Program-made: the position numbers and the translations under genes | DNA from: Fulvitalea axinellae | GTDB taxonomy: Bacteria; Bacteroidota; Bacteroidia; Cytophagales; Cyclobacteriaceae | Reading direction: 5' to 3' | Length of the DNA stretch: 64,000 nt | Assembly (NCBI RefSeq): GCF_036492835.1 | Contig: NZ_AP025315.1 | Location: forward strand, 248,001-312,000 | Notes under the pieces: model-generated | Databases searched by the model: none | Told to the model about the DNA's origin: nothing | The model's input: the letters and a program-made list of their open reading frames with translations, nothing else | Shown: positions 1-64,000 of the stretch, in pieces | Layout: the number at the start of each line of letters is the position of its first letter | Position numbering within the stretch: the stretch's first letter is position 1

Positions 1-2164
1 CTTGCTTTAAAGTCGAGCTGTTCAGTAGTCTGAGGATTTCGAAAGTGGTGGCGCCGTTGGCCTTGCGGATTCCTATTTCTTTGGTGCGGGTTTCGGCGGT
101 GAAATAGCTTACGCCGAATAGGCCTAGGCAGACTATAAATAGGCCGAGAGCGGTGAAGAGAGCAAGTGTTTTCCCGAAATAAAGCTCACTTTGATAAAGG
201 TTAGCAATATCATAAACTTGGTAGAAGAACATTTGACCTTTTGCTTGGCGATGCTTCTCAAATTGTTCTCTCGCAAACTCAGCTACAGCTTCTTCCTTGC
301 CCGGTTTAGCCCTAATAACTGCCATGTCCGCCCACTGATATATCTGGTCATGAAACACCACTAAGGGTTTAATCGGCCCATAAAACGATTCGTGATGAAA
401 ATCGTTAATGACTCCCACGATCTTGAATTTCATATTGCCCCAAACGATTTTTTTACCCAAAGGAGCCTTCAAGCCCATTTTCTCTATAAACTTCTTATTG
501 ACCAACGCTTCGGATGTTCTCTGTTTATTCAGGTTCGGGTCCTCGGATCTCCAGAATGAAAAGGTTTTTTTGTCCAGGTTCCTTCCCTTCAATAATTCAA
601 TTCCATAAATACTGAGAAAACGATCATCACCATATTGGATGGCAACACCTTCAAGCTTTGTTTCTGATCGATTAAGAAGGTGGAACCGCTGTCCTTCAGC
701 ACCCTGATATGGATTCGGCATTGGTGAGGCTATCGAATAATCTAATGCCAAGCCACTTGCCATCATTTCCTTACGGAAAACCTCTTCCATCCATTCTCCT
801 TTGATTTTTGACTGTGACGGCAGGCTCGTGAAAACCAGATTTTCCAACCGCAACCCTGAATGGTCACTCATAAACCGTAATTGCTTTATAAACAATGTGG
901 AACACACCAGCAGTATCAATACTATAGCAAACTGGACCACAGTCCGGGAATCTTTGATCTTAACGGTACGGTTTCGGAAGGTTATCATCTTATACTTGCT
1001 GGCAAGTAGCAGTATCCAGAACAAAAAGAGGGTAAGGATAAAAACAGTCGCAAAGTTTTGGTCATACGAAAACGGTAAAAGCTGTTTGTCGCCAAGAAGG
1101 CTTCGCACATATTTATCAAACAGTGGGAGAAATAACAGAGATAACGAGGAAGCCAACAATATATGAATTCCGGTATCCAAGAAATGAGACAAGACTACTT
1201 CTCTGGTCCGTTCGCCGATATATCTCCTAAGCCTATCCGTCTTTTTATGTTTGATGGAAATCGCTCCCGCAATCGTTCCGTAGTTATACCACGCAATCAG
1301 TAAGATCAGTAAACCGACCATAAATGTTCCCGCTACCAAAAATAACGATCCCTGCTTCCGGCAATATGAGAATACATCCGAGCTATTTAGATAAATATCC
1401 TTAAAGGCCTGTAAGCGCCAAGCCTCTCCCCTATGCCTAATCAGTGGCCCCAGCACTTCTTCGAGTTGTCCAAAATCCGGAAATCGGTTTTGAATCTCTT
1501 CAGGGTTTACGCCTTCTGCTAACTTCAGATATGTCTCATATGCATACGATCGTTTTTTCTTGGGATTGAATGTCAGAAACACATCCGCCTGAAGGCTTGA
1601 TATTTCTGACTGGCCCCGCATTACGGCTACCACAATATGCCCTTCGCCTTTACTACCAGACTCTTTCCAAGGTAATTGAAGACCAACGGGATTCCGGTCT
1701 CCAAATAACCGTTTTGCTATACGTTCTGATATTACGGCCTTTTTACTGCCAATCTCAAAGTTCCCGACTTCCCCAAGACCAATAGAGTAGTCAAAAACCT
1801 GAAAAAAAGAACGTTCCGTTTCGAAGACCTTTGCTTTAACCGGCACACTGCCCGAATCCGTATAATGAACCATCCTACGCACAGGGAGCAACCTGACCCC
1901 ATCCAAGATCTCAGGAGGCCCTTGTCGTAACATATCCAACATGTCATAGGGAAAGCCTGCCACATATTTTTCCCCTTTTTGCAAAACCCTGTACACATTA
2001 TCCGCATCCGAATGCCACTTGTCCGTACGCCATTCCCTATAAGCGTAATTGAAAAGCAGAAGACTCGACATCATAGCCAAAGCCAAGCCCAGAATATTCA
2101 CCGTAGCGTACACCTTGTCGCGCAAAAGCCGGCGTATCGATATTTTCAGATAATAAAAAAGCAT
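1..2164 (-). CDS. FtsX/MacB-type ABC transporter permease (3' end outside window)
   Basis: The frame is open without a stop from an ATG at 2164 to the window edge (721 codons). The neighbouring paralogues are about 785-800 residues, so roughly the last 65 residues are missing. The start has the family signature MLFYYLKISIRRLLRDKVYA, followed by one membrane helix (about residues 20-40), a large periplasmic MacB-like domain, a mid-protein block of helices, a second periplasmic domain and the start of the C-terminal FtsX block (ETRTKEIGIRKANGATTFEI). It should work as the membrane subunit of a MacAB/LolCDE-like mechanotransmission exporter with the ATPase at 15.8-16.4 kb. It is the most promoter-distal permease visible, and the array continues to the left. 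Confidence 0.9.
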   Translation of the reverse strand, partial: MLFYYLKISIRRLLRDKVYATVNILGLALAMMSSLLLFNYAYREWRTDKWHSDADNVYRVLQKGEKYVAGFPYDMLDMLRQGPPEILDGVRLLPVRRMVHYTDSGSVPVKAKVFETERSFFQVFDYSIGLGEVGNFEIGSKKAVISERIAKRLFGDRNPVGLQLPWKESGSKGEGHIVVAVMRGQSEISSLQADVFLTFNPKKKRSYAYETYLKLAEGVNPEEIQNRFPDFGQLEEVLGPLIRHRGEAWRLQAFKDIYLNSSDVFSYCRKQGSLFLVAGTFMVGLLILLIAWYNYGTIAGAISIKHKKTDRLRRYIGERTREVVLSHFLDTGIHILLASSLSLLFLPLFDKYVRSLLGDKQLLPFSYDQNFATVFILTLFLFWILLLASKYKMITFRNRTVKIKDSRTVVQFAIVLILLVCSTLFIKQLRFMSDHSGLRLENLVFTSLPSQSKIKGEWMEEVFRKEMMASGLALDYSIASPMPNPYQGAEGQRFHLLNRSETKLEGVAIQYGDDRFLSIYGIELLKGRNLDKKTFSFWRSEDPNLNKQRTSEALVNKKFIEKMGLKAPLGKKIVWGNMKFKIVGVINDFHHESFYGPIKPLVVFHDQIYQWADMAVIRAKPGKEEAVAEFAREQFEKHRQAKGQMFFYQVYDIANLYQSELYFGKTLALFTALGLFIVCLGLFGVSYFTAETRTKEIGIRKANGATTFEILRLLNSSTLKQ

Positions 2165-2206
2165 GGTTTGGTCTTAAGTATCAGGTATTTGGTCTTAGGT
2201 AAAAAA
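2165..2206. repeat. 42-bp conserved permease spacer repeat
   Basis: This spacer is built from two related units (GGTCTTAAGTATCAGG and GGTATTTGGTCTTAGGTA). Near-identical spacers occur at 4568-4609, 6968-7009 and 13060-13101 (all exactly 42 bp), at 10617-10671 (55 bp) and at 15511-15545. An inverted pair of the same units lies between the argE-like gene and argH at 27530-27676. Confidence 0.85.
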
Positions 2207-4567
2207 TCATTCATAACGCAATGCTTCCACCGGCTCCCGACTCGCCGCGCGCCAGCTCTGCCAACTTACCGTGGCCAAGGCCACCAAGCCCGCCAACAGT
2301 CCCGCGCCGGCAAATATCCACCAGCTCATTTCGGTTTTGTAAGCGAAGTTTTCAAGCCAGCGTCCTATGGCGTAGTAGGCGATCGGTACGGCTATTACAA
2401 AGGCTACCGCCACTTGCTTTAAAGTCGAGCTGTTCAAAAATCTGAGGATTTCGAATGTGGTTGCGCCGTTGGCTTTGCGGATGCCTATTTCTTTGGTGCG
2501 GGTTTCGGCGGTGAAATAGCTTACGCCGAATAGGCCTAGGCATACTATAAAGAGGCCTATACCGGTAAAGAGAAATAATACTTTTCCGAACTGCACTTCC
2601 TTTTTGTGGAGCGAACTAAGGGAAAAAGGTTCCAGCTCAATATCCCGGTGAGTCCCTTCATAATATTGCTGATGTAACGCTATTACCCTTTCTCGGAGTC
2701 TTTCAAAAGTACCGGGGGCATATTTGATAATGAGACTTCCAGGGTGCATATGCCTCCAATCGGTAATAAACGCAGGACCGGCCGTATTCAAAAAAGAAGT
2801 GTGCTGGAAGTCCTTAACCACCCCGATGATCTCAAACCGATCATCACTCTTATCAATCCATTTTCCCTCGAACCTTTTTCCGATAGGATCATCGTGAATA
2901 CCTAAGGCCTTGGCCATTTTTTCGTTTATAACAGCCTGAAAATTTCTGCTTTCCCTACTTCGACGAATCCTTTGCGGATTTATATCTTTTCCTTTTAGTA
3001 TTGTTATTCCCAACGTGGAAATATAGCCTTGATCTCCAACCAAGCAGGCCGCGCTAATTTTTCGGTCCGGATTATCCGTCAAATTATAATTACTGGCAAA
3101 AGGCGTGGTTCTGGGAATCATTATACCGGAAGCACAGGATAGAACCAACGGATCCTTGCGCAAGGCTTGCATGAACGGGACCTCCGAATGATCTTTATTA
3201 TACGCTCTTTCAGAAAAATAGACCACCGCACATTTTTCAGGGGCAAAGCCCATCTCCCGTCTTAATTTATCAAGCTGAGCCAAAAAGACTACGGAACAAA
3301 TCAATAGTACACAAACAGTGATTAACTGAAGTATCACTTGGCTTTTTCCAAATGTTCTTAGACCCTTGATCCTTTTTTCGCCAACCCAGACTACAACAAG
3401 CATTATTGCCCAACAAATACTATAAAGGACGAATAGGTGATATAGAAATGTGGGCTTCATATGGAAATAATCAAATTCCGAAAAGTCCAGAATCCGGTTC
3501 ACAAACGGGTAAGAAAAGACCGTTAATGCGATAGCCACCAAACTGGCAAAAACCAGGTTCGTCCCTGATTCAATCGCATAAGACACAATCAATAACGGCC
3601 TTGACTCTCCCAACGACCGGCGAATCTCAGTACGCCGATACGCCAAGCCAATACTAGAAACGGTGATTATACTATAATTAAGTAAACTGAGCACCAAGAC
3701 TAAGACTCCGAGACTAAGCATTCCCAAAGTATAAAACCGGGACCCAGTAGTTCGGAATGAACGCGTATCCGATGAGCCAAAGTACATATCGTAAAATTCT
3801 TGGCCAAAGGCCTCTTGTTTAGACATTTCTTCACCTGAGTGCCGCTGTTTTCTCCACTCAGTTATTGCCGAAAACACATCTTCTAGCAATAGATCTTCCG
3901 GCAGTTCAATGTAGGTTTCGAAAACGGTCTTAATTGCTGACGTGTTCCTTTGCTTAGGTTTCCGTAACGGAATAAAAGCTGTTGCCCGCAAACTGGACCA
4001 TTCGGGAAAGTCAGGGATAACCGCCAATACTTCATAAGAAGTCTCCAGCGTACTATAGTAAGTCATTATTTTCTTCCCGATAGGACTCTCGTTGGGAAAA
4101 TACTGCTTGGCTACGGACTCCGTAAGCACCAACTGATTTGGACGGTCTCCAAAACCTTTTATACTGCCCAGAATAGGTTTGAAGCGCATAACCTCCAGAA
4201 AGCCGTAATCTGCGGAAAAGACCCCTCTGTCATCTTTTTTATTCGCTTCCGATTCTTCAAAGTGGATAGGCATTTTGGTTTGAGTCAGTCGGCCAACCTT
4301 AAGCCCCGGAAATCTGTCCTTCAAACCCTCAATGACCCAATAACCTGTTCCCACATTTCTACTGCCTGTAGGCTTATAAACTTCTCCTAGCCGGAAAACC
4401 CTTTCCATTCCTTTCTGCCAGCGGTCCGTTTGCCACTCTTTATAGGCGTAATTAAATAGCCACAAAGAAACACTCAGTCCCAAGCCAAGCCCTAGGATAT
4501 TTACCAAGGAATAAACTCGGTTTCTCAAAAGCCTGCGGAATGATATCTTCAAATAATAAAAAAGCAT
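2207..4567 (-). CDS. FtsX/MacB-type ABC transporter permease
   Basis: This 786-residue integral inner-membrane protein has two FtsX/MacB modules. It has an N-terminal helix (about 20-42), a periplasmic domain (45-280), four helices (283-305, 335-360, 380-400, 415-435), a second periplasmic domain (440-660) and three C-terminal helices. The C-terminal FtsX block is almost identical to that of the two genes on its left and right, while the periplasmic parts are strongly diverged. By family it transmits ATPase motion to the periplasm to drive export or lipoprotein extraction; the substrate is unknown. It lies in a tandem array with 42-bp spacers, so co-transcription is likely. Confidence 0.92.
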   Translation of the reverse strand: MLFYYLKISFRRLLRNRVYSLVNILGLGLGLSVSLWLFNYAYKEWQTDRWQKGMERVFRLGEVYKPTGSRNVGTGYWVIEGLKDRFPGLKVGRLTQTKMPIHFEESEANKKDDRGVFSADYGFLEVMRFKPILGSIKGFGDRPNQLVLTESVAKQYFPNESPIGKKIMTYYSTLETSYEVLAVIPDFPEWSSLRATAFIPLRKPKQRNTSAIKTVFETYIELPEDLLLEDVFSAITEWRKQRHSGEEMSKQEAFGQEFYDMYFGSSDTRSFRTTGSRFYTLGMLSLGVLVLVLSLLNYSIITVSSIGLAYRRTEIRRSLGESRPLLIVSYAIESGTNLVFASLVAIALTVFSYPFVNRILDFSEFDYFHMKPTFLYHLFVLYSICWAIMLVVVWVGEKRIKGLRTFGKSQVILQLITVCVLLICSVVFLAQLDKLRREMGFAPEKCAVVYFSERAYNKDHSEVPFMQALRKDPLVLSCASGIMIPRTTPFASNYNLTDNPDRKISAACLVGDQGYISTLGITILKGKDINPQRIRRSRESRNFQAVINEKMAKALGIHDDPIGKRFEGKWIDKSDDRFEIIGVVKDFQHTSFLNTAGPAFITDWRHMHPGSLIIKYAPGTFERLRERVIALHQQYYEGTHRDIELEPFSLSSLHKKEVQFGKVLFLFTGIGLFIVCLGLFGVSYFTAETRTKEIGIRKANGATTFEILRFLNSSTLKQVAVAFVIAVPIAYYAIGRWLENFAYKTEMSWWIFAGAGLLAGLVALATVSWQSWRAASREPVEALRYE

Positions 4568-4609
4568 AGTCTGGTCTTAAGTATCAGGTATTTGGTCTTA
4601 GGTAAAAAA
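4568..4609. repeat. 42-bp conserved permease spacer repeat
   Basis: Second copy of the spacer, differing from the 2165-2206 copy by only a few bases. It also contains the likely translation initiation region of the gene to its left. Confidence 0.8.
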
Positions 4610-6967
4610 TCATTCATAGCGCAGTGCTTCCACTGGTTCCCGACTCGCCGCGCGCCAACTCTGCCAGCTTACCGTGGCCAAGGCCACCAAGCCCGCCAAC
4701 AGTCCTGCTCCGGCGAAAATCCACCAGCTCATTTCGGTTTTGTAGGCGAAGTTTTCCAGCCAGCGCCCCATGGCGTAGTAAGCTATTGGGACTGCGATGA
4801 TAAACGCCATGGCTACTTGCTTTAAAGTCGAGCTGTTCAGAAGTCTGAGGATTTCGAAAGTGGTGGCTCCGTTGGCTTTACGGATTCCTATTTCTTTGGT
4901 GCGGGTTTCGGCGGTGAAGTAGCTTACGCCGAATAGGCCCAACATTACGATTAACATTCCAAGTGAAGTAAAAACGGTCAATATCTTCCCAAAACGTAAC
5001 TCGCTTTTATAGTAATCGCCTCCTTCCAATATCCTTAGGGAAAAGGCCGGTGATTTTCCTTGGTCATATTTGTTATAAATTTTCCGTAATGACTCTTTCG
5101 CTTTTGGAACTTGCTTGGCTGGTATCCGGGCGAGCATTACGTTTTGCAGATCCAGTTGTTCAGCGGATACGAATACCGGCTCAATTGGCATATGGATCGG
5201 GGCAAAATGAAAATCTCGTAATACGCCCACGATTTTGAAACTGGTATCGCCTTTCTTGAGTCTTAACTGTCGGCCAAGGGGGGCATCTTCCAATCCCAAA
5301 CGCTTAACTAACATCTCATTGACCAAGACCTCAACCGTTCTCGGTGAATCGGAATAGTACTTCTCTCTTCTAGTTTTCGGGAAAGTAGCCGGGTTCAGAG
5401 CCCGACCACGCAACAGTTCCAAATGGTAAAGCGACGTAAATCTATCATCACCCGTAAGTCGGACAGCCTGTACGGTTTGTTCAGGGCCGTTTTTCGTACG
5501 CAATTCAACATGCCTTATTCCTCCGAAACGCAACGGCAAGACGGTCGCCCTTCCCGTTGTTCTCACTTCTGGAATCATGTCCAAATCCTGTCGCCACGGA
5601 AGGGTAATTGGCGCGTCCAAATCCTTATTATGGTGGGGTAGCCTGAAATAAGCGATCCTTTCTCCTTCCTTAAAGAAGTCGAAAGACGATTCCATCAAAC
5701 CAATCTGTTTCAAATAAATACCGGATGAAATCAGCAACGCAATTCCCGCCACCAATTGTAGCGCAGTATGTAAACTGTATTTTCTTCTTAAAAATGGTCT
5801 CGAAGAAATAAACAATATCAATACGCATACTATTAATGACAACACATAAAACACCGCCATTCTTCCGTCTATCGCCAACGTGTCTATTTCCGAAAATCCG
5901 ATCCAGCGATTAACCCATGGATAAAGGAATGTAGCCATCGGCAAAGCCAAAGCTCCCGCCACCGACACCAATAAACCCAGCTCAATAACCGTAAATAACC
6001 AAGCTTCTTTTCTATTTTCCCCCATACAAGCCCGTACTTTATCCGAAGTGCGACGCTTTTCGCTATCCACAGACCGAGATACCGCAACGTTCAACAGCGC
6101 GATTACCAAGACAAAAACACCTATCGCCACCGTACCGATCACATAAAGCCTGTTTCCCCTATTTCGAAATCCGGAAATGGATAAATCGGAAAGGTACAAA
6201 TCCTCAAACGGCAACAAAGTCCACCGTTCTTTTCGCACCCGCTCGGTTCCTTCCCTTAACCGGATATTCCGTATAGCCTGAACCAACGCATCCGAATCCG
6301 TGCCTTTGGCTAACAACAACGATGTCTCCACCTTATGCCTGTAAGCGAATTCGTTGGACGTCTTTGGAAACGTGATCAAAATATCCGCCTGCAAACTGGA
6401 ACGGGAAGTGGCATTCTCCATAATCGCCACCACCTGGTAGCGATTATCCTCATTATCCTTTAGTGGCAAGAATTTACCTATAGCCGATGCGTCGCCAAAA
6501 AAACGTTTGGCCATTCGCTCCGAGATCACCGCTTTTCCGGAATAATGCTCGAACTCACCAAAGCTCCCCGCAAGAAGTGAAAAGCGGTAAATGTCAAAGA
6601 AACTCCGCTCGGTAGAATACACTTTTCCTTTGAACCGTTCCTTTCCTCCCGCTCGGTTCAGATATAATTGTTCCTCTTTGAGCCTAGTGTAATTTTGAAT
6701 TTGCGGTAATTCCCCAGCCAAAGTCTCAGACAAAAAATATGGCGCTCCGCTATACCAATACGGCGCCTGTTCCTCGCTTTTTACCAATAAATGAAAGACC
6801 TGTTCATTATTCGATAGCCCCTTGTCTGTCCTCCAAGCCTGAAACGCATAGCCAAAAAGCATAAGCCCAGCAACAAATGCCAAGACCAAACCCATCAAGT
6901 TAACCACGGAATATACCCGATCACGCAAAAGCCGGCGTATCGATATTTTCAGATAATAAAAAAGCAT
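4610..6967 (-). CDS. FtsX/MacB-type ABC transporter permease
   Basis: This 785-residue paralogue has the same layout: MLFYYLKISIRRLLRD start, helix at about 20-42, periplasmic MacB-like domain, central helices, second periplasmic domain and a C-terminal FtsX block ending SREPVEALRYE. The last 110 residues are nearly identical to those of the 2207-4567 and 7010-8083 products, while the periplasmic domains share little. The array position and conserved spacers make it part of the efflux operon. Which permeases pair with each other, or whether each acts as a homodimer, cannot be read from the sequence. Confidence 0.92.
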   Translation of the reverse strand: MLFYYLKISIRRLLRDRVYSVVNLMGLVLAFVAGLMLFGYAFQAWRTDKGLSNNEQVFHLLVKSEEQAPYWYSGAPYFLSETLAGELPQIQNYTRLKEEQLYLNRAGGKERFKGKVYSTERSFFDIYRFSLLAGSFGEFEHYSGKAVISERMAKRFFGDASAIGKFLPLKDNEDNRYQVVAIMENATSRSSLQADILITFPKTSNEFAYRHKVETSLLLAKGTDSDALVQAIRNIRLREGTERVRKERWTLLPFEDLYLSDLSISGFRNRGNRLYVIGTVAIGVFVLVIALLNVAVSRSVDSEKRRTSDKVRACMGENRKEAWLFTVIELGLLVSVAGALALPMATFLYPWVNRWIGFSEIDTLAIDGRMAVFYVLSLIVCVLILFISSRPFLRRKYSLHTALQLVAGIALLISSGIYLKQIGLMESSFDFFKEGERIAYFRLPHHNKDLDAPITLPWRQDLDMIPEVRTTGRATVLPLRFGGIRHVELRTKNGPEQTVQAVRLTGDDRFTSLYHLELLRGRALNPATFPKTRREKYYSDSPRTVEVLVNEMLVKRLGLEDAPLGRQLRLKKGDTSFKIVGVLRDFHFAPIHMPIEPVFVSAEQLDLQNVMLARIPAKQVPKAKESLRKIYNKYDQGKSPAFSLRILEGGDYYKSELRFGKILTVFTSLGMLIVMLGLFGVSYFTAETRTKEIGIRKANGATTFEILRLLNSSTLKQVAMAFIIAVPIAYYAMGRWLENFAYKTEMSWWIFAGAGLLAGLVALATVSWQSWRAASREPVEALRYE

Positions 6968-7009
6968 CGTTTGGTATTAAGTATTAGGTATTTGGTCTTA
7001 GGTAAAAAA
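6968..7009. repeat. 42-bp conserved permease spacer repeat
   Basis: Third visible copy of the spacer, here with the unit TTAAGTATTAGGTATTTGG. It lies between the intact permease and the IS-disrupted one. Confidence 0.8.
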
Positions 7010-8083
7010 TCATTCATAGCACAATGCTTCCACGGGCTCCCTACTCGCCGCGCGCCAGCTTTGCCAGCTTACCGTGGCCAAGGCCACCAAGCCCGCCAAC
7101 AGTCCGGCGCCTGCGAAAATCCACCAGCTCATTTCGGTTTTATAAGCGAAGTTTTCCAGCCAACGCCCCATGGCGTAGTAGGCTATCGGGACTGCAATTA
7201 CAAAGGCTACCGCCACTTGCTTTAAAGTAGAGCTGTTCAGAAGCCTGAGGATCTCGAATGTCGTGGCTCCGTTGGCTTTGCGGACGCCTATTTCCTTGGT
7301 GCGGGTTTCGGCGGTGAAGTAGCTGACGCCGAATAGGCCTAGGCATACTATAAAGAGGCCGAGGGCGGTGAAAAGAGCGAGGATCCTTCCGAAACGGACA
7401 TCCGCTTTATAAACGTCTGAAAATTGGTAAAACTCGATTTCAAACAACGACGGATATCCTCGATACTTTAGGTACAAATCCCTTAAACGTTCGGTCACTG
7501 CCGTCCTGTGCCCTTCTTCTATCTTTAACACAATCCTGCCAGAACCGCCAGGTATCCTATATTCAGGTGAAATTACCACTGGTATTACCGATTCGTATAC
7601 CGAACTGATATGAAAATCCTTAACCACCCCCACAATCTCGTATACTTCCCCACCATTATAGAACAAAGCCCCCACAGGTTCGGAGAGACCTAGGCGTCGA
7701 ACCAGCTCCTCATTAACTAGCGCCCTGATTTGGTGGGTTTTGTTTATCTGTGAAGACACACCCATGTCTAGATTGCTCCCTTGTAAAATTTCCATCCCAT
7801 AAAAATCCGTAAACCGGGCATCACCAAACAGGAATGAGGCCTTAACCCCGCTCTCCTTATTTTCTTTTGTCCATACTTTTCCTGATATACTGTTAGCCTT
7901 GTAACTCACCGGCAATGGAGTAGCCAAAGCATAGTCCTGAATAAAAGGATCTGATTTTATCTCATCCATATATGGCGACTCAAACTTTCCAGACACACTT
8001 TCCGGAGCGGAAACATATACGCAGTCCCCAAGGTCATAACCTGACTCCGTGTGGATAAACCATACCTGCTTTATATATAGCAT
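7010..8083 (-). pseudogene. C-terminal fragment of IS-disrupted FtsX/MacB permease
   Basis: These 357 residues match the second periplasmic domain and the C-terminal FtsX block of the neighbouring permeases. The fragment begins MLYIKQVWF, and its first three codons lie in the duplicated target of the IS at 8086-9348. Removing the IS and one 10-bp target copy joins it in frame to the fragment at 9357-10616, giving about 777 residues, close to the paralogues' length. An ATG in the target duplication could in principle start translation of this half, but it would lack the first module, so I treat the gene as broken. Confidence 0.9.
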
Positions 8084-8085
8084 AG
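8076..8085. repeat. Target-site duplication, left copy
   Basis: TATAGCATAG directly precedes the left terminal repeat and recurs exactly at 9349-9358 after the right one. Ten bases fits the ISAs1 family. Confidence 0.95.
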
Positions 8086-9348
8086 CAGGGCCTGTTCATA
8101 AAGCGTCTGAGAAAATAGGAGCTTACCACCATGAATTGCAATTTTGAATTACCACAAACAAACTTGCGGTTGATGGATAAGCTCCCAAAAAAACGAAATT
8201 AATCAATACTACCTCCAGTTACAACTAAGCCTTGTAGACCACAGGAACGCCAAGGGGAAGAAGCACGAACTGGCTTTTGTCGTACTGTGCTTTATGCTTG
8301 CCGTATTCAGGAGCGGAGGAAAACTCAATTTCTCACAGATTCACCGCTCAATGAAAAGGGATCACGATTATTGGCGGGATTTCACAGGTGGTAAAAGTAA
8401 GTGTTGTGTGAGCCGTGTTCAACTCCGAAGAATCCTGAAGGATACAGATATACAGGGACTTAAGGCGGTTGCTGAAACCACTTTTAACGCAAACGAAACT
8501 ATAGATCCGCAAGCTCTTCAATGGTTTTCGATTGACGGTAAAGAACTCCGGGGGAGTATCGACAAATCCTCAGGGGACAAACGCGGGGAAAGCGTGGTTC
8601 TGGTTACCGCGCAAGAAGATAAAACCAGCAAGGTTGTAGGCTACTATTCGGGTACCAAAGACTCCGAGCGGGGTATTGTCGACGAATATTTTGAAACTCA
8701 ATCCGGTCTTTCGGGAACGGCTTATACGATGGATGCCCTTCACAATAATTCCGGGTTACTGGAGGGAATCCATGGAAAACGGGGCGTCTACCTTTCACAA
8801 ATAAAAGGGAACCAGAAAATACTCCGTGAAGACCTTCGAGACATGGAGCGGAGATCAGAATGTTTGGATTATAAAAAGACCGTCGAAAAGGGCCATGGCA
8901 GGATCGAAACAAGAATATACCGGACCTACCCGGTGGAAACGGGATGCTTGGAGCGTCGCTGGTCGAATACGGGGATGAGCTGCTTCATACGGGTAGACCG
9001 TACCCGTAAAGTCGTTAAAACAGGAAAAACATCAAGCGAGACATCATACTACGTCAGCAATATAAATACCGGTCTTATTGATCAATACAACTTGCCTAAC
9101 GCCGTAAGGGGACACTGGTCCGTAGAGGCAAACAATAATATGAGGGATACGAACTTCGGAGAGGACGGGTTAAGGAGCCTTGTCTCTGGTATACAGCAAA
9201 GTGTTTCATGTATTTTGACTGCTGTAATGAATATTTTGATCCAAAGGAACGCTGGTGAAAATATGAATGAAATGCGAGAGGAGATCGTAGCAGATATAAA
9301 TTCTATTCACCAATATTTTAATAGATAGACCTTTATGAACAAGCCCTG
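8086..9348 (+). mobile_element. ISAs1-family insertion sequence, 1263 bp
   Basis: The left end reads CAGGGCCTGTTCATAAAGC. The reverse complement of the right end reads CAGGGCTTGTTCATAAAGG, giving terminal inverted repeats of about 18 bp with one mismatch. The element is flanked by a perfect 10-bp direct duplication and carries one transposase gene on the plus strand, opposite to the host operon. Perfect target duplications and reconstruction of an intact host gene suggest a recent insertion. Its orientation probably gives a polar block on the downstream permeases unless it carries an outward promoter, which I do not see. Confidence 0.93.
8294..9328 (+). CDS. ISAs1-family DDE transposase
   Basis: This 344-residue product (from the ATG at 8294) has the ISAs1 transposase pattern. 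The first Asp is in FSIDGKELRGSID (D81), the second in AYTMDALHNN (D147), and the Glu is in GHWSVEANN (E278). The same frame is open upstream to 8174 and encodes conserved N-terminal sequence (LVDHRNAKGKKHELAFVVL), so the true product is longer. The only upstream ATG (8173) is in another frame and would join this frame by loss of one A in the seven-A run at 8187-8193. The current start may therefore be an artefact of a frameshift, of slippage at the A-run, or of a sequencing error. Confidence 0.88.
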   Translation: MLAVFRSGGKLNFSQIHRSMKRDHDYWRDFTGGKSKCCVSRVQLRRILKDTDIQGLKAVAETTFNANETIDPQALQWFSIDGKELRGSIDKSSGDKRGESVVLVTAQEDKTSKVVGYYSGTKDSERGIVDEYFETQSGLSGTAYTMDALHNNSGLLEGIHGKRGVYLSQIKGNQKILREDLRDMERRSECLDYKKTVEKGHGRIETRIYRTYPVETGCLERRWSNTGMSCFIRVDRTRKVVKTGKTSSETSYYVSNINTGLIDQYNLPNAVRGHWSVEANNNMRDTNFGEDGLRSLVSGIQQSVSCILTAVMNILIQRNAGENMNEMREEIVADINSIHQYFNR

Positions 9349-9358
9349 TATAGCATAG
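9349..9358. repeat. Target-site duplication, right copy
   Basis: TATAGCATAG, identical to 8076-8085, is the second copy of the IS target. Confidence 0.95.
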
Positions 9359-10616
9359 CGCAGATAAGCAAAAGACAAAAAATAACCACCTGTCCTACTG
9401 TCTGAACATATTCCACTTGACGCCTCATAAAACCCAGTTTGACCCGATTGCTGTAGACCAGTTTTGAGGCAAACATGACTGCAAGACAAAAAAGAAGTAA
9501 CAAAGCCCAAAGAAAAGGAAATCCGTCTACCAAATAGAACCCCTCAACCTCCGAGAAACCAACAAACCGATTGATTAATGGGTAACTGGAATACGTCAAC
9601 ACAACCGAGAAAACCGTCGCTATAAACAGGTGCAAAAGTGTTTCCACAAAATAAAAAAGACCCTGTTCCGTACCGCTTTCTCCCAAAGCCCCCCTCACCT
9701 CCGTGCCCAAACGATAACGTTTGTTTCCGGAAACACTCAGTACATTATAATTCAACAAACTCAGAACTACCGCCAAACAACCGGCAAAAAGGATTCCCCT
9801 AAAATAAAAACCGTTACCTCTCTGGAATATCCCATTTGACACGTGTGGGGCTTCCATATAAAGTCCCTTAAGGCTATAGCTTCTCCACTTTTGGTCTTTC
9901 AACCTCACGTCTCCTCGTCTAACGCTTGCCTTGATCTTCGGAATAGAGGCCAAAACATGTTCTATCCTATAACCCGGCAACAGTTCCAACAATAACCCCG
10001 AACTCCTTTTTTTCGAATCCGTCAAGATAATATCGGTCTTGACACTAGACCACTCAGGTATATCTTCCATAACCGCCACTACCGTATAGCGATGCTTATC
10101 AAAAGACACCAAAGGAAGCTCCATCCCCAACGGACTCTGATTACCGTACACCTTTTCGGCATAGGACTTGGAAATCACCGCTTTCCGAGCATCGTCCTCA
10201 AACTCGGATAACGTACCTTGGAGCAAGGAAAAACCAAACATTTCAAAAAAGCTCCTGTCCGCCGCCACATATTTTTCAAAGGCATCAATACCCACCGAAT
10301 CTTCAACCAGCCTTAGACTCGCAACACGCGCTCGGCCTACACGCACGATCTCAGGGTGTCGGGCCAACAGGCTATCCGCTATAAACCGCCGGTGATAGGG
10401 ACTTAACTCACTGACAGCTGTTTCATAATCACGCAATAACCAATAGATATTTTCCGCATTCTCATACTGCCGGTCCGTTTTCCATTCCTTATAGGCATAA
10501 TTAAAAAGAATGGTACAAACGGACAGGGCCAGAGCCAAACCAAGAATATTTACCGTAGCGTAAACCTTATCCCGCAAAAGCCGGCGGATGGATATTTTCA
10601 GATAATAAAAAAGCAT
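9357..10616 (-). pseudogene. N-terminal fragment of IS-disrupted FtsX/MacB permease
   Basis: The fragment starts with the family signature MLFYYLKISIRRLLRDKVYA at 10616 and runs through the first periplasmic domain and central helices to LLLICAMLY. It then reads a few residues into the IS and stops at 9333. It is the 5' half of the gene whose 3' half lies at 7010-8083. A 427-residue product could be made with the first FtsX module only. No other frameshift or stop is visible in either half, so the IS is the only lesion. Confidence 0.9.
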
Positions 10617-10671
10617 AACGTGGTCTTAAGTATTAGGTATATGGTCTTAGGTAAAAATCTGGGCGCTTTGG
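10617..10671. repeat. Variant permease spacer repeat (55 bp)
   Basis: It has the same GGTCTTAAGTATTAGGTA units as the other spacers, but the end that adjoins the next stop codon has a different sequence, so it is 13 bp longer. Confidence 0.7.
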
Positions 10672-13059
10672 CTATTCGTATCTCAGCGCTTCCACGGGCT
10701 CCCGACTCGCCGCGCGCCAGCTTTGCCAGCTTACCGTGGCCAAGGCCACCAAGCCCGCCAACAGTCCGGCTCCGGCGAAAATCCACCAGCTCATTTGTGT
10801 CTTATAGGCGAAGTTTTCCAGCCAACGTCCCATGGCTAAGTAGGCTATTGGTACGGCTATTACGAAGGCTAAAAGTACCTGCTTAAGTATCGAATTGTTA
10901 AAAAGTGTCAAAATCTCGAATGTCGTGGCGCCGTTGGCTTTACGGATTCCTATTTCTTTGGTACGTGCTTGGGTCACAAAATACGTGAAACCGAACAAGC
11001 CCAAAGTGACCAAAAACACTGATAGTCCCGTTAGAATATATACCAATTTTGCGAAGCGAATATCCTTTTCATAATCATCCGCAAAACTGTCTTTGAACAC
11101 GAACTCTTTCTTGTCATTCAGAAAATTAGGCAGATGCTTTTGAAGGGTTTCCATTAGAAACTTTCGGCCGCCATCAGGATTGTTTTCCGCCAACCGAACT
11201 CGAAAACCGAGCGCCTCGGGATGTATCGGTCTATTATAGATTATACAAGGCGGAATGCTCCGGTAAAGCGTATAGACATTAAAATCTTTCACTACACCGA
11301 CGATTGTGTATTTCTTGCCTTTACTGGTGATTGTTTCTCCAACCGGATTTTTAAATCCCGACATCTTCGCAAAACGTTCATTCACCAACACTTCTTTCTT
11401 GTTCTTCCTTGAGCTAAGGTTCTCGCCTTCCAACATTTTAATCCTAAATACTTTTATATAAGACGCATCTCCTCTCAGGCCAACAGCAGAAACCTTTTCG
11501 CCATTATTAAGATCGAACTCACTCTTAACCCGTTCATACTTCAGCGGTAGTCTCTTTCCTCCGGTCAAAGCCTCTACCAAGGGGCTGGCTTCCACCTCTT
11601 TTCTAACGATGTCACAAGATTCGCAACGAGTTGTGGCTCTATCATATGGGAAGGATACAGTATTGGAAACGTCATAGCCCAAAGGTTGCTCCTGAACAAA
11701 GCGCATCTGCTTAAAAAACAACAGGGAGGAAGTAAACACAACACACAAAAGCATCAATTGAAAAACCAACAAGGTACGTTGAGAAACCATCACACCAAAT
11801 CCTGCCTTACGATACCTAAACAAGGCTACAAAAAGGGCCGTAACACCCGAAAATATTACAACCAAACACAAAAACAGGGGAAGGGAATACTTTGGAAACA
11901 AGATCTCGGGCACCTTACCGGAGTCCAATAAATCGCCTATAAAATTGTTAACAAAAGGAACCACCAATAAAGCCAAAAGCGTGGAAGCCAAAACAACAGT
12001 AAAAGACTCGGCAAACAGAAAGCCGAACACCTGACTTGCTTTCTCACCCAAAGCCCTTCTGGTTCTATCTGCGATTCGGTCTTTCTGACTGCGGGCCAAT
12101 ACGGAAATAGTGAAGTTCAATAAGCTTAGAACCAATAAGAATGCAGATAAACCAACCATCAACCACAGGTATCGTGTTGATCCAACTTTTCTGAAATCCC
12201 CCCCAAAATGATCACCGCGTAAATACGAACCCGCAAAATCATGTAGTTTAAATTTCGCCTTATCAGATATAGGATTCAGAATTATTTCGTTCTTATGCCT
12301 TTTAAAAATCTCGCTTGTGGCCGGGTGTATATCAAAATCTTCATGCCCTGGAGCCATTTTAAGATAGGTAGACTCAATACCCCTATCCCACAGCGGGCTA
12401 CGGTGCATCTCGTCATGATATTGCAAGGAAGATTCGATATTGAGAATTAAATCCGCCTGCAATGACGAATTACCCATTTCTTCCATCACACCGACCACTG
12501 TATACTTGGCGCTGTATTCAGGGGAAAAATATATCTCCAATTGCTTCCCTACCGCATTCTCTTTGCCAAAATACTGAATGGCTTTATCCTCGGAGATCAC
12601 CGCACAACGGTCCTTCTTATCCAATGCGTCAGCCTTGCCCGCCAACAAACGATATCCAAAAACATCAAAGAGGCTTGATTCCGAAAAAATTATCCGTCTC
12701 TCCGGTACTTTTACCCCATTATGCATTATCATAGTCACCTCACCTTCCAAGGTACTTAGATCAGCTATTCTAACATAATCTAGCACCTCAGGCACCTTTT
12801 CCTTTAGCTCAGGCCCTAATCCGGTAGGCATGTAACCAGAAGATGGCTGAAAACCATCGGGCGTATCGCTATATTTCAATACCTGCGAGACATCCTTAAT
12901 ACGGCTATGCCACAGATGCGTAGCCAATTCTCTATAAATGCGGGTATACAACAACAGACAAGCCGTAAGGGCCACGGCCAAGCCAAGGATGTTCACCGTA
13001 GCGTAAACCTTATCGCGTAAAAGCCGGCGTATTGATATTTTCAGGTAATAAAAAAGCAT
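10672..13059 (-). CDS. FtsX/MacB-type ABC transporter permease
   Basis: This 795-residue member of the array has the N-terminal signature MLFYYLKISIRRLLRDKVYA and helix 20-42, a first periplasmic domain to about 285, a central four-helix block, a second periplasmic domain (about 450-670) and a C-terminal FtsX block. The C-terminal block is intermediate: FTYFVTQARTKEIGIRKANG differs from the left-hand genes (FTAETRTKEIG), but the last 50 residues are again nearly identical to theirs. The abrupt switch from diverged to identical sequence resembles gene conversion. The function is inferred as the membrane subunit of the same exporter. Confidence 0.92.
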   Translation of the reverse strand: MLFYYLKISIRRLLRDKVYATVNILGLAVALTACLLLYTRIYRELATHLWHSRIKDVSQVLKYSDTPDGFQPSSGYMPTGLGPELKEKVPEVLDYVRIADLSTLEGEVTMIMHNGVKVPERRIIFSESSLFDVFGYRLLAGKADALDKKDRCAVISEDKAIQYFGKENAVGKQLEIYFSPEYSAKYTVVGVMEEMGNSSLQADLILNIESSLQYHDEMHRSPLWDRGIESTYLKMAPGHEDFDIHPATSEIFKRHKNEIILNPISDKAKFKLHDFAGSYLRGDHFGGDFRKVGSTRYLWLMVGLSAFLLVLSLLNFTISVLARSQKDRIADRTRRALGEKASQVFGFLFAESFTVVLASTLLALLVVPFVNNFIGDLLDSGKVPEILFPKYSLPLFLCLVVIFSGVTALFVALFRYRKAGFGVMVSQRTLLVFQLMLLCVVFTSSLLFFKQMRFVQEQPLGYDVSNTVSFPYDRATTRCESCDIVRKEVEASPLVEALTGGKRLPLKYERVKSEFDLNNGEKVSAVGLRGDASYIKVFRIKMLEGENLSSRKNKKEVLVNERFAKMSGFKNPVGETITSKGKKYTIVGVVKDFNVYTLYRSIPPCIIYNRPIHPEALGFRVRLAENNPDGGRKFLMETLQKHLPNFLNDKKEFVFKDSFADDYEKDIRFAKLVYILTGLSVFLVTLGLFGFTYFVTQARTKEIGIRKANGATTFEILTLFNNSILKQVLLAFVIAVPIAYLAMGRWLENFAYKTQMSWWIFAGAGLLAGLVALATVSWQSWRAASREPVEALRYE

Positions 13060-13101
13060 AGGTTGGTATTAAGTATTAGGTATTTGGTCTTAGGTAAAAA
13101 A
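13060..13101. repeat. 42-bp conserved permease spacer repeat
   Basis: A further copy of the spacer, close to the 6968-7009 version. Confidence 0.8.
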
Positions 13102-15510
13102 TCATTCATATCGTAACGCCTCTACCGGCTCCCGCCTCGCTGCACGCCAGCTTTGCCAACTGACGGTCAAAAGTGCGACAAGGCAAACTAGCGCTCCCGC
13201 TCCCGCAAAAACCCACCAACTCATTACGGCTCTATAAGCGAAGTTTTCCAGCCACCGGCCCATAACATAATAAGCGATAGGCACAGCCAGTATCAGCCCG
13301 ACGCCAACGTATCTTAACAAATCCCCATTCAAAAGCCTGACTATCTCGAAAACCGTGGCGCCGTTGGCTTTGCGAACGCCTATTTCCTTGACGCGCGCCT
13401 GAGTCATGAAAAAGATAAAACCGAACAGCCCCAGCATGACTATGAATATCGCTACCATAGTCAATACATAAACCAATCTGGCGAAACGGATATCCTTTCC
13501 ATACGAATTGTTGTAGTCATCCTCTTCTGTATAAATACGTTTCTCAAAACGGTTATCAGGGTAAAACTCGGAGAACAAATCGGAAAGAAATGCTTTCCCC
13601 TCTTCCGGATTCTTGGAGTTCAGGCGTACCCTGGCCCCTAAGATCATTGGAGGCGAAGGAGCGTTGAAAACAACCATCGGCTTTATGGGGCGGTAAAGCG
13701 CTTTGTAATGAAAATCCGCCAGCACTCCTACAATTGTCAGGGTCTTGCCTTTCATATGCCAATAACCACTAACTATTTCCGTCCCAATAGGGTATTCCAG
13801 CCCGGCTTCCCTGACAAACTGTTCGTTTACCAGCACCTCATGTTTTGCGGACGGCCTGTTAATGTTCCGTCCGCTCTTCAGGCTAATGTCATACACATGT
13901 ATGAAACTGGAATCGCCGAACTGGGGTGTCGCCTTCATGGTTTCTTTATCCAAAACAAAATCCGACAACCCATATGAGTCCAAAAGGGGAAGATAAAGGG
14001 TCCTTGTCACTCCCTCAATCAAAGGGCTTTCCCTAAGTCGCCGATTAATCTCAGGACCTTTTCTTGGGGCCATGGAAATATGTTTCCACGGAAAGATAAC
14101 CGTATTGCCAGAGTCAAAACCCAAAGGTTTTTCCCTAACGAAGCGCATTTGTTTTACAAACACCAAAGCCATTATCATAATCACACTCATTAGTCCCAGC
14201 TGAAACACCAACAGGACTTTTTGGGAACGCATCATATTCCGGGTTGCTTTTCCCTGACCGAGGCGAACGGAACCCAGCCCCTTTTTGAAAAACGTGACCG
14301 CCAGAGCTGTCAAGATGGAAACCACAAACACCAGCGCAAAAAATGACGGGAGAGCGAATGGAGGAAAACGAAGCGCCTCCGTCGCCGACGCGTCTAAAAG
14401 CGGACCTACCCACTGATAGACAAACGGGCTTATCAGCACCGCAAGGGCACAGGCCAGAAACATTATGGACAGAACTTCGATAACCAACAGGTAAACGGCC
14501 TGACGGGAACGTTCGCCAAGCGCATTGCGTAGTTTATCCGAAGCCATATCTTTGGCGCTTCGGGCCAACACCGAAATCATGAAGTTCAGCAACGCTAAGC
14601 TCAAAATCACCAATGTGAGCCCTATCAGCATAAAAACGTAACGCGCCGAACCTGATTCCCTGGTCCTCACTCCATAATTATCTCCCCGAAGATAAGCTTC
14701 TCCAAAATCATGGAGTTTATAACTGCGGCTCTCCTCGTTTGTCCGCTGATAATCATGCTTAAGGTGGCTCGCTATTATGGCCTTTGCCTTTTGGTTGATA
14801 TCCATACCCATATTCCCTGTACTCAATTTCAGGAACAATTCTGGATACTCTATTTCCCACGACAACGCTTTTTCGGAGTCCAAAATACTCAGCACAAAAT
14901 CTACTTGCAGTGAGGAAGCTTTAGGCATATCTTCCATAACGCCCACTACCGTATACTTCCGTCCTTTCTTGGGACGCGAATACATCTCTATCGTTTTACC
15001 CACAGGGTTTTCGCTTCCGAAATACAATTTGGCTTTCGACTCCGAGATGATGACACTACGCTTTACACTGTCCAAACCCGAAGCCGAACCCGCCACTATA
15101 TTGTAACCAAAGACATCGAAAAGACTGGATTCTGACAAGATCAAACGGCTTTCGGGTATCCGCTCTTCACCTTTTGCGAACCTTGGCTCATTTCCCTTGG
15201 TATAATACTTCTCATATACCCGCACAATTGATTCTATCTCCGGAACCTCTTCCTTCAGCGCTTTTCCAAAACCAAAAAATACCCTACCGCTTTCGGGACC
15301 AAACCCATCCACGCCGTCGCGATACACTAATACTTGCGCCACATCCTCTTTGTCCATATGCCATAGGTGTCTGGACAGTTCGGAATAAACCTGATTGTAC
15401 AACAACAGGCAAGCTGTCAGCGCCACTGCCAAACCGAAAATATTTACCGTAGCGTAGACCTTGTCGCGCATAAGCCGGCGAACCGATATTTTGAGATAGT
15501 AAAAAAGCAT
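13102..15510 (-). CDS. FtsX/MacB-type ABC transporter permease
   Basis: This 802-residue permease is the first after the ATPase gene in transcription order. It has the same double-module layout, but its C-terminal block (FFMTQARVKEIGVRKANGAT and a tail ending AARREPVEALRYE) is the most diverged of the array. It therefore seems to have escaped the homogenisation seen in the left-hand copies. Its periplasmic domains most resemble those of the 10672-13059 product. It may be the ancestral partner of the ATPase, but this is inference from position. Confidence 0.92.
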   Translation of the reverse strand: MLFYYLKISVRRLMRDKVYATVNIFGLAVALTACLLLYNQVYSELSRHLWHMDKEDVAQVLVYRDGVDGFGPESGRVFFGFGKALKEEVPEIESIVRVYEKYYTKGNEPRFAKGEERIPESRLILSESSLFDVFGYNIVAGSASGLDSVKRSVIISESKAKLYFGSENPVGKTIEMYSRPKKGRKYTVVGVMEDMPKASSLQVDFVLSILDSEKALSWEIEYPELFLKLSTGNMGMDINQKAKAIIASHLKHDYQRTNEESRSYKLHDFGEAYLRGDNYGVRTRESGSARYVFMLIGLTLVILSLALLNFMISVLARSAKDMASDKLRNALGERSRQAVYLLVIEVLSIMFLACALAVLISPFVYQWVGPLLDASATEALRFPPFALPSFFALVFVVSILTALAVTFFKKGLGSVRLGQGKATRNMMRSQKVLLVFQLGLMSVIMIMALVFVKQMRFVREKPLGFDSGNTVIFPWKHISMAPRKGPEINRRLRESPLIEGVTRTLYLPLLDSYGLSDFVLDKETMKATPQFGDSSFIHVYDISLKSGRNINRPSAKHEVLVNEQFVREAGLEYPIGTEIVSGYWHMKGKTLTIVGVLADFHYKALYRPIKPMVVFNAPSPPMILGARVRLNSKNPEEGKAFLSDLFSEFYPDNRFEKRIYTEEDDYNNSYGKDIRFARLVYVLTMVAIFIVMLGLFGFIFFMTQARVKEIGVRKANGATVFEIVRLLNGDLLRYVGVGLILAVPIAYYVMGRWLENFAYRAVMSWWVFAGAGALVCLVALLTVSWQSWRAARREPVEALRYE

Positions 15511-15545
15511 ATTGGTCTTAAGTATTGGGTATTTGGTCTTGGGTA
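15511..15545. repeat. Permease spacer repeat, outermost copy
   Basis: It contains GGTCTTAAGTATTGGGTATT and TTGGTCTTGGGTA. It marks the right edge of the permease array; beyond it the sequence is unrelated. Confidence 0.65.
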
Positions 15546-15604
15546 CTGAATCCTATTGTTTGGTCAGGTGGTCTCGCTATCACGAATATTACAGAGGTTT
15601 ACTC

Positions 15605-15660
15605 TTGTACTAGGACTAGTATCGTCCTAACGCTAGGAATGACTCCGTCCTAGTGCTAGG
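15605..15660. repeat. Cluster of three CTAGG palindromes
   Basis: Three short palindromes follow each other: TACTAG-GA-CTAGTA at 15608-15621, TCCTA-ACGC-TAGGA at 15625-15638 and CCTA-GTGC-TAGG at 15649-15660. They lie in the 242-bp gap between the ATPase and the first permease and could form structured RNA or bind a protein. Related but degenerate units occur at 46377-46411. Confidence 0.5.
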
Positions 15661-15752
15661 CCCGCCTCAAGCCTACCGCTTAGACCGCGACACGGGCGGA
15701 TGTGACAAAGGATACTTTCCAAAAAGACAGGGCCCCGGAACATCGCCCGTTT

Positions 15753-16448
15753 CTAAAAAACCGTGCCTACGGGGGCGTTGGTGTTTTCGGCCACTATCTG
15801 TCCGTCGAAGAGGTTTACTACGCGGTGGGCGTAGCCCGCGTCGCGTTGCGAGTGGGTTACCATTACTATGGTGGTGCCTTCGCGGTTGAGTTCGGTGAGC
15901 AGGCCCATCACCTCGGCGCCGTTTTTCGAATCGAGATTACCTGTCGGTTCATCGGCGAAGATAAGCTTTGGCTTGGCCACCACTGCCCGGGCTATGGCCA
16001 CACGCTGTTGCTGTCCGCCACTGAGCTGTTGCGGAAAATGCTTGGCCCTGTGGCCGATGTTCATGCGCTCCAAAGCCTCGTTTACCAAGCGCTTACGCTC
16101 CGACTTCTTGATCTTGAGATAGACTAACGGTAATTCTACATTCTCAAATACGTTCAGCTCATCTATCAGGTTAAAACTCTGGAACACAAAGCCTATATTC
16201 CCTTTTCGCTGGGCGGTGCGCTCGTTTTCTTTCATCTTGGAAACATCGACTCCGTCAAAAGAGTAATGGCCGTCGGTAGGGCTGTCAAGCAATCCCAAAA
16301 TATTCAGCAAGGTGGATTTACCGCATCCCGACGGTCCCATAATGGCGACAAACTCGCTTTCTTTTACCTCGAAATTCACCTTGTAGAGCGCGCTTGTCTC
16401 CACTTCTTCGGTGCGAAATATTTTACTGAGGTTTTCTGTCTTGATCAT
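15753..16448 (-). CDS. ABC transporter ATP-binding protein, MacB/LolD type
   Basis: This 231-residue cytoplasmic ATPase has all motifs intact: Walker [10 protein letters not shown] (38-46), Q-loop Q90, signature LSGGQQQR (142-149), Walker B LIFADE (162-167) and H-loop H199. The length and [10 protein letters not shown] tail fit the LolD/MacB-ATPase family that powers FtsX-type permeases. It is the only ATPase in the window for at least six permeases, so it must serve several permeases if they are all active. It follows the membrane-fusion gene by 109 bp and precedes the permeases by 242 bp. Confidence 0.95.
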
Positions 16449-16456
16449 AATCTTTA

Positions 16457-16557
16457 TTGGTAAAAAGTAAAGGGTAAAGCGTAAAGAGTATTAGTATGGA
16501 ACAAAAGTAACGCTGTCGCTAAGTCTTTTTACTTTGTACTCTTTACTCTGTACTGTT
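16457..16557. repeat. Inverted low-complexity repeat between MFP and ATPase genes
   Basis: The left arm is built from short units (AAAGTAAAGGGTAAAGCGTAAAGAGTA split over 16464-16489). The right arm at 16525-16553 carries their approximate complement (TACTTTGTACTCTTTACTC). The transcript could fold here. It resembles the TTAGG-type spacer repeats in style but not in sequence. Confidence 0.5.
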
Positions 16558-17808
16558 TTATTCTAAATATAACACTTCGTTTTCTCCAAAACTATCATAA
16601 CCTGATACCACTACCTGTTCACCGGCGTCTAGGCCTTCGAGTATTTCGTAATGCTTCGGGTTTTGTCTTCCTACTCGGATTTCTCTCTTGGTGGCGCGCG
16701 TTCCGTCCTGCGATACCACAAACACCCAGCGCCCGCCCGTGGCGTGGAAAAATCCGCCTTTGGCCAGCATCAGCGCGTCTTTCGGGCTTCCCAAGCGCAA
16801 GGCCACATTGTAGCTTTGGCCTGTCCGGATATTCTTTGGCCGTTCGCCTTTGAAGACCATCTCCACCCGGAAAGATCCGTTGCGCACTTCCGGAAACACC
16901 TTCCTGACACGCAAAGTATATGTCTTTCCGCCTTTCTCCAAAGTGGCCTCCAAGCCGGTGCGCACGCGGTCCAGATAATACTCGTCTATCTGGAAACGCA
17001 CCTTAAAATCGGTCAACACGTTGACTTGACCCACGCGGCTTCCCCGGCCTATTGACTGCCCAAGTTGGGCATCCAATAAACCGAGTTGGCCCGCGACGGG
17101 TGCTTTGAGGTTGAGATTATCTTTTCGCGCACGAACCATATCCACGGTTATGCGCATTTTTTCCAAATCGGAACGTAGCTTGCTCATCTCTGAAATTCGC
17201 ATTAAGGAATCTTGCCTGACTTTTTCTTTCCGGATATCCATAAGGCGGACAGCCTGTTCCAAGTCTTCCTTTGCCACTATATAGTTTTCCCTAGGAATCA
17301 ATTTCTCCTCAAACAGTAATTTTTGCTGTTCGAAATTCCTCTTTCTCTTTCTTAAAGAGAACTCTTGGGTAAGCAGTTGCTCCCGGGAATTAATCCTGTC
17401 CTTTTCGAAGTTGATCAGTGTCTGACGCATAATATTTTCCTTCTGTGCCAGTTGAGATTCGCTGTTCAGAATCGTCTCGTAAAGTGTCCTGTTTTCCAAA
17501 CGAAGCAACACTTGCCCCGAATCAACTTGTGCGCCCTCTTCCACCAATATCTCACGAACCTTTCCCCCTTCCTCGGCATCCAGAAAAATGGTGCTGATCG
17601 GTTCCACTTGGCCATCCACACGGATATAATCGTTGAATTGGCCAGCCTTTACCTCGGCCAAAACAAGCTTGGCAGTTTCTACACGGTAAGCTTTTTCCGA
17701 ATTTCCGAAAAACGCCAACACCAGCAGGCCTACAAACGCCAACCCTCCGGCCAAGGCCAAAGCCAGCCTGATCCTTTTCTTTTTCGTATTGTCTATCTTC
17801 TTGTCCAT
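16558..17808 (-). CDS. Membrane-fusion (periplasmic adaptor) protein, HlyD/MacA family
   Basis: This 416-residue protein has one N-terminal membrane helix (about 15-33). It continues with a beta-barrel/lipoyl half (VDGQVEPISTIFLDAEEGGKV), a long alpha-hairpin of about 140 residues rich in Lys/Glu/Gln, the second lipoyl half (LKAPVAGQLGLLDAQLGQSI) and C-terminal barrel domains. It should link the inner-membrane ABC permease to the outer-membrane channel encoded just upstream (44-bp gap). No lipobox is seen, so it is anchored by the helix. Confidence 0.93.
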   Translation of the reverse strand: MDKKIDNTKKKRIRLALALAGGLAFVGLLVLAFFGNSEKAYRVETAKLVLAEVKAGQFNDYIRVDGQVEPISTIFLDAEEGGKVREILVEEGAQVDSGQVLLRLENRTLYETILNSESQLAQKENIMRQTLINFEKDRINSREQLLTQEFSLRKRKRNFEQQKLLFEEKLIPRENYIVAKEDLEQAVRLMDIRKEKVRQDSLMRISEMSKLRSDLEKMRITVDMVRARKDNLNLKAPVAGQLGLLDAQLGQSIGRGSRVGQVNVLTDFKVRFQIDEYYLDRVRTGLEATLEKGGKTYTLRVRKVFPEVRNGSFRVEMVFKGERPKNIRTGQSYNVALRLGSPKDALMLAKGGFFHATGGRWVFVVSQDGTRATKREIRVGRQNPKHYEILEGLDAGEQVVVSGYDSFGENEVLYLE

Positions 17809-17852
17809 AGTATTTTCCGCTGTAAAAAAGTCATCGAATCATCCCGCCCAAA

Positions 17853-19190
17853 CTATTCCAACACCCCGTACAGATAATAATCCAGCGTCCGGGTGCCTTG
17901 CCAATAGTCGAACCTGTTGCGGACCAAATCCAGCCGGGCTTGCGCTAGCCGGTTGCGAGTAGCCTGAAGCTCATAAAGGTCGGCCAGTCCACGTTCGTAT
18001 TTCTTCGAGGCGGTCTTAAAGGCTAATTCCGCCACCATCACCCTTCTTCTATTCAGTTCAAATTCGGCCACACTACGCTTTATGGTTCTGCAATATTTGG
18101 CCAAAGCTTCACGCTCGGATCGGTCAGTGTCTTTAAGCGTATTTTCCGCCCGAATTACTCTCAATCGGTTTTTACGCAACGAGGTGTACCTGCTACCAGC
18201 GGAGAACAAAGGAACCCCCATGCTCAAACGTATCGACTGGCCAGCGTTATGGTCCATCTGCGTGAGTATCCCCATCGTATTGCCATTTTCGTTTAGCCTT
18301 TTATCGGAAAAGTTGGAACTGTAGCTGGCCGAAAAACTAAGGTTTGGCAAAAGACTCATCCAAGACGCCGTTAGCTCTTTCTTTGCCGTTTCCAAGTCTA
18401 GCGTTGAGATCCGGGCATCGGCCAAAGTATTGCCATATGTATCAAAAAGTGCTTCGGGATCAGGAATCGAAGCCTGGGCCGGATCGTCTTCCGGTTTTTT
18501 CAGGTTAAGTTTCTCTTCCGGCTCCATATCCAAAATACGGTTCAGCGACCGCCTTTTCTCTTCCAAGCTTTGTTCCGCACGAAAAACGGTCAAGTTAGCC
18601 TCTTCCCACTGCGCCAAAGCCTCCGACATTTCCGATTCGGCCATCAAGCCCAACTTCACTTTTTTCTCAACTGTCTTCCTGTTCAGTTCCGACTGCTCCA
18701 TCCGCCACTGTGAAAGGCTAAGATACTCCTCCTGATAGAGCACATCGAAAAAAAGACGGGTTACCTGCTCGGCCACCGAATAGCGGGTTTGTCTCTCGGA
18801 AAGCTTTCCCCTACGATACGTAAGCCTGCTCAACGATATCGACCTGAACTTCCGGAAGCCGTTAAATACAGGCACCGAAGCCGAAGCCCCTACACTTCCG
18901 GAACCGTATCGTTTTGTTTCAAATTCATTTGTCGTCGGGTTAATTGTTTTACCGAAACTATAGCCCGCTCCTATACTAGGATTGACACTTGGTAACAAAT
19001 TCAACTTGGATTGGCGATAGTCCAAACGCCCCATCTCCGTATTCAATTTTGCGTTGATGGCCCGCACGTCTTTTTGCATCGCCAACGCCACGCAATCCTC
19101 CAGACTCATCGGTGCTCGGGTACCCTTTTGGGCCGAAAGCGCAAAAGGGAAAAGAAACACCGCGCAAAAAATTCCGTATCTCAGTTTCAT
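17853..19190 (-). CDS. TolC-family outer-membrane efflux protein
   Basis: This 445-residue protein has a signal peptide (about 1-20, ending FALSAQ) and two repeated OEP halves with long coiled-coil helices. Typical TolC-family segments are visible: MSLEDCVALAMQKDVRAINAKLN near the N-terminus and the repeat-like YERGLADLYELQATRNRLAQARLD near the C-terminus (split here by domain). It forms the outer-membrane duct of the tripartite exporter. It is the first gene of the operon, and a near-consensus sigma54 promoter lies about 30 bp before its ATG. Confidence 0.93.
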   Translation of the reverse strand: MKLRYGIFCAVFLFPFALSAQKGTRAPMSLEDCVALAMQKDVRAINAKLNTEMGRLDYRQSKLNLLPSVNPSIGAGYSFGKTINPTTNEFETKRYGSGSVGASASVPVFNGFRKFRSISLSRLTYRRGKLSERQTRYSVAEQVTRLFFDVLYQEEYLSLSQWRMEQSELNRKTVEKKVKLGLMAESEMSEALAQWEEANLTVFRAEQSLEEKRRSLNRILDMEPEEKLNLKKPEDDPAQASIPDPEALFDTYGNTLADARISTLDLETAKKELTASWMSLLPNLSFSASYSSNFSDKRLNENGNTMGILTQMDHNAGQSIRLSMGVPLFSAGSRYTSLRKNRLRVIRAENTLKDTDRSEREALAKYCRTIKRSVAEFELNRRRVMVAELAFKTASKKYERGLADLYELQATRNRLAQARLDLVRNRFDYWQGTRTLDYYLYGVLE

Positions 19191-19220
19191 AAATAAACGT
19201 TTGGTAACACCCGGTTAGAG

Positions 19221-19236
19221 CCAATGCGCGTGCCAA
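19221..19236 (-). promoter_or_regulatory. Putative sigma54 (-24/-12) promoter of the exporter operon
   Basis: On the minus strand it reads TTGGCACGCGCATTGG. The -24 half matches the sigma54 consensus TTGGCACG exactly; after a four-base spacer, the -12 half is TTGG instead of TTGC (one mismatch). It lies 30 bp upstream of the tolC-like ATG and faces it. A sigma54-dependent activator is encoded next door. Confidence 0.55.
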
Positions 19237-19322
19237 AAATCACAGACTACTAGATATCAACATGTTACCTTACAACAACGGGAAAGGCGAAAATCCGTAG
19301 TGTAAAAAAAATTGCTAATCCG

Positions 19323-19358
19323 TGTAAAAATATTTTACAGGTCATTGCGCCACGCAAT
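19323..19358. promoter_or_regulatory. Two palindromes, possible activator-binding sites
   Basis: TGTAAAA-ATA-TTTTACA (19323-19339) and ATTGCG-CCA-CGCAAT (19344-19358) lie about 90-140 bp upstream of the putative sigma54 promoter. That is the usual distance for enhancer sites of NtrC-type regulators. The role is inferred from position and symmetry only. Confidence 0.45.
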
Positions 19359-19595
19359 TCGTAACACTATAATTGCAACACATACACTATGTAAGAACTT
19401 TAAAGAAAGTTTTAATTTTAATAATCCAAAATAAGCTCATAAATATAACTTTATCGGTTATTACTTTGTAAATAACCGAAAATCGCACAACTACTGCCCT
19501 GTGTTATGTTTTGGCCCAAATGAGCCAAGTTTTTTCAAATCAAGAACTTAGCTCGCCGTTCGGCCTCACTTTTTTATAACCTTATTTTTTGTCGC

Positions 19596-20960
19596 ATGAA
19601 AGACAACAACATACTAATCGTAGATGACAATAAAGGGGCTTTGGGAGCTCTCGAGCTCTTGCTCCAAGAACGTTTCGGCAAAGTAACCTGCCTCAGTACT
19701 CCGCACCGTATTCCGCGCGCTCTTCAGTCTTTGGAGCCCGATCTGGTCTTGCTGGATATGAACTTTTCGGCGGGACAAGTCTCCGGAAACGAAGGGCTAT
19801 ATTGGCTACGGCAAATCCGCCAGTTTGACCCACAAGTACCCGTAGTGATGATCACCGCATACGGCGATGTAGAATTGGCGGTAAAAGCCCTCAAGGAAGG
19901 CGCCGCCGACTTTGTGCTGAAGCCTTGGAACAATGAAAAGCTTCTGGCAACGGTGGAATCCTCGCTCAAGCTGGGGCATTCGCGCAAAGAAATCGAATCG
20001 CTCAGGAAAAAGGAGAAAACCCTAAAAAGAGAGATTTCCGGCAACGGACCTTCGCTAATCGGGCGTTCGAAAGCCATGGCCAAAGTGTTGGAACTGGTTG
20101 ATAAAGTGGCCAATACAGACGCAAACGTACTGATCACGGGAGAAAACGGAACGGGCAAAGAAGTGATTGCCAAAGAGATACACCGAAAATCAGCCCGATC
20201 CGACGAGGCCATGATTACCGTAGATATGGGCTCCATTCCGGAGACGCTTTTCGAAGGCGAACTGTTCGGCCACAGCAAAGGCGCCTTCACCGACGCCAAA
20301 TCCGACCGGATGGGCAAGTTCGAAGCTGCGGACAAAGGCTCCCTTTTCCTTGACGAAATCGGCAACTTGCCGGAACGAAACCAAGCCAAGCTTCTCACCG
20401 CATTGCAACGCCGCGAAGTCGTACGAGTGGGCGAAGTCCGTCCGCGCAGTGTGGATATTCGTCTAATCTGCGCCACAAACACCGATTTGGAGAAAGCCGT
20501 AGTGGACAAAAGCTTTCGCGAGGATTTGCTTTACCGGATCAATACCATCCATATCCATTTGCCCACACTGCGGGACCGGCAAGAGGATATTCCAGACCTG
20601 ACAAACTTTTTTGTCAAACAGTTCGGGGAAAAATACGGCAAGAAAAACATAAGCGTAAGCCCTGAGGGAATGAATGCGTTGAAAGAGTATTCTTGGCCCG
20701 GAAATGTCCGGGAACTTCAGCACACTATCGAAAAAGCCCTTATTTTGGCGGAAAGCAACGTTTTGGAATCGAAAGACTTTCTGCTGAAGGAAATCTCCCC
20801 TTCTATCCTTGACGATTTTCCGGAAACGATTGAGGATATGGAGAGAAAGATGATCTCGATATCATTGGACAAACACAACGGAAACCTGAGCGCAGCGGCG
20901 AAACAGTTAGGCATTACTCGACAAACGCTTTACAATAAGCTGAAGAAATTCGGGTGGTAA
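19596..20960 (+). CDS. Sigma54-dependent response regulator, NtrC/AtoC type
   Basis: This 454-residue protein has a receiver domain (1-125, phospho-acceptor D54 in LVLLDMNF), a sigma54-interacting AAA+ domain (Walker A GENGTGKE 182-189, GAFTDA loop 229-234, Walker B LFLDEIG 250-256) and a Fis-type HTH (about 420-454, SAAAKQLGITRQTLYNKLKK). The loop reads GAFTDA rather than GAFTGA; from memory this variant also occurs in other Bacteroidota regulators. It is followed after 27 bp by its histidine kinase. It very likely activates the divergent exporter operon. Confidence 0.95.
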   Translation: MKDNNILIVDDNKGALGALELLLQERFGKVTCLSTPHRIPRALQSLEPDLVLLDMNFSAGQVSGNEGLYWLRQIRQFDPQVPVVMITAYGDVELAVKALKEGAADFVLKPWNNEKLLATVESSLKLGHSRKEIESLRKKEKTLKREISGNGPSLIGRSKAMAKVLELVDKVANTDANVLITGENGTGKEVIAKEIHRKSARSDEAMITVDMGSIPETLFEGELFGHSKGAFTDAKSDRMGKFEAADKGSLFLDEIGNLPERNQAKLLTALQRREVVRVGEVRPRSVDIRLICATNTDLEKAVVDKSFREDLLYRINTIHIHLPTLRDRQEDIPDLTNFFVKQFGEKYGKKNISVSPEGMNALKEYSWPGNVRELQHTIEKALILAESNVLESKDFLLKEISPSILDDFPETIEDMERKMISISLDKHNGNLSAAAKQLGITRQTLYNKLKKFGW

Positions 20961-20987
20961 GAGAATTTTAAATCAAAAAAAACGAAC

Positions 20988-22391
20988 ATGTTTAGCCGAC
21001 AATTATACATTCAGATTATCGTAAGAGTGGCATTGCTTTCGGGCACAATTTTCGGAATGGCCTGGCATATTGTTCGTTCTCCGGACGTCAGTTTGGCGAT
21101 TATCTACGGATTGATCGCCTTACTTACCGGAGTTATGCTGGTCAGGTTTATGAATACGACGAACCGCAAACTGGCATATTTTTTCCAAGCCGTCCAGAAT
21201 GAGGATTCCACACTCAGGTTTTCGGAAAAACTTGGGGGAAAATCGGTCAAAGACCTTAACCGGGAATTAAACAGGGTCAACCGCATGATCAGCGACGCCC
21301 GCAAGGAAACCCGCGAACAGGAACGCTACTTCAGTACTGTGGTGGAACACGCCAGCACGGGAATCGTGACTTTTGACGGGCAAGGTTTCGTACACTTGGC
21401 CAATTCAGCCGCCCGACAGTTAACCGGCACAGATCCGCTTACACATATCCGCCAGCTGTCCCGCCGCGACCCTAAACTTTTCGAATGTTTTACCACGCTC
21501 TCTCCCGGCGAGAACGCCTTAATCCGCCTCCGTGACGGGGACAATACACGGCAATTGGCGCTCAGGTCGTCCGAGTTTAGGTCGCCCGGTAAAAATTTGC
21601 GCCTAATTGCCATACAAGATATCAAAGGCGAACTGGACGAACGCGAACTGGACGCATGGATCAAACTAATCCGCGTATTGACCCACGAAATAATGAACTC
21701 AATCGCCCCGATTGTCTCGCTTAGCGAAACTTTGGCGGAATTGAACAAGGAAAAGGCCTGCCCGGAAACAGCCCATACCACGGCCCAAGGTCTTGAAGTG
21801 ATACGGGAAAGGGGCAACAACCTGATCGAATTTGTGGACAGTTACCGCAAAATCACCCGTTTGCCAAAACCGAAATCAGTGGAATTTGGCGCTCAAGAGC
21901 TTTTGGAAAAAATCCGGATATTGGTAAGCGGCGAACCGAATACGGAAAACGTTTCTTTCCAGCTGGTTTCCCGGCCGGAAAACCTTCGCCTCTTTGCCGA
22001 CGAGACCCAAGTGGCCCAAGCGCTGATCAATATCGTCCGCAACGCTTTGCAGGCCTTGGAGCAAGTAAAAGACGCCAAAATCGAGATTTCGGCCTTTTCC
22101 GACAGCGAAAGAAGGCCTTGTATCAAGGTCCGAAATAACGGCCCGGAAATACCTGCGGATATACTGGAAGAAATCTTCGTTCCGTTTTTCTCAACAAAAG
22201 AAAACGGATCCGGCGTAGGTCTAAGCCTCTCCCGCCAGATTATGCGCCTTCACGGCGGTCAGCTTTTCGCCAACTCCAATTCAGAAAACGGAACAGCTTT
22301 TACGTTGCGTTTTCCGGCCAAAAGAAACCATACCGACACCGAATCTTTTTCAAGCAAAGAAATCCCCGCCGAGGCGGGGACCAGCAAATAA
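20988..22391 (+). CDS. PAS-containing sensor histidine kinase, NtrB-like
   Basis: This 467-residue inner-membrane kinase has two helices (about 8-27 and 35-53) with almost no periplasmic loop, a HAMP-like linker and a PAS domain (about 110-215). The phospho-acceptor is H233 (LTHEIMNS), and the ATPase domain has N352 (NIVRNALQAL) and GSGVGLSLS (407-415). The short loop suggests it senses a membrane or cytoplasmic cue. It forms a pair with the preceding sigma54-type regulator. The last residues, EIPAEAGTSK, are encoded by a GC-rich palindrome (22363-22380) and lie beyond the usual kinase end. Confidence 0.95.
   Translation: MFSRQLYIQIIVRVALLSGTIFGMAWHIVRSPDVSLAIIYGLIALLTGVMLVRFMNTTNRKLAYFFQAVQNEDSTLRFSEKLGGKSVKDLNRELNRVNRMISDARKETREQERYFSTVVEHASTGIVTFDGQGFVHLANSAARQLTGTDPLTHIRQLSRRDPKLFECFTTLSPGENALIRLRDGDNTRQLALRSSEFRSPGKNLRLIAIQDIKGELDERELDAWIKLIRVLTHEIMNSIAPIVSLSETLAELNKEKACPETAHTTAQGLEVIRERGNNLIEFVDSYRKITRLPKPKSVEFGAQELLEKIRILVSGEPNTENVSFQLVSRPENLRLFADETQVAQALINIVRNALQALEQVKDAKIEISAFSDSERRPCIKVRNNGPEIPADILEEIFVPFFSTKENGSGVGLSLSRQIMRLHGGQLFANSNSENGTAFTLRFPAKRNHTDTESFSSKEIPAEAGTSK
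22363..22380. terminator. GC-rich palindrome at kinase 3' end, possible terminator
   Basis: TCCCCGCC-GA-GGCGGGGA is a perfect 8-bp stem at the very end of the kinase gene, between convergent genes. No T-run follows, so it may be a REP-like element rather than a true terminator. Confidence 0.4.
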
Positions 22392-22410
22392 CCCGGACCG
22401 TACCGCCCGC

Positions 22411-23085
22411 TTAATTCAGTTTGAACACGATTGGAATAATCATCCTTACTCTTACCGGCCTGCCCCGCTGTTTGCCCGGTTGCCAACGTGGCGATGACTT
22501 CAATACGCGAATAGCCTCATCATCGCATCCGCCACCGATTCCTTTCGCTACTTTTATATCCGTCAGGCTGCCGTCACGCTCTACTATAAACTGGATATAC
22601 ACCTTGCCCTCAACATGCTGACGGCGAGCCTGAGACGGATACTTAAGTTTATTACTCACATATTTGTAGAACTTATTAATTCCCCCCGGGAATTCGGGAT
22701 AGCTCTCTACGACTATATGCACAAGATTCTCTGAAGGTTCCACTGGTTCTTCAATCCAATCTGGCTCTTCGATCGATTCTTCAGGATCTTCAATTGTCGG
22801 ATCAATTTCAATAGGTACCTCTATAATCTCTTGCTCATCCGGAACCACCTCTATCTTCGGGAACTTGATCGGCGCCGGAGGTTTTTTCTCTTGGAAAGTA
22901 TTGTCGATGATCTCTATTTGCTCGGGAATGCTTGGCTGAAAAACTGGATCCACAATCTCTCGATCGCCATAATCCTTCCAGTTAAACGCTGTTATACACA
23001 TAGTTATACTCAGACACAATCCCAAGCCGAGAAACACAGGGCGTTTCTCGTGAATATCATATTTAGGGTTCTTTTTCGCTTCCAT
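22411..23085 (-). CDS. TonB-family energy transducer
   Basis: This 224-residue protein has a cytoplasmic N-terminus, one membrane helix (about 17-35), an acidic/proline-containing periplasmic linker (about 60-125) and a C-terminal TonB domain (about 130-224). The TonB domain carries YPSQARRQHVEGKVYIQF, VERDGSL and SPRWQPGKQRGRPVRVR. It should transmit energy to outer-membrane receptors, but no exbB or exbD is nearby. It is closely related to the product of 23589-24263 and ends convergently with the kinase gene (19-bp gap). Confidence 0.92.
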   Translation of the reverse strand: MEAKKNPKYDIHEKRPVFLGLGLCLSITMCITAFNWKDYGDREIVDPVFQPSIPEQIEIIDNTFQEKKPPAPIKFPKIEVVPDEQEIIEVPIEIDPTIEDPEESIEEPDWIEEPVEPSENLVHIVVESYPEFPGGINKFYKYVSNKLKYPSQARRQHVEGKVYIQFIVERDGSLTDIKVAKGIGGGCDDEAIRVLKSSPRWQPGKQRGRPVRVRMIIPIVFKLN

Positions 23086-23112
23086 ATACTATTTTCTTAG
23101 TTCGATAAGCCT

Positions 23113-23136
23113 TAAAAAAATCCTTTCAGGAAATTC
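23113..23136 (-). terminator. Rho-independent terminator after 148-residue TonB-like gene
   Basis: On the minus strand, TTTCCTGAAAGGA is followed by seven T residues just after the stop at 23137. Confidence 0.6.
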
Positions 23137-23583
23137 TTATTTGTCATGTGCCATACTCTTATAATTAAGGACAATAGAAAGCACAATCCTACACTTGACT
23201 TTTTGTCTTCCTATTTCCCCCGGAATCCAATCTCCGCCAGCCAAAGCCGCTCTCACTATTTCGTCCGCAAGCTTCTTGTCTTCCGTACTGACTACCTTTA
23301 GCTGGTCTGGCTTACCGTCCGCTCTTATATCCATAAACAAAAGCACCTTGTCAGGAATCTTTCGCCCTTCCGGTATGTTGACTGTCGTAGCCATGTGACG
23401 GTAAAACGCTTTCAATCCACCCGGGTATTTCGCCAAGGTCTCTTCGGAGTACTCACTTGCTTCTTCATCTTTCTCAATGCTGACCTGATAGACTCTTCTG
23501 TCATGCCTTTGGATCAATTCCAAGGAACAGGCCACCAGTGCCGTTACCAGTCCGGCTATCCATAGCCCTTTCCGTTTTTCCAA
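23137..23583 (-). CDS. Short TonB C-terminal-domain protein
   Basis: This 148-residue protein has one N-terminal helix (about 8-22), a very short linker and a TonB-like C-terminal domain (PGGLKAFYRHMATTVNIPEG, VLLFMDIRADGKPDQLKVV, WIPGEIGRQKVKCRI). It lacks the long proline/acidic linker needed to span the periplasm, so it may act near the inner membrane or be a specialised partner. It starts 5 bp after the stop of the 23589-24263 gene, so the two are probably co-transcribed. A hairpin plus T-run follows it. Confidence 0.85.
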   Translation of the reverse strand: MEKRKGLWIAGLVTALVACSLELIQRHDRRVYQVSIEKDEEASEYSEETLAKYPGGLKAFYRHMATTVNIPEGRKIPDKVLLFMDIRADGKPDQLKVVSTEDKKLADEIVRAALAGGDWIPGEIGRQKVKCRIVLSIVLNYKSMAHDK

Positions 23584-23588
23584 ACCGG

Positions 23589-24263
23589 CTAGCTTAGTTT
23601 GAAAACGATCGGAATAACTCTTCTAACCCTAACTGGACGGCCACGCTGTTTACCCGGATTCCAACGCGGAGAGGATTTCAAAACCCGAATAGCTTCTTCG
23701 TCACAGCCTCCGCCAATAGGTTTCATTACTTTAATATTGGTCAGACTCCCGTCACGCTCCACCACAAACTGGATATAAACTTTTCCCTCCGTACCCATAC
23801 GCCTGGCTTGCGACGGATATTTCAGATTCTTCTTCACGAATTTGTAGAACTTGCCTATTCCGCCCGGAAAATCCGCCTGATGCTCAACTATATCAAATGG
23901 AGCTTCTTCGGCTTCCTCATCGCCCTCATCCACAAATTCAACTTCCTCAACCACGTCATCTTCCTCAAAATCAACTTCGAAGTCAACTTCTATTTCCGGA
24001 AGCTCCTCTTCTTCGGACACTATCTCTATTTTGGGTTGCTGGATAGGCTGTGGTGGCTTCTGTTTCTTTTCTATAACCGTATTCTCAATTATTTCGTCAT
24101 CCTCCATACTTGCCTCTAGCGTTACGGTCGGCAAATCCTTCTCACCGTAATCTTTCCAGTTAAATGCCGTGATGCAGAACATAAGGCTTAGGCATAAACC
24201 AAGACTCAAAAAAAATGGGCGTTGGCCGTTTACGTCATATTGCGGGTTCTTCTTAGTTTCCAT
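23589..24263 (-). CDS. TonB-family energy transducer with acidic linker
   Basis: This 224-residue protein has a helix (about 17-35), a linker of about 70 residues very rich in Glu/Asp (for example DFEEDDVVEEVEFVDEGDEE) and a TonB C-terminal domain (about 135-224). The domain ends VRRVIPIVFKLS. TonB linkers are usually Pro/Lys-rich, so the strong negative charge is unusual and may affect its reach or partners. It is a clear paralogue of the 22411-23085 product and sits first in a two-gene unit. Confidence 0.92.
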   Translation of the reverse strand: METKKNPQYDVNGQRPFFLSLGLCLSLMFCITAFNWKDYGEKDLPTVTLEASMEDDEIIENTVIEKKQKPPQPIQQPKIEIVSEEEELPEIEVDFEVDFEEDDVVEEVEFVDEGDEEAEEAPFDIVEHQADFPGGIGKFYKFVKKNLKYPSQARRMGTEGKVYIQFVVERDGSLTNIKVMKPIGGGCDEEAIRVLKSSPRWNPGKQRGRPVRVRRVIPIVFKLS

Positions 24264-24297
24264 AACAACTATTTTATTAGTTTATAAATCTTTAAAA

Positions 24298-24318
24298 AAA
24301 TCCCCTCAGGGGACGAAC
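24298..24318 (-). terminator. Rho-independent terminator after TonB-like lipoprotein gene
   Basis: On the minus strand, GTCCCCTGAGGGGA is followed by a run of seven T residues. It separates this gene from the next TonB unit. Confidence 0.7.
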
Positions 24319-24347
24319 CCGGAAACGTTGCCGTCTCCGGCCAATCA

Positions 24348-24833
24348 TCAACTCAATTTAAAAACGACCGGAACAACCATTCTTGTCCTAACTTTCTTTC
24401 CGTTTATAGTTCCGGGAATCCAACCTCCCCCCACTTCCTTAACAGCGACAATTGTCGCTTTTGTGAATTCTTCGCCTATCGATTTCACTACTTGCAAATC
24501 AGAAATACTACCGTCCTTTTCCACCACAAACGAAATGTAAACCCTTCCTTCGATGCCGTTTCGCCTACCATCGTCAGGATATTCAAGTTTTTCGCTTAAC
24601 ACTTTGTAAAAGCCTTTCAGCCCGCCGTCCTCAAATACTGGCTGATGTTGCACCATTGAAAAAACGCTGTCAGGTTGTGCGATAAACTTCTCCTCCGGCG
24701 TCTCCTTCTGATTAATCTCAACATCCACCGCAGGATCGGCTTTCGCATCCACAGACATCTGCTCATTCTCTTCTGTACAAGCGAAAAAAGGCACAAACAA
24801 TAGTATCGGTAACAAAAATCTCAGGCTTTTCAT
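24348..24833 (-). CDS. Lipoprotein with TonB-like C-terminal domain
   Basis: This 161-residue protein has a lipoprotein signal peptide with cleavage before C19 (FVPFFAC-TEEN), a short acidic linker and a TonB-like domain (KLEYPDDGRRNGIEGRVYISFVV, split; IPGTINGKKVRTRMVVPVVFKLS, split). It has no membrane helix to engage ExbB/ExbD, so it is unlikely to act as a classical energy transducer. It could be an outer-membrane partner or decoy. It has its own promoter (24915-24945), an SD-like GGAGAG before the ATG and its own terminator. Confidence 0.88.
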   Translation of the reverse strand: MKSLRFLLPILLFVPFFACTEENEQMSVDAKADPAVDVEINQKETPEEKFIAQPDSVFSMVQHQPVFEDGGLKGFYKVLSEKLEYPDDGRRNGIEGRVYISFVVEKDGSISDLQVVKSIGEEFTKATIVAVKEVGGGWIPGTINGKKVRTRMVVPVVFKLS

Positions 24834-25150
24834 ACTCTCCTTTTTTAAGTTTTCATGTTATTAATTCCGCCTCTTTCTCCGCTCTCACAACCTTTACAAT
24901 TAGTTTCTTCACTATAAATATAGTTTTAATAACGGATAAAGCAAATGGTGTGTTTCAAAAATCATAAATAAAAACTAAACCCGTAGTGGAAAGAATGCTT
25001 AGAATGTATTTATTTAACATTAAAGTTTTTTATTAAACTTTAAGTTAATTAAAAGACTAATTCATTCATTTTTTTCATCGAAGGAAAAAAGCGCCATACT
25101 TTCGTGTATCGATTACGAAAACAACACAGAACACAAATAATAGAGAGGAC
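24834..25150. promoter_or_regulatory. Divergent promoter region, TonB-like lipoprotein and argG
   Basis: This 317-bp AT-rich region has a good minus-strand promoter at 24915-24945. Toward argG the best candidate is TACTTTCG at 25098-25105 without a clear -33 element. No ARG-box-like palindrome was recognised. Confidence 0.5.
24915..24945 (-). promoter_or_regulatory. Bacteroidota-type promoter of TonB-like lipoprotein gene
   Basis: On the minus strand, TTTG (24945-24942), a 19-bp spacer and TATATTTA (24922-24915) match the TTTG-N19-21-TAnnTTTG consensus with one mismatch. Confidence 0.55.
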
Positions 25151-26368
25151 ATGGCAACACCGAAAAAAGTAGTTTTGGCTTTCAGTGGCGGATTAGACAC
25201 TTCTTTCTGCGTCAAGCATCTTCAGGAAAAAGGTTACGAAGTGCTTTCCGCTATCGTAAATACGGGCGGATTTGACGAGGCCGAGCTTAAAACCATTGAG
25301 GAAAAAGCCTACAAACTGGGCGTCAACCACCACGTTGCGCTTGATGAAACCCAGAACTTCTACGACAACTGCGTCAAATACCTGATTTTCGGTAATGTCC
25401 TCAAAAACAACACTTATCCTCTTTCGGTAAGCGCCGAGAGGGTTTTCCAGGCCAAAGCCATCGTAGACTACGCCAACTCGGTACAGGCCGACGCCATTGC
25501 GCACGGAAGTACTGGCGCCGGCAACGACCAGGTGCGTTTCGATTTGGTATTCCAGATTATGGCGCCAAACACGGAAATCATCACGCCTATCCGAGATATG
25601 CAGCTCTCGCGCCAAGCCGAGATCGACTACCTTAAGGAAAAAGGCGTGGAGCAGGATTGGTCAAAAGCCCAATACTCTATTAATAAAGGCCTCTGGGGAA
25701 CCAGCGTGGGCGGTGCCGAGACTTTGACCTCTCACCTTACGCTTCCGGAAGACGCCTATCCTTCGCCATTGAAAAAGGAAACGCCTGAATCTATCACCAT
25801 CGAATTTGAAAACGGTGAGCCTGTAGGCCTTAACGGAGAGAAATTCGCCTCTTCGGTGGACGTTATCCAACAGCTTGAAAAAATCGCCTCGGAATTCGCC
25901 GTAGGCCGCGACGTTCACGTGGGCGACACTATTATCGGTATCAAAGGCCGTGTAGGTTTCGAAGCTGCCGCGCCGCTGATTCTTGTGAAAGCCCATCATT
26001 TGCTTGAGAAGCACACGCTCTCGAAATGGCAACAACACCATAAACAAACCCTTTCCGACTGGTACGGAATGGCCCTTCACGAAGGCCAGTTCTTCGAGCC
26101 GCTTATGCGCGATATCGAAAACTTCCTGACCAGCACGCAAGCCACCGTAACGGGTACCGTGGAAGTGAAACTCCTGCCTTACCGCTTCGAAGTTGTGGGT
26201 ATCAAATCTGAATTTGACCTCATGAACTCGGAATTCGGCGACTACGGCGAGATGAACAACGCCTGGAGCGGAGAAGACGTGAAAGGCTTTACGAAGATTT
26301 TGGCCAATCCGATGAAAATCTGGATGGCTACACAGAAAAAGGCGAATCCCACCGTCACGGAAGCCTGA
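25151..26368 (+). CDS. argG: Argininosuccinate synthase
   Basis: This 405-residue cytoplasmic enzyme joins citrulline and aspartate with ATP to make argininosuccinate, the penultimate step of arginine synthesis. It has the N-type ATP pyrophosphatase P-loop SGGLDTS (12-18), the conserved AHGSTGAGNDQVRFD segment and the C-terminal synthase domain. The length is normal. It is first in a co-directional set with an ArgE-like deacetylase (74-bp gap) and argH. The rest of the pathway (argA/B/C/D/F) is not in the window. Confidence 0.97.
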   Translation: MATPKKVVLAFSGGLDTSFCVKHLQEKGYEVLSAIVNTGGFDEAELKTIEEKAYKLGVNHHVALDETQNFYDNCVKYLIFGNVLKNNTYPLSVSAERVFQAKAIVDYANSVQADAIAHGSTGAGNDQVRFDLVFQIMAPNTEIITPIRDMQLSRQAEIDYLKEKGVEQDWSKAQYSINKGLWGTSVGGAETLTSHLTLPEDAYPSPLKKETPESITIEFENGEPVGLNGEKFASSVDVIQQLEKIASEFAVGRDVHVGDTIIGIKGRVGFEAAAPLILVKAHHLLEKHTLSKWQQHHKQTLSDWYGMALHEGQFFEPLMRDIENFLTSTQATVTGTVEVKLLPYRFEVVGIKSEFDLMNSEFGDYGEMNNAWSGEDVKGFTKILANPMKIWMATQKKANPTVTEA

Positions 26369-26442
26369 TTCCTACCGCGCCCTGTCTCCTACCGAATGCT
26401 CTTGGAAAATGGAGCGGGGCGCTTTTCTCAACTCTTTCTGTC

Positions 26443-27525
26443 ATGGAAACCACTAGCCCAGATATCGTAGCCCTTCGGGACAAGGCTGTCGGCCTTTTGG
26501 AAAAATTGCTTGCCACGCCTTCCCTTTCAAGATCGGAAGACAAAACGGCGCCGATACTAAAGGAATTCCTGGAATCCGAAGGCTTCGAATACAAAACCAA
26601 AGGCAATAACGTGTGGGCCGAGAGCGAAAACCACCTTCCCGGCGCCCCGGTAATCCTTCTCAATTCGCATCACGATACGGTAAAACCGGCTACTGACTGG
26701 ACCAAGGAGCCATTCGCCGCCACTTACGAAGGCGAAAAGCTTTACGGACTCGGCTCCAACGACGCAGGCGCTTCGTTGGTCAGCTTGGCTACAGTATTCG
26801 CCACTTTGGCAAAAAGCGAAACCACTTTACCCTATAAACTTATATTCGCCAGTACGGCCGAGGAAGAAATCTCCGGACCGAACGGCGTAGCCTCGGTCCT
26901 GCCGGAACTCCCGACTCCCGATTTGGGAATAGTCGGAGAGCCTACCAAATGCCAGATGGCGGTAGCCGAAAAAGGCCTGATAGTCATTGACGCGACAGCC
27001 GAAGGCGTAGCCGGACACGCGGCGCGCGAAGAGGGCATAAACGCCATTTACAAGGCCATGACGGACATCGAATGGCTGGCGACATACACTTTCCCGAAAA
27101 TGTCCGAAACCCTCGGACCGGTTAAGGTAAGCGTTACTCAGATAGAAGCCGGATCACAGCATAACGTCGTGCCTGACCGTTGCTCCTTCGTGATTGACGT
27201 ACGCACCACGGACCGCTACACCAACGAGGAAATCGTAGAGATTATAGACCAAAACACAAGATCCGTCATTAAGCCGAGATCTTGCAGGCTCAACTCGTCA
27301 GGCCTACCGGCAGACCACCCCGCCGTCCTAAAAGCGGAGGCAATGGGATTGGAAAGATTCGGGTCGCCGACGCTTTCTGACCAAGCGCTAATGTCGTTCC
27401 CGACAGTAAAAATCGGGCCCGGCGACTCGGCCCGGTCACACACCGCCGACGAGTATATTTTAGTCAGCGAAATAGAGCAAGGAATCAGGACATACCTTGA
27501 ACTGCTCGACGGATTAAAATTGTGA
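26443..27525 (+). CDS. M20 metallopeptidase, acetyl/succinylornithine deacetylase (ArgE-like)
   Basis: This 360-residue M20-family hydrolase has the di-metal ligands in place: H and D in NSHHDTVKP, D in GSNDAGAS, the catalytic EE in STAEEEISG, E in GEPTKC and the late H in GDSARSHTADE. Its dimerisation domain (about 165-280) contains GVAGHAAREEGINAIY. Between argG and argH it most likely deacylates N-acetyl- or N-succinylornithine; Bacteroidota can use succinylated intermediates, and the substrate cannot be told from the sequence. Its 3' flank carries a repeat-rich spacer. Confidence 0.88.
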   Translation: METTSPDIVALRDKAVGLLEKLLATPSLSRSEDKTAPILKEFLESEGFEYKTKGNNVWAESENHLPGAPVILLNSHHDTVKPATDWTKEPFAATYEGEKLYGLGSNDAGASLVSLATVFATLAKSETTLPYKLIFASTAEEEISGPNGVASVLPELPTPDLGIVGEPTKCQMAVAEKGLIVIDATAEGVAGHAAREEGINAIYKAMTDIEWLATYTFPKMSETLGPVKVSVTQIEAGSQHNVVPDRCSFVIDVRTTDRYTNEEIVEIIDQNTRSVIKPRSCRLNSSGLPADHPAVLKAEAMGLERFGSPTLSDQALMSFPTVKIGPGDSARSHTADEYILVSEIEQGIRTYLELLDGLKL

Positions 27526-27529
27526 GGAA

Positions 27530-27676
27530 TTAAGTATTAGGAAAGTTTTTGGTCTTAGGTATTATGTATTAGGTACATATCCGTAGAATTTATCTTACTC
27601 CTAAGACTCTGCAAAGGAATTTTTATTTATAAAAAATCAACTACCTAATACTTAACACCAAATACCTAAGACCAAG
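27530..27676. repeat. Inverted pair of TTAGG-type repeat units
   Basis: The left arm (27530-27575) has TAAGTATTAGG, GGTCTTAGGTATT and TATTAGGTA. The right arm (27639-27676) has CTACCTAATACTTA and AATACCTAAGACCAAG, the complement. These are the units found in the permease spacers 12-25 kb away. Transcribed between the argE-like gene and argH, the pair could form a long hairpin. Confidence 0.75.
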
Positions 27677-27696
27677 TAAAAAAACACCCGACCCCA

Positions 27697-29031
27697 ATGA
27701 AACTCTGGAGCAAAGGATTTGATATAGATAAGCGGATTGAGACTTTCACCGTAGGCAACGACCGCAAACTTGACCACAAAATAGCCTGGTTTGACGTAGC
27801 CGGATCTCTGGCGCATATTACAATGCTGGAAAGCGTAGGCCTTCTTCCCGCCGAAGACCTCAAAGCGTTGAAAAGCGAAATGGGCAAGATCCTTTCGGAA
27901 ATCGAAAGCGGCGAGTTCAAAATCGGCGAAAGCTTCGAAGACGTGCATTCTTACGTGGAATACGTTCTGACCGAACGCGTTGGAGAAGCCGGTAAGAAAA
28001 TCCACTCGGGCCGTTCGCGTAACGACCAGGTTTTGGTTGATATTCACCTCTATCTGCGCCACGAGATTCAGGAAATCATGGAATCGGCCTCGGCGCTGAT
28101 CGACAAGCTCTCTTCGCTTAGCGAGAAGTTCAAAAACCATCTCCTGCCGGGTTATACGCACCTTCAGGTCGCTATGCCTTCATCGTTTGGCCTTTGGTTT
28201 GGCGCCTACGCCGAAAGCCTTGTCGACGATCTGTATCTGTTCGAAGCCGCTTACAAAGTAGCCGACCAGAATCCTTTGGGATCCGCCGCAGGTTACGGCT
28301 CCTCATTCCCGCTCAACCGTACCATGACCACCGAATTGCTCGGTTTTTCGGATATGAAATATAACGTTGTGGCCGCTCAGATGAGCCGTGGAAAGTCCGA
28401 AAGAGCGCTATCGATGGCGATGGCCACAATGGGCCAAACGCTCTCGAAAATGGCCATGGATGTGTGCTTGTATATGAGCCAAAACTTCGGTTTTATCAGC
28501 TTCCCCGACGAGTTGACTACCGGGTCCAGCATTATGCCTCACAAAAAGAATCCGGATGTTTTCGAACTGATTCGTGGCAAGTGCAACCAGCTTCAGGCGC
28601 TTCCTGTCGAGTTGGGTTATATTATCTCCAACCTTCCATCAGGCTACCACCGTGATTTGCAGTTGCTCAAAGAGACGCTTTTCCCCGGTATCGACCGCCT
28701 AAAAGATTGCCTCGATATCCTGACGTTTATGATCGACAAAGCGGTTATTACCGAAAACATTCTCGAAGACGAGAAATACAAATACGTATTCAGCGTGGAA
28801 GAGCTTAACAAGGTGGTTCTTGGAGGAATGCCTTTCCGCGAAGCGTATAAAAAAATCGGAAAAGACATTGCCGAAGGAAATTTCAAACCCGCTACCGAGG
28901 TTCGCCACACACACGAGGGTAGCGTAGGTAACCTTTGCACTGAGAATATCCTGAAAAAGAAAAGCAAGATCCTCGAAGAAATGGATTTCGCGAAAGCGGA
29001 TAAAGCTTTAAAGACTTTAACTCAAATCTAA
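27697..29031 (+). CDS. argH: Argininosuccinate lyase
   Basis: This 444-residue cytoplasmic homotetrameric enzyme of the fumarase/aspartase superfamily cleaves argininosuccinate to arginine and fumarate. The signature loop GSSIMPHKKNPD with the catalytic serine is present, as are SGRSRNDQV and the THLQVAMP segment. The length is slightly short of the roughly 460 residues typical, within the family range. It ends the argG - argE-like - argH cluster, and a weak hairpin with a T-rich tail follows. Confidence 0.97.
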   Translation: MKLWSKGFDIDKRIETFTVGNDRKLDHKIAWFDVAGSLAHITMLESVGLLPAEDLKALKSEMGKILSEIESGEFKIGESFEDVHSYVEYVLTERVGEAGKKIHSGRSRNDQVLVDIHLYLRHEIQEIMESASALIDKLSSLSEKFKNHLLPGYTHLQVAMPSSFGLWFGAYAESLVDDLYLFEAAYKVADQNPLGSAAGYGSSFPLNRTMTTELLGFSDMKYNVVAAQMSRGKSERALSMAMATMGQTLSKMAMDVCLYMSQNFGFISFPDELTTGSSIMPHKKNPDVFELIRGKCNQLQALPVELGYIISNLPSGYHRDLQLLKETLFPGIDRLKDCLDILTFMIDKAVITENILEDEKYKYVFSVEELNKVVLGGMPFREAYKKIGKDIAEGNFKPATEVRHTHEGSVGNLCTENILKKKSKILEEMDFAKADKALKTLTQI

Positions 29032-29080
29032 GAATTGAGCCTTAACCAAGTTCAATTAATCCTCCTCTCTATTATTATAA

Positions 29081-29112
29081 AGGCACCTGATAAGGGTGTC
29101 TTTTGTTTTTCG
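29081..29112 (+). terminator. Possible terminator after argH
   Basis: GGCACC-TGATAA-GGGTGTC is followed by TTTTGTTTTT. The stem is short and contains a G-T pair. Confidence 0.5.
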
Positions 29113-29190
29113 GTATTCTTCGGCCTGTATTCACTTTTGTGACCAATGTATATTTAGAGTCTTTAGGTACGATCACTACAAAGATGTGTT

Positions 29191-29382
29191 TTAGGGTTCA
29201 TTCACAATCTTGTCTATAAAATTAGACACTCCTTTCATACAAGGAAAAACAATAATGAAAAAAAGGATAAAAGTGTATGTATTGATGTAGTTAAATGCAT
29301 CTAATATTATATTTAAAAACATGCAAAATATAATATATGAAAACATAATCAGTAAACTCATAATAAATTTAAACCACCCCAT
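29191..29382 (-). CDS. Small hydrophobic protein, two predicted helices
   Basis: This 63-residue ORF starts at an ATG and contains two strongly hydrophobic segments (about 5-27 and 35-48). I recognise no family. It lies in an AT-rich patch with two other small minus-strand ORFs and may be the last gene of that group. The AT-richness makes chance hydrophobic ORFs more likely, so the call is tentative. Confidence 0.35.
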   Translation of the reverse strand: MGWFKFIMSLLIMFSYIIFCMFLNIILDAFNYINTYTFILFFIIVFPCMKGVSNFIDKIVNEP

Positions 29383-29445
29383 AATTCTTTGTTGTAATGT
29401 GAATTAATAGCTAGCCTCTCGTTTTCTTTGCATTTGGGAGAGTAT

Positions 29446-29640
29446 TCAGTAAACTGTGCCACCGCTATTTAGCATTTTGATTTTATTGAATCTTATCTTT
29501 TCCTTTGAACAAGAACAAACATGCGGTATCTCACAACCCAGTTTTTCATTCTGAAAAATCTTCTCCTTCACACTAGGTCGTGAAGGAATATGCGGTAGGT
29601 GTATGTTCCCAGATATGTATCCGAAAACAACAAATAGCAA
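29446..29640 (-). CDS. Small hypothetical protein
   Basis: This 64-residue ORF has a TTG start. The same frame is open back to just after the stop of the 29665-30126 gene and encodes a hydrophobic stretch there. It contains four cysteines (including CSC) after a hydrophobic N-terminus, which would fit a small exported protein. No homologue is recognised, and translation is uncertain. Confidence 0.3.
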   Translation of the reverse strand: MLFVVFGYISGNIHLPHIPSRPSVKEKIFQNEKLGCEIPHVCSCSKEKIRFNKIKMLNSGGTVY

Positions 29641-29664
29641 AAAAAGCTGCGCAAGGAAATAGAT

Positions 29665-30126
29665 TTATCTTATACTTATCAACTCTTGTATTGTTTTTTG
29701 CTTCAGGTAATTGTTAAACGAAAGTGCAACCCATGTACTTTTAACCAACTGTCCATTCCTGTAATTTTCAAGTAATGGAGGTTGACATGCCCTACTTTTT
29801 AGTATTATGGAGTCTCCAAACTTGTAATCGCTTGAAACTTGACATTGAACAATCGCAGATTTTCCCTTTAGAATAGCAGAAACATATTCTATAGAGTCTC
29901 TTTCATCATAATCTTGGTAGTTTGATTCTTTCACATCAATAATAAGCCATGCTTTATTACCAATTGGAATACCATTCTTGCCTATGACAATACCAGTAAG
30001 ACTCAGCTTAAAATTGCATATATACTTATCATAGTAACTTTTTTCATACTGATGACTATAAAAACCATATGTAGCCATTATAGCCATAAAAAGAAATACG
30101 TATCCTACCTTAAAACACCTTTTCAA
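29665..30126 (-). CDS. Hypothetical protein with N-terminal membrane anchor
   Basis: This 153-residue protein starts at TTG 30126. One hydrophobic segment (about 8-24) is followed by a soluble domain with beta-rich character (SLTGIVIGKNGIPIGNKAWLII, split; GDSIILKSRAC). I do not recognise a family. Base composition here is more AT-rich than in the flanking genes, suggesting later acquisition. It heads a possible group of three small minus-strand genes. Confidence 0.6.
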   Translation of the reverse strand: MKRCFKVGYVFLFMAIMATYGFYSHQYEKSYYDKYICNFKLSLTGIVIGKNGIPIGNKAWLIIDVKESNYQDYDERDSIEYVSAILKGKSAIVQCQVSSDYKFGDSIILKSRACQPPLLENYRNGQLVKSTWVALSFNNYLKQKTIQELISIR

Positions 30127-30189
30127 TTGTGTGAATTCTATACTTTTCTATATTCTTAAACAATCAAATTCTCTCCGAAACGTAAAAAA

Positions 30190-33100
30190 TCAAATCTCTT
30201 TGTAAACATTCAACTTCTTAACCGCAACGTTTTTACCATCCACTTTTACCATTAAGAGATACATTCCGGACGGCAATTCGCTAATGTCTATTACTTCCCC
30301 GTCCCGTACGGTAACACTCATTTCCTCTTTACCGGCGATATTATAGAAGACTACATCTACCTCGCCGTATTCCTTAAGGGAAAATACAAGTTCGTCCTTA
30401 GCCGGATTCGGCTCAAAACTAAGGAAAGAGGCCAAATCGTCAGGATTTGCGTGCACCGTATGCAATACGCCCGGAACGTAATTGATCACGTAATAAGCCG
30501 AAGTAAGTCCAGAAGCGAATACTTCTCCTCTTTTGACTTTGAATTCCAGTTTTCCTTCCAAAACTTCGGGGCCGTCACCATTTACAAAGCCTTCGTAATC
30601 GACTTTAAAATCCGGTAGCGGATCGTCTTTCATCCGTACGGTATCCCTCACCGTAACGGTAAGAGGAACTACGTTCACTTTCAGGCGCCCGTCCGCATAC
30701 GATATGTCATAATCTTCTGACTGAAGCCCGGACGGCCTGATAAATTCTCTGGCCAGAACCCTAAAATGCAGATGTCCGTCCAGATCTTCTGGACCGTCGT
30801 CATTGACAAAGCCATCGTAACGAACACGGAAGGAAGGGTTTGTGTGCCCGTAATTCTTTACCGCATCCTTTGCGCTCACTTTCAATGGTGCTTTGTCTAC
30901 ATTTAGCGTTATAAGTTTTGAACAGCCTTGACGTCTCTTATCGCCTTTTTGCAACAGTTGCAGAACAATGTCACCTGCTCCGTACGCCTTCATCTTTCCG
31001 CCGGATATTTCCCCTTTGCCCCTCAACACTCTGAAACGAACGGGAAGTTTTGCGTCAGAGGTGGCTTTAAGAGAAAGTTCTTCGCCATACTGGAACTCAC
31101 GTTTGGAACGGAAACGAAGTTGTTGCTTACGCCTGCGGGAAGGCCTGAACGTTCCTACCACAACGGGGTGAACCGTTACATCTTCGAGCGAATCCAAACT
31201 AACCCTTGACGATGTGGCGTACATAAAGTCTTTGGTCAAATCGCCTTTGGCCAAGAGGTGATATGTTCCCGAAAGGTTTTGGGTCAGAACCTTATCTTCT
31301 TTTCGTTTCTCCAATGATTCGTAAAGCGATTTTCCCGGAATCATCGTTTCTTGGAAATTGCCCATCACCACTCTCGGGTTATACGGATAATACCTTTCCA
31401 AGGTATCAAGCATCATCCTAAAGTCCGTCAGACGGTTCTTATCATCATTCTCTCCGGTAACGGCCTGCACGTTCACAAAGCTTGCCGAGTATTGGGACTC
31501 GCCAATATTCACGTCAGCGGATAGGATAAAAGGTAATTGTCCGTACTCCCACAGCTTCTTCCCTTTTTGGCCCGGATAAGATTCCAGCTCTCGATTTTCA
31601 TCAAAAACTTCGGAAAACAGCGCCTTGAACTTCGGGTTTTTGATTGTTCCGTTTCTATAGATAAAGCCCGAACGCCTGTTTTTAAACGTTGTCGATTCGA
31701 TCCAATAAAGCGAATACTTGTCGGATAGCTTTCCCCCGTATTTTTTCTTGCCACCGACCTTGTTCATTTTTTCGACCAAATAATCGAAAGCCTCTTGTCC
31801 AGGAACGTGTTGCAACGCTATTACATCAGCCTCAAGTTTATCCAGATATGAGGCGATACGGTCAAGAGCGCGACGTTTTTTCGGTTCCGCCATTTCGGTT
31901 AGCACATCTCCGAATTGCCATGTTACCGTTTCAAGGTGCGTATCATTCCATTTTAACGGGTTCGGTTCGCTTTCCAAAGCCACGTAAACAGAACCAGCCC
32001 TGTCCGTTGTATGCCTAATCGATCCCATTACCGGATCGTAATAATCTTTCTCAGGAGCAAATCTCACTCTGATTTTTCCAGAGGTTGCCTCTGAGACATG
32101 AACCAGCAATGCCTTGTTCCAAGAACGGCCGTCTTCAGACACTTCAAAGGGACCGTTTGCTTCTAGTTCCACAAAACCGGTATCATTGGTCTTGAAGCGG
32201 TAAGATATCGGACGGCCTTTCGCTCCACGCTCTACAAAAGCCAATTTGGTGATTTGCCGCGGCACAGTATTTTTCTTTCCTCCAAAGTTCGGCTTGTTGG
32301 TTCCCTTAAGTAATACTTCCTCTATAATGAAATCCTCAGGTGAATTGCCGGACCCGACAAAAGCCAGACGAGCTTTTCCCCTATACGCTGACAAATCCAA
32401 ACTGACTTTGAGCATCCCGCTATCGGCCGGGACCACTTGGTCGGTCTTTAGTTTAGTCCAGACTTTACCAGACAACGAGGTTATCCCGTCATTCGAAAAC
32501 CAGACTTCCTGATTGTTCGGATCGAAAGTATCGCCAGTCAAAAAAGTAAGCATTTCGTATTCGTAAGCGTCCAGATCGACTTCCGGCGAAATCAGCCAAT
32601 CCCTTTCGGATTTATTAGCGCCTTTCATCACCATCCCAAATCCGTTCTTTCGCTCGCTTATACCCCAATGCCCTTGCCCCGATTCATTATACGATTCCCA
32701 ACCTTTAGGGAAAATACCTTCGGAAAAATCCTCTTTCAGCATGACTTCACGAGCGTCTAGCGCCACGGCAGACAACGGCACAGATTCGGATTCGCTCTCG
32801 GTGCGGTGCTCAATCCGAGCTTCTATTCGGCCTGCGACAGGAATCTTGGGAGTAAACCGTACATAAATCCGAGTGCCGGCAACACGTCCGTCAACCGGAC
32901 GAAGGGAAACTTTTGAAAAGAATCTGCCTTTGGCGGAAAGTCCCAACTGAAAATGTTCTGGCGCTACTACCTCAAGAGGCTTATTAAGCCCCCTCGCACT
33001 CACGACATAAAATTGGGCGTCGGAAACTTCACCCGCTCGAACCGCACCAAACGGCTGAATTCGGTTTTTGATGCTGATATGACGAAGGCTAACGCTATCG

Positions 33101-33915
33101 TCGTCAATTACCGTTATTTCTCTGGAAGCCTGGACTCCTCTTCTTAAATTATCTGAATGGGCAAAAATCCGAAACGTACATCGCTTGTTGCCTTCCTTTT
33201 TGTCGTCGTCTTTAATTTTCAGCACAAATCGACGATCACTTTCCCCGCGTTGCATATATACAAGCTTGGGGAATTGATGCGCACCGAAGTCATCTTCCGT
33301 TAGTCCGTCATAAGTCAGGGAAACCCAAGACGTCTCCGAAACGGGAACAGAAGTCTTTACGGCAAGAAAAAAAGAAGGCTCTTGTTTTTCCTTAAGTTGC
33401 GTCGGCGATACTTCAAGCCAAACCTCCGGTAACTCTCGCTTGCGCTCTTTAATGTGTACAGCGTCTATTCCAACTGGGTTCTGGTCCTTGTCAAACATGA
33501 TTTTGACAAAGCGACTTTCTTTTCTCAAAGGCAGTTCGCCTGAGCCTCTCCACTTCTTATCACCAGACACTACCCGGCGTACCGTCCGCCAGTTTTTTCC
33601 GTCTTTCGACTCGTAGACCAACAACTGGTTTCGACGCCATTTGCCGTAACTTCTATATTTAAAACTTATTGACGCCGCCGAACCTTCAAAACTGTAGGAT
33701 AAGAAATCGTCCTGATTTTTGAACAGCATAAACCGGCGCCCCACTTGGTCCGCACTTCCACGGCGAGTCTGCAACGGACTTGATGTCCATCCGTCCAACA
33801 TTCCATCCTCAAAAGCGGAAAAGTATGCGGGTAGGTGCGTCTGCGCAAACGACATATTGGAAATCGCAAAAAACGCGACAAACAGAAGCGATATGTGTAA
33901 TAAAGCCCTCCTCAC
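30190..33915 (-). CDS. T9SS-secreted multidomain protein with degenerate EEP-like domain
   Basis: This 1241-residue secreted protein starts at GTG, with a signal peptide 1-25. It has a Calx-beta-like domain (about 165-272), a choice-of-anchor/jelly-roll domain (about 390-540), an endonuclease/exonuclease/phosphatase-like domain (about 655-920), two MBG-like repeats (about 1003-1150) and a type IX secretion C-terminal domain (about 1165-1241, ending KKLNVYKEI). In the EEP-like domain the usual catalytic motifs are altered: TWN is TWQ (667), QE is QH (703), NVH is NVQ (817), and GDFN is GNFQ (852-855). It is probably a non-catalytic surface or adhesive protein exported through the T9SS. Confidence 0.85.
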   Translation of the reverse strand: MRRALLHISLLFVAFFAISNMSFAQTHLPAYFSAFEDGMLDGWTSSPLQTRRGSADQVGRRFMLFKNQDDFLSYSFEGSAASISFKYRSYGKWRRNQLLVYESKDGKNWRTVRRVVSGDKKWRGSGELPLRKESRFVKIMFDKDQNPVGIDAVHIKERKRELPEVWLEVSPTQLKEKQEPSFFLAVKTSVPVSETSWVSLTYDGLTEDDFGAHQFPKLVYMQRGESDRRFVLKIKDDDKKEGNKRCTFRIFAHSDNLRRGVQASREITVIDDDSVSLRHISIKNRIQPFGAVRAGEVSDAQFYVVSARGLNKPLEVVAPEHFQLGLSAKGRFFSKVSLRPVDGRVAGTRIYVRFTPKIPVAGRIEARIEHRTESESESVPLSAVALDAREVMLKEDFSEGIFPKGWESYNESGQGHWGISERKNGFGMVMKGANKSERDWLISPEVDLDAYEYEMLTFLTGDTFDPNNQEVWFSNDGITSLSGKVWTKLKTDQVVPADSGMLKVSLDLSAYRGKARLAFVGSGNSPEDFIIEEVLLKGTNKPNFGGKKNTVPRQITKLAFVERGAKGRPISYRFKTNDTGFVELEANGPFEVSEDGRSWNKALLVHVSEATSGKIRVRFAPEKDYYDPVMGSIRHTTDRAGSVYVALESEPNPLKWNDTHLETVTWQFGDVLTEMAEPKKRRALDRIASYLDKLEADVIALQHVPGQEAFDYLVEKMNKVGGKKKYGGKLSDKYSLYWIESTTFKNRRSGFIYRNGTIKNPKFKALFSEVFDENRELESYPGQKGKKLWEYGQLPFILSADVNIGESQYSASFVNVQAVTGENDDKNRLTDFRMMLDTLERYYPYNPRVVMGNFQETMIPGKSLYESLEKRKEDKVLTQNLSGTYHLLAKGDLTKDFMYATSSRVSLDSLEDVTVHPVVVGTFRPSRRRKQQLRFRSKREFQYGEELSLKATSDAKLPVRFRVLRGKGEISGGKMKAYGAGDIVLQLLQKGDKRRQGCSKLITLNVDKAPLKVSAKDAVKNYGHTNPSFRVRYDGFVNDDGPEDLDGHLHFRVLAREFIRPSGLQSEDYDISYADGRLKVNVVPLTVTVRDTVRMKDDPLPDFKVDYEGFVNGDGPEVLEGKLEFKVKRGEVFASGLTSAYYVINYVPGVLHTVHANPDDLASFLSFEPNPAKDELVFSLKEYGEVDVVFYNIAGKEEMSVTVRDGEVIDISELPSGMYLLMVKVDGKNVAVKKLNVYKEI

Positions 33916-34228
33916 TAGAGCTCAGAATATAATGTCACAACCATAAAATCAAACTCATAATATCGATAGAAAACCAAAGCGTCCTAAAAGACAATATACG
34001 CCTTTAAAGACTAGCTCCCAAGCCATTTTTCGCCTCGTTCCCGATGTTTATCAGGTAAGCTTTAAAGGAAATAATGAAGCATTTCTAAACGATTGCGAGG
34101 GCATTTTGACAACTCTTCAAATTTAATCATTAAAATTTTAAAGAATTAATATATTTACTATTCTACCTATCTAATTTGAAAAAATAAGATGCCTGGTATT
34201 CAAATTTTGATCCTTGTGATAAATTCGA
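33916..34228. other. Gene-free intergenic region
   Basis: These 313 bp are AT-rich and lie between the T9SS cargo gene and the patatin gene (both minus). TTTG at about 33952-33949 and TATATTCT at 33930-33923 on the minus strand form at best a poor promoter. No gene, repeat or strong hairpin was seen. Confidence 0.5.
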
Positions 34229-36547
34229 TCAAAAAGTATATCCCAAATTCAGAAAAACTCTGAACTTATTCTGGGTAGTTCCCATAAAAGTAATTTTGAG
34301 AGGCCCGCCAATAGTATGGGCTCCGACAGTTAGTCCATATCCCAACAATACTCCCGCAGTCTCTTTACCAAGATCGTCTTGATTAAATAAGTCTTCGATT
34401 TCCAACCCATAAGTTAGTCCAGACAGCTCGGGTATAAGGTAAACGTTCCGGAACAGTTCGTATTGAAGGCCCAAATTTGCCATCGCGAATTGTTGAGTCT
34501 GGATCGCTTTGGGAAGAACTCCAATAAACGGAATCTGATTTATTCGATAATCATTGAACCCGCCTAGCAAGAATGTGCTATTCAGCCCGTGGTCATTATC
34601 AAAAAAACTTAGTCCGCCTCCGAAACCGAAAATGAAAGTCGTCTTCTGGTAAGTTAGGGGAATATATGCCTTATAGAATGCGTCGAGTCTGATTTGGTCG
34701 CCAGCGACAAGATCGTTAGACACCTTCTGCCTCACCTCTTCATTATCGGTATTCACCTTTAGATCTTGATTGAGAATTCTGTAAAAGGATCCCGTCACCT
34801 TTCCATATTTTCCGACTCTGGGGAAATTCTGCCTATCGAGACTGTTTTGCTCCATAAACACTTCCACTTTCAAATCATCAATCTTATCTCGTAGCTTGAA
34901 CTCCATATCCGGGGCCAAAAGATTAGCGATATTACCTCGTGTGGAAAAATACTCATAAGTGATGGTACTCCCGAACCCGAAATTCAACTCACTCATATAC
35001 GCGGCTCTGAAACCTACGCCTATATAATCGTTGTTGAAATCAGGAGCAGTCGGCACGTCCGACAAGGGTAATTCCGTACGTTCATAGTCGCCAAAAACTC
35101 CCAAGACTACGTTTTGCTTCCTGCCCGCATAAACTTCATAATTCGTCCTTACAATAGGGTATTCGGAGATATTCGCTTTCAAACGAAACTTTGTCCGGCG
35201 ACCAAGAACATTGTTCGCCGTCCACCGAACTATTAATCCTATATCTTCATCATTGTCATAATGTAGAGCAATTCCAAAATTTGAAGACGATCTTTCATGT
35301 AATTCTATTCTGATCAGAACATTGTTTGGTGGGCTATGAGGTTCCAGCTCGTAGGTTATCAACTCATAAAATCGAGTTCCATATAGGAGCCTAATCCGTT
35401 CCTGTAAGTCCTTCAAACTGACTTTCCGGCCTTTCTTAAGATTGAGTTTGGAGAGCACAAAGCTTTCGTTCACTTGTTTCGTCCCTGTCACTTTTATTGC
35501 CGCAACCCTTATCGTATCCACTGGATCCAACACATTGACCTTCGTAGACGGGTATTTCCTTAGGCTATCCGCCAGTTCCTGTAGCTTGGGCAGATATTGC
35601 TTCACGGATTCTCTTCCGTATTCAATAATCGAATCGGCCTGAAAAAAGTCCGCTGAGTTTAACCCTTTCAAATCATGTTTGATGTACAGGTTAGAGGCTT
35701 TTACTTCTTCCGGAAAATTGTCACGGTTTTTAAAAGTGGAACACTGATAAAGGATCGCTGCAAAAGTTCGAAGGTCTTCTTTCGTTTTGTACATTCCAGC
35801 CACATCCGAAGAAATAATAATATCGGCGCCCATGGGCTTAAGGTTCAAAGCGGGAAGATTCCTAACCATTCCGCCGTCAGCTAACAACCTATCGCCGACT
35901 GTAACGGGAGTAAAAACTGTAGGGACGGCCATACTCGCCCTGACATTCTTGGCCAAATTTCCCGACTTAAGTACCGCTTCTTTTCCTGTCAAGATATCGG
36001 TTGCCACACACGCAAAACCTCTTGGAAAGTCTTTATAGTACCGAAATCGATAGGCGGGGGCATAGACCTCGGACAATTTTAATGATAGATTCTGACCCGC
36101 TATTAAGCCTCTCGGGATTTTGACTTTCCCGTTTTCAAGAGGCAATTCAAAAATATATTTGTCATAGTCCCCTTTTTCATCCATTCCCACATTTCGTAAT
36201 GAGATTTGGTTCGTCAATATTTCCTCCCAGTCTATTCCTCTTGCCACACGCTCGATGGAATCCCCCGAATAACCGATTGAATATAGTCCGCCCATAATAG
36301 CGCCCATACTCGTCCCTGATATATAATCTACTGGTATTCCCAAACTATCGAGAGCCTCTAATAACGCAATATGGGCTAGTCCTTTGGCTCCCCCACCACT
36401 TAAACAGAGCCCAATTTTCGGATGGTCTTCTTCTGTATTAACTCCGGTTTGGCCATTGCAAAAAATCGATACAGAAAAAAGAACAAGTGAAACTAAAGTG
36501 ACTCGTAAAGTAAGGTATAGATACATGCTGAGGCCATTGTTGAACAT
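34229..36547 (-). CDS. Patatin-like phospholipase fused to outer-membrane BamA-like barrel
   Basis: This 772-residue protein has a signal peptide; MYLYLTLRVTL at residue 8 is an alternative start. A patatin domain follows (oxyanion loop GGGAKG 51-56, nucleophile S80 in GTSMG, partner D224 in DGG), then a POTRA-like domain (about 345-420) and a 16-strand-type surface-antigen barrel (about 430-772) ending in GYTF. The catalytic dyad is intact, so it should be an active lipase. The architecture matches PlpD-like type V autotransporters; it may be a surface-delivered or outer-membrane phospholipase. Confidence 0.93.
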   Translation of the reverse strand: MFNNGLSMYLYLTLRVTLVSLVLFSVSIFCNGQTGVNTEEDHPKIGLCLSGGGAKGLAHIALLEALDSLGIPVDYISGTSMGAIMGGLYSIGYSGDSIERVARGIDWEEILTNQISLRNVGMDEKGDYDKYIFELPLENGKVKIPRGLIAGQNLSLKLSEVYAPAYRFRYYKDFPRGFACVATDILTGKEAVLKSGNLAKNVRASMAVPTVFTPVTVGDRLLADGGMVRNLPALNLKPMGADIIISSDVAGMYKTKEDLRTFAAILYQCSTFKNRDNFPEEVKASNLYIKHDLKGLNSADFFQADSIIEYGRESVKQYLPKLQELADSLRKYPSTKVNVLDPVDTIRVAAIKVTGTKQVNESFVLSKLNLKKGRKVSLKDLQERIRLLYGTRFYELITYELEPHSPPNNVLIRIELHERSSSNFGIALHYDNDEDIGLIVRWTANNVLGRRTKFRLKANISEYPIVRTNYEVYAGRKQNVVLGVFGDYERTELPLSDVPTAPDFNNDYIGVGFRAAYMSELNFGFGSTITYEYFSTRGNIANLLAPDMEFKLRDKIDDLKVEVFMEQNSLDRQNFPRVGKYGKVTGSFYRILNQDLKVNTDNEEVRQKVSNDLVAGDQIRLDAFYKAYIPLTYQKTTFIFGFGGGLSFFDNDHGLNSTFLLGGFNDYRINQIPFIGVLPKAIQTQQFAMANLGLQYELFRNVYLIPELSGLTYGLEIEDLFNQDDLGKETAGVLLGYGLTVGAHTIGGPLKITFMGTTQNKFRVFLNLGYTF

Positions 36548-36665
36548 TGATTCATCTAGCCCTTTCAGTACAAATACCCTGCATTATAGATCATAGTGAC
36601 CGCCTAACTTTCTCAAAAAAACTTAACTCTTAATTACTATGATCGGTACTCCAGAATGAAAACAA

Positions 36666-36698
36666 GAAGCCTATCCACACAATGAGTGGATAGGCTTC
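36666..36698 (-). terminator. Strong hairpin terminator
   Basis: A perfect 13-bp stem (GAAGCCTATCCAC with its complement) and a 7-base loop lie 22 bp after the stop of the 36721-37269 gene. On the minus strand it is followed by TTGTTTTC. Confidence 0.75.
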
Positions 36699-36720
36699 CT
36701 AAATATAATTAGCTTCATCT

Positions 36721-37269
36721 TTAGTTTGGCACAACGTAATTTATGCCTCCAAACATCCCTAATTTGAATTCCACATGATCCGAGGAGTCAATCTGGTTCG
36801 CTAATTTTAAACTGAACGATCCCGCTACAACCTTTCTTTCACTATCAACTTTTGTAATGATAAGTGTTCCGCTTGCTTCCGATGAACTTGTTGAATTATA
36901 AGACAGGCTTCCCGATACATAACTAGCGAAGTTATCCTCACCTACTCCAAACGAATACTCCCCCCCTTCTTGCAAAGCCGTAATCGAGATTTTCAGAACG
37001 TCATCCGCACTTCCAGTAGCTGTTATTCTCAGGACTCCGCCCTCATATATTGCGGATGGCCTTCTTGCTGACCATGAATCTCCATTCAACTTAGCGTCTA
37101 CACCGAGACTTGTATTGTCTAAGTCTTTCAGAGAAAATATGGCGTCTTCACACGAACTTAGAATACAACTGCCAAACACCATCAAACACACCCACAGCGT
37201 ATGCATTTTAAAGTTCGAAACACGCTCACCTAGTTTATGTAGAAATAGTCCCATGTCTTTTTTGATCAT
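36721..37269 (-). CDS. DUF6252-like lipoprotein
   Basis: This is a 182-residue protein from the first ATG. The lipoprotein signal MHTLWVCLMVFGSCILSSC begins at residue 22, so the start is probably at 37206. The mature part begins EDAIFSLKDL and contains a pattern known from small Bacteroidota lipoproteins (AKLNGDSWSARRPSA, LRITATGS, EASGTLIITKVD). The resemblance to DUF6252 is from memory and moderate. The function is unknown; it is probably periplasmic or outer-membrane anchored. Confidence 0.7.
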   Translation of the reverse strand: MIKKDMGLFLHKLGERVSNFKMHTLWVCLMVFGSCILSSCEDAIFSLKDLDNTSLGVDAKLNGDSWSARRPSAIYEGGVLRITATGSADDVLKISITALQEGGEYSFGVGEDNFASYVSGSLSYNSTSSSEASGTLIITKVDSERKVVAGSFSLKLANQIDSSDHVEFKLGMFGGINYVVPN

Positions 37270-37429
37270 TTCACAACCTACCTAAAGATATAACTGCCAC
37301 ATAAACCCTTTGCTTTCGTCATTGGTTTGAGCCAATCACACGTTTTACTCACACTTTTGAAATTAATAGCTAAGTAATTCTGAATTTTGAACAGTCAGCA
37401 CCATTATCGATTGACTTGATCTAAAGCCC

Positions 37430-38644
37430 TTACTTGTTTGCCAACACCTTGATTTCCACAAAAGCTTCGGCCGAATATGCTTTGTTTCGGTAATCGGAGA
37501 CCCTTATTACTCCCACTTGCCCTGACTGACTTTTATAAGCCAATATCAAATCGTGTCCGGTATATCGCAGAGACGAAGAACTGGTCACGCCCGCTGATGA
37601 AAAACTTGGAGAATGTTGCGTTAGAATGCACTTCAGGTCTTCGGCCGTCTCTATTGACGTAAACTCTGATGCCGATATATTCAGACGGGAGAAGCCCGTA
37701 TTTCTAGTGTTTCCTGAATTCAGATAATATCTCACACTCCGTGGCTGAGAACTTGTTTCCCTTGGCGAAGCCATCCGAACCCTACCGCTGGTATACAAAA
37801 CCATATGGAAATCATTGACGCTATATGGGTAAGGCTCCGGCGAACCTCTGTCACCGTGCAACCTACCATTTCTCACTCTGATTAGACTTTGGGCTATTCC
37901 GTCCAACTTACTTGACACGGACCATACAGTATCTCCAGCAAATTCACTGGGCATCGGGACCACCTCCAATTCATAGTCAGCAGTAAGGTGTTTTTGAACT
38001 CCATTATTGATCCCCTCAATTTCAAATTGGAGAGTTTTTCCAACATGAGTACTATAAGGTGTGAAATGGAAAAACACTCGTCCCTCACTATCCGGTATGG
38101 AAACGTCTACCACATGGTCATCCAAATACGTTTTCAACGAATCCAAAGGGAACATATCGGGAGCTATCACCTCGAAAACAACAGACTTGCACGGACTGGA
38201 TTGATCCGGAATATCACCAGGAAGCAGAAGGCTTTCCGGAACAGACTTAACGTACAAAGGATAATGCGCTGACACCATCCGTGCCGAATCAAAACGCAAG
38301 GTTACCTCAAGTCTAAAATCAAGCGTATCCCCTGCCTGTGTTTCATTCGGCGTATAATCGAAACTGGTCATTGCAATCGAATCGGGCATCGTGACCTCGT
38401 TCAGAAGCTGATCGTCCAAATAAATCCTGAACTTCCCGATAAATAAACCTTGATCTGTTCCAATCTCGAAATTGACCCGTTCTCCGGGATAAGCGCTCAT
38501 GGGAGCGTCAGAAGGAATCGACATTTCTATTTTACTCCTGATCTCGTCATCAGTTTCGTTACAACCTCCCGCCACAAAAACAACCGCCAATGCGATAACC
38601 AAACCCAATCCCGAAAACAAACGAAAACCCTTCATATCTTTCAC
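37430..38644 (-). CDS. Hypothetical lipoprotein with Ig-like repeats
   Basis: This 404-residue protein has a lipobox cleaving before C28 (VVFVAGGC-NETDD). Two similar beta-sandwich-like modules of about 95 residues follow (roughly 40-130 and 140-235). Each has the pattern YPGE/DQSS..VxFEI..D, YLDD, and then TP..T..GDTL/GKTLxF. The C-terminal half (about 240-404) is of unknown type. No enzymatic motif is seen; it is likely an exposed lipoprotein of the outer membrane. Confidence 0.75.
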   Translation of the reverse strand: MKDMKGFRLFSGLGLVIALAVVFVAGGCNETDDEIRSKIEMSIPSDAPMSAYPGERVNFEIGTDQGLFIGKFRIYLDDQLLNEVTMPDSIAMTSFDYTPNETQAGDTLDFRLEVTLRFDSARMVSAHYPLYVKSVPESLLLPGDIPDQSSPCKSVVFEVIAPDMFPLDSLKTYLDDHVVDVSIPDSEGRVFFHFTPYSTHVGKTLQFEIEGINNGVQKHLTADYELEVVPMPSEFAGDTVWSVSSKLDGIAQSLIRVRNGRLHGDRGSPEPYPYSVNDFHMVLYTSGRVRMASPRETSSQPRSVRYYLNSGNTRNTGFSRLNISASEFTSIETAEDLKCILTQHSPSFSSAGVTSSSSLRYTGHDLILAYKSQSGQVGVIRVSDYRNKAYSAEAFVEIKVLANK

Positions 38645-38723
38645 GTCTGATTAAACCTTATTCGGTTACCAAACAATAAAAGACACGAAGGGTTTCCGGA
38701 AACTCAGAACCGTAGCTCCTCTC

Positions 38724-39662
38724 TTATTCTGAAAGTTTTTGGAGTAACTCTTTCAACTCACCTATTCTAGTTTCGATTTCTTCAGCTTTTGAGCGTTTCT
38801 CTTCAGCGGTTCCTTTTTTAATAACGATATCGATTTCTTTAGAATAACCGCCTAACCAAGTTGTGAAACGATCTTTTTTTGTAGTGGAACTCTTAGGTTT
38901 CGCCTCTTTAGGGGGCGTTACTTGAACTACTGGCTCCTCTTCCTTGGAACGTTCTTTTCTAACCGTTTCCAACCAAGAGCTAACGTTCACATCATTTTTG
39001 CCCAAAAACTCAATGTCACGTTTCAATAAATCACTCTCGCCGGAAAGCAGTACCCTCGCCTCATCGGCCGGCAACTTACGCACACCCGATGCGAAATGCC
39101 CGTCACGTTCTATCGTATTTTTTCCGACATGGAACTCTTCGGCAAGGCGCTGAGCGGTATTTCCAACCGAAACCCCATTTTGGGGTTTTGTCTTTTTACC
39201 TCCGTGCTCCTGCTTTTCATCAAGATATCGGAGTCCTCTCAGGTACGAGATCTGATTTTTCGAAAGGTTTCTTCTTCCAAACTGAATATTAAGCATCTCG
39301 CGCTTAACGTCAGCCATATCTGCAAGGTCGTTCCTGACTATGACCTTGTAATTAAGGTTTTTTCCAGCGTGGCGCTGGATTATCGAATACCTATTATGCC
39401 CATCGACAATGTAATAAGTCTTATCGTCCTTTTTCCAAAGCATCAACGGCTCCTTGACGATACCGTCTTTCAGGATATTTTCCTCAAGCTTTCTCAGCTC
39501 CGGCTCGGCCAAAGGCGGAATATACGTCCTGAGTTCCTCGTGTACCCTGATGCTTTGCTTTATCTTCTCCTGCTCGGCCAAGGCCTGCTCGGTGAGCTTC
39601 TGAGTAACCATAGGTTTGCGGGCACTACCCACAGTTAACGGAGCGATTTTTTTCTTAGCCAT
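38724..39662 (-). CDS. parB: ParB-family partition protein (plasmid type)
   Basis: It is 312 residues from the ATG at 39662 (MAKKKIAPL), chosen because that ATG overlaps the parA stop by eight bases (ATGGCTAA), a typical parAB coupling. The N-terminal ParB/Srx domain has YIVDGHNRYSII (about 85-105), and a central HTH region follows (about 135-190, TAQRLAEEFHVGKNTIERD). A charged linker and a C-terminal coiled-coil (about 265-312) complete it. ParB binds parS, loads DNA and stimulates ParA. A candidate parS palindrome (39170-39188) lies inside this gene. Confidence 0.9.
   Translation of the reverse strand: MAKKKIAPLTVGSARKPMVTQKLTEQALAEQEKIKQSIRVHEELRTYIPPLAEPELRKLEENILKDGIVKEPLMLWKKDDKTYYIVDGHNRYSIIQRHAGKNLNYKVIVRNDLADMADVKREMLNIQFGRRNLSKNQISYLRGLRYLDEKQEHGGKKTKPQNGVSVGNTAQRLAEEFHVGKNTIERDGHFASGVRKLPADEARVLLSGESDLLKRDIEFLGKNDVNVSSWLETVRKERSKEEEPVVQVTPPKEAKPKSSTTKKDRFTTWLGGYSKEIDIVIKKGTAEEKRSKAEEIETRIGELKELLQKLSE
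39170..39188. promoter_or_regulatory. Candidate parS site 1 (inside parB)
   Basis: AAACCCCATTTTGGGGTTT has 7-bp inverted arms and a 5-bp spacer. The same 19 bases recur at 49904-49922 and, on the other strand, at 46178-46196, and nowhere else that I can see in the window. Confidence 0.55.
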
Positions 39663-40596
39663 TCGACACTTCGTTTGCAAGTTCCAAATAATCTTCCGCT
39701 CCCGATGATTTATGATCATAAGCGAAGATATCCATTCCCGCTTGAGCGGCCTCTTTCAGCGCAACATTCAGACGAATAGCTCTGTCGTATACGCCCAGAT
39801 AACCCAAATCCTGACGGATTGCGTCAATATTTTGTTTATGCAACGACAAGCGACCGTCGTACATCGTAAACAGAATCCCCTCGATGCGCAGGTTCTGATT
39901 CACCTCGTCGCGGACACTGTCAATTGTACTGATCAAGGCGTTGAGCCCTTTTATAGAAAAAGCCTCAGGCTGAATAGTAATCATTACCCTATCAGACGAT
40001 ATAAGAGCGTTGGTCATCAAGGAGCCCAAAGAAGGGCCACAATCGATCAGGATATAATCGTAATTCTCACGGATCGGCTCCACGAACTTCTTCAGAAGGA
40101 AATTTGAGGACAAATCATTAAACTCTTTTTCTCCCGACGAAAGGTCAATATCAGACGGCACAAGGTCCGGTCCTTCTTCTGTTTTCAGAATCGGCCAGTC
40201 GGTCAAGCCTTTCAGGGCCGTGTATATGTTCTCATCAACATCGTGATAACCGAAATGAGCCGTAAGGTTCGCCTGAGCGTCAAGATCTATTACGAGTACG
40301 CTAAACCCCTTTCTTGTAAGTGCCGAGCCAAGATTCGCAACTGTAGTCGTTTTTCCTACGCCGCCTTTTTGGTTTACGACACTGATTACTTTACAGTCGC
40401 TAGGCGCCGACACATAACCGTATTTCAGCATTACGGGCCGGATTTTTTCCAAATGCTGATCATTCAATGACCTTTCTCCGTTAAGGACCTTGGTTAGCAA
40501 ACCTTGCGAAAGGCCACTTTCCAATTCAAGGCTCTTAAGAGAAAGCGCCTTGTTTTTTCTCAAAAAGGCCTTAACCTTTTCATTCGTTATATTCAT
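39655..40596 (-). CDS. parA: ParA-family partition ATPase with N-terminal HTH
   Basis: This 313-residue protein has an N-terminal helix-turn-helix (about 16-58, LKSLELESGLSQGLLTKVLNG, split) before the deviant Walker ATPase. The P-loop is KGGVGKTT (77-84), Walker A' is VLVIDLDAQAN, and Walker B is YILIDCGPS. The N-terminal DNA-binding domain marks type Ia ParA, which usually represses its own operon in addition to moving plasmids. It is followed by the overlapping parB and preceded by a consensus promoter whose -33 region sits in a palindrome. Confidence 0.95.
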   Translation of the reverse strand: MNITNEKVKAFLRKNKALSLKSLELESGLSQGLLTKVLNGERSLNDQHLEKIRPVMLKYGYVSAPSDCKVISVVNQKGGVGKTTTVANLGSALTRKGFSVLVIDLDAQANLTAHFGYHDVDENIYTALKGLTDWPILKTEEGPDLVPSDIDLSSGEKEFNDLSSNFLLKKFVEPIRENYDYILIDCGPSLGSLMTNALISSDRVMITIQPEAFSIKGLNALISTIDSVRDEVNQNLRIEGILFTMYDGRLSLHKQNIDAIRQDLGYLGVYDRAIRLNVALKEAAQAGMDIFAYDHKSSGAEDYLELANEVSNG

Positions 40597-40661
40597 CGGG
40601 ATTGGAGTTACGGTAAAAAAGTTTCATTTCGGTATTTCGGGCTTTTCGCCTTACCGTTCTC

Positions 40662-40693
40662 CAAATGTATCGGTTTGAATTTTAGTTGACAAA
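40662..40693 (-). promoter_or_regulatory. Bacteroidota-type promoter of parAB
   Basis: On the minus strand, TTTG (40693-40690), a 20-bp spacer and TACATTTG (40669-40662) match the Bacteroidota consensus exactly. It lies 66 bp before the parA ATG. Confidence 0.75.
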
Positions 40694-40703
40694 TTTTTTT
40701 GTC
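40688..40703. promoter_or_regulatory. Palindrome over the parAB -33 element, possible operator
   Basis: GACAAA-TTTT-TTTGTC has 6-bp arms and covers the -33 box. A half-site (GACAAA at about 40717-40722) lies nearby. It is a candidate site for autorepression by ParA. Confidence 0.45.
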
Positions 40704-40883
40704 TTATTTTTAATATTGACAAACAAATAAGTCTTTTGGTTTTAGTTAATGAAGAATCAAAAAATCAAACAACAGCAAATCAGTCCTTTTTAAATATTGA
40801 TGTTTTATTTTGTTTTAAATGTTTTAAATGTTTTCAGTCCTCGTAACTCCTTGTTAACCAAGGGAATATGCGTGTTGAAGTTA

Positions 40884-41311
40884 ACTAAAATGCCGTTTAC
40901 GGCAATTCTTATGCCGTTAAACAAAACCAAAATGCCGTGTAAAACTAATCTTTATGCCGTTAAACAAAACCAAAATGCCGTGTAAAACTAATCTTTATGC
41001 CGTAAGTGAAACCAAAATGCCGTATTAATGCTGTCAAACCTTTTTTTAATAAAACTAAAATGCCGTAAAAACGATATTGTTATTGTTTTAATAAGTGAGA
41101 ATATAAATTTATAAATCCAATTATCACAAAAGGAAACAAAAATACCGTTGTTTCGGTTTCATTTGACTCTAATATCATTAAAATGCCGTAGAAATAGGCC
41201 AGAATACCTTTGTATTGAAACTTAAATGCCGTATTTTTTGAACGTGATAGTTTATCCTACGGCAAAAAGGATGCTTTTAGATGTAGGTCGCCGGTATTAC
41301 GGCATTTTGGT
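40884..41311. promoter_or_regulatory. Plasmid-type replication origin with iterons
   Basis: Ten direct copies of ATGCCGT begin at 40890, 40911, 40932, 40954, 40975, 40997, 41017, 41060, 41183 and 41226. The first seven are spaced 20-22 bp, about two helix turns. The core is ACCAAAATGCCGT (exact at 40926, 40969 and 41011), alternating with a TTTATGCCGT form, so a 43-bp unit is repeated at 40922-41003. An inverted exact copy lies at 41299-41311, just before rep, and a variant follows rep at 42733-42745. AT-rich stretches (41067-41180) could be the unwinding region. Confidence 0.88.
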
Positions 41312-41348
41312 TTAGTTTCGTTTTACGTTATTTAAGTTAACTTTTGAA

Positions 41349-42725
41349 ATGGGCGATTCGCTGTTCAAGAATAACGATTACAAAATTGTTAAAAGCAATG
41401 ACCTTGTAAACTCGCGTAGCGGTTTTACGCTGACCCAGCATAGGATTATCCTTTTGATGAGCTCCAGGATTACAAACGAGCATAAGGACTTCCATGAGAT
41501 GAGGATACCTATACGGGAGATTCTGGGCAAGAAGCCGGGCGAGAACATTGGTACAAGCGCATATAAACAGGTTAGGGAAGCCGCCAGAGGGCTTACCAGA
41601 AGCTCTATAGACATTGAGCGGGGAAATAAGTGGAAATCATTCTCTTTCATCTCTGTGGCCGAAGGAGAGCGTGGAGTGCCTTATATCACCGTGAAGTTCT
41701 CGACAGAGATGAGGCCTTTTTTCCTGAGCCTTCGAGATAACTACACCAGCTATCTGTTACGCAACGTTTTCGACTTCAGAAGCGCGCACTCACTCCGTAT
41801 TTATGAATTGATGAAGCAGTATTATCCGCGGATAAAAAAGAGGAAAATAGATGTTGCTCGTCTTAGGGAGTTGTTATATATCCAAGGTAAATACAAGAAC
41901 CACAGTATGTTCCGAAAGAAAGTGATCGACGTGGCGCAACGTGAGATCAATGAGAATTCGGATTTGTATATCGAATATGAGGAGCATAAACAGGGACGCC
42001 GGGTAGCCGAAATCACTTTCCACATAAGGAAGAATGAGGCCAACGCTGAGTTCATTCCGGTTAACGGCAACCAAGATGACGTAAAAATGTTATCGCCTGA
42101 CCCAATTTCCGTTTCCGAACCCGAACCGAAGACTATTTCTATCGATTTTGATGTGGTTGAGGAGATCATTCCCGAATCTGAGGAAAAACTGCCCGCATGG
42201 TGTAACAAGCAGGCCCTTAACAGGCTGTTTGAGACGTTTGGCGAGGATTACGTGATGTATTGCGTAAAGACTATTGGAGACCGCGGAGAGATATCGAACC
42301 CTATGGGGTATTTGATCAAGGCGTTGAAAGACGGCTATTTCGAAGGCGGTTTCAAGATGAAGAAGGAAAAGGCTTTACAAAAGGCCAGAAGAAGGCAGGA
42401 AGCCGACACAAAGCGTCAGAGAGCCAAGCTAAAAGAGAAAATCAGTCAGGAGTTCGACAAATATAATAGCGAGATCAAGGCGAGATACTATAACAATGCT
42501 TCTGATGAGGATAAGGCGGAGTATTGCTTTATGATGGAGATGGCCGAGACCGAATTTGAGCGTAAACAAGGCCGTACGATTGAGCGAGGTCGTCCTGACG
42601 ATATAGCCAAGAGGCATTTCGCTACTTGGTTGATAGAAAAGCAAGGAACGGAAGAAGAGCGCGTCAAACTGTCGGTACAAGGTTACGCCGAGCTTGTGCA
42701 TAAGTTTGACTGGAACGACGACTGA
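41349..42725 (+). CDS. Rep_3-family replication initiator protein
   Basis: This 458-residue protein has the tandem winged-helix layout of plasmid RepB/Rep_3 initiators. WH1 is about 8-130 (VKSNDLVNSRSGFTLTQHRI, split; RNVFDFRSAHSLRIYELMKQY follows), and WH2 is about 135-240 (IDVARLRELLYIQGKY, KKVIDVAQREINENSDLYIEYEE, split). It continues with a linker and a long, charged helical C-terminal extension (about 330-458). It should bind the upstream iterons, melt the origin and limit copy number. TACCTTTG (41205-41212) is a possible -7 element between iterons, which would fit autoregulation. Confidence 0.92.
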   Translation: MGDSLFKNNDYKIVKSNDLVNSRSGFTLTQHRIILLMSSRITNEHKDFHEMRIPIREILGKKPGENIGTSAYKQVREAARGLTRSSIDIERGNKWKSFSFISVAEGERGVPYITVKFSTEMRPFFLSLRDNYTSYLLRNVFDFRSAHSLRIYELMKQYYPRIKKRKIDVARLRELLYIQGKYKNHSMFRKKVIDVAQREINENSDLYIEYEEHKQGRRVAEITFHIRKNEANAEFIPVNGNQDDVKMLSPDPISVSEPEPKTISIDFDVVEEIIPESEEKLPAWCNKQALNRLFETFGEDYVMYCVKTIGDRGEISNPMGYLIKALKDGYFEGGFKMKKEKALQKARRRQEADTKRQRAKLKEKISQEFDKYNSEIKARYYNNASDEDKAEYCFMMEMAETEFERKQGRTIERGRPDDIAKRHFATWLIEKQGTEEERVKLSVQGYAELVHKFDWNDD

Positions 42726-42732
42726 TCTTTTT

Positions 42733-42745
42733 ACGGCATTTTAGT
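42733..42745 (-). repeat. Iteron-like copy downstream of rep
   Basis: ACTAAAATGCCGT on the minus strand is identical to the variant iterons at 40884-40896 and 41054-41066. It begins 8 bp after the rep stop. Confidence 0.7.
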
Positions 42746-42782
42746 TCGGAATAAACCGAACCACTCCCCCATTGACTTTTAT

Positions 42783-42806
42783 TCGCCCGGAGAATCCGCT
42801 CCGGGC
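42783..42806. terminator. Hairpin between rep and amidohydrolase gene
   Basis: CGCCCGGA-GAATCCGC-TCCGGGCG is a perfect 8-bp stem without a following T-run. It may be an RNA structure or a weak terminator. Confidence 0.4.
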
Positions 42807-42831
42807 GTCAAACCCTAATACAATCAAACCG

Positions 42832-45800
42832 ATGAAAAAACTGCTCTTATGGCCCCTAGCGCTATCGCTGGCGCTATCGGGCGTAGCCCAAGACAAAGAA
42901 AAGGGCTGGGATGTGGAGAACCCGCCCGGCGAATCCAAAGAAATCAGAATAAAGACCGACGAGGGCACGTGGATGAACCTCGACGTAAGCCCCGACGGCA
43001 AAAAGGTTGTGTTTGATATGCTCGGCGACATCTACGTCATTTCGGTTGCAGGCGGAAAGGCCCGCTTGCTCAAAGGCGGAATGTCAATGGACGTACAGCC
43101 AAGGTTTAGCCCTGACGGACGGCATATTAGTTTCACTTCCGATGCCGGTGGCGGTGATAACGTCTGGATTATGAACTCCGACGGCTCCGACGCAAGGCAA
43201 GTTACCAAAGAGAATTTCAGGTTGCTCAACAACGCCGAATGGATGCCAGACGGCCAATATCTTGTTGCCAGAAAGCACTTTACGAGCGGACGTTCGTTGG
43301 GCGCGGGCGAGCTGTGGCTTTATCATATTAAGGGCGGATCGGGCGTACAGCTCACCAAACGCAAAAACGACCAGCAGGACGCCGGAGAGCCTGCCGTGTC
43401 GCCAGACGGCAAATACGTGTACTTCAGCGAGGATATGAGCGGAGGATCCACCTTTGAGTATAATAAGGATCCCAACGGCCGTATCTACGTAATCCGCAGG
43501 GTGAATACTGAGACGGGCAAAGTCCGTAATATTATTTCGGGTCCCGGCGGAGCCGTTCGTCCGCAGATATCGCCCGACGGACGCAAAATAGCCTTTGTGA
43601 GACGAGTTCGCACCAAATCGGTGTTGTTTGTCCATGACCTGAAAACAGGCGAAGAATACCCCGTTTACGACGGTCTGAGCAAAGACCAGCAGGAAGCCTG
43701 GGCCATCTTCGGCGTTTATACCTGTTTCGACTGGATGCCGGACAACCAAAACGTGATTATTTGGTCAAAAGGGAAAATCGTTAAGATCGATACCGAAACA
43801 GGTAAAGCAACTCCGATTCCGTTCAATGTGGATGTCCGGAAAAAGGTGATGTCCACCGTAAAGAACCAAAATGCCGTATTGGCCGAGAAGTTCGACTCGA
43901 AGATGATTCGCCAGGCAAAGACTTCTCCTGACGGAAAATGGCTCGTATTCAACGCTGTGGGCCATATCTGGAAGAAAAAATTGCCAAACGGCAAACCGGT
44001 TCGCTTGACCGATGATACGGAATTCGAGTTTGAACCGAACTTTTCTGCCGATGGCAAATGGCTTGTTTACGTTTCTTGGGACGATGAAAAGCTAGGAGAG
44101 ATCAGAAAACTGGATTTGACGGATAAAAATTCAAAACCTGCAAAGATCACTTCCGAAAAAGGCTTTTACAGAACCCCAACCTTCTCCCCCGACGGCAAAA
44201 AGGTTGCATATCGAAAAGACAGGGGCAACGATCATATGGGTTTTAATTTCACCAAAAATCCGGGCCTCTACTATATCGATGCCAATGGCGGAGAATCGTT
44301 CCAGATATGCGAGGAGGGCGAATATCCCGCCTTTGACAATTCAGGTGAGCGAATTTACTATATGACAGGCGGTTACCTTTTCGGCTCTTTGAAGAAAGGT
44401 TTTCACAGTATCGGTCTGGACGGAAAAGACAAGCGAACCCACTTCACATCAAAGTACGCGAACCAATTTGCCGTAAGTCCCGACGGCAAAAAGGTGGCTT
44501 TCTCCGAACTCCATAAAGTTTACCTGGCTCCTTTCCCAAAAACGGGCAAAGGAACTGATCTGTCGCACGGCGGTGGGAAATTCCCCGTGGTACAGGTTGC
44601 CGAAGATGCCGGAACCAGCCTCCATTGGTCCGCTAAGGGTGAAAATCTGCATTGGACGCTTGGAGGAGAGTATTTTACGGTAAATGCCAAAGATAGGCTG
44701 GAAGCCTTCGGAACTGAAAAACTCAAGGAATTTAAGCCCGAAAAGAAGGGCCAAAATGTTGGGTTAACTCTCAAGGCGGATATTCCCGAAGGGAAAATGG
44801 CTTTCACAAATGCCCGGATCATCACTATGGACGGCGACAAAGTGATCGAAAACGGCATTTTGGTGGTAGATGGAAACAAGATCGTTGCGGTAGGTGAAGC
44901 TTCGGCAACCAAAATGCCGTCGGATGCCAAAGTGATCGATTGTTCGGGAAAAACGATAATGCCCGGAATCGTTGACTCCCACGCTCACCTCGGAACTTTC
45001 AGGTATGGAATGAGCCCGCAACAGCAATGGAGTTATTTCGCGAATTTGGCCTACGGTGTTACGACAACCCATGATCCGTCGTCAAATTCGGAAATGGTTT
45101 TCAGCCAATCCGAGATGGTCAAAACCGGAACAATGGTGGGCCCGAGGATTTTCTCTACAGGAACAATCCTCTACGGAGCCGACGGCGACTTCAAGGCCGT
45201 AATCAACAACCTTGACGACGCCCGTTCGGCCGTTTATAGGACAAAAGCCTTGGGAGCGTTTTCCGTAAAGAGCTACAACCAACCGCGCCGGGATCAGCGC
45301 CAACAGGTTTTGCAGGCTTCACGCGAATTGGGAATCAACGTTTACCCGGAAGGTGGCTCAACATTTTTCGCCAACATTTCGCAAGTGATCGACGGACATA
45401 CGGGTATTGAGCATAACCTCCCGATCGCCCCTCTCTTCGATGACGTTATTCAGCTTTGGAGTGAAGTCGGAACGGCTTATACGCCGACTTTGATCGTGAA
45501 TTACGGTGGAAATTCGGGTGAGTATTATTGGTACCAGCACACGGACGTTTGGGGAAAAGAGCGTCTACTGAAGTTTATGCCGAGAGGAATGGTCGATTCC
45601 CGCTCGCGCAGAGTGACGCTTGTACCTGAAGAGGAATATGAGAATGGCCATATTCTTACCTCAAAGTCCTGCAAAGCACTGTCGGATGCGGGCGTTCGGG
45701 TAAACCTCGGGGCGCACGGACAGCTTCAGGGCCTTGGGGCGCATTGGGAGCTTTGGATGCTTGAACAAGGCGGAATGACTCCGCTGGAGGCGATCAGGTC

Positions 45801-46107
45801 TGCTACGCTCAACGGTGCGGTGTATCTTGGAATGGATAGCGAGATCGGGTCTTTGGAAGTAGGGAAATTGGCGGATTTGATTATCATGGACAAGAACCCT
45901 CTCGATGATATCCGTAATAGCGAATCCGTAAGATACACCATGGTAAACGGCAGGCTGTACGATTGCGAGACAATGAACGAAATCGGAAACTACGACAAAA
46001 AGAGAGGAAGCTTCTATTGGGAAGGCCAAAAATATAATCGAGGTTTTGAATGGCATTCGGAGACCAACAGCTTTATGCCGAGCAATTGCGGTTGTGGTAG
46101 ACATTAG
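42832..46107 (+). CDS. Secreted amidohydrolase with N-terminal TolB/PD40 beta-propeller
   Basis: It is 1091 residues from the ATG at 42832, chosen because it gives a clean signal peptide (MKKLLLWPLALSLALSGVAQ). The N-terminal two-thirds is a propeller with repeated SPDGK-type motifs (for example VSPDGKKVVF and FSPDGRHISF). The C-terminal part is an amidohydrolase with metal motif SHAHLG and a GKLADLIIMDKNPL end. It probably acts in the periplasm on peptides or amides; the substrate is unknown. Three exact copies of the iteron core lie inside the gene (43865, 44852 inverted, 44908). Confidence 0.92.
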   Translation: MKKLLLWPLALSLALSGVAQDKEKGWDVENPPGESKEIRIKTDEGTWMNLDVSPDGKKVVFDMLGDIYVISVAGGKARLLKGGMSMDVQPRFSPDGRHISFTSDAGGGDNVWIMNSDGSDARQVTKENFRLLNNAEWMPDGQYLVARKHFTSGRSLGAGELWLYHIKGGSGVQLTKRKNDQQDAGEPAVSPDGKYVYFSEDMSGGSTFEYNKDPNGRIYVIRRVNTETGKVRNIISGPGGAVRPQISPDGRKIAFVRRVRTKSVLFVHDLKTGEEYPVYDGLSKDQQEAWAIFGVYTCFDWMPDNQNVIIWSKGKIVKIDTETGKATPIPFNVDVRKKVMSTVKNQNAVLAEKFDSKMIRQAKTSPDGKWLVFNAVGHIWKKKLPNGKPVRLTDDTEFEFEPNFSADGKWLVYVSWDDEKLGEIRKLDLTDKNSKPAKITSEKGFYRTPTFSPDGKKVAYRKDRGNDHMGFNFTKNPGLYYIDANGGESFQICEEGEYPAFDNSGERIYYMTGGYLFGSLKKGFHSIGLDGKDKRTHFTSKYANQFAVSPDGKKVAFSELHKVYLAPFPKTGKGTDLSHGGGKFPVVQVAEDAGTSLHWSAKGENLHWTLGGEYFTVNAKDRLEAFGTEKLKEFKPEKKGQNVGLTLKADIPEGKMAFTNARIITMDGDKVIENGILVVDGNKIVAVGEASATKMPSDAKVIDCSGKTIMPGIVDSHAHLGTFRYGMSPQQQWSYFANLAYGVTTTHDPSSNSEMVFSQSEMVKTGTMVGPRIFSTGTILYGADGDFKAVINNLDDARSAVYRTKALGAFSVKSYNQPRRDQRQQVLQASRELGINVYPEGGSTFFANISQVIDGHTGIEHNLPIAPLFDDVIQLWSEVGTAYTPTLIVNYGGNSGEYYWYQHTDVWGKERLLKFMPRGMVDSRSRRVTLVPEEEYENGHILTSKSCKALSDAGVRVNLGAHGQLQGLGAHWELWMLEQGGMTPLEAIRSATLNGAVYLGMDSEIGSLEVGKLADLIIMDKNPLDDIRNSESVRYTMVNGRLYDCETMNEIGNYDKKRGSFYWEGQKYNRGFEWHSETNSFMPSNCGCGRH
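43865..43877 (+). repeat. Iteron-core copy inside CDS
   Basis: ACCAAAATGCCGT is identical to the origin iterons. The match extends to 17 bases (AACCAAAATGCCGTATT) with the copy at 41010. Confidence 0.5.
44852..44864 (-). repeat. Iteron-core copy inside CDS, inverted
   Basis: ACGGCATTTTGGT is the exact complement of the iteron core. It encodes part of ENGILVV, a common amidohydrolase sequence, so coincidence is possible. Confidence 0.4.
44908..44920 (+). repeat. Iteron-core copy inside CDS
   Basis: ACCAAAATGCCGT is an exact core match in a different reading frame (ATKMPSD) from the 43865 copy (NQNAV). Confidence 0.45.
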
Positions 46108-46140
46108 GTTTACGAACTTTTATTTTTTAGGATAAGAAAA

Positions 46141-46170
46141 ACGCCCGGGTGTAGCATCCGGGCGTTTTTT
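46141..46170 (+). terminator. Rho-independent terminator after amidohydrolase gene
   Basis: ACGCCCGG-GTGTAGCAT-CCGGGCGT is followed by TTTTT. Confidence 0.85.
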
Positions 46171-46177
46171 GTTATCA

Positions 46178-46196
46178 AAACCCCAAAATGGGGTTT
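46178..46196. promoter_or_regulatory. Candidate parS site 2
   Basis: AAACCCCAAAATGGGGTTT is the exact reverse complement of the sites at 39170 and 49904. Flanking bases extend the stem to CAAAACCCC/GGGGTTTTG. It sits just downstream of a separate, complete terminator, so it is not needed for termination. Confidence 0.55.
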
Positions 46197-46665
46197 TGAG
46201 ATCGTTTAGGTCGTTAGTTTCTCAATAAAGCGTTTTGTAGGAAGTTTTTGACGTTTTGCTGAAGGAATCATCATGTTTGTTGATGTTTTTTTATCGTTAA
46301 TCTAAAATTGATTTTTTTGCACTTTGAATATGCTGTTGTGAAAATGTGGGGAGTATTAAGGGAAATGTTACCATTTGCACTAGAATGAGTTGCGTTTAAA
46401 CTAGGATTGAGCCGTAGATCTAAAGTAATACAAACGGTGAATTTCCATAGTATAGATTTGCCCAGCCTTCTTTTAAGACATGCGACATCAGATTTTCAAA
46501 TTGTTCATCTCTTTAGAATTATTACTTTAAAAATTTATTCTTAGTAGAGTGGGGGATTTACTTGTCCTAAGTATCATGCTAATGTTGGTTAAAGATATTT
46601 TGAGGTAAAAAAATGTGAGTTAACTCATTAATCGAATTGGAAAAACTTGAAAACTGAGATTGATA

Positions 46666-49056
46666 ATGACTAGAAGAATTTTTCGAAATCTGTGTACGCT
46701 GACAGGCTTGTTATTTTGCCTGGTGGTTCCGCCTCCTGTTTTTGGACAAGGAGGGTTGAAGATTAGCGGAACGATCAAGGACAAGGCTAACGGAGAAGAC
46801 CTAGTGGGGGCGACAGTGGCGATCAAAGAAATGCCGGGAAAGGGTGCCGTCTCAAACGCTTACGGTTTTTATTCCCTGAGCCTTCCGGCGGGCAAGTATA
46901 CGCTTATATACGGCTTTGTGGGGTATGATCCGATAATGAGGGAAATTGACGGGTCTGGCGAACAGAAAATCAACATTGAGCTAGCGGAAAATGCTCAAGA
47001 GTTGGACGTGATAGTAGTGAGCGCCGAGGCTGAAGACGCCAATGTGACTGCCAATGAAATGAGTGTCGTGAAACTCAGTCCCAAAGAAATTGAGGATGTT
47101 CCGGTCCTTTTCGGGGAGCGCGATATCATGAAAACCATCCAGCTTATGCCTGGTGTGCAGTCTGCGGGCGAGGGTGGTAGCGGTTTCTATGTCCGGGGCG
47201 GAGACGCCGGCCAAAACTTACTTTTGCTTGACGAGGCGCCCGTTTACAACGCTTCGCATATGATGGGCTTTTTCTCGGTGTTCAATTCCGACGCCATTAG
47301 AAGCGTCGATCTTTACAAAGCTGGGATTCCGCCCGCTTTTGGTGGACGGGTTTCTTCCGTGATGGATATTAAGATGAAAGAAGGCGACTCCAAAAACTTC
47401 GGTGTTTCTGGTGGAATAGGCCTTATAGCGTCCAGACTCACCGCTGAGGGACCTATCGTGAAGGATAAGGGATCGTTCATCATTTCAGGTCGTAGGACTT
47501 ACGCCGACATGTTTCTGGCATTTTCGTCTGACGAGGACCTGAATAATTCGTCGCTTTATTTTTATGATTTGAATATGAAGGCGAATTATAGCCTGAACGA
47601 CAATAACAGGCTGTTCGTCTCGGGGTATTTCGGAAAAGACAAAATGGGAACCGATGATTTCGGGATCGATTGGGGCAACGCTACGGGTACGGTTCGCTGG
47701 AACCATATCCTGAACAGTAGCTGGTTTTCCAACACGTCTCTCATTTACAGCAAGTATCGTTTTGGTTTCGAAATTTCTGACAACGGAGCTGCCAAACGAG
47801 GTCTTGATTCAAATATCGAGAACTGGAACCTTAAGCAACAATTCGAATATTATAGGAGCGAAAATATCTCGTACAAATTCGGTTTGAACGCTATTAGGCA
47901 CACCGTTTCGCCAGGCGAAATGTCCGCTGACGATGAGGCTGCCGTAAGCGACTTCTCCGTTCCGAAGAGACACGCTTTCGAATACGCCGCTTACGCAAGC
48001 GCCGACCATAAAATTTCTCCGAAATTCCGTGCGGAATATGGCCTTCGTTTTTCTGGATTTCTGGCCTTGGGCCCTGGAGATTTCCACACCTACAATGATA
48101 AGGGCGACATAATATCGACTGAAACTTACGACAAAAACGAAGTTGCTGAGGACTATTACGGCCTTGAGCCACGTTTGAATTTGACGTATTTGCTGGATGG
48201 GCGAAGCTCTTTCAAGTTTTCTTACAACAGGGTTTACCAATACCTGCACTTGCTTTCGGCTTCATCTTCCGGTACACCGATGGATTATTGGATGCCTAGC
48301 AGTAATAATATTGAACCAGAAATTGGAGATCAATGGGCCGTGGGGTATTTCCGGAATTTTAACGAAAACCAATACGAGTTCTCCGCCGAAGTGTATTATA
48401 AAGACATCCAGAATGTTCTTGATTACAAAGTCGGAGCAGATGTTATTCTTAATGAAAACGTAGAGGCGGATTTGCTTTACGGCGACGGGCGTGCATACGG
48501 CCTGGAACTTCACCTTAAGAAAAAGACAGGAAAACTTACCGGTTGGCTTTCTTATACGCTCTCGCGTTCCGAGCGCAAGTTTGACGAACTTAACAATAAT
48601 GATTGGTTTCCCGCCAAACAGGACCGAACTCATGACATTTCCATTACGGCCGTTTACAAGCTAAGCGAAAGGGTCAAACTGTCGGGTAACTGGGTTTTCT
48701 ATACAGGCAACGCGGTGACTTTCCCGAGCGGAAAATATCAGGTAGACGGAAAATGGGTGAACTTGTACACTGAGCGTAACGGATACCGAATGCCGGATTA
48801 CCACCGTTTGGATTTGGGCTTGACTTTGGAAAACAAAAAGTACAAATACACGCTGGATAGGGAAACGGGAAAGAAAGTGAAAGTGAAGAAGAAAGTGGAG
48901 TCTGGTTGGAACTTCTCGCTTTACAACGCTTATGCGCGCGAAAATGCGTATACAATCACTTTCCGCGAAAACGAGGATGATCGTAACCAAACCGAAGCTG
49001 TGCGTTTGGCGCTGTTCAGCATTATCCCTTCTGTTTCGTATTACTTTAAATTCTGA
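46666..49056 (+). CDS. TonB-dependent outer-membrane receptor (carboxypeptidase-regulatory-like N-terminus)
   Basis: It is 796 residues from the ATG at 46666; a TTG two codons earlier is an alternative. It has a signal peptide (about 1-25, VVPPPVFGQ), a CarboxypepD_reg-like domain (about 30-115, ISGTIKDKANGEDLVGATV, split), a plug domain (about 130-235, GFYVRGGDAGQNLLLLDEAPV, split) and a 22-strand-type barrel ending VSYYFKF. It imports an unknown ligand across the outer membrane with TonB energy. It is followed 5 bp later by a DUF4249 lipoprotein, its usual partner in Bacteroidota. Confidence 0.95.
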   Translation: MTRRIFRNLCTLTGLLFCLVVPPPVFGQGGLKISGTIKDKANGEDLVGATVAIKEMPGKGAVSNAYGFYSLSLPAGKYTLIYGFVGYDPIMREIDGSGEQKINIELAENAQELDVIVVSAEAEDANVTANEMSVVKLSPKEIEDVPVLFGERDIMKTIQLMPGVQSAGEGGSGFYVRGGDAGQNLLLLDEAPVYNASHMMGFFSVFNSDAIRSVDLYKAGIPPAFGGRVSSVMDIKMKEGDSKNFGVSGGIGLIASRLTAEGPIVKDKGSFIISGRRTYADMFLAFSSDEDLNNSSLYFYDLNMKANYSLNDNNRLFVSGYFGKDKMGTDDFGIDWGNATGTVRWNHILNSSWFSNTSLIYSKYRFGFEISDNGAAKRGLDSNIENWNLKQQFEYYRSENISYKFGLNAIRHTVSPGEMSADDEAAVSDFSVPKRHAFEYAAYASADHKISPKFRAEYGLRFSGFLALGPGDFHTYNDKGDIISTETYDKNEVAEDYYGLEPRLNLTYLLDGRSSFKFSYNRVYQYLHLLSASSSGTPMDYWMPSSNNIEPEIGDQWAVGYFRNFNENQYEFSAEVYYKDIQNVLDYKVGADVILNENVEADLLYGDGRAYGLELHLKKKTGKLTGWLSYTLSRSERKFDELNNNDWFPAKQDRTHDISITAVYKLSERVKLSGNWVFYTGNAVTFPSGKYQVDGKWVNLYTERNGYRMPDYHRLDLGLTLENKKYKYTLDRETGKKVKVKKKVESGWNFSLYNAYARENAYTITFRENEDDRNQTEAVRLALFSIIPSVSYYFKF

Positions 49057-49061
49057 TTGAG

Positions 49062-49874
49062 ATGATTAGTGTTAAAAGATATATACTGGGCCTAATATCG
49101 ATTTTGGCTCTGGCATCATGCGAAAAGGTTATCGATGTGGAGCTCGATTCTTCGGATCCGAGAGTTGTGATTGAAGGAGTGGTGACCGATATCGAGAACG
49201 GGAGCTACGTTACTGTGAAAAAAACAGTGGATTTTGAGAATGTCGGCAAACCTGAACTAATCAAAAATGCCAAGGTAACACTTAGCTCGGGTGGACAGAC
49301 TTGGACCTTTGAAAGTGATCAGGACGGAGTATACAGACACGATGGGTTTACTGGGCAAATAGGCTCGAAATACACGTTGAAAGTGGAAGAAGGAGGAGTC
49401 ACGCACACGGCGTCGGCCACTATGTTACAAAGAATTCCGATAGAAAAAATCACTATGGAATTTGACGAAGACAGCAACCGTAGGGGGGACGACGACGACA
49501 ATTGGAAAGTCAAGGTGAAATATTTCGATCCGGCTGGGCCAATCAATTATTACAAATTCGCTGTATGGGTCGACGGAGAACTGGTGGAAGACCGAATCAT
49601 GATCCGAAGCGGTAAGTATAGCGACGGAATAAATACGGAATACTCTTTTTGGGAAGATTTGGCTGAAGGGCAAAAACTCCGAGTACACCTTTACCAAATC
49701 GAAGAGAAAACTTACGAATATTTCGAGTCGATTTCAGACATTTACGGAGGCGGTAACCCCTTGGCACCGGGTAATCCGGACGGACAGTTCGATACTGACG
49801 CTCTTGGATATTTCGCAACTTATCCAGTATCGGAAAAGAGCGTAACGGTTACCGATACGGAAAACAGGGAGTAA
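49062..49874 (+). CDS. DUF4249 lipoprotein
   Basis: This 270-residue protein has a lipobox (LALASC, C19) and the hallmark start EKVIDVELDSSDPRVVIEG (split) of DUF4249. The rest is beta-rich (VVTDIENGSYVTVKKT, SGGQTWTFESDQDG). It is translated with the upstream TonB-dependent receptor and is probably an outer-membrane surface partner in ligand capture. Its biochemical role is unknown in the family. A strong terminator-like palindrome follows. Confidence 0.92.
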   Translation: MISVKRYILGLISILALASCEKVIDVELDSSDPRVVIEGVVTDIENGSYVTVKKTVDFENVGKPELIKNAKVTLSSGGQTWTFESDQDGVYRHDGFTGQIGSKYTLKVEEGGVTHTASATMLQRIPIEKITMEFDEDSNRRGDDDDNWKVKVKYFDPAGPINYYKFAVWVDGELVEDRIMIRSGKYSDGINTEYSFWEDLAEGQKLRVHLYQIEEKTYEYFESISDIYGGGNPLAPGNPDGQFDTDALGYFATYPVSEKSVTVTDTENRE

Positions 49875-49894
49875 TACGATTTTCTGGAAATATA

Positions 49895-49932
49895 AAAAAG
49901 CCGAAACCCCATTTTGGGGTTTCGGCTTTTTT
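49895..49932 (+). terminator. Perfect hairpin terminator (bidirectional)
   Basis: AAAAAAGCCGAAACCCC pairs fully with GGGGTTTCGGCTTTTTT around a 5-base loop, between convergent genes. Its core is the 19-mer proposed as parS. Confidence 0.85.
49904..49922. promoter_or_regulatory. Candidate parS site 3
   Basis: AAACCCCATTTTGGGGTTT is identical, including the loop, to 39170-39188. The match to that site extends three further bases (CCG) on the left, although this copy also serves as a terminator core. Confidence 0.45.
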
Positions 49933-49961
49933 CGTTCGTTTTTGGGGATTCTATTCTGCTT

Positions 49962-50669
49962 TTATGCGTTTGCGTCAGTATCGATTCTTTTTTGGAAATC
50001 TTCCATAAAAGACGAAATAACGAATGGATCAAGGTTGGAATGATCGAATGCCAAAAGCATCGGGATCATTGTTTTGCCTTCCTGCGTGTACCTTTTTCCA
50101 AAATAGAAAAATGGTCTTCCTGATTTGTCTTTCGGAGTATGAAGCTGAAAACCGGAGAACTGTAAGTTCGGAAGGTTACCTACAAAGTGGGAGTTGGCCC
50201 AAGTCCATTCGTCCAGAGTCTCGAATACTTCTCCTAAAAGTGCTCTGTCAATATCTTTCCGATAGCTTGCGAAAAACTCGTTGAGAGTCATCTTGACGGG
50301 GTTTTCCAGTAAGATTTGCCCGAATCTGGCCTCGCCTCCAATGGCAACGGGCATAAAAACTGGCAAGTTTGCGAAAATGTACCACGTTCCGTCAATTTTA
50401 CGGTAACGGAAATAAGGGTGCGCAGCTTGTGTTTGGATTAGATACCAAGTGATATATGCCGTAAACGAAGCGTCTGGATTGTCTTTATATTTTTCCGAGT
50501 ATGTACGGTAAGCCTCGGTGATATCGAGTTGCAAGGTCATCTGCAATATAGGCTCCTGCACGAATTCTTTTTGGTGAAAAAAATCGAGCGCCCAACGTTC
50601 GTACTGGCTGACATCTCCTTCTTTCAGTTCCTTTCCCTCGTATTTCTCGTGTTGTTCTTTTTCAGTCAT
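49962..50669 (-). CDS. Chloramphenicol-acetyltransferase-like (CatA-fold) protein
   Basis: This 235-residue protein aligns along its length with type A chloramphenicol acetyltransferases: HPYFRYRKIDGTWYIF (84-99), FGKRYTQEGKTMIPMLLAF (190-208) and the active-site region DHSNLDP (209-215). The catalytic His (H210) and structural Asp (D214) of HxxxD are kept. The preceding His of the usual HHxxxDG is Asp, and the following Gly is Pro. It is probably an acyl-CoA-dependent O-acyltransferase of unknown substrate; chloramphenicol resistance should not be assumed. Confidence 0.82.
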   Translation of the reverse strand: MTEKEQHEKYEGKELKEGDVSQYERWALDFFHQKEFVQEPILQMTLQLDITEAYRTYSEKYKDNPDASFTAYITWYLIQTQAAHPYFRYRKIDGTWYIFANLPVFMPVAIGGEARFGQILLENPVKMTLNEFFASYRKDIDRALLGEVFETLDEWTWANSHFVGNLPNLQFSGFQLHTPKDKSGRPFFYFGKRYTQEGKTMIPMLLAFDHSNLDPFVISSFMEDFQKRIDTDANA

Positions 50670-50798
50670 TTCGCTCAGAAAATTTCTTGGTTACTCAGAT
50701 CATTTACCGCAAACAGAGGCCAAAGATAATCGGCTTTCGGCAATACTCCACGTTTTTTCTGATATCGAAGCGGAATCTATAAAATTTGTTGAATTACG

Positions 50799-53222
50799 TC
50801 AATCACTGATTATTTCGAAGCTCTTGGAAAGCGAATTTCCCTCCTTATCCGTAATCGTAACCGTGTGAACGCCCCGTGACGGCCGAAATGACATTACGTG
50901 CTTGCCTTCGGTTCTACCAATAAAATCGCCGTCAAGATGCCAAAAAATAGTTGCCGATTTGTCTCTGTGAACAGATTCGAATACCGTTTGTCCCGGAGTT
51001 CCGTCAAGTTCTACGGGAACATATATCCGGGCCTTCCTGCGGGGATAAATAAACGCCAATCGATTTTTTTCCGCTTCCAAATCCCGGCAATCCGGGCGCA
51101 AGGGCGGGGGACTGGAATAGTTACGGTGTTTTTTCTTATAATACCAAGCCTGAACGGGCGGAAGCACAAACCAGGGTCTGTGTTTCATTTTTCCTACCTC
51201 ATAGCATCGGCTGTTAACTTGATGAAGCTCATTTTCGTCAAGATGAACCAGTTTATGATAAGCGCAAGCCGGACTTCTGCGTGTCGCTACCGGGTTACGA
51301 ACAATTACGTTCTCAGGGCAATCTGGTCCGGCTTTCATTCCACTTTTCTGACACATTTCCGCCGACGGCATATCGCTCATCGGTTGCGGAAACCAACCTT
51401 TTGCTCTCGGCAAAGCGTCAAAAATATCGAAAAGTAGCGGTGCGGCGGCTCTTAGGCCCGTTAATCCCGGGCGCCCTTCGCCGTCGGCGTTGCCGAGCCA
51501 AACGCCCACTACATATTCCGGTGTCAATCCTACGGCCCAAGCGTCTCGGAAACCGAAACTTGTGCCAGTTTTCCACGCTACGGGCTGTGACGATTCGAAT
51601 ATTTCCCATCGGCCTTCTTCGTCCGGCCGGCGAAGTTCTTTCATTGCCTTAAAAGTCCGCCAAATTGCGCCTGCGCTAATTTTCCCGTTATGTAAAGCGG
51701 AATTTTTCTTGTCACTTACGGCTTTTAGGTAAGAATTTGGACGAAAATCACCACTTCGGTATCGTGTAGGTTCGGGGTTTTTGAAAAAACCGTTCAACGT
51801 TCTTCCCATGCCGGCATACATGGCGGTGATGTCCCAAAGAGTGGTTTCGGCTCCGCCAAGTACCAGCGAGAGTCCGTAATGGTTCGCGGGCTGGTTGAGT
51901 GTAGTCATTCCAAGCTCTTTTAATCGAAGATGGAATTTTTCGTACGAATATTTTTTGAGCAAGTAAACGAACGGAACATTCAGCGAACGACTAAGCGACT
52001 GATCGGCCGGCACGGCGCCATCAAAGTTTCTGTCAAAATTCTTCGGAGCGAAACCTCGGAAAAACATCGGAATGTCGGGCAAAAGTGTTTTCGGGGCGAT
52101 TAGCCCTTCGTCGACGGATAACGCGTACAAAAAAGGCTTGAGCAAACTTCCCGTGCTTCTTTTCGATGTAATAATATCCACATATTCTCCGTGCGCAGAA
52201 TCTTTGCCCTTTACGGGAGCATTGCCTACGTAAGCCAAAGTTTTTCCCGTTTTTAGTTCGATCACCAAAGCTCCGGCATTATGGACCTCATTTCCGGACA
52301 TTCGCTCATGGTGTTGGGCCACCAAGGCGTTGATTCTTTTTTGCAGGGCGATTTTTATCGAAGAATTGACGAAAGTTCCTTCCAAACCTTCGTTTTTGGC
52401 TCTTTGTAAAAGGTGCGGAGCGATTGACGGCAATGATTTCGGTTTTCCAGGCAATGGTTCTTTACAAGCCAGGGCGCAACCGAGCGAATCCAAAACGCCC
52501 CGGTTCCAAAGTTTTTTCAGTAATCGATCACGTTTTTCACGTAACTGTCGCTGATTTTTTCCTGGATAAATAATCGACGGACTATTCGGTAACACCGCTA
52601 GCGTTGCGGATTCCGCCCAAGAAAGTTTTTTAGCTTCTCTGCCGAAATATCTTCTCGACGCGGCCTCCAGCCCCACGACATTTCCGCCAAACGGCGCATG
52701 AGAGGCGTAAAGCGCCATAATTTCGTCTTTACTGTATTTGTATTCGAGTTTCAGCGCAAGAATCATCTCAAGAATTTTCTCACTAAAAGTTCTCGATTTT
52801 CCTTTTCTGGAAAGCCGGATTACCTGCATACTTATAGTACTGGCGCCGCTCACTATTTTTCCGGCGCCGATATTTTGCTTCGTTGCTCGTAATACGGCCA
52901 AAAGGTTTATTCCTGGGTGATAGCGAAAATATTGATCCTCAAAATTCGTAAGGCAAACGGAGAATTTTTCCGGAACCGAATCGCTGAGCGGAAAGCGCCA
53001 CTGCCCGTCTGCCGCAACAGAGGAACCGAGTAAATTTCCGTTTGACGAGAGCAAAACTGTGGAATATGACGGCGTAAAAAGCGGATCGGGTAGGGGAATG
53101 AGTAAGAAAACGATGAAAAAAACACCTATACCCAGCAGGATACGTACTTTTTTAAGTCGAAAGACGTCAGAGGAAAACTGTTGGGGAATCTTCTTTAACA
53201 ATTCTAGCGGAGTATTTATCAT
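50799..53222 (-). CDS. pbpC: Penicillin-binding protein 1C
   Basis: This 807-residue bifunctional peptidoglycan enzyme has a membrane anchor (about 26-44), a GT51 glycosyltransferase domain (about 70-240, catalytic E95 in FEDQYFRYHPG), a transpeptidase domain (about 310-560, S359-LL-K362 in STGSLLKPF, and KTGTS) and a C-terminal BiPBP_C domain (about 715-807). The architecture and length are those of PbpC. The alpha-2-macroglobulin gene (yfhM) that often precedes pbpC is absent. Confidence 0.95.
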   Translation of the reverse strand: MINTPLELLKKIPQQFSSDVFRLKKVRILLGIGVFFIVFLLIPLPDPLFTPSYSTVLLSSNGNLLGSSVAADGQWRFPLSDSVPEKFSVCLTNFEDQYFRYHPGINLLAVLRATKQNIGAGKIVSGASTISMQVIRLSRKGKSRTFSEKILEMILALKLEYKYSKDEIMALYASHAPFGGNVVGLEAASRRYFGREAKKLSWAESATLAVLPNSPSIIYPGKNQRQLREKRDRLLKKLWNRGVLDSLGCALACKEPLPGKPKSLPSIAPHLLQRAKNEGLEGTFVNSSIKIALQKRINALVAQHHERMSGNEVHNAGALVIELKTGKTLAYVGNAPVKGKDSAHGEYVDIITSKRSTGSLLKPFLYALSVDEGLIAPKTLLPDIPMFFRGFAPKNFDRNFDGAVPADQSLSRSLNVPFVYLLKKYSYEKFHLRLKELGMTTLNQPANHYGLSLVLGGAETTLWDITAMYAGMGRTLNGFFKNPEPTRYRSGDFRPNSYLKAVSDKKNSALHNGKISAGAIWRTFKAMKELRRPDEEGRWEIFESSQPVAWKTGTSFGFRDAWAVGLTPEYVVGVWLGNADGEGRPGLTGLRAAAPLLFDIFDALPRAKGWFPQPMSDMPSAEMCQKSGMKAGPDCPENVIVRNPVATRRSPACAYHKLVHLDENELHQVNSRCYEVGKMKHRPWFVLPPVQAWYYKKKHRNYSSPPPLRPDCRDLEAEKNRLAFIYPRRKARIYVPVELDGTPGQTVFESVHRDKSATIFWHLDGDFIGRTEGKHVMSFRPSRGVHTVTITDKEGNSLSKSFEIISD

Positions 53223-53316
53223 TCGGGAAATTTTGCGAAAAAGAGTTTTGCCGGAAAAGTATCTGCTTAACCATTTCGTGAAAAATGTTCCGGAATTAGC
53301 AATTTGGATTTTCCCG

Positions 53317-53892
53317 TTAGGAAATTTCTATACCGAAAGGCTCCAACATCGATAGTACTTCCGGATAAGAAAATTTTGCGCCACGTATTTGGCTCACCCA
53401 CGGATTGATTTTATAGCCTGAAGCTTCGCGAAAGTCCGATTTTTTTAGATCCGCTCCGTCAAAAAGGCTGTCTTCCAGTTTAGTTTTGCTAAAATCAGCT
53501 CGCTCAAGTTTTGCGTCGGTAAAATCCGCTCCGACTATTACGCATTCTGTAAAGCGTGTATTTTTCAAATTCATTCCGGAGAAGCGGGTGTAGGATAAAA
53601 TGGAACGTTCGAAAGAAAATTCGATCAGAATTGGACGACAAACAGTGAAATCGATGCCAAGAAGCCGGCTTTCCTTGAAAACTACATCTTGTAACGCCAC
53701 TCCCGAGAAATTTGCGTTGCTTAAATCACAAGTTTCGAAAACGCAGTCGCGGAAAGTGATACCGGAAAAGTTGGCTCCCGAAAAATCGCAGGAAACGAAG
53801 CGGCATTCTTCGTAAACGCCACAAAGCTCTCCGTCAGCCGAGATTTTCTCGACGGTTTCTCCAATCAGTATATTCTCGTTATGATTCGCCAT
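53317..53892 (-). CDS. Pentapeptide-repeat protein
   Basis: This 191-residue protein is built of A(D/N)LxX-type pentapeptides (CDFSGANFSGITFRDCVFETC, split; ADFTDAKLERADFSKTKLEDSLFDGADLKKSDF, split). They form a right-handed quadrilateral beta-helix, with a short break near 85-100. The length and the C-terminal helix (YPEVLSMLEPFGI) resemble Qnr/McbG-like proteins. Whether it protects gyrase is not shown by the sequence. TATTTTTG (53918-53911, minus) is a plausible -7 element 19 bp before the ATG. Confidence 0.9.
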   Translation of the reverse strand: MANHNENILIGETVEKISADGELCGVYEECRFVSCDFSGANFSGITFRDCVFETCDLSNANFSGVALQDVVFKESRLLGIDFTVCRPILIEFSFERSILSYTRFSGMNLKNTRFTECVIVGADFTDAKLERADFSKTKLEDSLFDGADLKKSDFREASGYKINPWVSQIRGAKFSYPEVLSMLEPFGIEIS

Positions 53893-53972
53893 GGCTAATA
53901 ATTTCTACGGCAAAAATACTTACGAAAAACGGCCTAAATAAATGGGAAACGGATAAAATGGCTACAAAACAA

Positions 53973-54218
53973 TTATTTTCTCAAGATTTCCCACTTATCT
54001 ATCTCGTACTTTTCACGCAAAGCTTCAATGTGTACGTTTGCGATGGCCTCGTCGTCCACGCCGTTTTGTGGCCTGCATTCTATACCGTAAAGTTTTTCTT
54101 CGTATTCTCGGGTGATCACCTCAAGGCACGGCGCTTTTCGCATCTGTTCCACACTCAGCGGAATAGCGTTGCCTTTTTTGCGGATCACCACTCTTAGGTA
54201 GATTGTTTTTCGTTCCAA
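53973..54218 (-). CDS. Small hypothetical protein
   Basis: This 81-residue ORF starts at TTG 54218. Codon use resembles the neighbouring genes, and the product is soluble and charged (IYLRVVIRKKGNAIPLSVEQM, split; NVHIEALREKYEIDKWEILRK, split). No family is recognised. It lies 80 bp upstream of the pentapeptide gene on the same strand. The overlapping plus-strand frame has no such codon pattern. Confidence 0.5.
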   Translation of the reverse strand: MERKTIYLRVVIRKKGNAIPLSVEQMRKAPCLEVITREYEEKLYGIECRPQNGVDDEAIANVHIEALREKYEIDKWEILRK

Positions 54219-54785
54219 AATAGAGGGTTTATGGTTCTTGGCGGTTATTCTTGTCGGGTTTGGTTGGAGTGGTTTTTTATCGACGTAATTTTTTGTCCAT
54301 AATCGTCCGAAACTAACTTAAACGCCTTTTTTAAGCAAGCGATAAAGCAAATTGCCACAAAAAATTATTTTATGGGATAAAATTCTGACTAAAAAATATA
54401 ATCGATCAATTTTTTTGACAAAACAGGAAAGTTTTTTATCATTAAGTAATTAGTTACGAATTCAAGTCGTTTAGTTTTAGAAAGGGGATAGGGAAATCTT
54501 TCTATTGTAGCCATTTTTTTGGCCTTGAGTTTTTCCGGTGTTGATTTTTTGTGCGGTTGTCTCGTTTTGCTTCCCTGAATAGCTTTTTGGTAGCGCATAA
54601 TGGTGGCGCAAAGCTGAAGCGTTTCTTTCACGAGCGTTTTTTCGCGACAGTTTTGGGTTGGATTTATGCGGATTGATTTCCGATTTCATTTCGGAAATTT
54701 TCCTCGGGTTTCGGCCGTTCGTCCGAACGTCACGGATATCCGAACAAAAGTTCCCCCACCATTTTTGTTCATCCTATAAAACCTC
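54219..54785. other. Gene-free intergenic region
   Basis: These 567 bp contain only short, Lys-rich minus-strand frames without initiation context. No repeat, hairpin or consensus promoter was found. It is presumably the leader of the downstream propeller lipoprotein gene. Confidence 0.5.
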
Positions 54786-55988
54786 ATGATTATGTTACGG
54801 AATTGTTCTTTTCTATTCTTATTGACTTTTCTTTTTGCTTGTGGCAATGACAATTCTAAACCAAAAGACCTTTTGGCATTGAGCAATGACACGGTCTATG
54901 TAAATATTGATAAGAGAGACACTCTATTTGTTTGTAATTTTGAAAAAATCAAAGACTTGGACGAGGAAGTCCGCATTCCGCTAAGTGATTTGGTCGATAA
55001 AATCGATTTTGTACGACTTGAAACTACTGAAGAATCTTATTTAGGGAAATGGCCCGGTTTTAACGTAACTAAAAAATACCTTGGTGCAAGGGAAAATAGG
55101 GCTACGTATAAACTTTTTGATCGCAAAGGAAAATTCATCAAAGAATTTGGGGCGGTAGGAAAAGGCCCGGGAGAGTACACAACTTTGTCCGCTGATAAAA
55201 TTGATGATGAAACAGGAGACGTTTTTTTATTGCCTTGGAATAGAAAGGAACTCTTGCGTTACGGAAAAGATGGTAAACTTAAGAATCCGATTCCGTTGAA
55301 GTACGGAACAGTTAAGGGCAGTTTTGATATCAAAGGCGATGAAGTTTCAGTGGTGACTATAGCTTTCCGTCCGGAAAATGTAATGGCACAAACATTTACA
55401 ACTTCCGGCGACTCAATAAACGCTATGCGTGCCGGGCATGTGGCCACAACGCATGGATATTTCAGTAACAGCTTGTTTTCGTTTGGAAATACTCCGGGAG
55501 TTATAGATTTTCATGCTTGGTGGTTTCATCCTATTCGAAATGATTCTCTCTACCATTATTTGCCTCATGAAAACAGATTCAAACCGGTGTTTACACTTAC
55601 TTTTAAGGAAAAACCAATGATTCACACGTATATGGAACTGCCGCATCATTTTCTTTTTTCTGTTTCGACATCGAAGCAAGTAGGAAAAAACAGTTTCAGT
55701 ACGGTACCGTTAGGCGTTTATATGGTGGACAAACGTGATTTGAGCGTAAAAAAAATCAAATTGTTTAATGACTTTTTCGGTGATGCAGACCTGTATCCAT
55801 TTTTCTGCTTTAAGAATGGGAAATTTGTGAAAAACATCCCGGCGGTTACGTTGATTGATGATGTGACCAAGATGTTAGAAGAGAATAAAAAGATGAGCAA
55901 GAAGCAACGCTCATTCCTCGAAAAATTCGTTGCGGAAACAAATGAGGATGATAACCCTATTTTATTGATAGGCAACCTAAAGAGATAA
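54786..55988 (+). CDS. 6-bladed beta-propeller lipoprotein
   Basis: This 400-residue protein has a lipobox (LTFLFAC, C19; a second ATG two codons later is possible) and the Bacteroidota 6-bladed propeller pattern. Typical elements are DFVRLETTEESYLG (about 77-90) and LFDRKGKFIKEFGAVGKGPGEY (about 108-130, split), followed by blades of similar size. It is likely exposed on the outer membrane or in the periplasm, with a binding role. There are no catalytic motifs. It is transcribed alone, with a strong terminator after it. Confidence 0.85.
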   Translation: MIMLRNCSFLFLLTFLFACGNDNSKPKDLLALSNDTVYVNIDKRDTLFVCNFEKIKDLDEEVRIPLSDLVDKIDFVRLETTEESYLGKWPGFNVTKKYLGARENRATYKLFDRKGKFIKEFGAVGKGPGEYTTLSADKIDDETGDVFLLPWNRKELLRYGKDGKLKNPIPLKYGTVKGSFDIKGDEVSVVTIAFRPENVMAQTFTTSGDSINAMRAGHVATTHGYFSNSLFSFGNTPGVIDFHAWWFHPIRNDSLYHYLPHENRFKPVFTLTFKEKPMIHTYMELPHHFLFSVSTSKQVGKNSFSTVPLGVYMVDKRDLSVKKIKLFNDFFGDADLYPFFCFKNGKFVKNIPAVTLIDDVTKMLEENKKMSKKQRSFLEKFVAETNEDDNPILLIGNLKR

Positions 55989-56025
55989 GCGTTAAGCAAA
56001 GAGGACGTTTTCGTCCGGATTTTTT

Positions 56026-56068
56026 ACAAAGCGGAACTTTCCTTGGAAAGTCTCCGCTTTGTTTTATT
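56026..56068 (+). terminator. Rho-independent terminator after propeller lipoprotein gene
   Basis: ACAAAGCGGA pairs with TCCGCTTTGT, with an inner ACTTTCC-TT-GGAAAGT stem, followed by TTTATTTT. Confidence 0.88.
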
Positions 56069-56211
56069 TTGAATTTTTTACCCTTAAAATTGTCAGTGAG
56101 GCTGATTCGTTGAAAAATAGGTGTCAGTTACGCCACAGATTTGTTCCTGTTGGTTTTACGAACAGAAACTACGCAGACTATTTTCTCAATACGCTTTACA
56201 CATTACTATAA

Positions 56212-57099
56212 ATGGATTATCGCGACGAAGTTTTTTTGGCCGTAGCCGAAAATTTGAGCTTTTCCAAAGCCGCTGAAGATCTTTGTATCAGCCAGCCGGC
56301 CGTTACAAAACACGTAAAAGAGCTTGAAAACCGATGGAATGTGGCGCTTTTTGAGCGGATCGGGAATAAAATCAGCTTGACGGATGCAGGAAAAATGGCT
56401 GTGGAAAGGCTAAAAGATATTCGTTGGCGATATCGTGAGCTGGAATTTGGGCTTGGCCGGTTAAACGGCGATTTTTTTGGGCAATTACGCCTTGGCGCCA
56501 GTTCCACAATCTCTCAATACGTCATACCCGAAGCTTTGGCGGCGTTTCATAAGCGTTATCCGCAGGTTGATTTGACTTTATTGCAGGGAAATTCCAGCGA
56601 AATGGAAGAAAAACTTTTGGCGGGGGAAATCGACATCGCGTTGGTAGAGAATGAAACAAGTGAGCCCGGTTTGCGCTACGAGGATTTTCTGGACGATGAA
56701 ATAGTAACCGTAACAGGTGTGAAAAGCGCTTACGCTGATATTCGTGAGTTGAAATTGGAGGATTTTTCTAGAATACCGCTGGTTTTGAGGGAAAAAGGAT
56801 CGGGTACGCTCCAGGTACTTAAAAAAGCGCTACAAAAAAAGGGCGTAAAACTCAGTAAACTCAATATTCTACTGCATTTGGGGAGCACGGAAGCGATCAA
56901 GAATTTTTTGGCGGATTTTGACGGTGTAGCTTTGGTGTCGGCGAAGGCTATCGAAAAAGAACTTTTGCTGGAACAGCTCGTCAGAATTCGTTTGCCGGAA
57001 CTTAGCCTCACAAGAAAATTCCGCTCGGCGTATCGTATGGGACCGTTGCCGGACGTGCCTCGCATTTTTACACGCTTTCTGGAAGGTCATAACTTGTAG
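56212..57099 (+). CDS. LysR-family transcriptional regulator (YeiE/CysB-like)
   Basis: This 295-residue protein has an N-terminal winged HTH (about 1-60, NLSFSKAAEDLCISQPAVTKHVKELE, split) and a two-lobed effector-binding domain (about 90-290, LRLGASSTISQYVIPEAL, split). It directly precedes a YeiH-type transporter gene in the same direction; LysR/YeiH pairs occur in many bacteria, so it probably controls that gene. A promoter of its own lies before the transporter (57123-57154). Confidence 0.93.
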   Translation: MDYRDEVFLAVAENLSFSKAAEDLCISQPAVTKHVKELENRWNVALFERIGNKISLTDAGKMAVERLKDIRWRYRELEFGLGRLNGDFFGQLRLGASSTISQYVIPEALAAFHKRYPQVDLTLLQGNSSEMEEKLLAGEIDIALVENETSEPGLRYEDFLDDEIVTVTGVKSAYADIRELKLEDFSRIPLVLREKGSGTLQVLKKALQKKGVKLSKLNILLHLGSTEAIKNFLADFDGVALVSAKAIEKELLLEQLVRIRLPELSLTRKFRSAYRMGPLPDVPRIFTRFLEGHNL

Positions 57100-57122
57100 T
57101 TATCAGGCATAACAATCCGGTA

Positions 57123-57154
57123 TTTGCGGCCCGTCAGATCCCCCCGTAACTTTG
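57123..57154 (+). promoter_or_regulatory. Bacteroidota-type promoter of the YeiH-type gene
   Basis: TTTG (57123-57126), a 20-bp spacer and TAACTTTG (57147-57154) are an exact consensus match, ending 24 bp before the ATG. Confidence 0.75.
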
Positions 57155-57178
57155 TGACGAACAAAAGAGGGGAAAGAT

Positions 57179-58111
57179 ATGGAGCCGAAAAAAAGAAACT
57201 CGATAATTATCTACACAATTGCGCTTGCTCTTTGTTTTGCGCCGTTTATGTCACCGCTTTTGGCGCTTGCTTTAGGGCTGGGGCTTTCGTTTACGGGAAT
57301 TCCGAGGCCAAAATTCGCCAAAAATGTTTCCGTTATTTTGCAAGCGGCCATCGTAATGATGGGATTCGGGATGGATTTTAACCAAGTGTTGGGTGCGGCC
57401 ACTTCCGGCTTCGCCGAAACTTTGGTGTCGGTTTTGGCCGTGATGTTTCTCGGATATTTTTTGACCAAATTCCTGAAAATTGACAAAACCATCGGGCTTT
57501 TAATTAGTGCGGGTACTGCGATTTGCGGCGGTAGTGCGATTGCGGCCGTTGCGCCGGTTTCCGGAGCAAAAGATTCGCAGATTTCCTTCGCCTTGGCCGT
57601 AGTTTTTATCCTAAATGCCGTGGCTTTGATTGTGTTTCCTCCTTTGGGCCACGCTTTTGGGCTTAGCCAACATGAGTTTGGAAATTGGGCGGCCATCGCT
57701 ATTCACGACACAAGTTCTGTGGTGGGAGCGGGCGCTACATATGGAGCGGAAGCTTTGCAAGTGGCTACGGCCGTGAAGCTTGTGCGCGCGCTGTGGATTA
57801 TTCCGCTTACGGGAGCCTTAGCTTTTTTCCGCAAAGGAAATTCGGACGGAAAAGGCGTGAAAATTCCTTGGTTTATCTTGATGTTCGCCGGCGCCATTGT
57901 ATTCGCATGGTTGTTTCCGCAAGGGTGGGCGGTTTACGACTCGCTTTATTGGATAGGAAAAAAAGGAATGGCTTGCGCTATACTTCTGATCGGCGCGGGA
58001 ATTTCGGTAAAAGCTGTAAAAGAGGTCGGTCCGAAGAGTTTTTTGCTCGGTATAGCGCTTTGGGTGTTAATTGGATCGGGATCTTTGGTGGGAATTCTTT
58101 TGTGCAGATAA
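57179..58111 (+). CDS. YeiH/UPF0324-family putative sulfate exporter
   Basis: This 310-residue inner-membrane protein has about nine to ten helices. It contains the conserved family stretches GTAICGGSAIAAVAPV (about 116-131), AIAIHDTSSVVGAG (about 172-185) and ISVKAVKEVGPKSFLLG near the C-terminus. The family is named for proposed sulfate or sulfite export, which is weakly supported. The LysR gene upstream fits a sulfur- or oxyanion-responsive unit. A clear terminator follows. Confidence 0.92.
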   Translation: MEPKKRNSIIIYTIALALCFAPFMSPLLALALGLGLSFTGIPRPKFAKNVSVILQAAIVMMGFGMDFNQVLGAATSGFAETLVSVLAVMFLGYFLTKFLKIDKTIGLLISAGTAICGGSAIAAVAPVSGAKDSQISFALAVVFILNAVALIVFPPLGHAFGLSQHEFGNWAAIAIHDTSSVVGAGATYGAEALQVATAVKLVRALWIIPLTGALAFFRKGNSDGKGVKIPWFILMFAGAIVFAWLFPQGWAVYDSLYWIGKKGMACAILLIGAGISVKAVKEVGPKSFLLGIALWVLIGSGSLVGILLCR

Positions 58112-58210
58112 TTTTCTGATGACAAAATGAACGTGTGCTAGCGCAACACTGTTTTTCGAAGAAAAAAATGCTGATAAATTCAATCGGAAAAAATTCGGAA
58201 TAGCTTTCGA

Positions 58211-58254
58211 CTTAAAAAAAGCCCAGCCGTATTGTTACGGAACCGGGCTTTTTG
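58211..58254 (+). terminator. Rho-independent terminator after YeiH-type gene
   Basis: AAGCCCAGCCGTA-TTGT-TACGGAACCGGGCTT forms a long, slightly bulged stem followed by TTTTGTCTTTT. Confidence 0.82.
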
Positions 58255-58320
58255 TCTTTTGATGATGTTTTTGCAGTGAATTTTTAGTGAGTTAGAAAAA
58301 TCCGCTGATTTTTAGGCATA

Positions 58321-58917
58321 TCAAGCCACCAGCCTTCTAGGAATAATTAAAAATCCTTGTTTCCCTTCTTGTTTTTTGCTTCTTGGAACTGGCGGATTAA
58401 AAGTTTTTTCCGGCTTGTACTTTTCCACGTGTTTTTGCATAAAGTCCGGAACCTTTTCTTTTTCATTTATAAGCGAAAGCACCCAGATCAAATAAGGAAG
58501 ATCTTCAAAATTAAAAGGCTTTAGGCTCCAGAGGCTGTAAATAGATCGTGATTTCTTTTTTTGCGGAAAGCGTGAGAATTTTCTACCGAAGCGCATATAG
58601 CGGGAAAGATCCGATAGCCATGCGATTTCGTTGCGTGGAATCCTGTCCGGATCTCCAAAACCAAAAACATGTCGGCGTTTTCTTCTGAAACAAATGGCAT
58701 ACAAGCGTTTGCGGGCCATATAAAGACTGTGAGCCAAATTAGCGCAATAATTCCCACCGATAGAATTACACCGAATTTCCCGGCTAACCGTAGACGGTGA
58801 CCGCTCAATAAACTCGGCGATTTCGCGAATGGAAAATCCGTAGCATTTCATATTCGCTATTTCTCTACGTTCGCTTTCGCTGAGGCGTTTGTATTGGCGG
58901 ATTTTTCGGTGTCTCAT
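58321..58917 (-). CDS. IS30-type HTH protein without transposase catalytic domain
   Basis: This 198-residue protein has residues 8-55 (YKRLSESERREIANMKCYGFSIREIAEFIERSPSTVSREI, split) that match the HTH_38 domain at the start of IS30 transposases. The rest (about 60-198) is basic and shows no DDE triad or IS30 catalytic segment, and no terminal repeats flank the gene. It may be a truncated transposase whose frame ran into new sequence, or a domesticated DNA-binding protein. It ends 66 bp beyond the YeiH terminator, facing it. Confidence 0.65.
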   Translation of the reverse strand: MRHRKIRQYKRLSESERREIANMKCYGFSIREIAEFIERSPSTVSREIRCNSIGGNYCANLAHSLYMARKRLYAICFRRKRRHVFGFGDPDRIPRNEIAWLSDLSRYMRFGRKFSRFPQKKKSRSIYSLWSLKPFNFEDLPYLIWVLSLINEKEKVPDFMQKHVEKYKPEKTFNPPVPRSKKQEGKQGFLIIPRRLVA

Positions 58918-59024
58918 TCTTCAGGTGTTCTTTAGAGCAAATTCCGCAGAGTTTGTGCCTATCTATTTTTTATTGGATTTCTTTATTGTAATAATAGTTT
59001 TCAAATTTATGATTGCTGATTTGT

Positions 59025-59032
59025 TATATTTG
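59025..59032 (+). promoter_or_regulatory. Possible -7 element
   Basis: TATATTTG matches TAnnTTTG, 38 bp before the ATG of the 590-residue gene. No clear TTTG lies at the -33 distance. Confidence 0.4.
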
Positions 59033-59070
59033 TAACTAGTGATTTGATTATTGTTTTTTGACTTGGTATA

Positions 59071-60843
59071 ATGAAAAAATCGTTACTGTTTTTTGCTCTT
59101 TTTTTGATCTCGTTTTCTCGAGGTTTTTCACAGCATGAGATTGGTTATTACCATGATATAAGCGGTTTGCCTATTCATGGGTATTATGATGAGCTGGATT
59201 ATTCACCACTTATTGGAGTGGTATTTAATAAGAGTATTTCCGAGACCTACAGTGAGGGGGCGTATTACACCAAAAAGGGAAAGAAAGTGGGTGGAATGCT
59301 GTTAATAAAAAGCAGAGGCATTCAATACAAAAAAGAAAATGAGGACGAACCGATAACTCTGGAAATAAAGGATCTTTCCGCGGCTGTTGTAGGTATTGAT
59401 TCATTTTTTGTGGCCAGTAATTTTTCCATAGAAAGAGCGACGGGTTCATATAGAAAAGAAAAGCCTGAACTCGTTCAATTCCTTTTAGAATATGAAGGGA
59501 GAACTTATGCCCGGCATTTTAATTTCGGTAAGTCAATTGTAGACGGGGGGAGAAAACACATTCTTCAGACCTTTCTCCTTAAATATAGGGATGGCAGTGA
59601 ATGGATTAGCTTTCCTAATGAGTCTAGTATGCGCACAAGAAAGACTATAAGCGAGAGGAATAATGGAAAAGAAATGCCGGGCTTGCCTCTCCCTTTTATG
59701 GATAAGTTCTCCGTTAAAAATAGATTTCTAAAGAAAGTGCGTGAGCATTTTACCGATTATCCTTTCGTAGTGGCGGATGTTGAGATAGGAAAGATTACTC
59801 AAACTGATTTTCTTACAATTATTCGATACTTGAAATACAAAGATAAGTTTGAAAGAAAAGAGCCTATCTATTTTAACAAATATTGGAACGAAACGAATAA
59901 AAAGGATAAAGCCACTTATTATGCGGAATTGTCGATGCCGGATGCCATTCATTGGTTATTGCGCTATCACGATATGAACGGGAAATTTTTATATGGTGAG
60001 CAGGTCGATATTTATGGAAATAAAATGGAAAGCTCGCATTTTAAGTCGTTGTATCCGTCAGGTGTTTGCCGGAAAGCGTCTGTGTTTGAAGCAAAAAAAC
60101 TACAGGAAGTTAAGCTTTTTGATGAGCAAGGAAAGATACATACGAAATACTCTGTGAGTTTAGCAGATACGGATACCATTGGGACATGGAGTGATAAGAA
60201 AAAGGATGTAGCCCTGAATTATACATATCTCATTGATGAAAATGGGAAAGAATTAGTTTTTGAAAAATTTACAAGCCGAAGTTTTTATGATCCGATCCGT
60301 AAGCTAACTTTTCATCAAGAATTTAAGCGAGGAAAACTTGAAAAAACATATTATGTGGAAGAAGGAGGGAGGAAAGTTTATTTGGCTTGCGGAAGACCTT
60401 CCAAATTTAAAGTTTTAAGGTTATCGAGAGTTTTTTCCGATCGCTTTTACATTCCGGGGAAACAGTCTATAAAAAAGGCGTCGAAAATCGATACGGTTAT
60501 GGTAAGTGCCATAGCTGATGGTGCGAAACAAACAGGATTGGTTTGGATGAAAATTTCTGAAAGTGGGATAGTAGAGTCTTGGAAACTTTTGAAAACGGGG
60601 CTCCATGCAGATTATCAAGAGGAATTGACAGATTTTTTAACTGCTCATTATGGCCAAAATTCAGAGTTAACCCGAAAAGAAAAACCTTATCGCATAAAAG
60701 GGAAAAAAGTTGCGCATGAAATTGTTGTTCCTTTTACGTTTACTTTCTCTCGTTTTTATGATTTGGAGGACAAATATTATTATATGCGATGGAATCCGTT
60801 TTTGATGAACCAGTTTGCTCCGGGAATACATTTTTCTTTGTAA
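59071..60843 (+). CDS. Secreted hypothetical protein
   Basis: This 590-residue protein has a signal peptide (about 1-20, FSRGFSQ). The mature part is beta-rich with repeated charged Tyr/Lys/Glu segments (IEIKDLSAAVVG-like, YGEQVDIYGNKMESS, KVYLACGRPSKF). The last 130 residues have a layout reminiscent of a TonB C-terminal or MORN-like domain (QTGLVWMKISESGIVESWKLL, split), but I cannot assign it. Codon use is more AT-rich than in the genes to its left. No catalytic motifs were seen. Confidence 0.75.
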   Translation: MKKSLLFFALFLISFSRGFSQHEIGYYHDISGLPIHGYYDELDYSPLIGVVFNKSISETYSEGAYYTKKGKKVGGMLLIKSRGIQYKKENEDEPITLEIKDLSAAVVGIDSFFVASNFSIERATGSYRKEKPELVQFLLEYEGRTYARHFNFGKSIVDGGRKHILQTFLLKYRDGSEWISFPNESSMRTRKTISERNNGKEMPGLPLPFMDKFSVKNRFLKKVREHFTDYPFVVADVEIGKITQTDFLTIIRYLKYKDKFERKEPIYFNKYWNETNKKDKATYYAELSMPDAIHWLLRYHDMNGKFLYGEQVDIYGNKMESSHFKSLYPSGVCRKASVFEAKKLQEVKLFDEQGKIHTKYSVSLADTDTIGTWSDKKKDVALNYTYLIDENGKELVFEKFTSRSFYDPIRKLTFHQEFKRGKLEKTYYVEEGGRKVYLACGRPSKFKVLRLSRVFSDRFYIPGKQSIKKASKIDTVMVSAIADGAKQTGLVWMKISESGIVESWKLLKTGLHADYQEELTDFLTAHYGQNSELTRKEKPYRIKGKKVAHEIVVPFTFTFSRFYDLEDKYYYMRWNPFLMNQFAPGIHFSL

Positions 60844-60888
60844 GGCATTTTATAGCGTAAAAAGTGATGTGATTTACTATTCAAAAAA

Positions 60889-60917
60889 AGCGTTTCGGAA
60901 GGCCGAAACGCTTTTTC
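60889..60917. terminator. Bidirectional terminator
   Basis: AGCGTTTCGG-AAGG-CCGAAACGCT is a perfect 10-bp stem with A-run and T-run on its two sides, between convergent genes. Confidence 0.88.
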
Positions 60918-60924
60918 TATCCAT

Positions 60925-61587
60925 TTACCACTCAACAGGTTCCAGTCCTTTCGAAACCAGATATTCATTTGCCTTACGGAAATGTCCGTTGCCAAAAAAA
61001 CCGCGGTGCGCAGAGAGTGGCGACGGGTGTGGCGAGCTGAGAGCTAAATGTTTTGATTTGTCTATTACGGCGCCTTTTTTCTGGGCGTATGATCCCCAGA
61101 GGAAAAACACGACATTTTCTTTTTGCTCGGAAACTATCCTGATTACGGCGTCGGTGAAAATCTCCCAGCCTTTTTTCTGATGCGATCCGGCTTGCGCGGC
61201 TTTTACAGTTAACGTGGCGTTGAGTAAAAGTACGCCTTGGTCTGCCCAGCGTTCCAAGTTTCCACTTGTTGGGATTTCCTTTCCCAGATCCTGGTTTATT
61301 TCCTTAAAAATATTTCTGAGGCTCGGCGGAAATACCACTCCGTCGTTTACCGAAAAACACAGGCCGTTCGCTTGTCCTGGTCCGTGGTAAGGATCTTGGC
61401 CGATAATTACCACCTTAACTTTATCGAAAGGGCAATGATCGAAGGCGTTGAAGATCAGCTTGGCGGGTGGGTAAATTGTGCCAGTTTTGTACTCGCTACG
61501 GACAAAATCGGTGAGTTGTCCGAAATAAGTTTTGTCGAATTCTTCCTGGAGTCGTTCTTTCCAGGTTTCATTGATTTTCACGTCCAT
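60925..61587 (-). CDS. ung: Uracil-DNA glycosylase, family 1
   Basis: This enzyme removes uracil from DNA to start base-excision repair. It is 220 residues from the ATG at 61587 ([10 protein letters not shown]), chosen because Ung proteins begin near here; a 36-residue upstream extension would be unrelated. The water-activating motif GQDPYH (63-68, D65), the uracil-binding [11 protein letters not shown] segments and the HPSPLS loop (187-192) are intact. It lies 70 bp downstream of the TudS-like gene on the same strand. Confidence 0.97.
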
Positions 61588-61657
61588 AATCCGAAGGTAC
61601 GTGATTCGTCGAAAAAAATACGGACGTTTCCGTAAAAAGGGGAAACGTCCGTAAAAA

Positions 61658-62578
61658 TCAGCGTCCTGGGCGATAAACCACCGGCGATGCGCCAAAATGG
61701 TGTCCGCCGAGTTTGGCTTCTTTTTCCATACTGATCAGTTCTTTTGCCAAGCTGGTCATGTTGCGGAGTGCGAGAGGCTCGTTTACTTCTTCAACTACAA
61801 GTCCGCTTTTTTTGCGCAAAAACGAATAACTTTTCCAGAGGCTTTGTTTGATTCGCTCTACGTTCGAAGGTTTTCTCAATAGAAAAAGAATCTCCGATTT
61901 TAGCGATTCGATTTCTTCCGGAGTTGATTTATTCGAGAGTGCAGAGATTTCTCTTCCGAGTTCCCGAGCTCGATTTTGTTCTATTTCCTGACAGAGAAAT
62001 TTGAGTCCGTGCCAAGTTTCCGATAGGGTCTTTGGGCTTTTCACCTCTAATCGCCGTAGCCAAACGAATGCTACGAGCCTTCGGCGCCAATCCCACCATT
62101 TTACGGGGCTTTGCAAGTCCACAGCCGGAATCAGGAAGAGTTTTTCCTTCAGCAAAAGCGAGCCGAAAACTCCCGGAGGTTTTCCGAGGCGGTCATTTTT
62201 CAGTGTTGTCCGGTAAACGCCACAACTCGGGCTTCCTTCCATAAATACAAAAGCTTCCACGCCGGCACGATCCAGTGTTCCCATACAGGTTTCGGCCCCG
62301 AAGCGCAATTGCTCGGAGACTTCTTGGCCTTTTCTGTTTTTGATAATCGCTTTTTCTTCCCAAAAATCGTGTCCGTTTCCGCCTTGTAGTCGTATCGGCG
62401 TGCGGGGTACGCCCATTCCGGCCATTACTTCCGGACAGACTGGCGTCCAGTAAAAATCTGAGCGTTCGCGGTTGAGGTTTGCGGGCATGTTCCAGCCTTT
62501 GGCGTTGTAGCGGATTTTCGCTCCGTACATGCACGCCGATATGCCGACATGGATTTTGTCTTCGAGCAGGTATTCCAT
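61658..62578 (-). CDS. DUF523/TudS-like protein (thiouracil desulfidase family)
   Basis: This 306-residue protein's first 150 residues match DUF523. Three cysteines that bind a [4Fe-4S] cluster in the TudS 2-thiouracil desulfidase family are present (C16 in SACMYG, C48 in PVCPEV, C119 in SPSCG). The second half (about 150-306) is helical, basic and of unknown type; it does not clearly match the DUF1722 partner domain. It may remove sulfur from thiolated uracils. Its neighbours are ung and a thiouridylase-like PP-loop gene. Confidence 0.82.
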
Positions 62579-62860
62579 CTGTTTTTTGTTAATACCATAA
62601 AAGTCCCCCCGCTGTTTGGCAAGGCGACTGCTCCGTGATTACAATTTATACTTTTTCATCCGAATTATGTAAATTGCGGGCTGATTCTATTGGTTTGACG
62701 GGTGATTGGGGCACTATGGGCTCCTTTTTTCCGTTCGGTAGAAGACTCCGTCCTGTTGGCCCAGCGAGAGTTCTTTTATTTCAACCTAGCTAGTAAGGCG
62801 CTATTGGCTGTGTATTTTGCGTAGTCGGGGGCGTTTGAAAGCCCAAAAACTGTTTCGACC

Positions 62861-63865
62861 TTGGAAAAGAAGCAAAGAAGAGCGGTAGCGCTTTTCTCCG
62901 GTGGACTTGACTCCACTTTGGCAATGAAACTGATTAAAGATCAGGGTGTTGACGTGGTAGCTGTTAACTTTGTATCGCATTTTTTCGGCGGAAAAAATCC
63001 GAATGCGGAGAAAATGTGCGAACAGATCGGCGTGAAGCTGGAATATGTTGACATTAAACCTATCCACACCGAAATCGTGAACGATCCGCAGTACGGCTAT
63101 GGAAAAAACATGAACCCGTGCGTGGATTGCCACGGTTTGATGATGCGTTACGCAAATGAAGAGTTGATGGCGCGTTTTGACGCCGATTTTATTATCAGTG
63201 GCGAAGTGTTGGGACAGCGTCCCAAGTCGCAGAACGGACGTGCGCTGGAAATCGTTAAGAAACTTTCCGGAGTAGAGGATTTGATCGTTCGCCCAATGTC
63301 TGCGAAGCTTTTGCCGGAAAGTAAGCCTGAGCGCGAAGGCTGGATCGATCGGGAAAAACTTGCGGACGTATCCGGACGTAGCCGTAAGCCTCAGATTGAG
63401 ATGGCGGAGAAGTTCGGAATCGAGGACTTTCCAAGCCCTGCGGGTGGCTGTTTGTTGACCGATCCGGGTTATTCTAGAAAATTGCGAGTATTGCTCAACG
63501 ACGGTTTGATCAAAGAAGAAAACTCCGAGCTTTTCTACTTGCTGAAGCTGGGAAGATTCTTCCGTATGGATAAAGGAAAATACATTTTCGTATCCAGAAA
63601 CGGCGATGAGAGCTCAAAGCTTGAGGAGCATATCAAGGTTTCGTCTCTATTGATCGAGGACACAAAAGAGGTTCACGGGCCGTTGGTGCTGGGCTTTGGT
63701 GAAATCAACGCTGAAGATACCGAGTTTGCCAAGCAATTGTTCTCGCGTTATTGCAAGTTGAAAGGAAAAGAACGCGTTCCGATGGTTGTGGATGGTGAAC
63801 CGGCAGAAATCCCCGCCTTGGATATTGAAGCTGTTGAGGCGAAAATGAAAGAACATTTGGTTTAA
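62861..63865 (+). CDS. PP-loop ATPase, tRNA thiouridylase-like
   Basis: This 334-residue protein starts at TTG 62861, the only start codon after the in-frame stop at 62822. It has a PP-loop (SGGLDST, 13-19), a CxxC pair (C87, C90 in NPCVDCHG) and a further cysteine (C197 in PAGGCLLTD), as in thiouridine-forming enzymes of the MnmA/ThiI group. It lacks the THUMP domain of ThiI and the C-terminal barrel of MnmA is not obvious. It probably adenylates and thiolates a uridine in tRNA; the exact position is not known. It is divergent from the TudS-like gene (282-bp gap). Confidence 0.82.
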   Translation: MEKKQRRAVALFSGGLDSTLAMKLIKDQGVDVVAVNFVSHFFGGKNPNAEKMCEQIGVKLEYVDIKPIHTEIVNDPQYGYGKNMNPCVDCHGLMMRYANEELMARFDADFIISGEVLGQRPKSQNGRALEIVKKLSGVEDLIVRPMSAKLLPESKPEREGWIDREKLADVSGRSRKPQIEMAEKFGIEDFPSPAGGCLLTDPGYSRKLRVLLNDGLIKEENSELFYLLKLGRFFRMDKGKYIFVSRNGDESSKLEEHIKVSSLLIEDTKEVHGPLVLGFGEINAEDTEFAKQLFSRYCKLKGKERVPMVVDGEPAEIPALDIEAVEAKMKEHLV

Positions 63866-63916
63866 GGTTTTCCCATTGAAAATATTTTTCTATCCGTGAA
63901 TTGATGGATAGAATTC

Positions 63917-63954
63917 GAAGAAGCTGTTCCCTTAGAGGAGTGGCTTCTTTTTTT
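63917..63954 (+). terminator. Terminator after PP-loop gene
   Basis: GAAGAAGC and GGCTTCTTT form the outer stem around a TTCCCTTAGAGGA inner hairpin, followed by a T-run. Confidence 0.65.
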
Positions 63955-64000
63955 GGCTTGAATCATTTTAAATAATACTGATTTCAATCCAAAACCGCTT

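Follow-up and report, generated by a model that had tools for sequence, protein, structure and literature searches.

The stretch of DNA analyzed here (the window, 64,000 bases) corresponds to positions 248001–312000 of contig C2, a 554,072-base replicon of Fulvitalea axinellae (genome label G000). The parB gene (38724..39719, minus strand) encodes a protein of 331 amino acids as listed, with fold matches to ParB, Noc, and KorB. The true start is probably the ATG of residue 20 (39662), because the family consensus opens with MAKK and because of the overlap with parA. The protein combines an N-terminal domain of the ParB/Srx fold with an HTH DNA-binding domain, and residues D106, G107, H108, and R110, in what we take to be the place of the ParB nucleotide-binding motif, are invariant among 19 homologues. 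It is 13% identical to the N-domain of the pNOB8-like ParB (PDB 5k5a and 5k5d), presumably an archaeal plasmid protein. The adjoining gene on the same strand, parA (39655..40596), was found to encode a ParA-type Walker ATPase (PF13614, 4.8e-53; CbiA, 8.9e-25) with a weak N-terminal HTH match (HTH_3, 18.8 bits, under the cut-off of 23). The Rep_3 replication initiator (41349..42725; PF01051, 6.7e-28; PF21205, 5.1e-17) is encoded on the opposite (plus) strand, and the stretch between it and the parA/parB genes holds AAAATGCCGT repeats. From this gene content, together with a cognate palindrome that is repeated near parAB and absent elsewhere, we infer that the locus belongs to the ParABS class, in which ParB would bind the site, use CTP, and serve segregation.

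The palindrome, AAACCCCATTTTGGGGTTT, is composed of two 8-bp arms and a 3-base centre, TTT (8+3+8). The first-pass annotation had proposed it as a candidate parS, and the three exact copies that it reported, one of them inverted, were all recovered. The first putative parS copy (39170..39188, plus-strand match) has perfect 8-bp arms and lies, as claimed, in coding sequence; it is in frame inside parB and codes for residues 178–184 (KPQNGVS). The second copy (46178..46196, minus-strand match) is intergenic, past the end of the ORF at 42772–46107, and the third copy (49904..49922, plus-strand match) is intergenic with convergent ORFs on either side. Proximity to ParA and ParB also held for all three copies, which fall within a span of 10.8 kb around rep and parAB. 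Flank sharing of 21 to 22 bases was right for two pairs: the copies at 39170 and 49904 have 22 bases in common (CCG plus the 19-mer), those at 39170 and 46178 have 21 (the 19-mer plus TG), and those at 46178 and 49904 have only the 19. The statement that one copy directly follows a separate complete terminator applies to the copy at 46178, which comes right after a distinct hairpin that carries a T-run (judged by eye). The copy at 49904, which the first-pass annotation did not single out in this respect, forms the core of a terminator-like hairpin of 18 pairs with a T-run (49894..49932), found in a scan for terminator-like sites, and therefore may do two jobs; the hairpin around it is possibly also a bidirectional terminator. 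That scan returned 19 sites where shuffles gave 14.9 (sd 4.0), and the copy within parB was among them, so that terminator-like matches count for little as evidence.

The three copies are the only exact matches to AAACCCCATTTTGGGGTTT in the whole genome sequence (7,394,227 bases, 15 contigs), and the count on all replicons thus confined the exact motif to C2. The available text of PMC10645730 describes this genome as 15 replicons of 7,397,925 bp, with rRNA operons on the smallest plasmid; our search of the genome for SSU rRNA gave no match, and the sequence of C15 (10,000 bases) may be cut or masked there. In dinucleotide shuffles of the window (n = 100), matches to the 19-mer with at most three mismatches averaged 0.08, with a maximum of 1. 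At the same threshold, two places were found off C2 in the whole genome (one on C1 and one on C8), which is not above the control level, given five forward and five reverse matches to the reversed control pattern. The canonical 16-bp chromosomal parS (TGTTNCACGTGAAACA type) was found in the whole-genome search only on chromosome C1, with two exact copies and one copy with one mismatch near base 4,500. It is absent from C2, and the window site falls outside that class.

A search of the same genome with the window ParB revealed relatives on 13 contigs, C2 to C14. In each of these parB genes, the linker before the HTH was found to contain a 19-bp palindrome of its own (8-bp arms with no more than one mismatch), which is perfect in 8 of the 13; the check on related replicons suggested earlier was thus favorable. 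The left arms read AAACCCCA for C2, AAGTCTCA for C3, AAAGGACA for C4, AGTGAACA for C5, ATGGGTCA for C7, GAACCTCA for C8, AGTGGTCA for C13, and AAGTATCA for C14. At least one further copy with at most two arm mismatches is present on 10 of the 13 replicons, a count that leaves out C10, whose 2-mismatch place is 18 kb away, and C11 and C12, where the places found have 3 mismatches. A second copy lies in parB on C3, C5, C7, C9, and C13, and copies outside parB were found on C2 (two), C3 (one), C4 (four), C6 (one), C8 (two), and C14 (one). Genome-wide counts, which cover four of the 13 motifs (C2, C3, C5, and C8), put every exact match on the motif's own replicon: three for the C3 motif, two for the C5 motif, and three for the C8 motif, which also has one 1-mismatch place on C3. 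The loop of the site had been described as conserved. This is true of TTT in the three window copies, but copies within C4 and C8 keep their arms with other central triplets, and the loop is therefore no defining part of the site.

The wider family was assembled from three sources and comprised 137 distinct ORFs after removal of repeats from 157. The window ParB was used to search 98 genomes, 18 of which gave a match (F. axinellae included); 80 loci were kept among at least 579 relatives, mostly Cytophagales by title and including Runella, Spirosoma, Arcicella, Emticicia, Flectobacillus, and Siphonobacter; and a profile was run at E 1e-10 over 395 genomes of the phylum. The profile was found in only five of the 395, F. 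axinellae included, and the family is therefore patchy. A tblastn search against phage records gave 11 weak matches. A generic scan for repeated near-palindromes was swamped by gene repeats and simple sequence, and the class pattern NNNNNN[C/A]A-NNN-T[G/T]NNNNNN was used instead.

Positions were counted from the GRRN landmark, which 133 ORFs contain; the four ORFs that lack it were dropped. Palindromes with at most one mismatch concentrate at +20 to +39 codons from GRRN (58, of which 23 are perfect), followed by +40 to +59 (20, 10 perfect) and +60 to +79 (9, 3 perfect); every other 20-codon bin holds 0 to 7, with two perfect palindromes altogether. Sites of the class pattern that lie in the linker are in frame 0 in 70 of 78 cases, and their centre often reads CAA AAT (QN). 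Perfect linker palindromes are present in 27 of the 133 ORFs, compared with a mean of 0.86 and a maximum of 4 in 100 synonymous-codon shuffles. With one mismatch allowed, the number is 63 of 133, compared with a mean of 13.1 and a maximum of 22. Some parB genes in genomes G010 and G049 have no in-gene site. In the window ParB, the linker that holds the first copy (residues 172–187; 39159..39206, minus strand) has no helix in the AlphaFold2 model, with pLDDT below 50 at residues 175–177 and 182–185.

The arms of these palindromes covary with the turn and the start of the recognition helix, which in the window ParB is VGKNTIERD (residues 198–206; 39102..39128, minus strand) according to the covariation and the AlphaFold2 model. 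The covarying positions are K200 (+2), N201 (+3), E204 (+6), and R205 (+7); the C4 ParB has E, K, K, and R there. In 54 ParB/palindrome pairs (58 minus 4 at 80% identity or more), Arg at +7 was paired with C at arm position 7 in 44 of 44 cases, and all 9 cases with Asn had A; since the class pattern admits only CA or AA as inner bases, this comparison separates only C from A. A usable code was available for 124 ORFs; of the 13 dropped from the 137, 11 belong to the 74 ORFs that have no in-gene site. A code-fitting site was found for 93 of the 124 (56 in parB and 37 in the flanks). No fitting site was found for the remaining 31, among them the ORFs of G036 C1, G012 C1, and G015 C2, which may not be partition proteins and whose contigs measure 1.0 to 6.5 Mb.

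The ORFs without an in-gene site served as a held-out set, for which palindromes were searched up to 1.5 kb upstream and 0.5 kb downstream of parB. Any palindrome was found for 39 of 63, and a code-fitting one for 34, compared with a mean of 12.1 and a maximum of 22 in 5,000 permutations. Among perfect held-out palindromes, 26 of the 27 that go with Arg have C, and all 13 that go with Asn have A. The 34 fitting flank sites lie just after parB (22) or before it (12, mostly at about 1 kb), the latter presumably ahead of parA. New plasmids from PLSDB (n = 24, one unusable) came from Persicobacter sp. JZB09 (14), Emticicia oligotrophica (4), cyanobacteria (4), and other sources (2). Of the 23 usable plasmids, 16 gave a fit and 7 had no fitting site, compared with a permuted mean of 8.5 fits and a maximum of 15. 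Plasmid p11 of JZB09, with Lys at +7 and A at arm position 7, is outside the rule. The cyanobacterial plasmids follow the rule in three of four cases: Allocoleopsis (helix VSRATIERD with ATCCCTCA), Oscillatoria (ASPKTIRRD with AGTGGTCA), and Gloeothece (VGEKTIRRD, with four in-gene AGTGGTCA copies 36 bp apart). The Calothrix plasmid had no fitting site in the same test.

On a tree of 87 rows built without the linker and the HTH, residue and base disagree in 1 of 87 rows at +7 (86 concordant) and in 2 of 85 at +3 (83 concordant), and 10 changes are needed each for arm position 7 and for residue +7. Independent +7/arm 7 pairs number three on well-supported branches and nine on all branches and are concordant in nearly every pairing; the supported pairs (three and four for the two positions) are too few, and no significance is therefore attached to them.

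Arm positions 3–7 are shared by 2 of 226 within-genome pairs, compared with 257 of 5660 between-genome pairs. This set held 109 code-fitting sites from 50 genomes, with every fitting site taken by rule; 44 of the 137 ORFs and 8 of the 24 plasmids have no fitting site and were left out. Shuffling of the genome labels gave a mean of 10.0 within-genome shares against the 2 observed (p 0.002). Such rare sharing is predicted by avoidance of incompatibility. The between-genome share is raised by orthologous plasmids of sister species. In a version with hand-picked flank sites, the shares were 2 of 215 within and 184 of 3701 between genomes (p 0.003).

Three other explanations of the palindrome were considered. 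It is highly improbable that the sequence is a mere terminator stem that happens to recur. The 49904 copy, at the core of a hairpin followed by T residues, and the 46178 copy, near a gene end, would suit such a stem, but one copy lies in the coding sequence of parB, and the arms vary by replicon and track the ParB recognition helix. The first-pass annotation had held that a common terminator would be equally frequent at gene ends genome-wide; in 7.39 Mb there are zero further exact copies, and all three lie at their own rep/par locus. Almost certainly wrong is the notion that chance or coding constraint produced the palindrome through a recurrent linker peptide, QN. CAA AAT does recur at the centre, and among 20,000 synonymous shuffles of the parB in the window, 247 contained a perfect palindrome. 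However, the arms, and hence the flanking residues, change between replicons, copies that are identical or nearly so occur outside parB, sites outside parB obey the same code, and the 27 perfect palindromes far exceed the shuffle maximum of 4.

An operator is very improbable as well. In this case the site would be bound by ParB, or by the N-terminal HTH of ParA, for repression of parAB or the neighboring genes instead of segregation of DNA, as might be suggested by the related KorB, which is titled a transcriptional repressor, by the weak HTH_3 match in ParA, and by the one site within the operon. Two of the three copies, however, lie at distances of 6.5 and 10.2 kb from the start of parB, beside ORFs unlike partition genes; the palindromes track ParB; and the within-genome avoidance of shared sites fits partition incompatibility. 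Autoregulation through the same sites could be an additional role. We thus consider it very likely that the 19-bp palindrome is the parS (centromere) of the replicon's own ParABS system, a reading strongly supported by computation from the motif counts, the palindromes of the sister replicons, and the covariation with the ParB recognition helix.

In the mechanism that we propose, a ParB dimer would read one arm per monomer with the helix that starts near residue 200. Arm position 7 (C:G) would be read by R205, positions 5 and 6 by residue 201, and positions 3 to 5 by residues 200 and 204. ParB would load at the three sites, shut as a CTP clamp, and slide over the adjacent DNA, and ParA would separate the ParB–DNA complexes ahead of division. 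One copy lies in frame in the parB linker just before the reading segment, and site and reader would therefore be inherited together. With private spellings, the 13 partition systems of one cell would be blind to the sites of one another.

A parS inside parB is, as such, known elsewhere. In Streptomyces coelicolor SCP1, ParAB1/parS1 and ParAB2/parS2 each have three identical inverted repeats around the parAB operon; like C2 in the reading proposed here, SCP1 has internal parS sites (in parB1 and parB2), and its two specificities are private and non-overlapping, with recognition helices that differ to match (available text of PMC13245405). SCP1, likened here by description, differs in phylum and in having sites of 13 and 19 bp whose binding was measured by ChIP-seq and BLI, and the same portion of that source reports neither a many-replicon code nor a recurrent in-frame linker position. 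ParBm/parSm of the Thermus thermophilus megaplasmid also has a parS in parB, with replicon-specific binding by EMSA, but the site is of 14 bp and two replicons only are involved (PMC4409726, in the part available). The parS-359 site of Bacillus subtilis lies inside the parB gene as well (PMC4442127) but is chromosomal and of the canonical 16-bp type, which for this species reads TGTTNCACGTGAAACA (PMC7022226, as excerpted). The Burkholderiales Bsr systems are alike in combining related systems and related palindromic centromeres with narrow cognate specificity, which the accessible part of PMC5450999 ascribes to replicon incompatibility. Their centromeres are 16-bp palindromes with a central CG, a class that the window site (8+3+8 with centre TTT, inner ends CA/TG or AA/TT in the family) does not match. 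As in ParB versus Noc, a few residues of the DNA-binding domain would set the half-site; these are 173, 179, 184, and 201 in Caulobacter ParB, in which residue 178 also contacts parS (available text of PMC7383237), and +2, +3, +6, and +7 here, with +2 equivalent to Caulobacter 173 and +7 to 178 in a hand alignment.

New here are the recurrent in-frame site beside the reading helix, the readable code, and the many private sites per cell; among open-access titles and abstracts, the scope of our literature search, none dealt with the sites or the code of this ParB family. We are evenly divided on a broader proposal, that centromere and reader form one inheritable unit: with an in-frame parS, often in tandem copies, in a flexible loop by the recognition helix, specificity and site would travel together, and a compact code would allow many mutually blind centromeres per cell, passing between phyla (Bacteroidota and cyanobacterial plasmids). 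The findings address two old questions, how the centromeres of a dozen low-copy replicons are kept apart and how a new specificity can evolve when protein and site must change together. The residue-to-base rule is simple and can be tested by exchanging two or three residues. Such a ParB is listed as a hypothetical protein on three Emticicia oligotrophica plasmids out of four, and annotation of parS in the plasmids of Cytophagales would become possible.

Relatives of the window ParB (window 38724-39719, minus strand) were found on four cyanobacterial plasmids (L221-L224), and in three of these four the gene contains a palindrome in agreement with the code, the rule that pairs the recognition-helix residues of the ParB with the bases of the palindrome arm. 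No ParA annotation adjoins the cyanobacterial relatives within the stretches of about 5.5 kb taken from each plasmid, for which the PLSDB gene tables are incomplete; one of the four genes is preceded by that for a DnaB helicase. On the plasmids of Emticicia oligotrophica (L225-L228), parB adjoins a gene for an ATPase of the ParA or the AAA family, and the parB product is annotated as a hypothetical protein in three of the four stretches and as an HTH domain-containing protein in the other. A family member with an in-frame AGTTACCAAAATGGTAACT is also present on a 3.7 kb contig titled Faecalibacterium sp. An122 (L188), for which a different phylum is given.

The search with the window ParB gave no match on C15 (L061), at 10,000 bases the smallest contig of the Fulvitalea axinellae genome. 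A search for SSU rRNA across all contigs of this genome, as analysed, found nothing, in contrast to the rRNA operons that the published genome account places on the smallest plasmid (PMC10645730).

The AAAATGCCGT repeats look like iterons for the Rep_3 initiator (window 41349-42725, plus strand). An array with a spacing of 42-43 bp lies ahead of the gene (window 40875-41237), and inverted copies are located just before it (41297-41312) and just after it (42731-42746).

Elsewhere in the window, long minus-strand ORFs were read by eye in a row at 2207-15510. Most share the C-terminal end SWQSWRAA.REPVEAL.YE, and by eye they look like FtsX/MacB-type permeases. A transposase-like ORF (8294-9328) is found among them and a putative ABC ATPase (15753-16448) beside them, both also judged by eye. 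The ORFs at 25151-29031 read, by eye, like argininosuccinate synthase and lyase, and the presence of such ORFs on the 554-kb replicon suggests that it may be a chromid.
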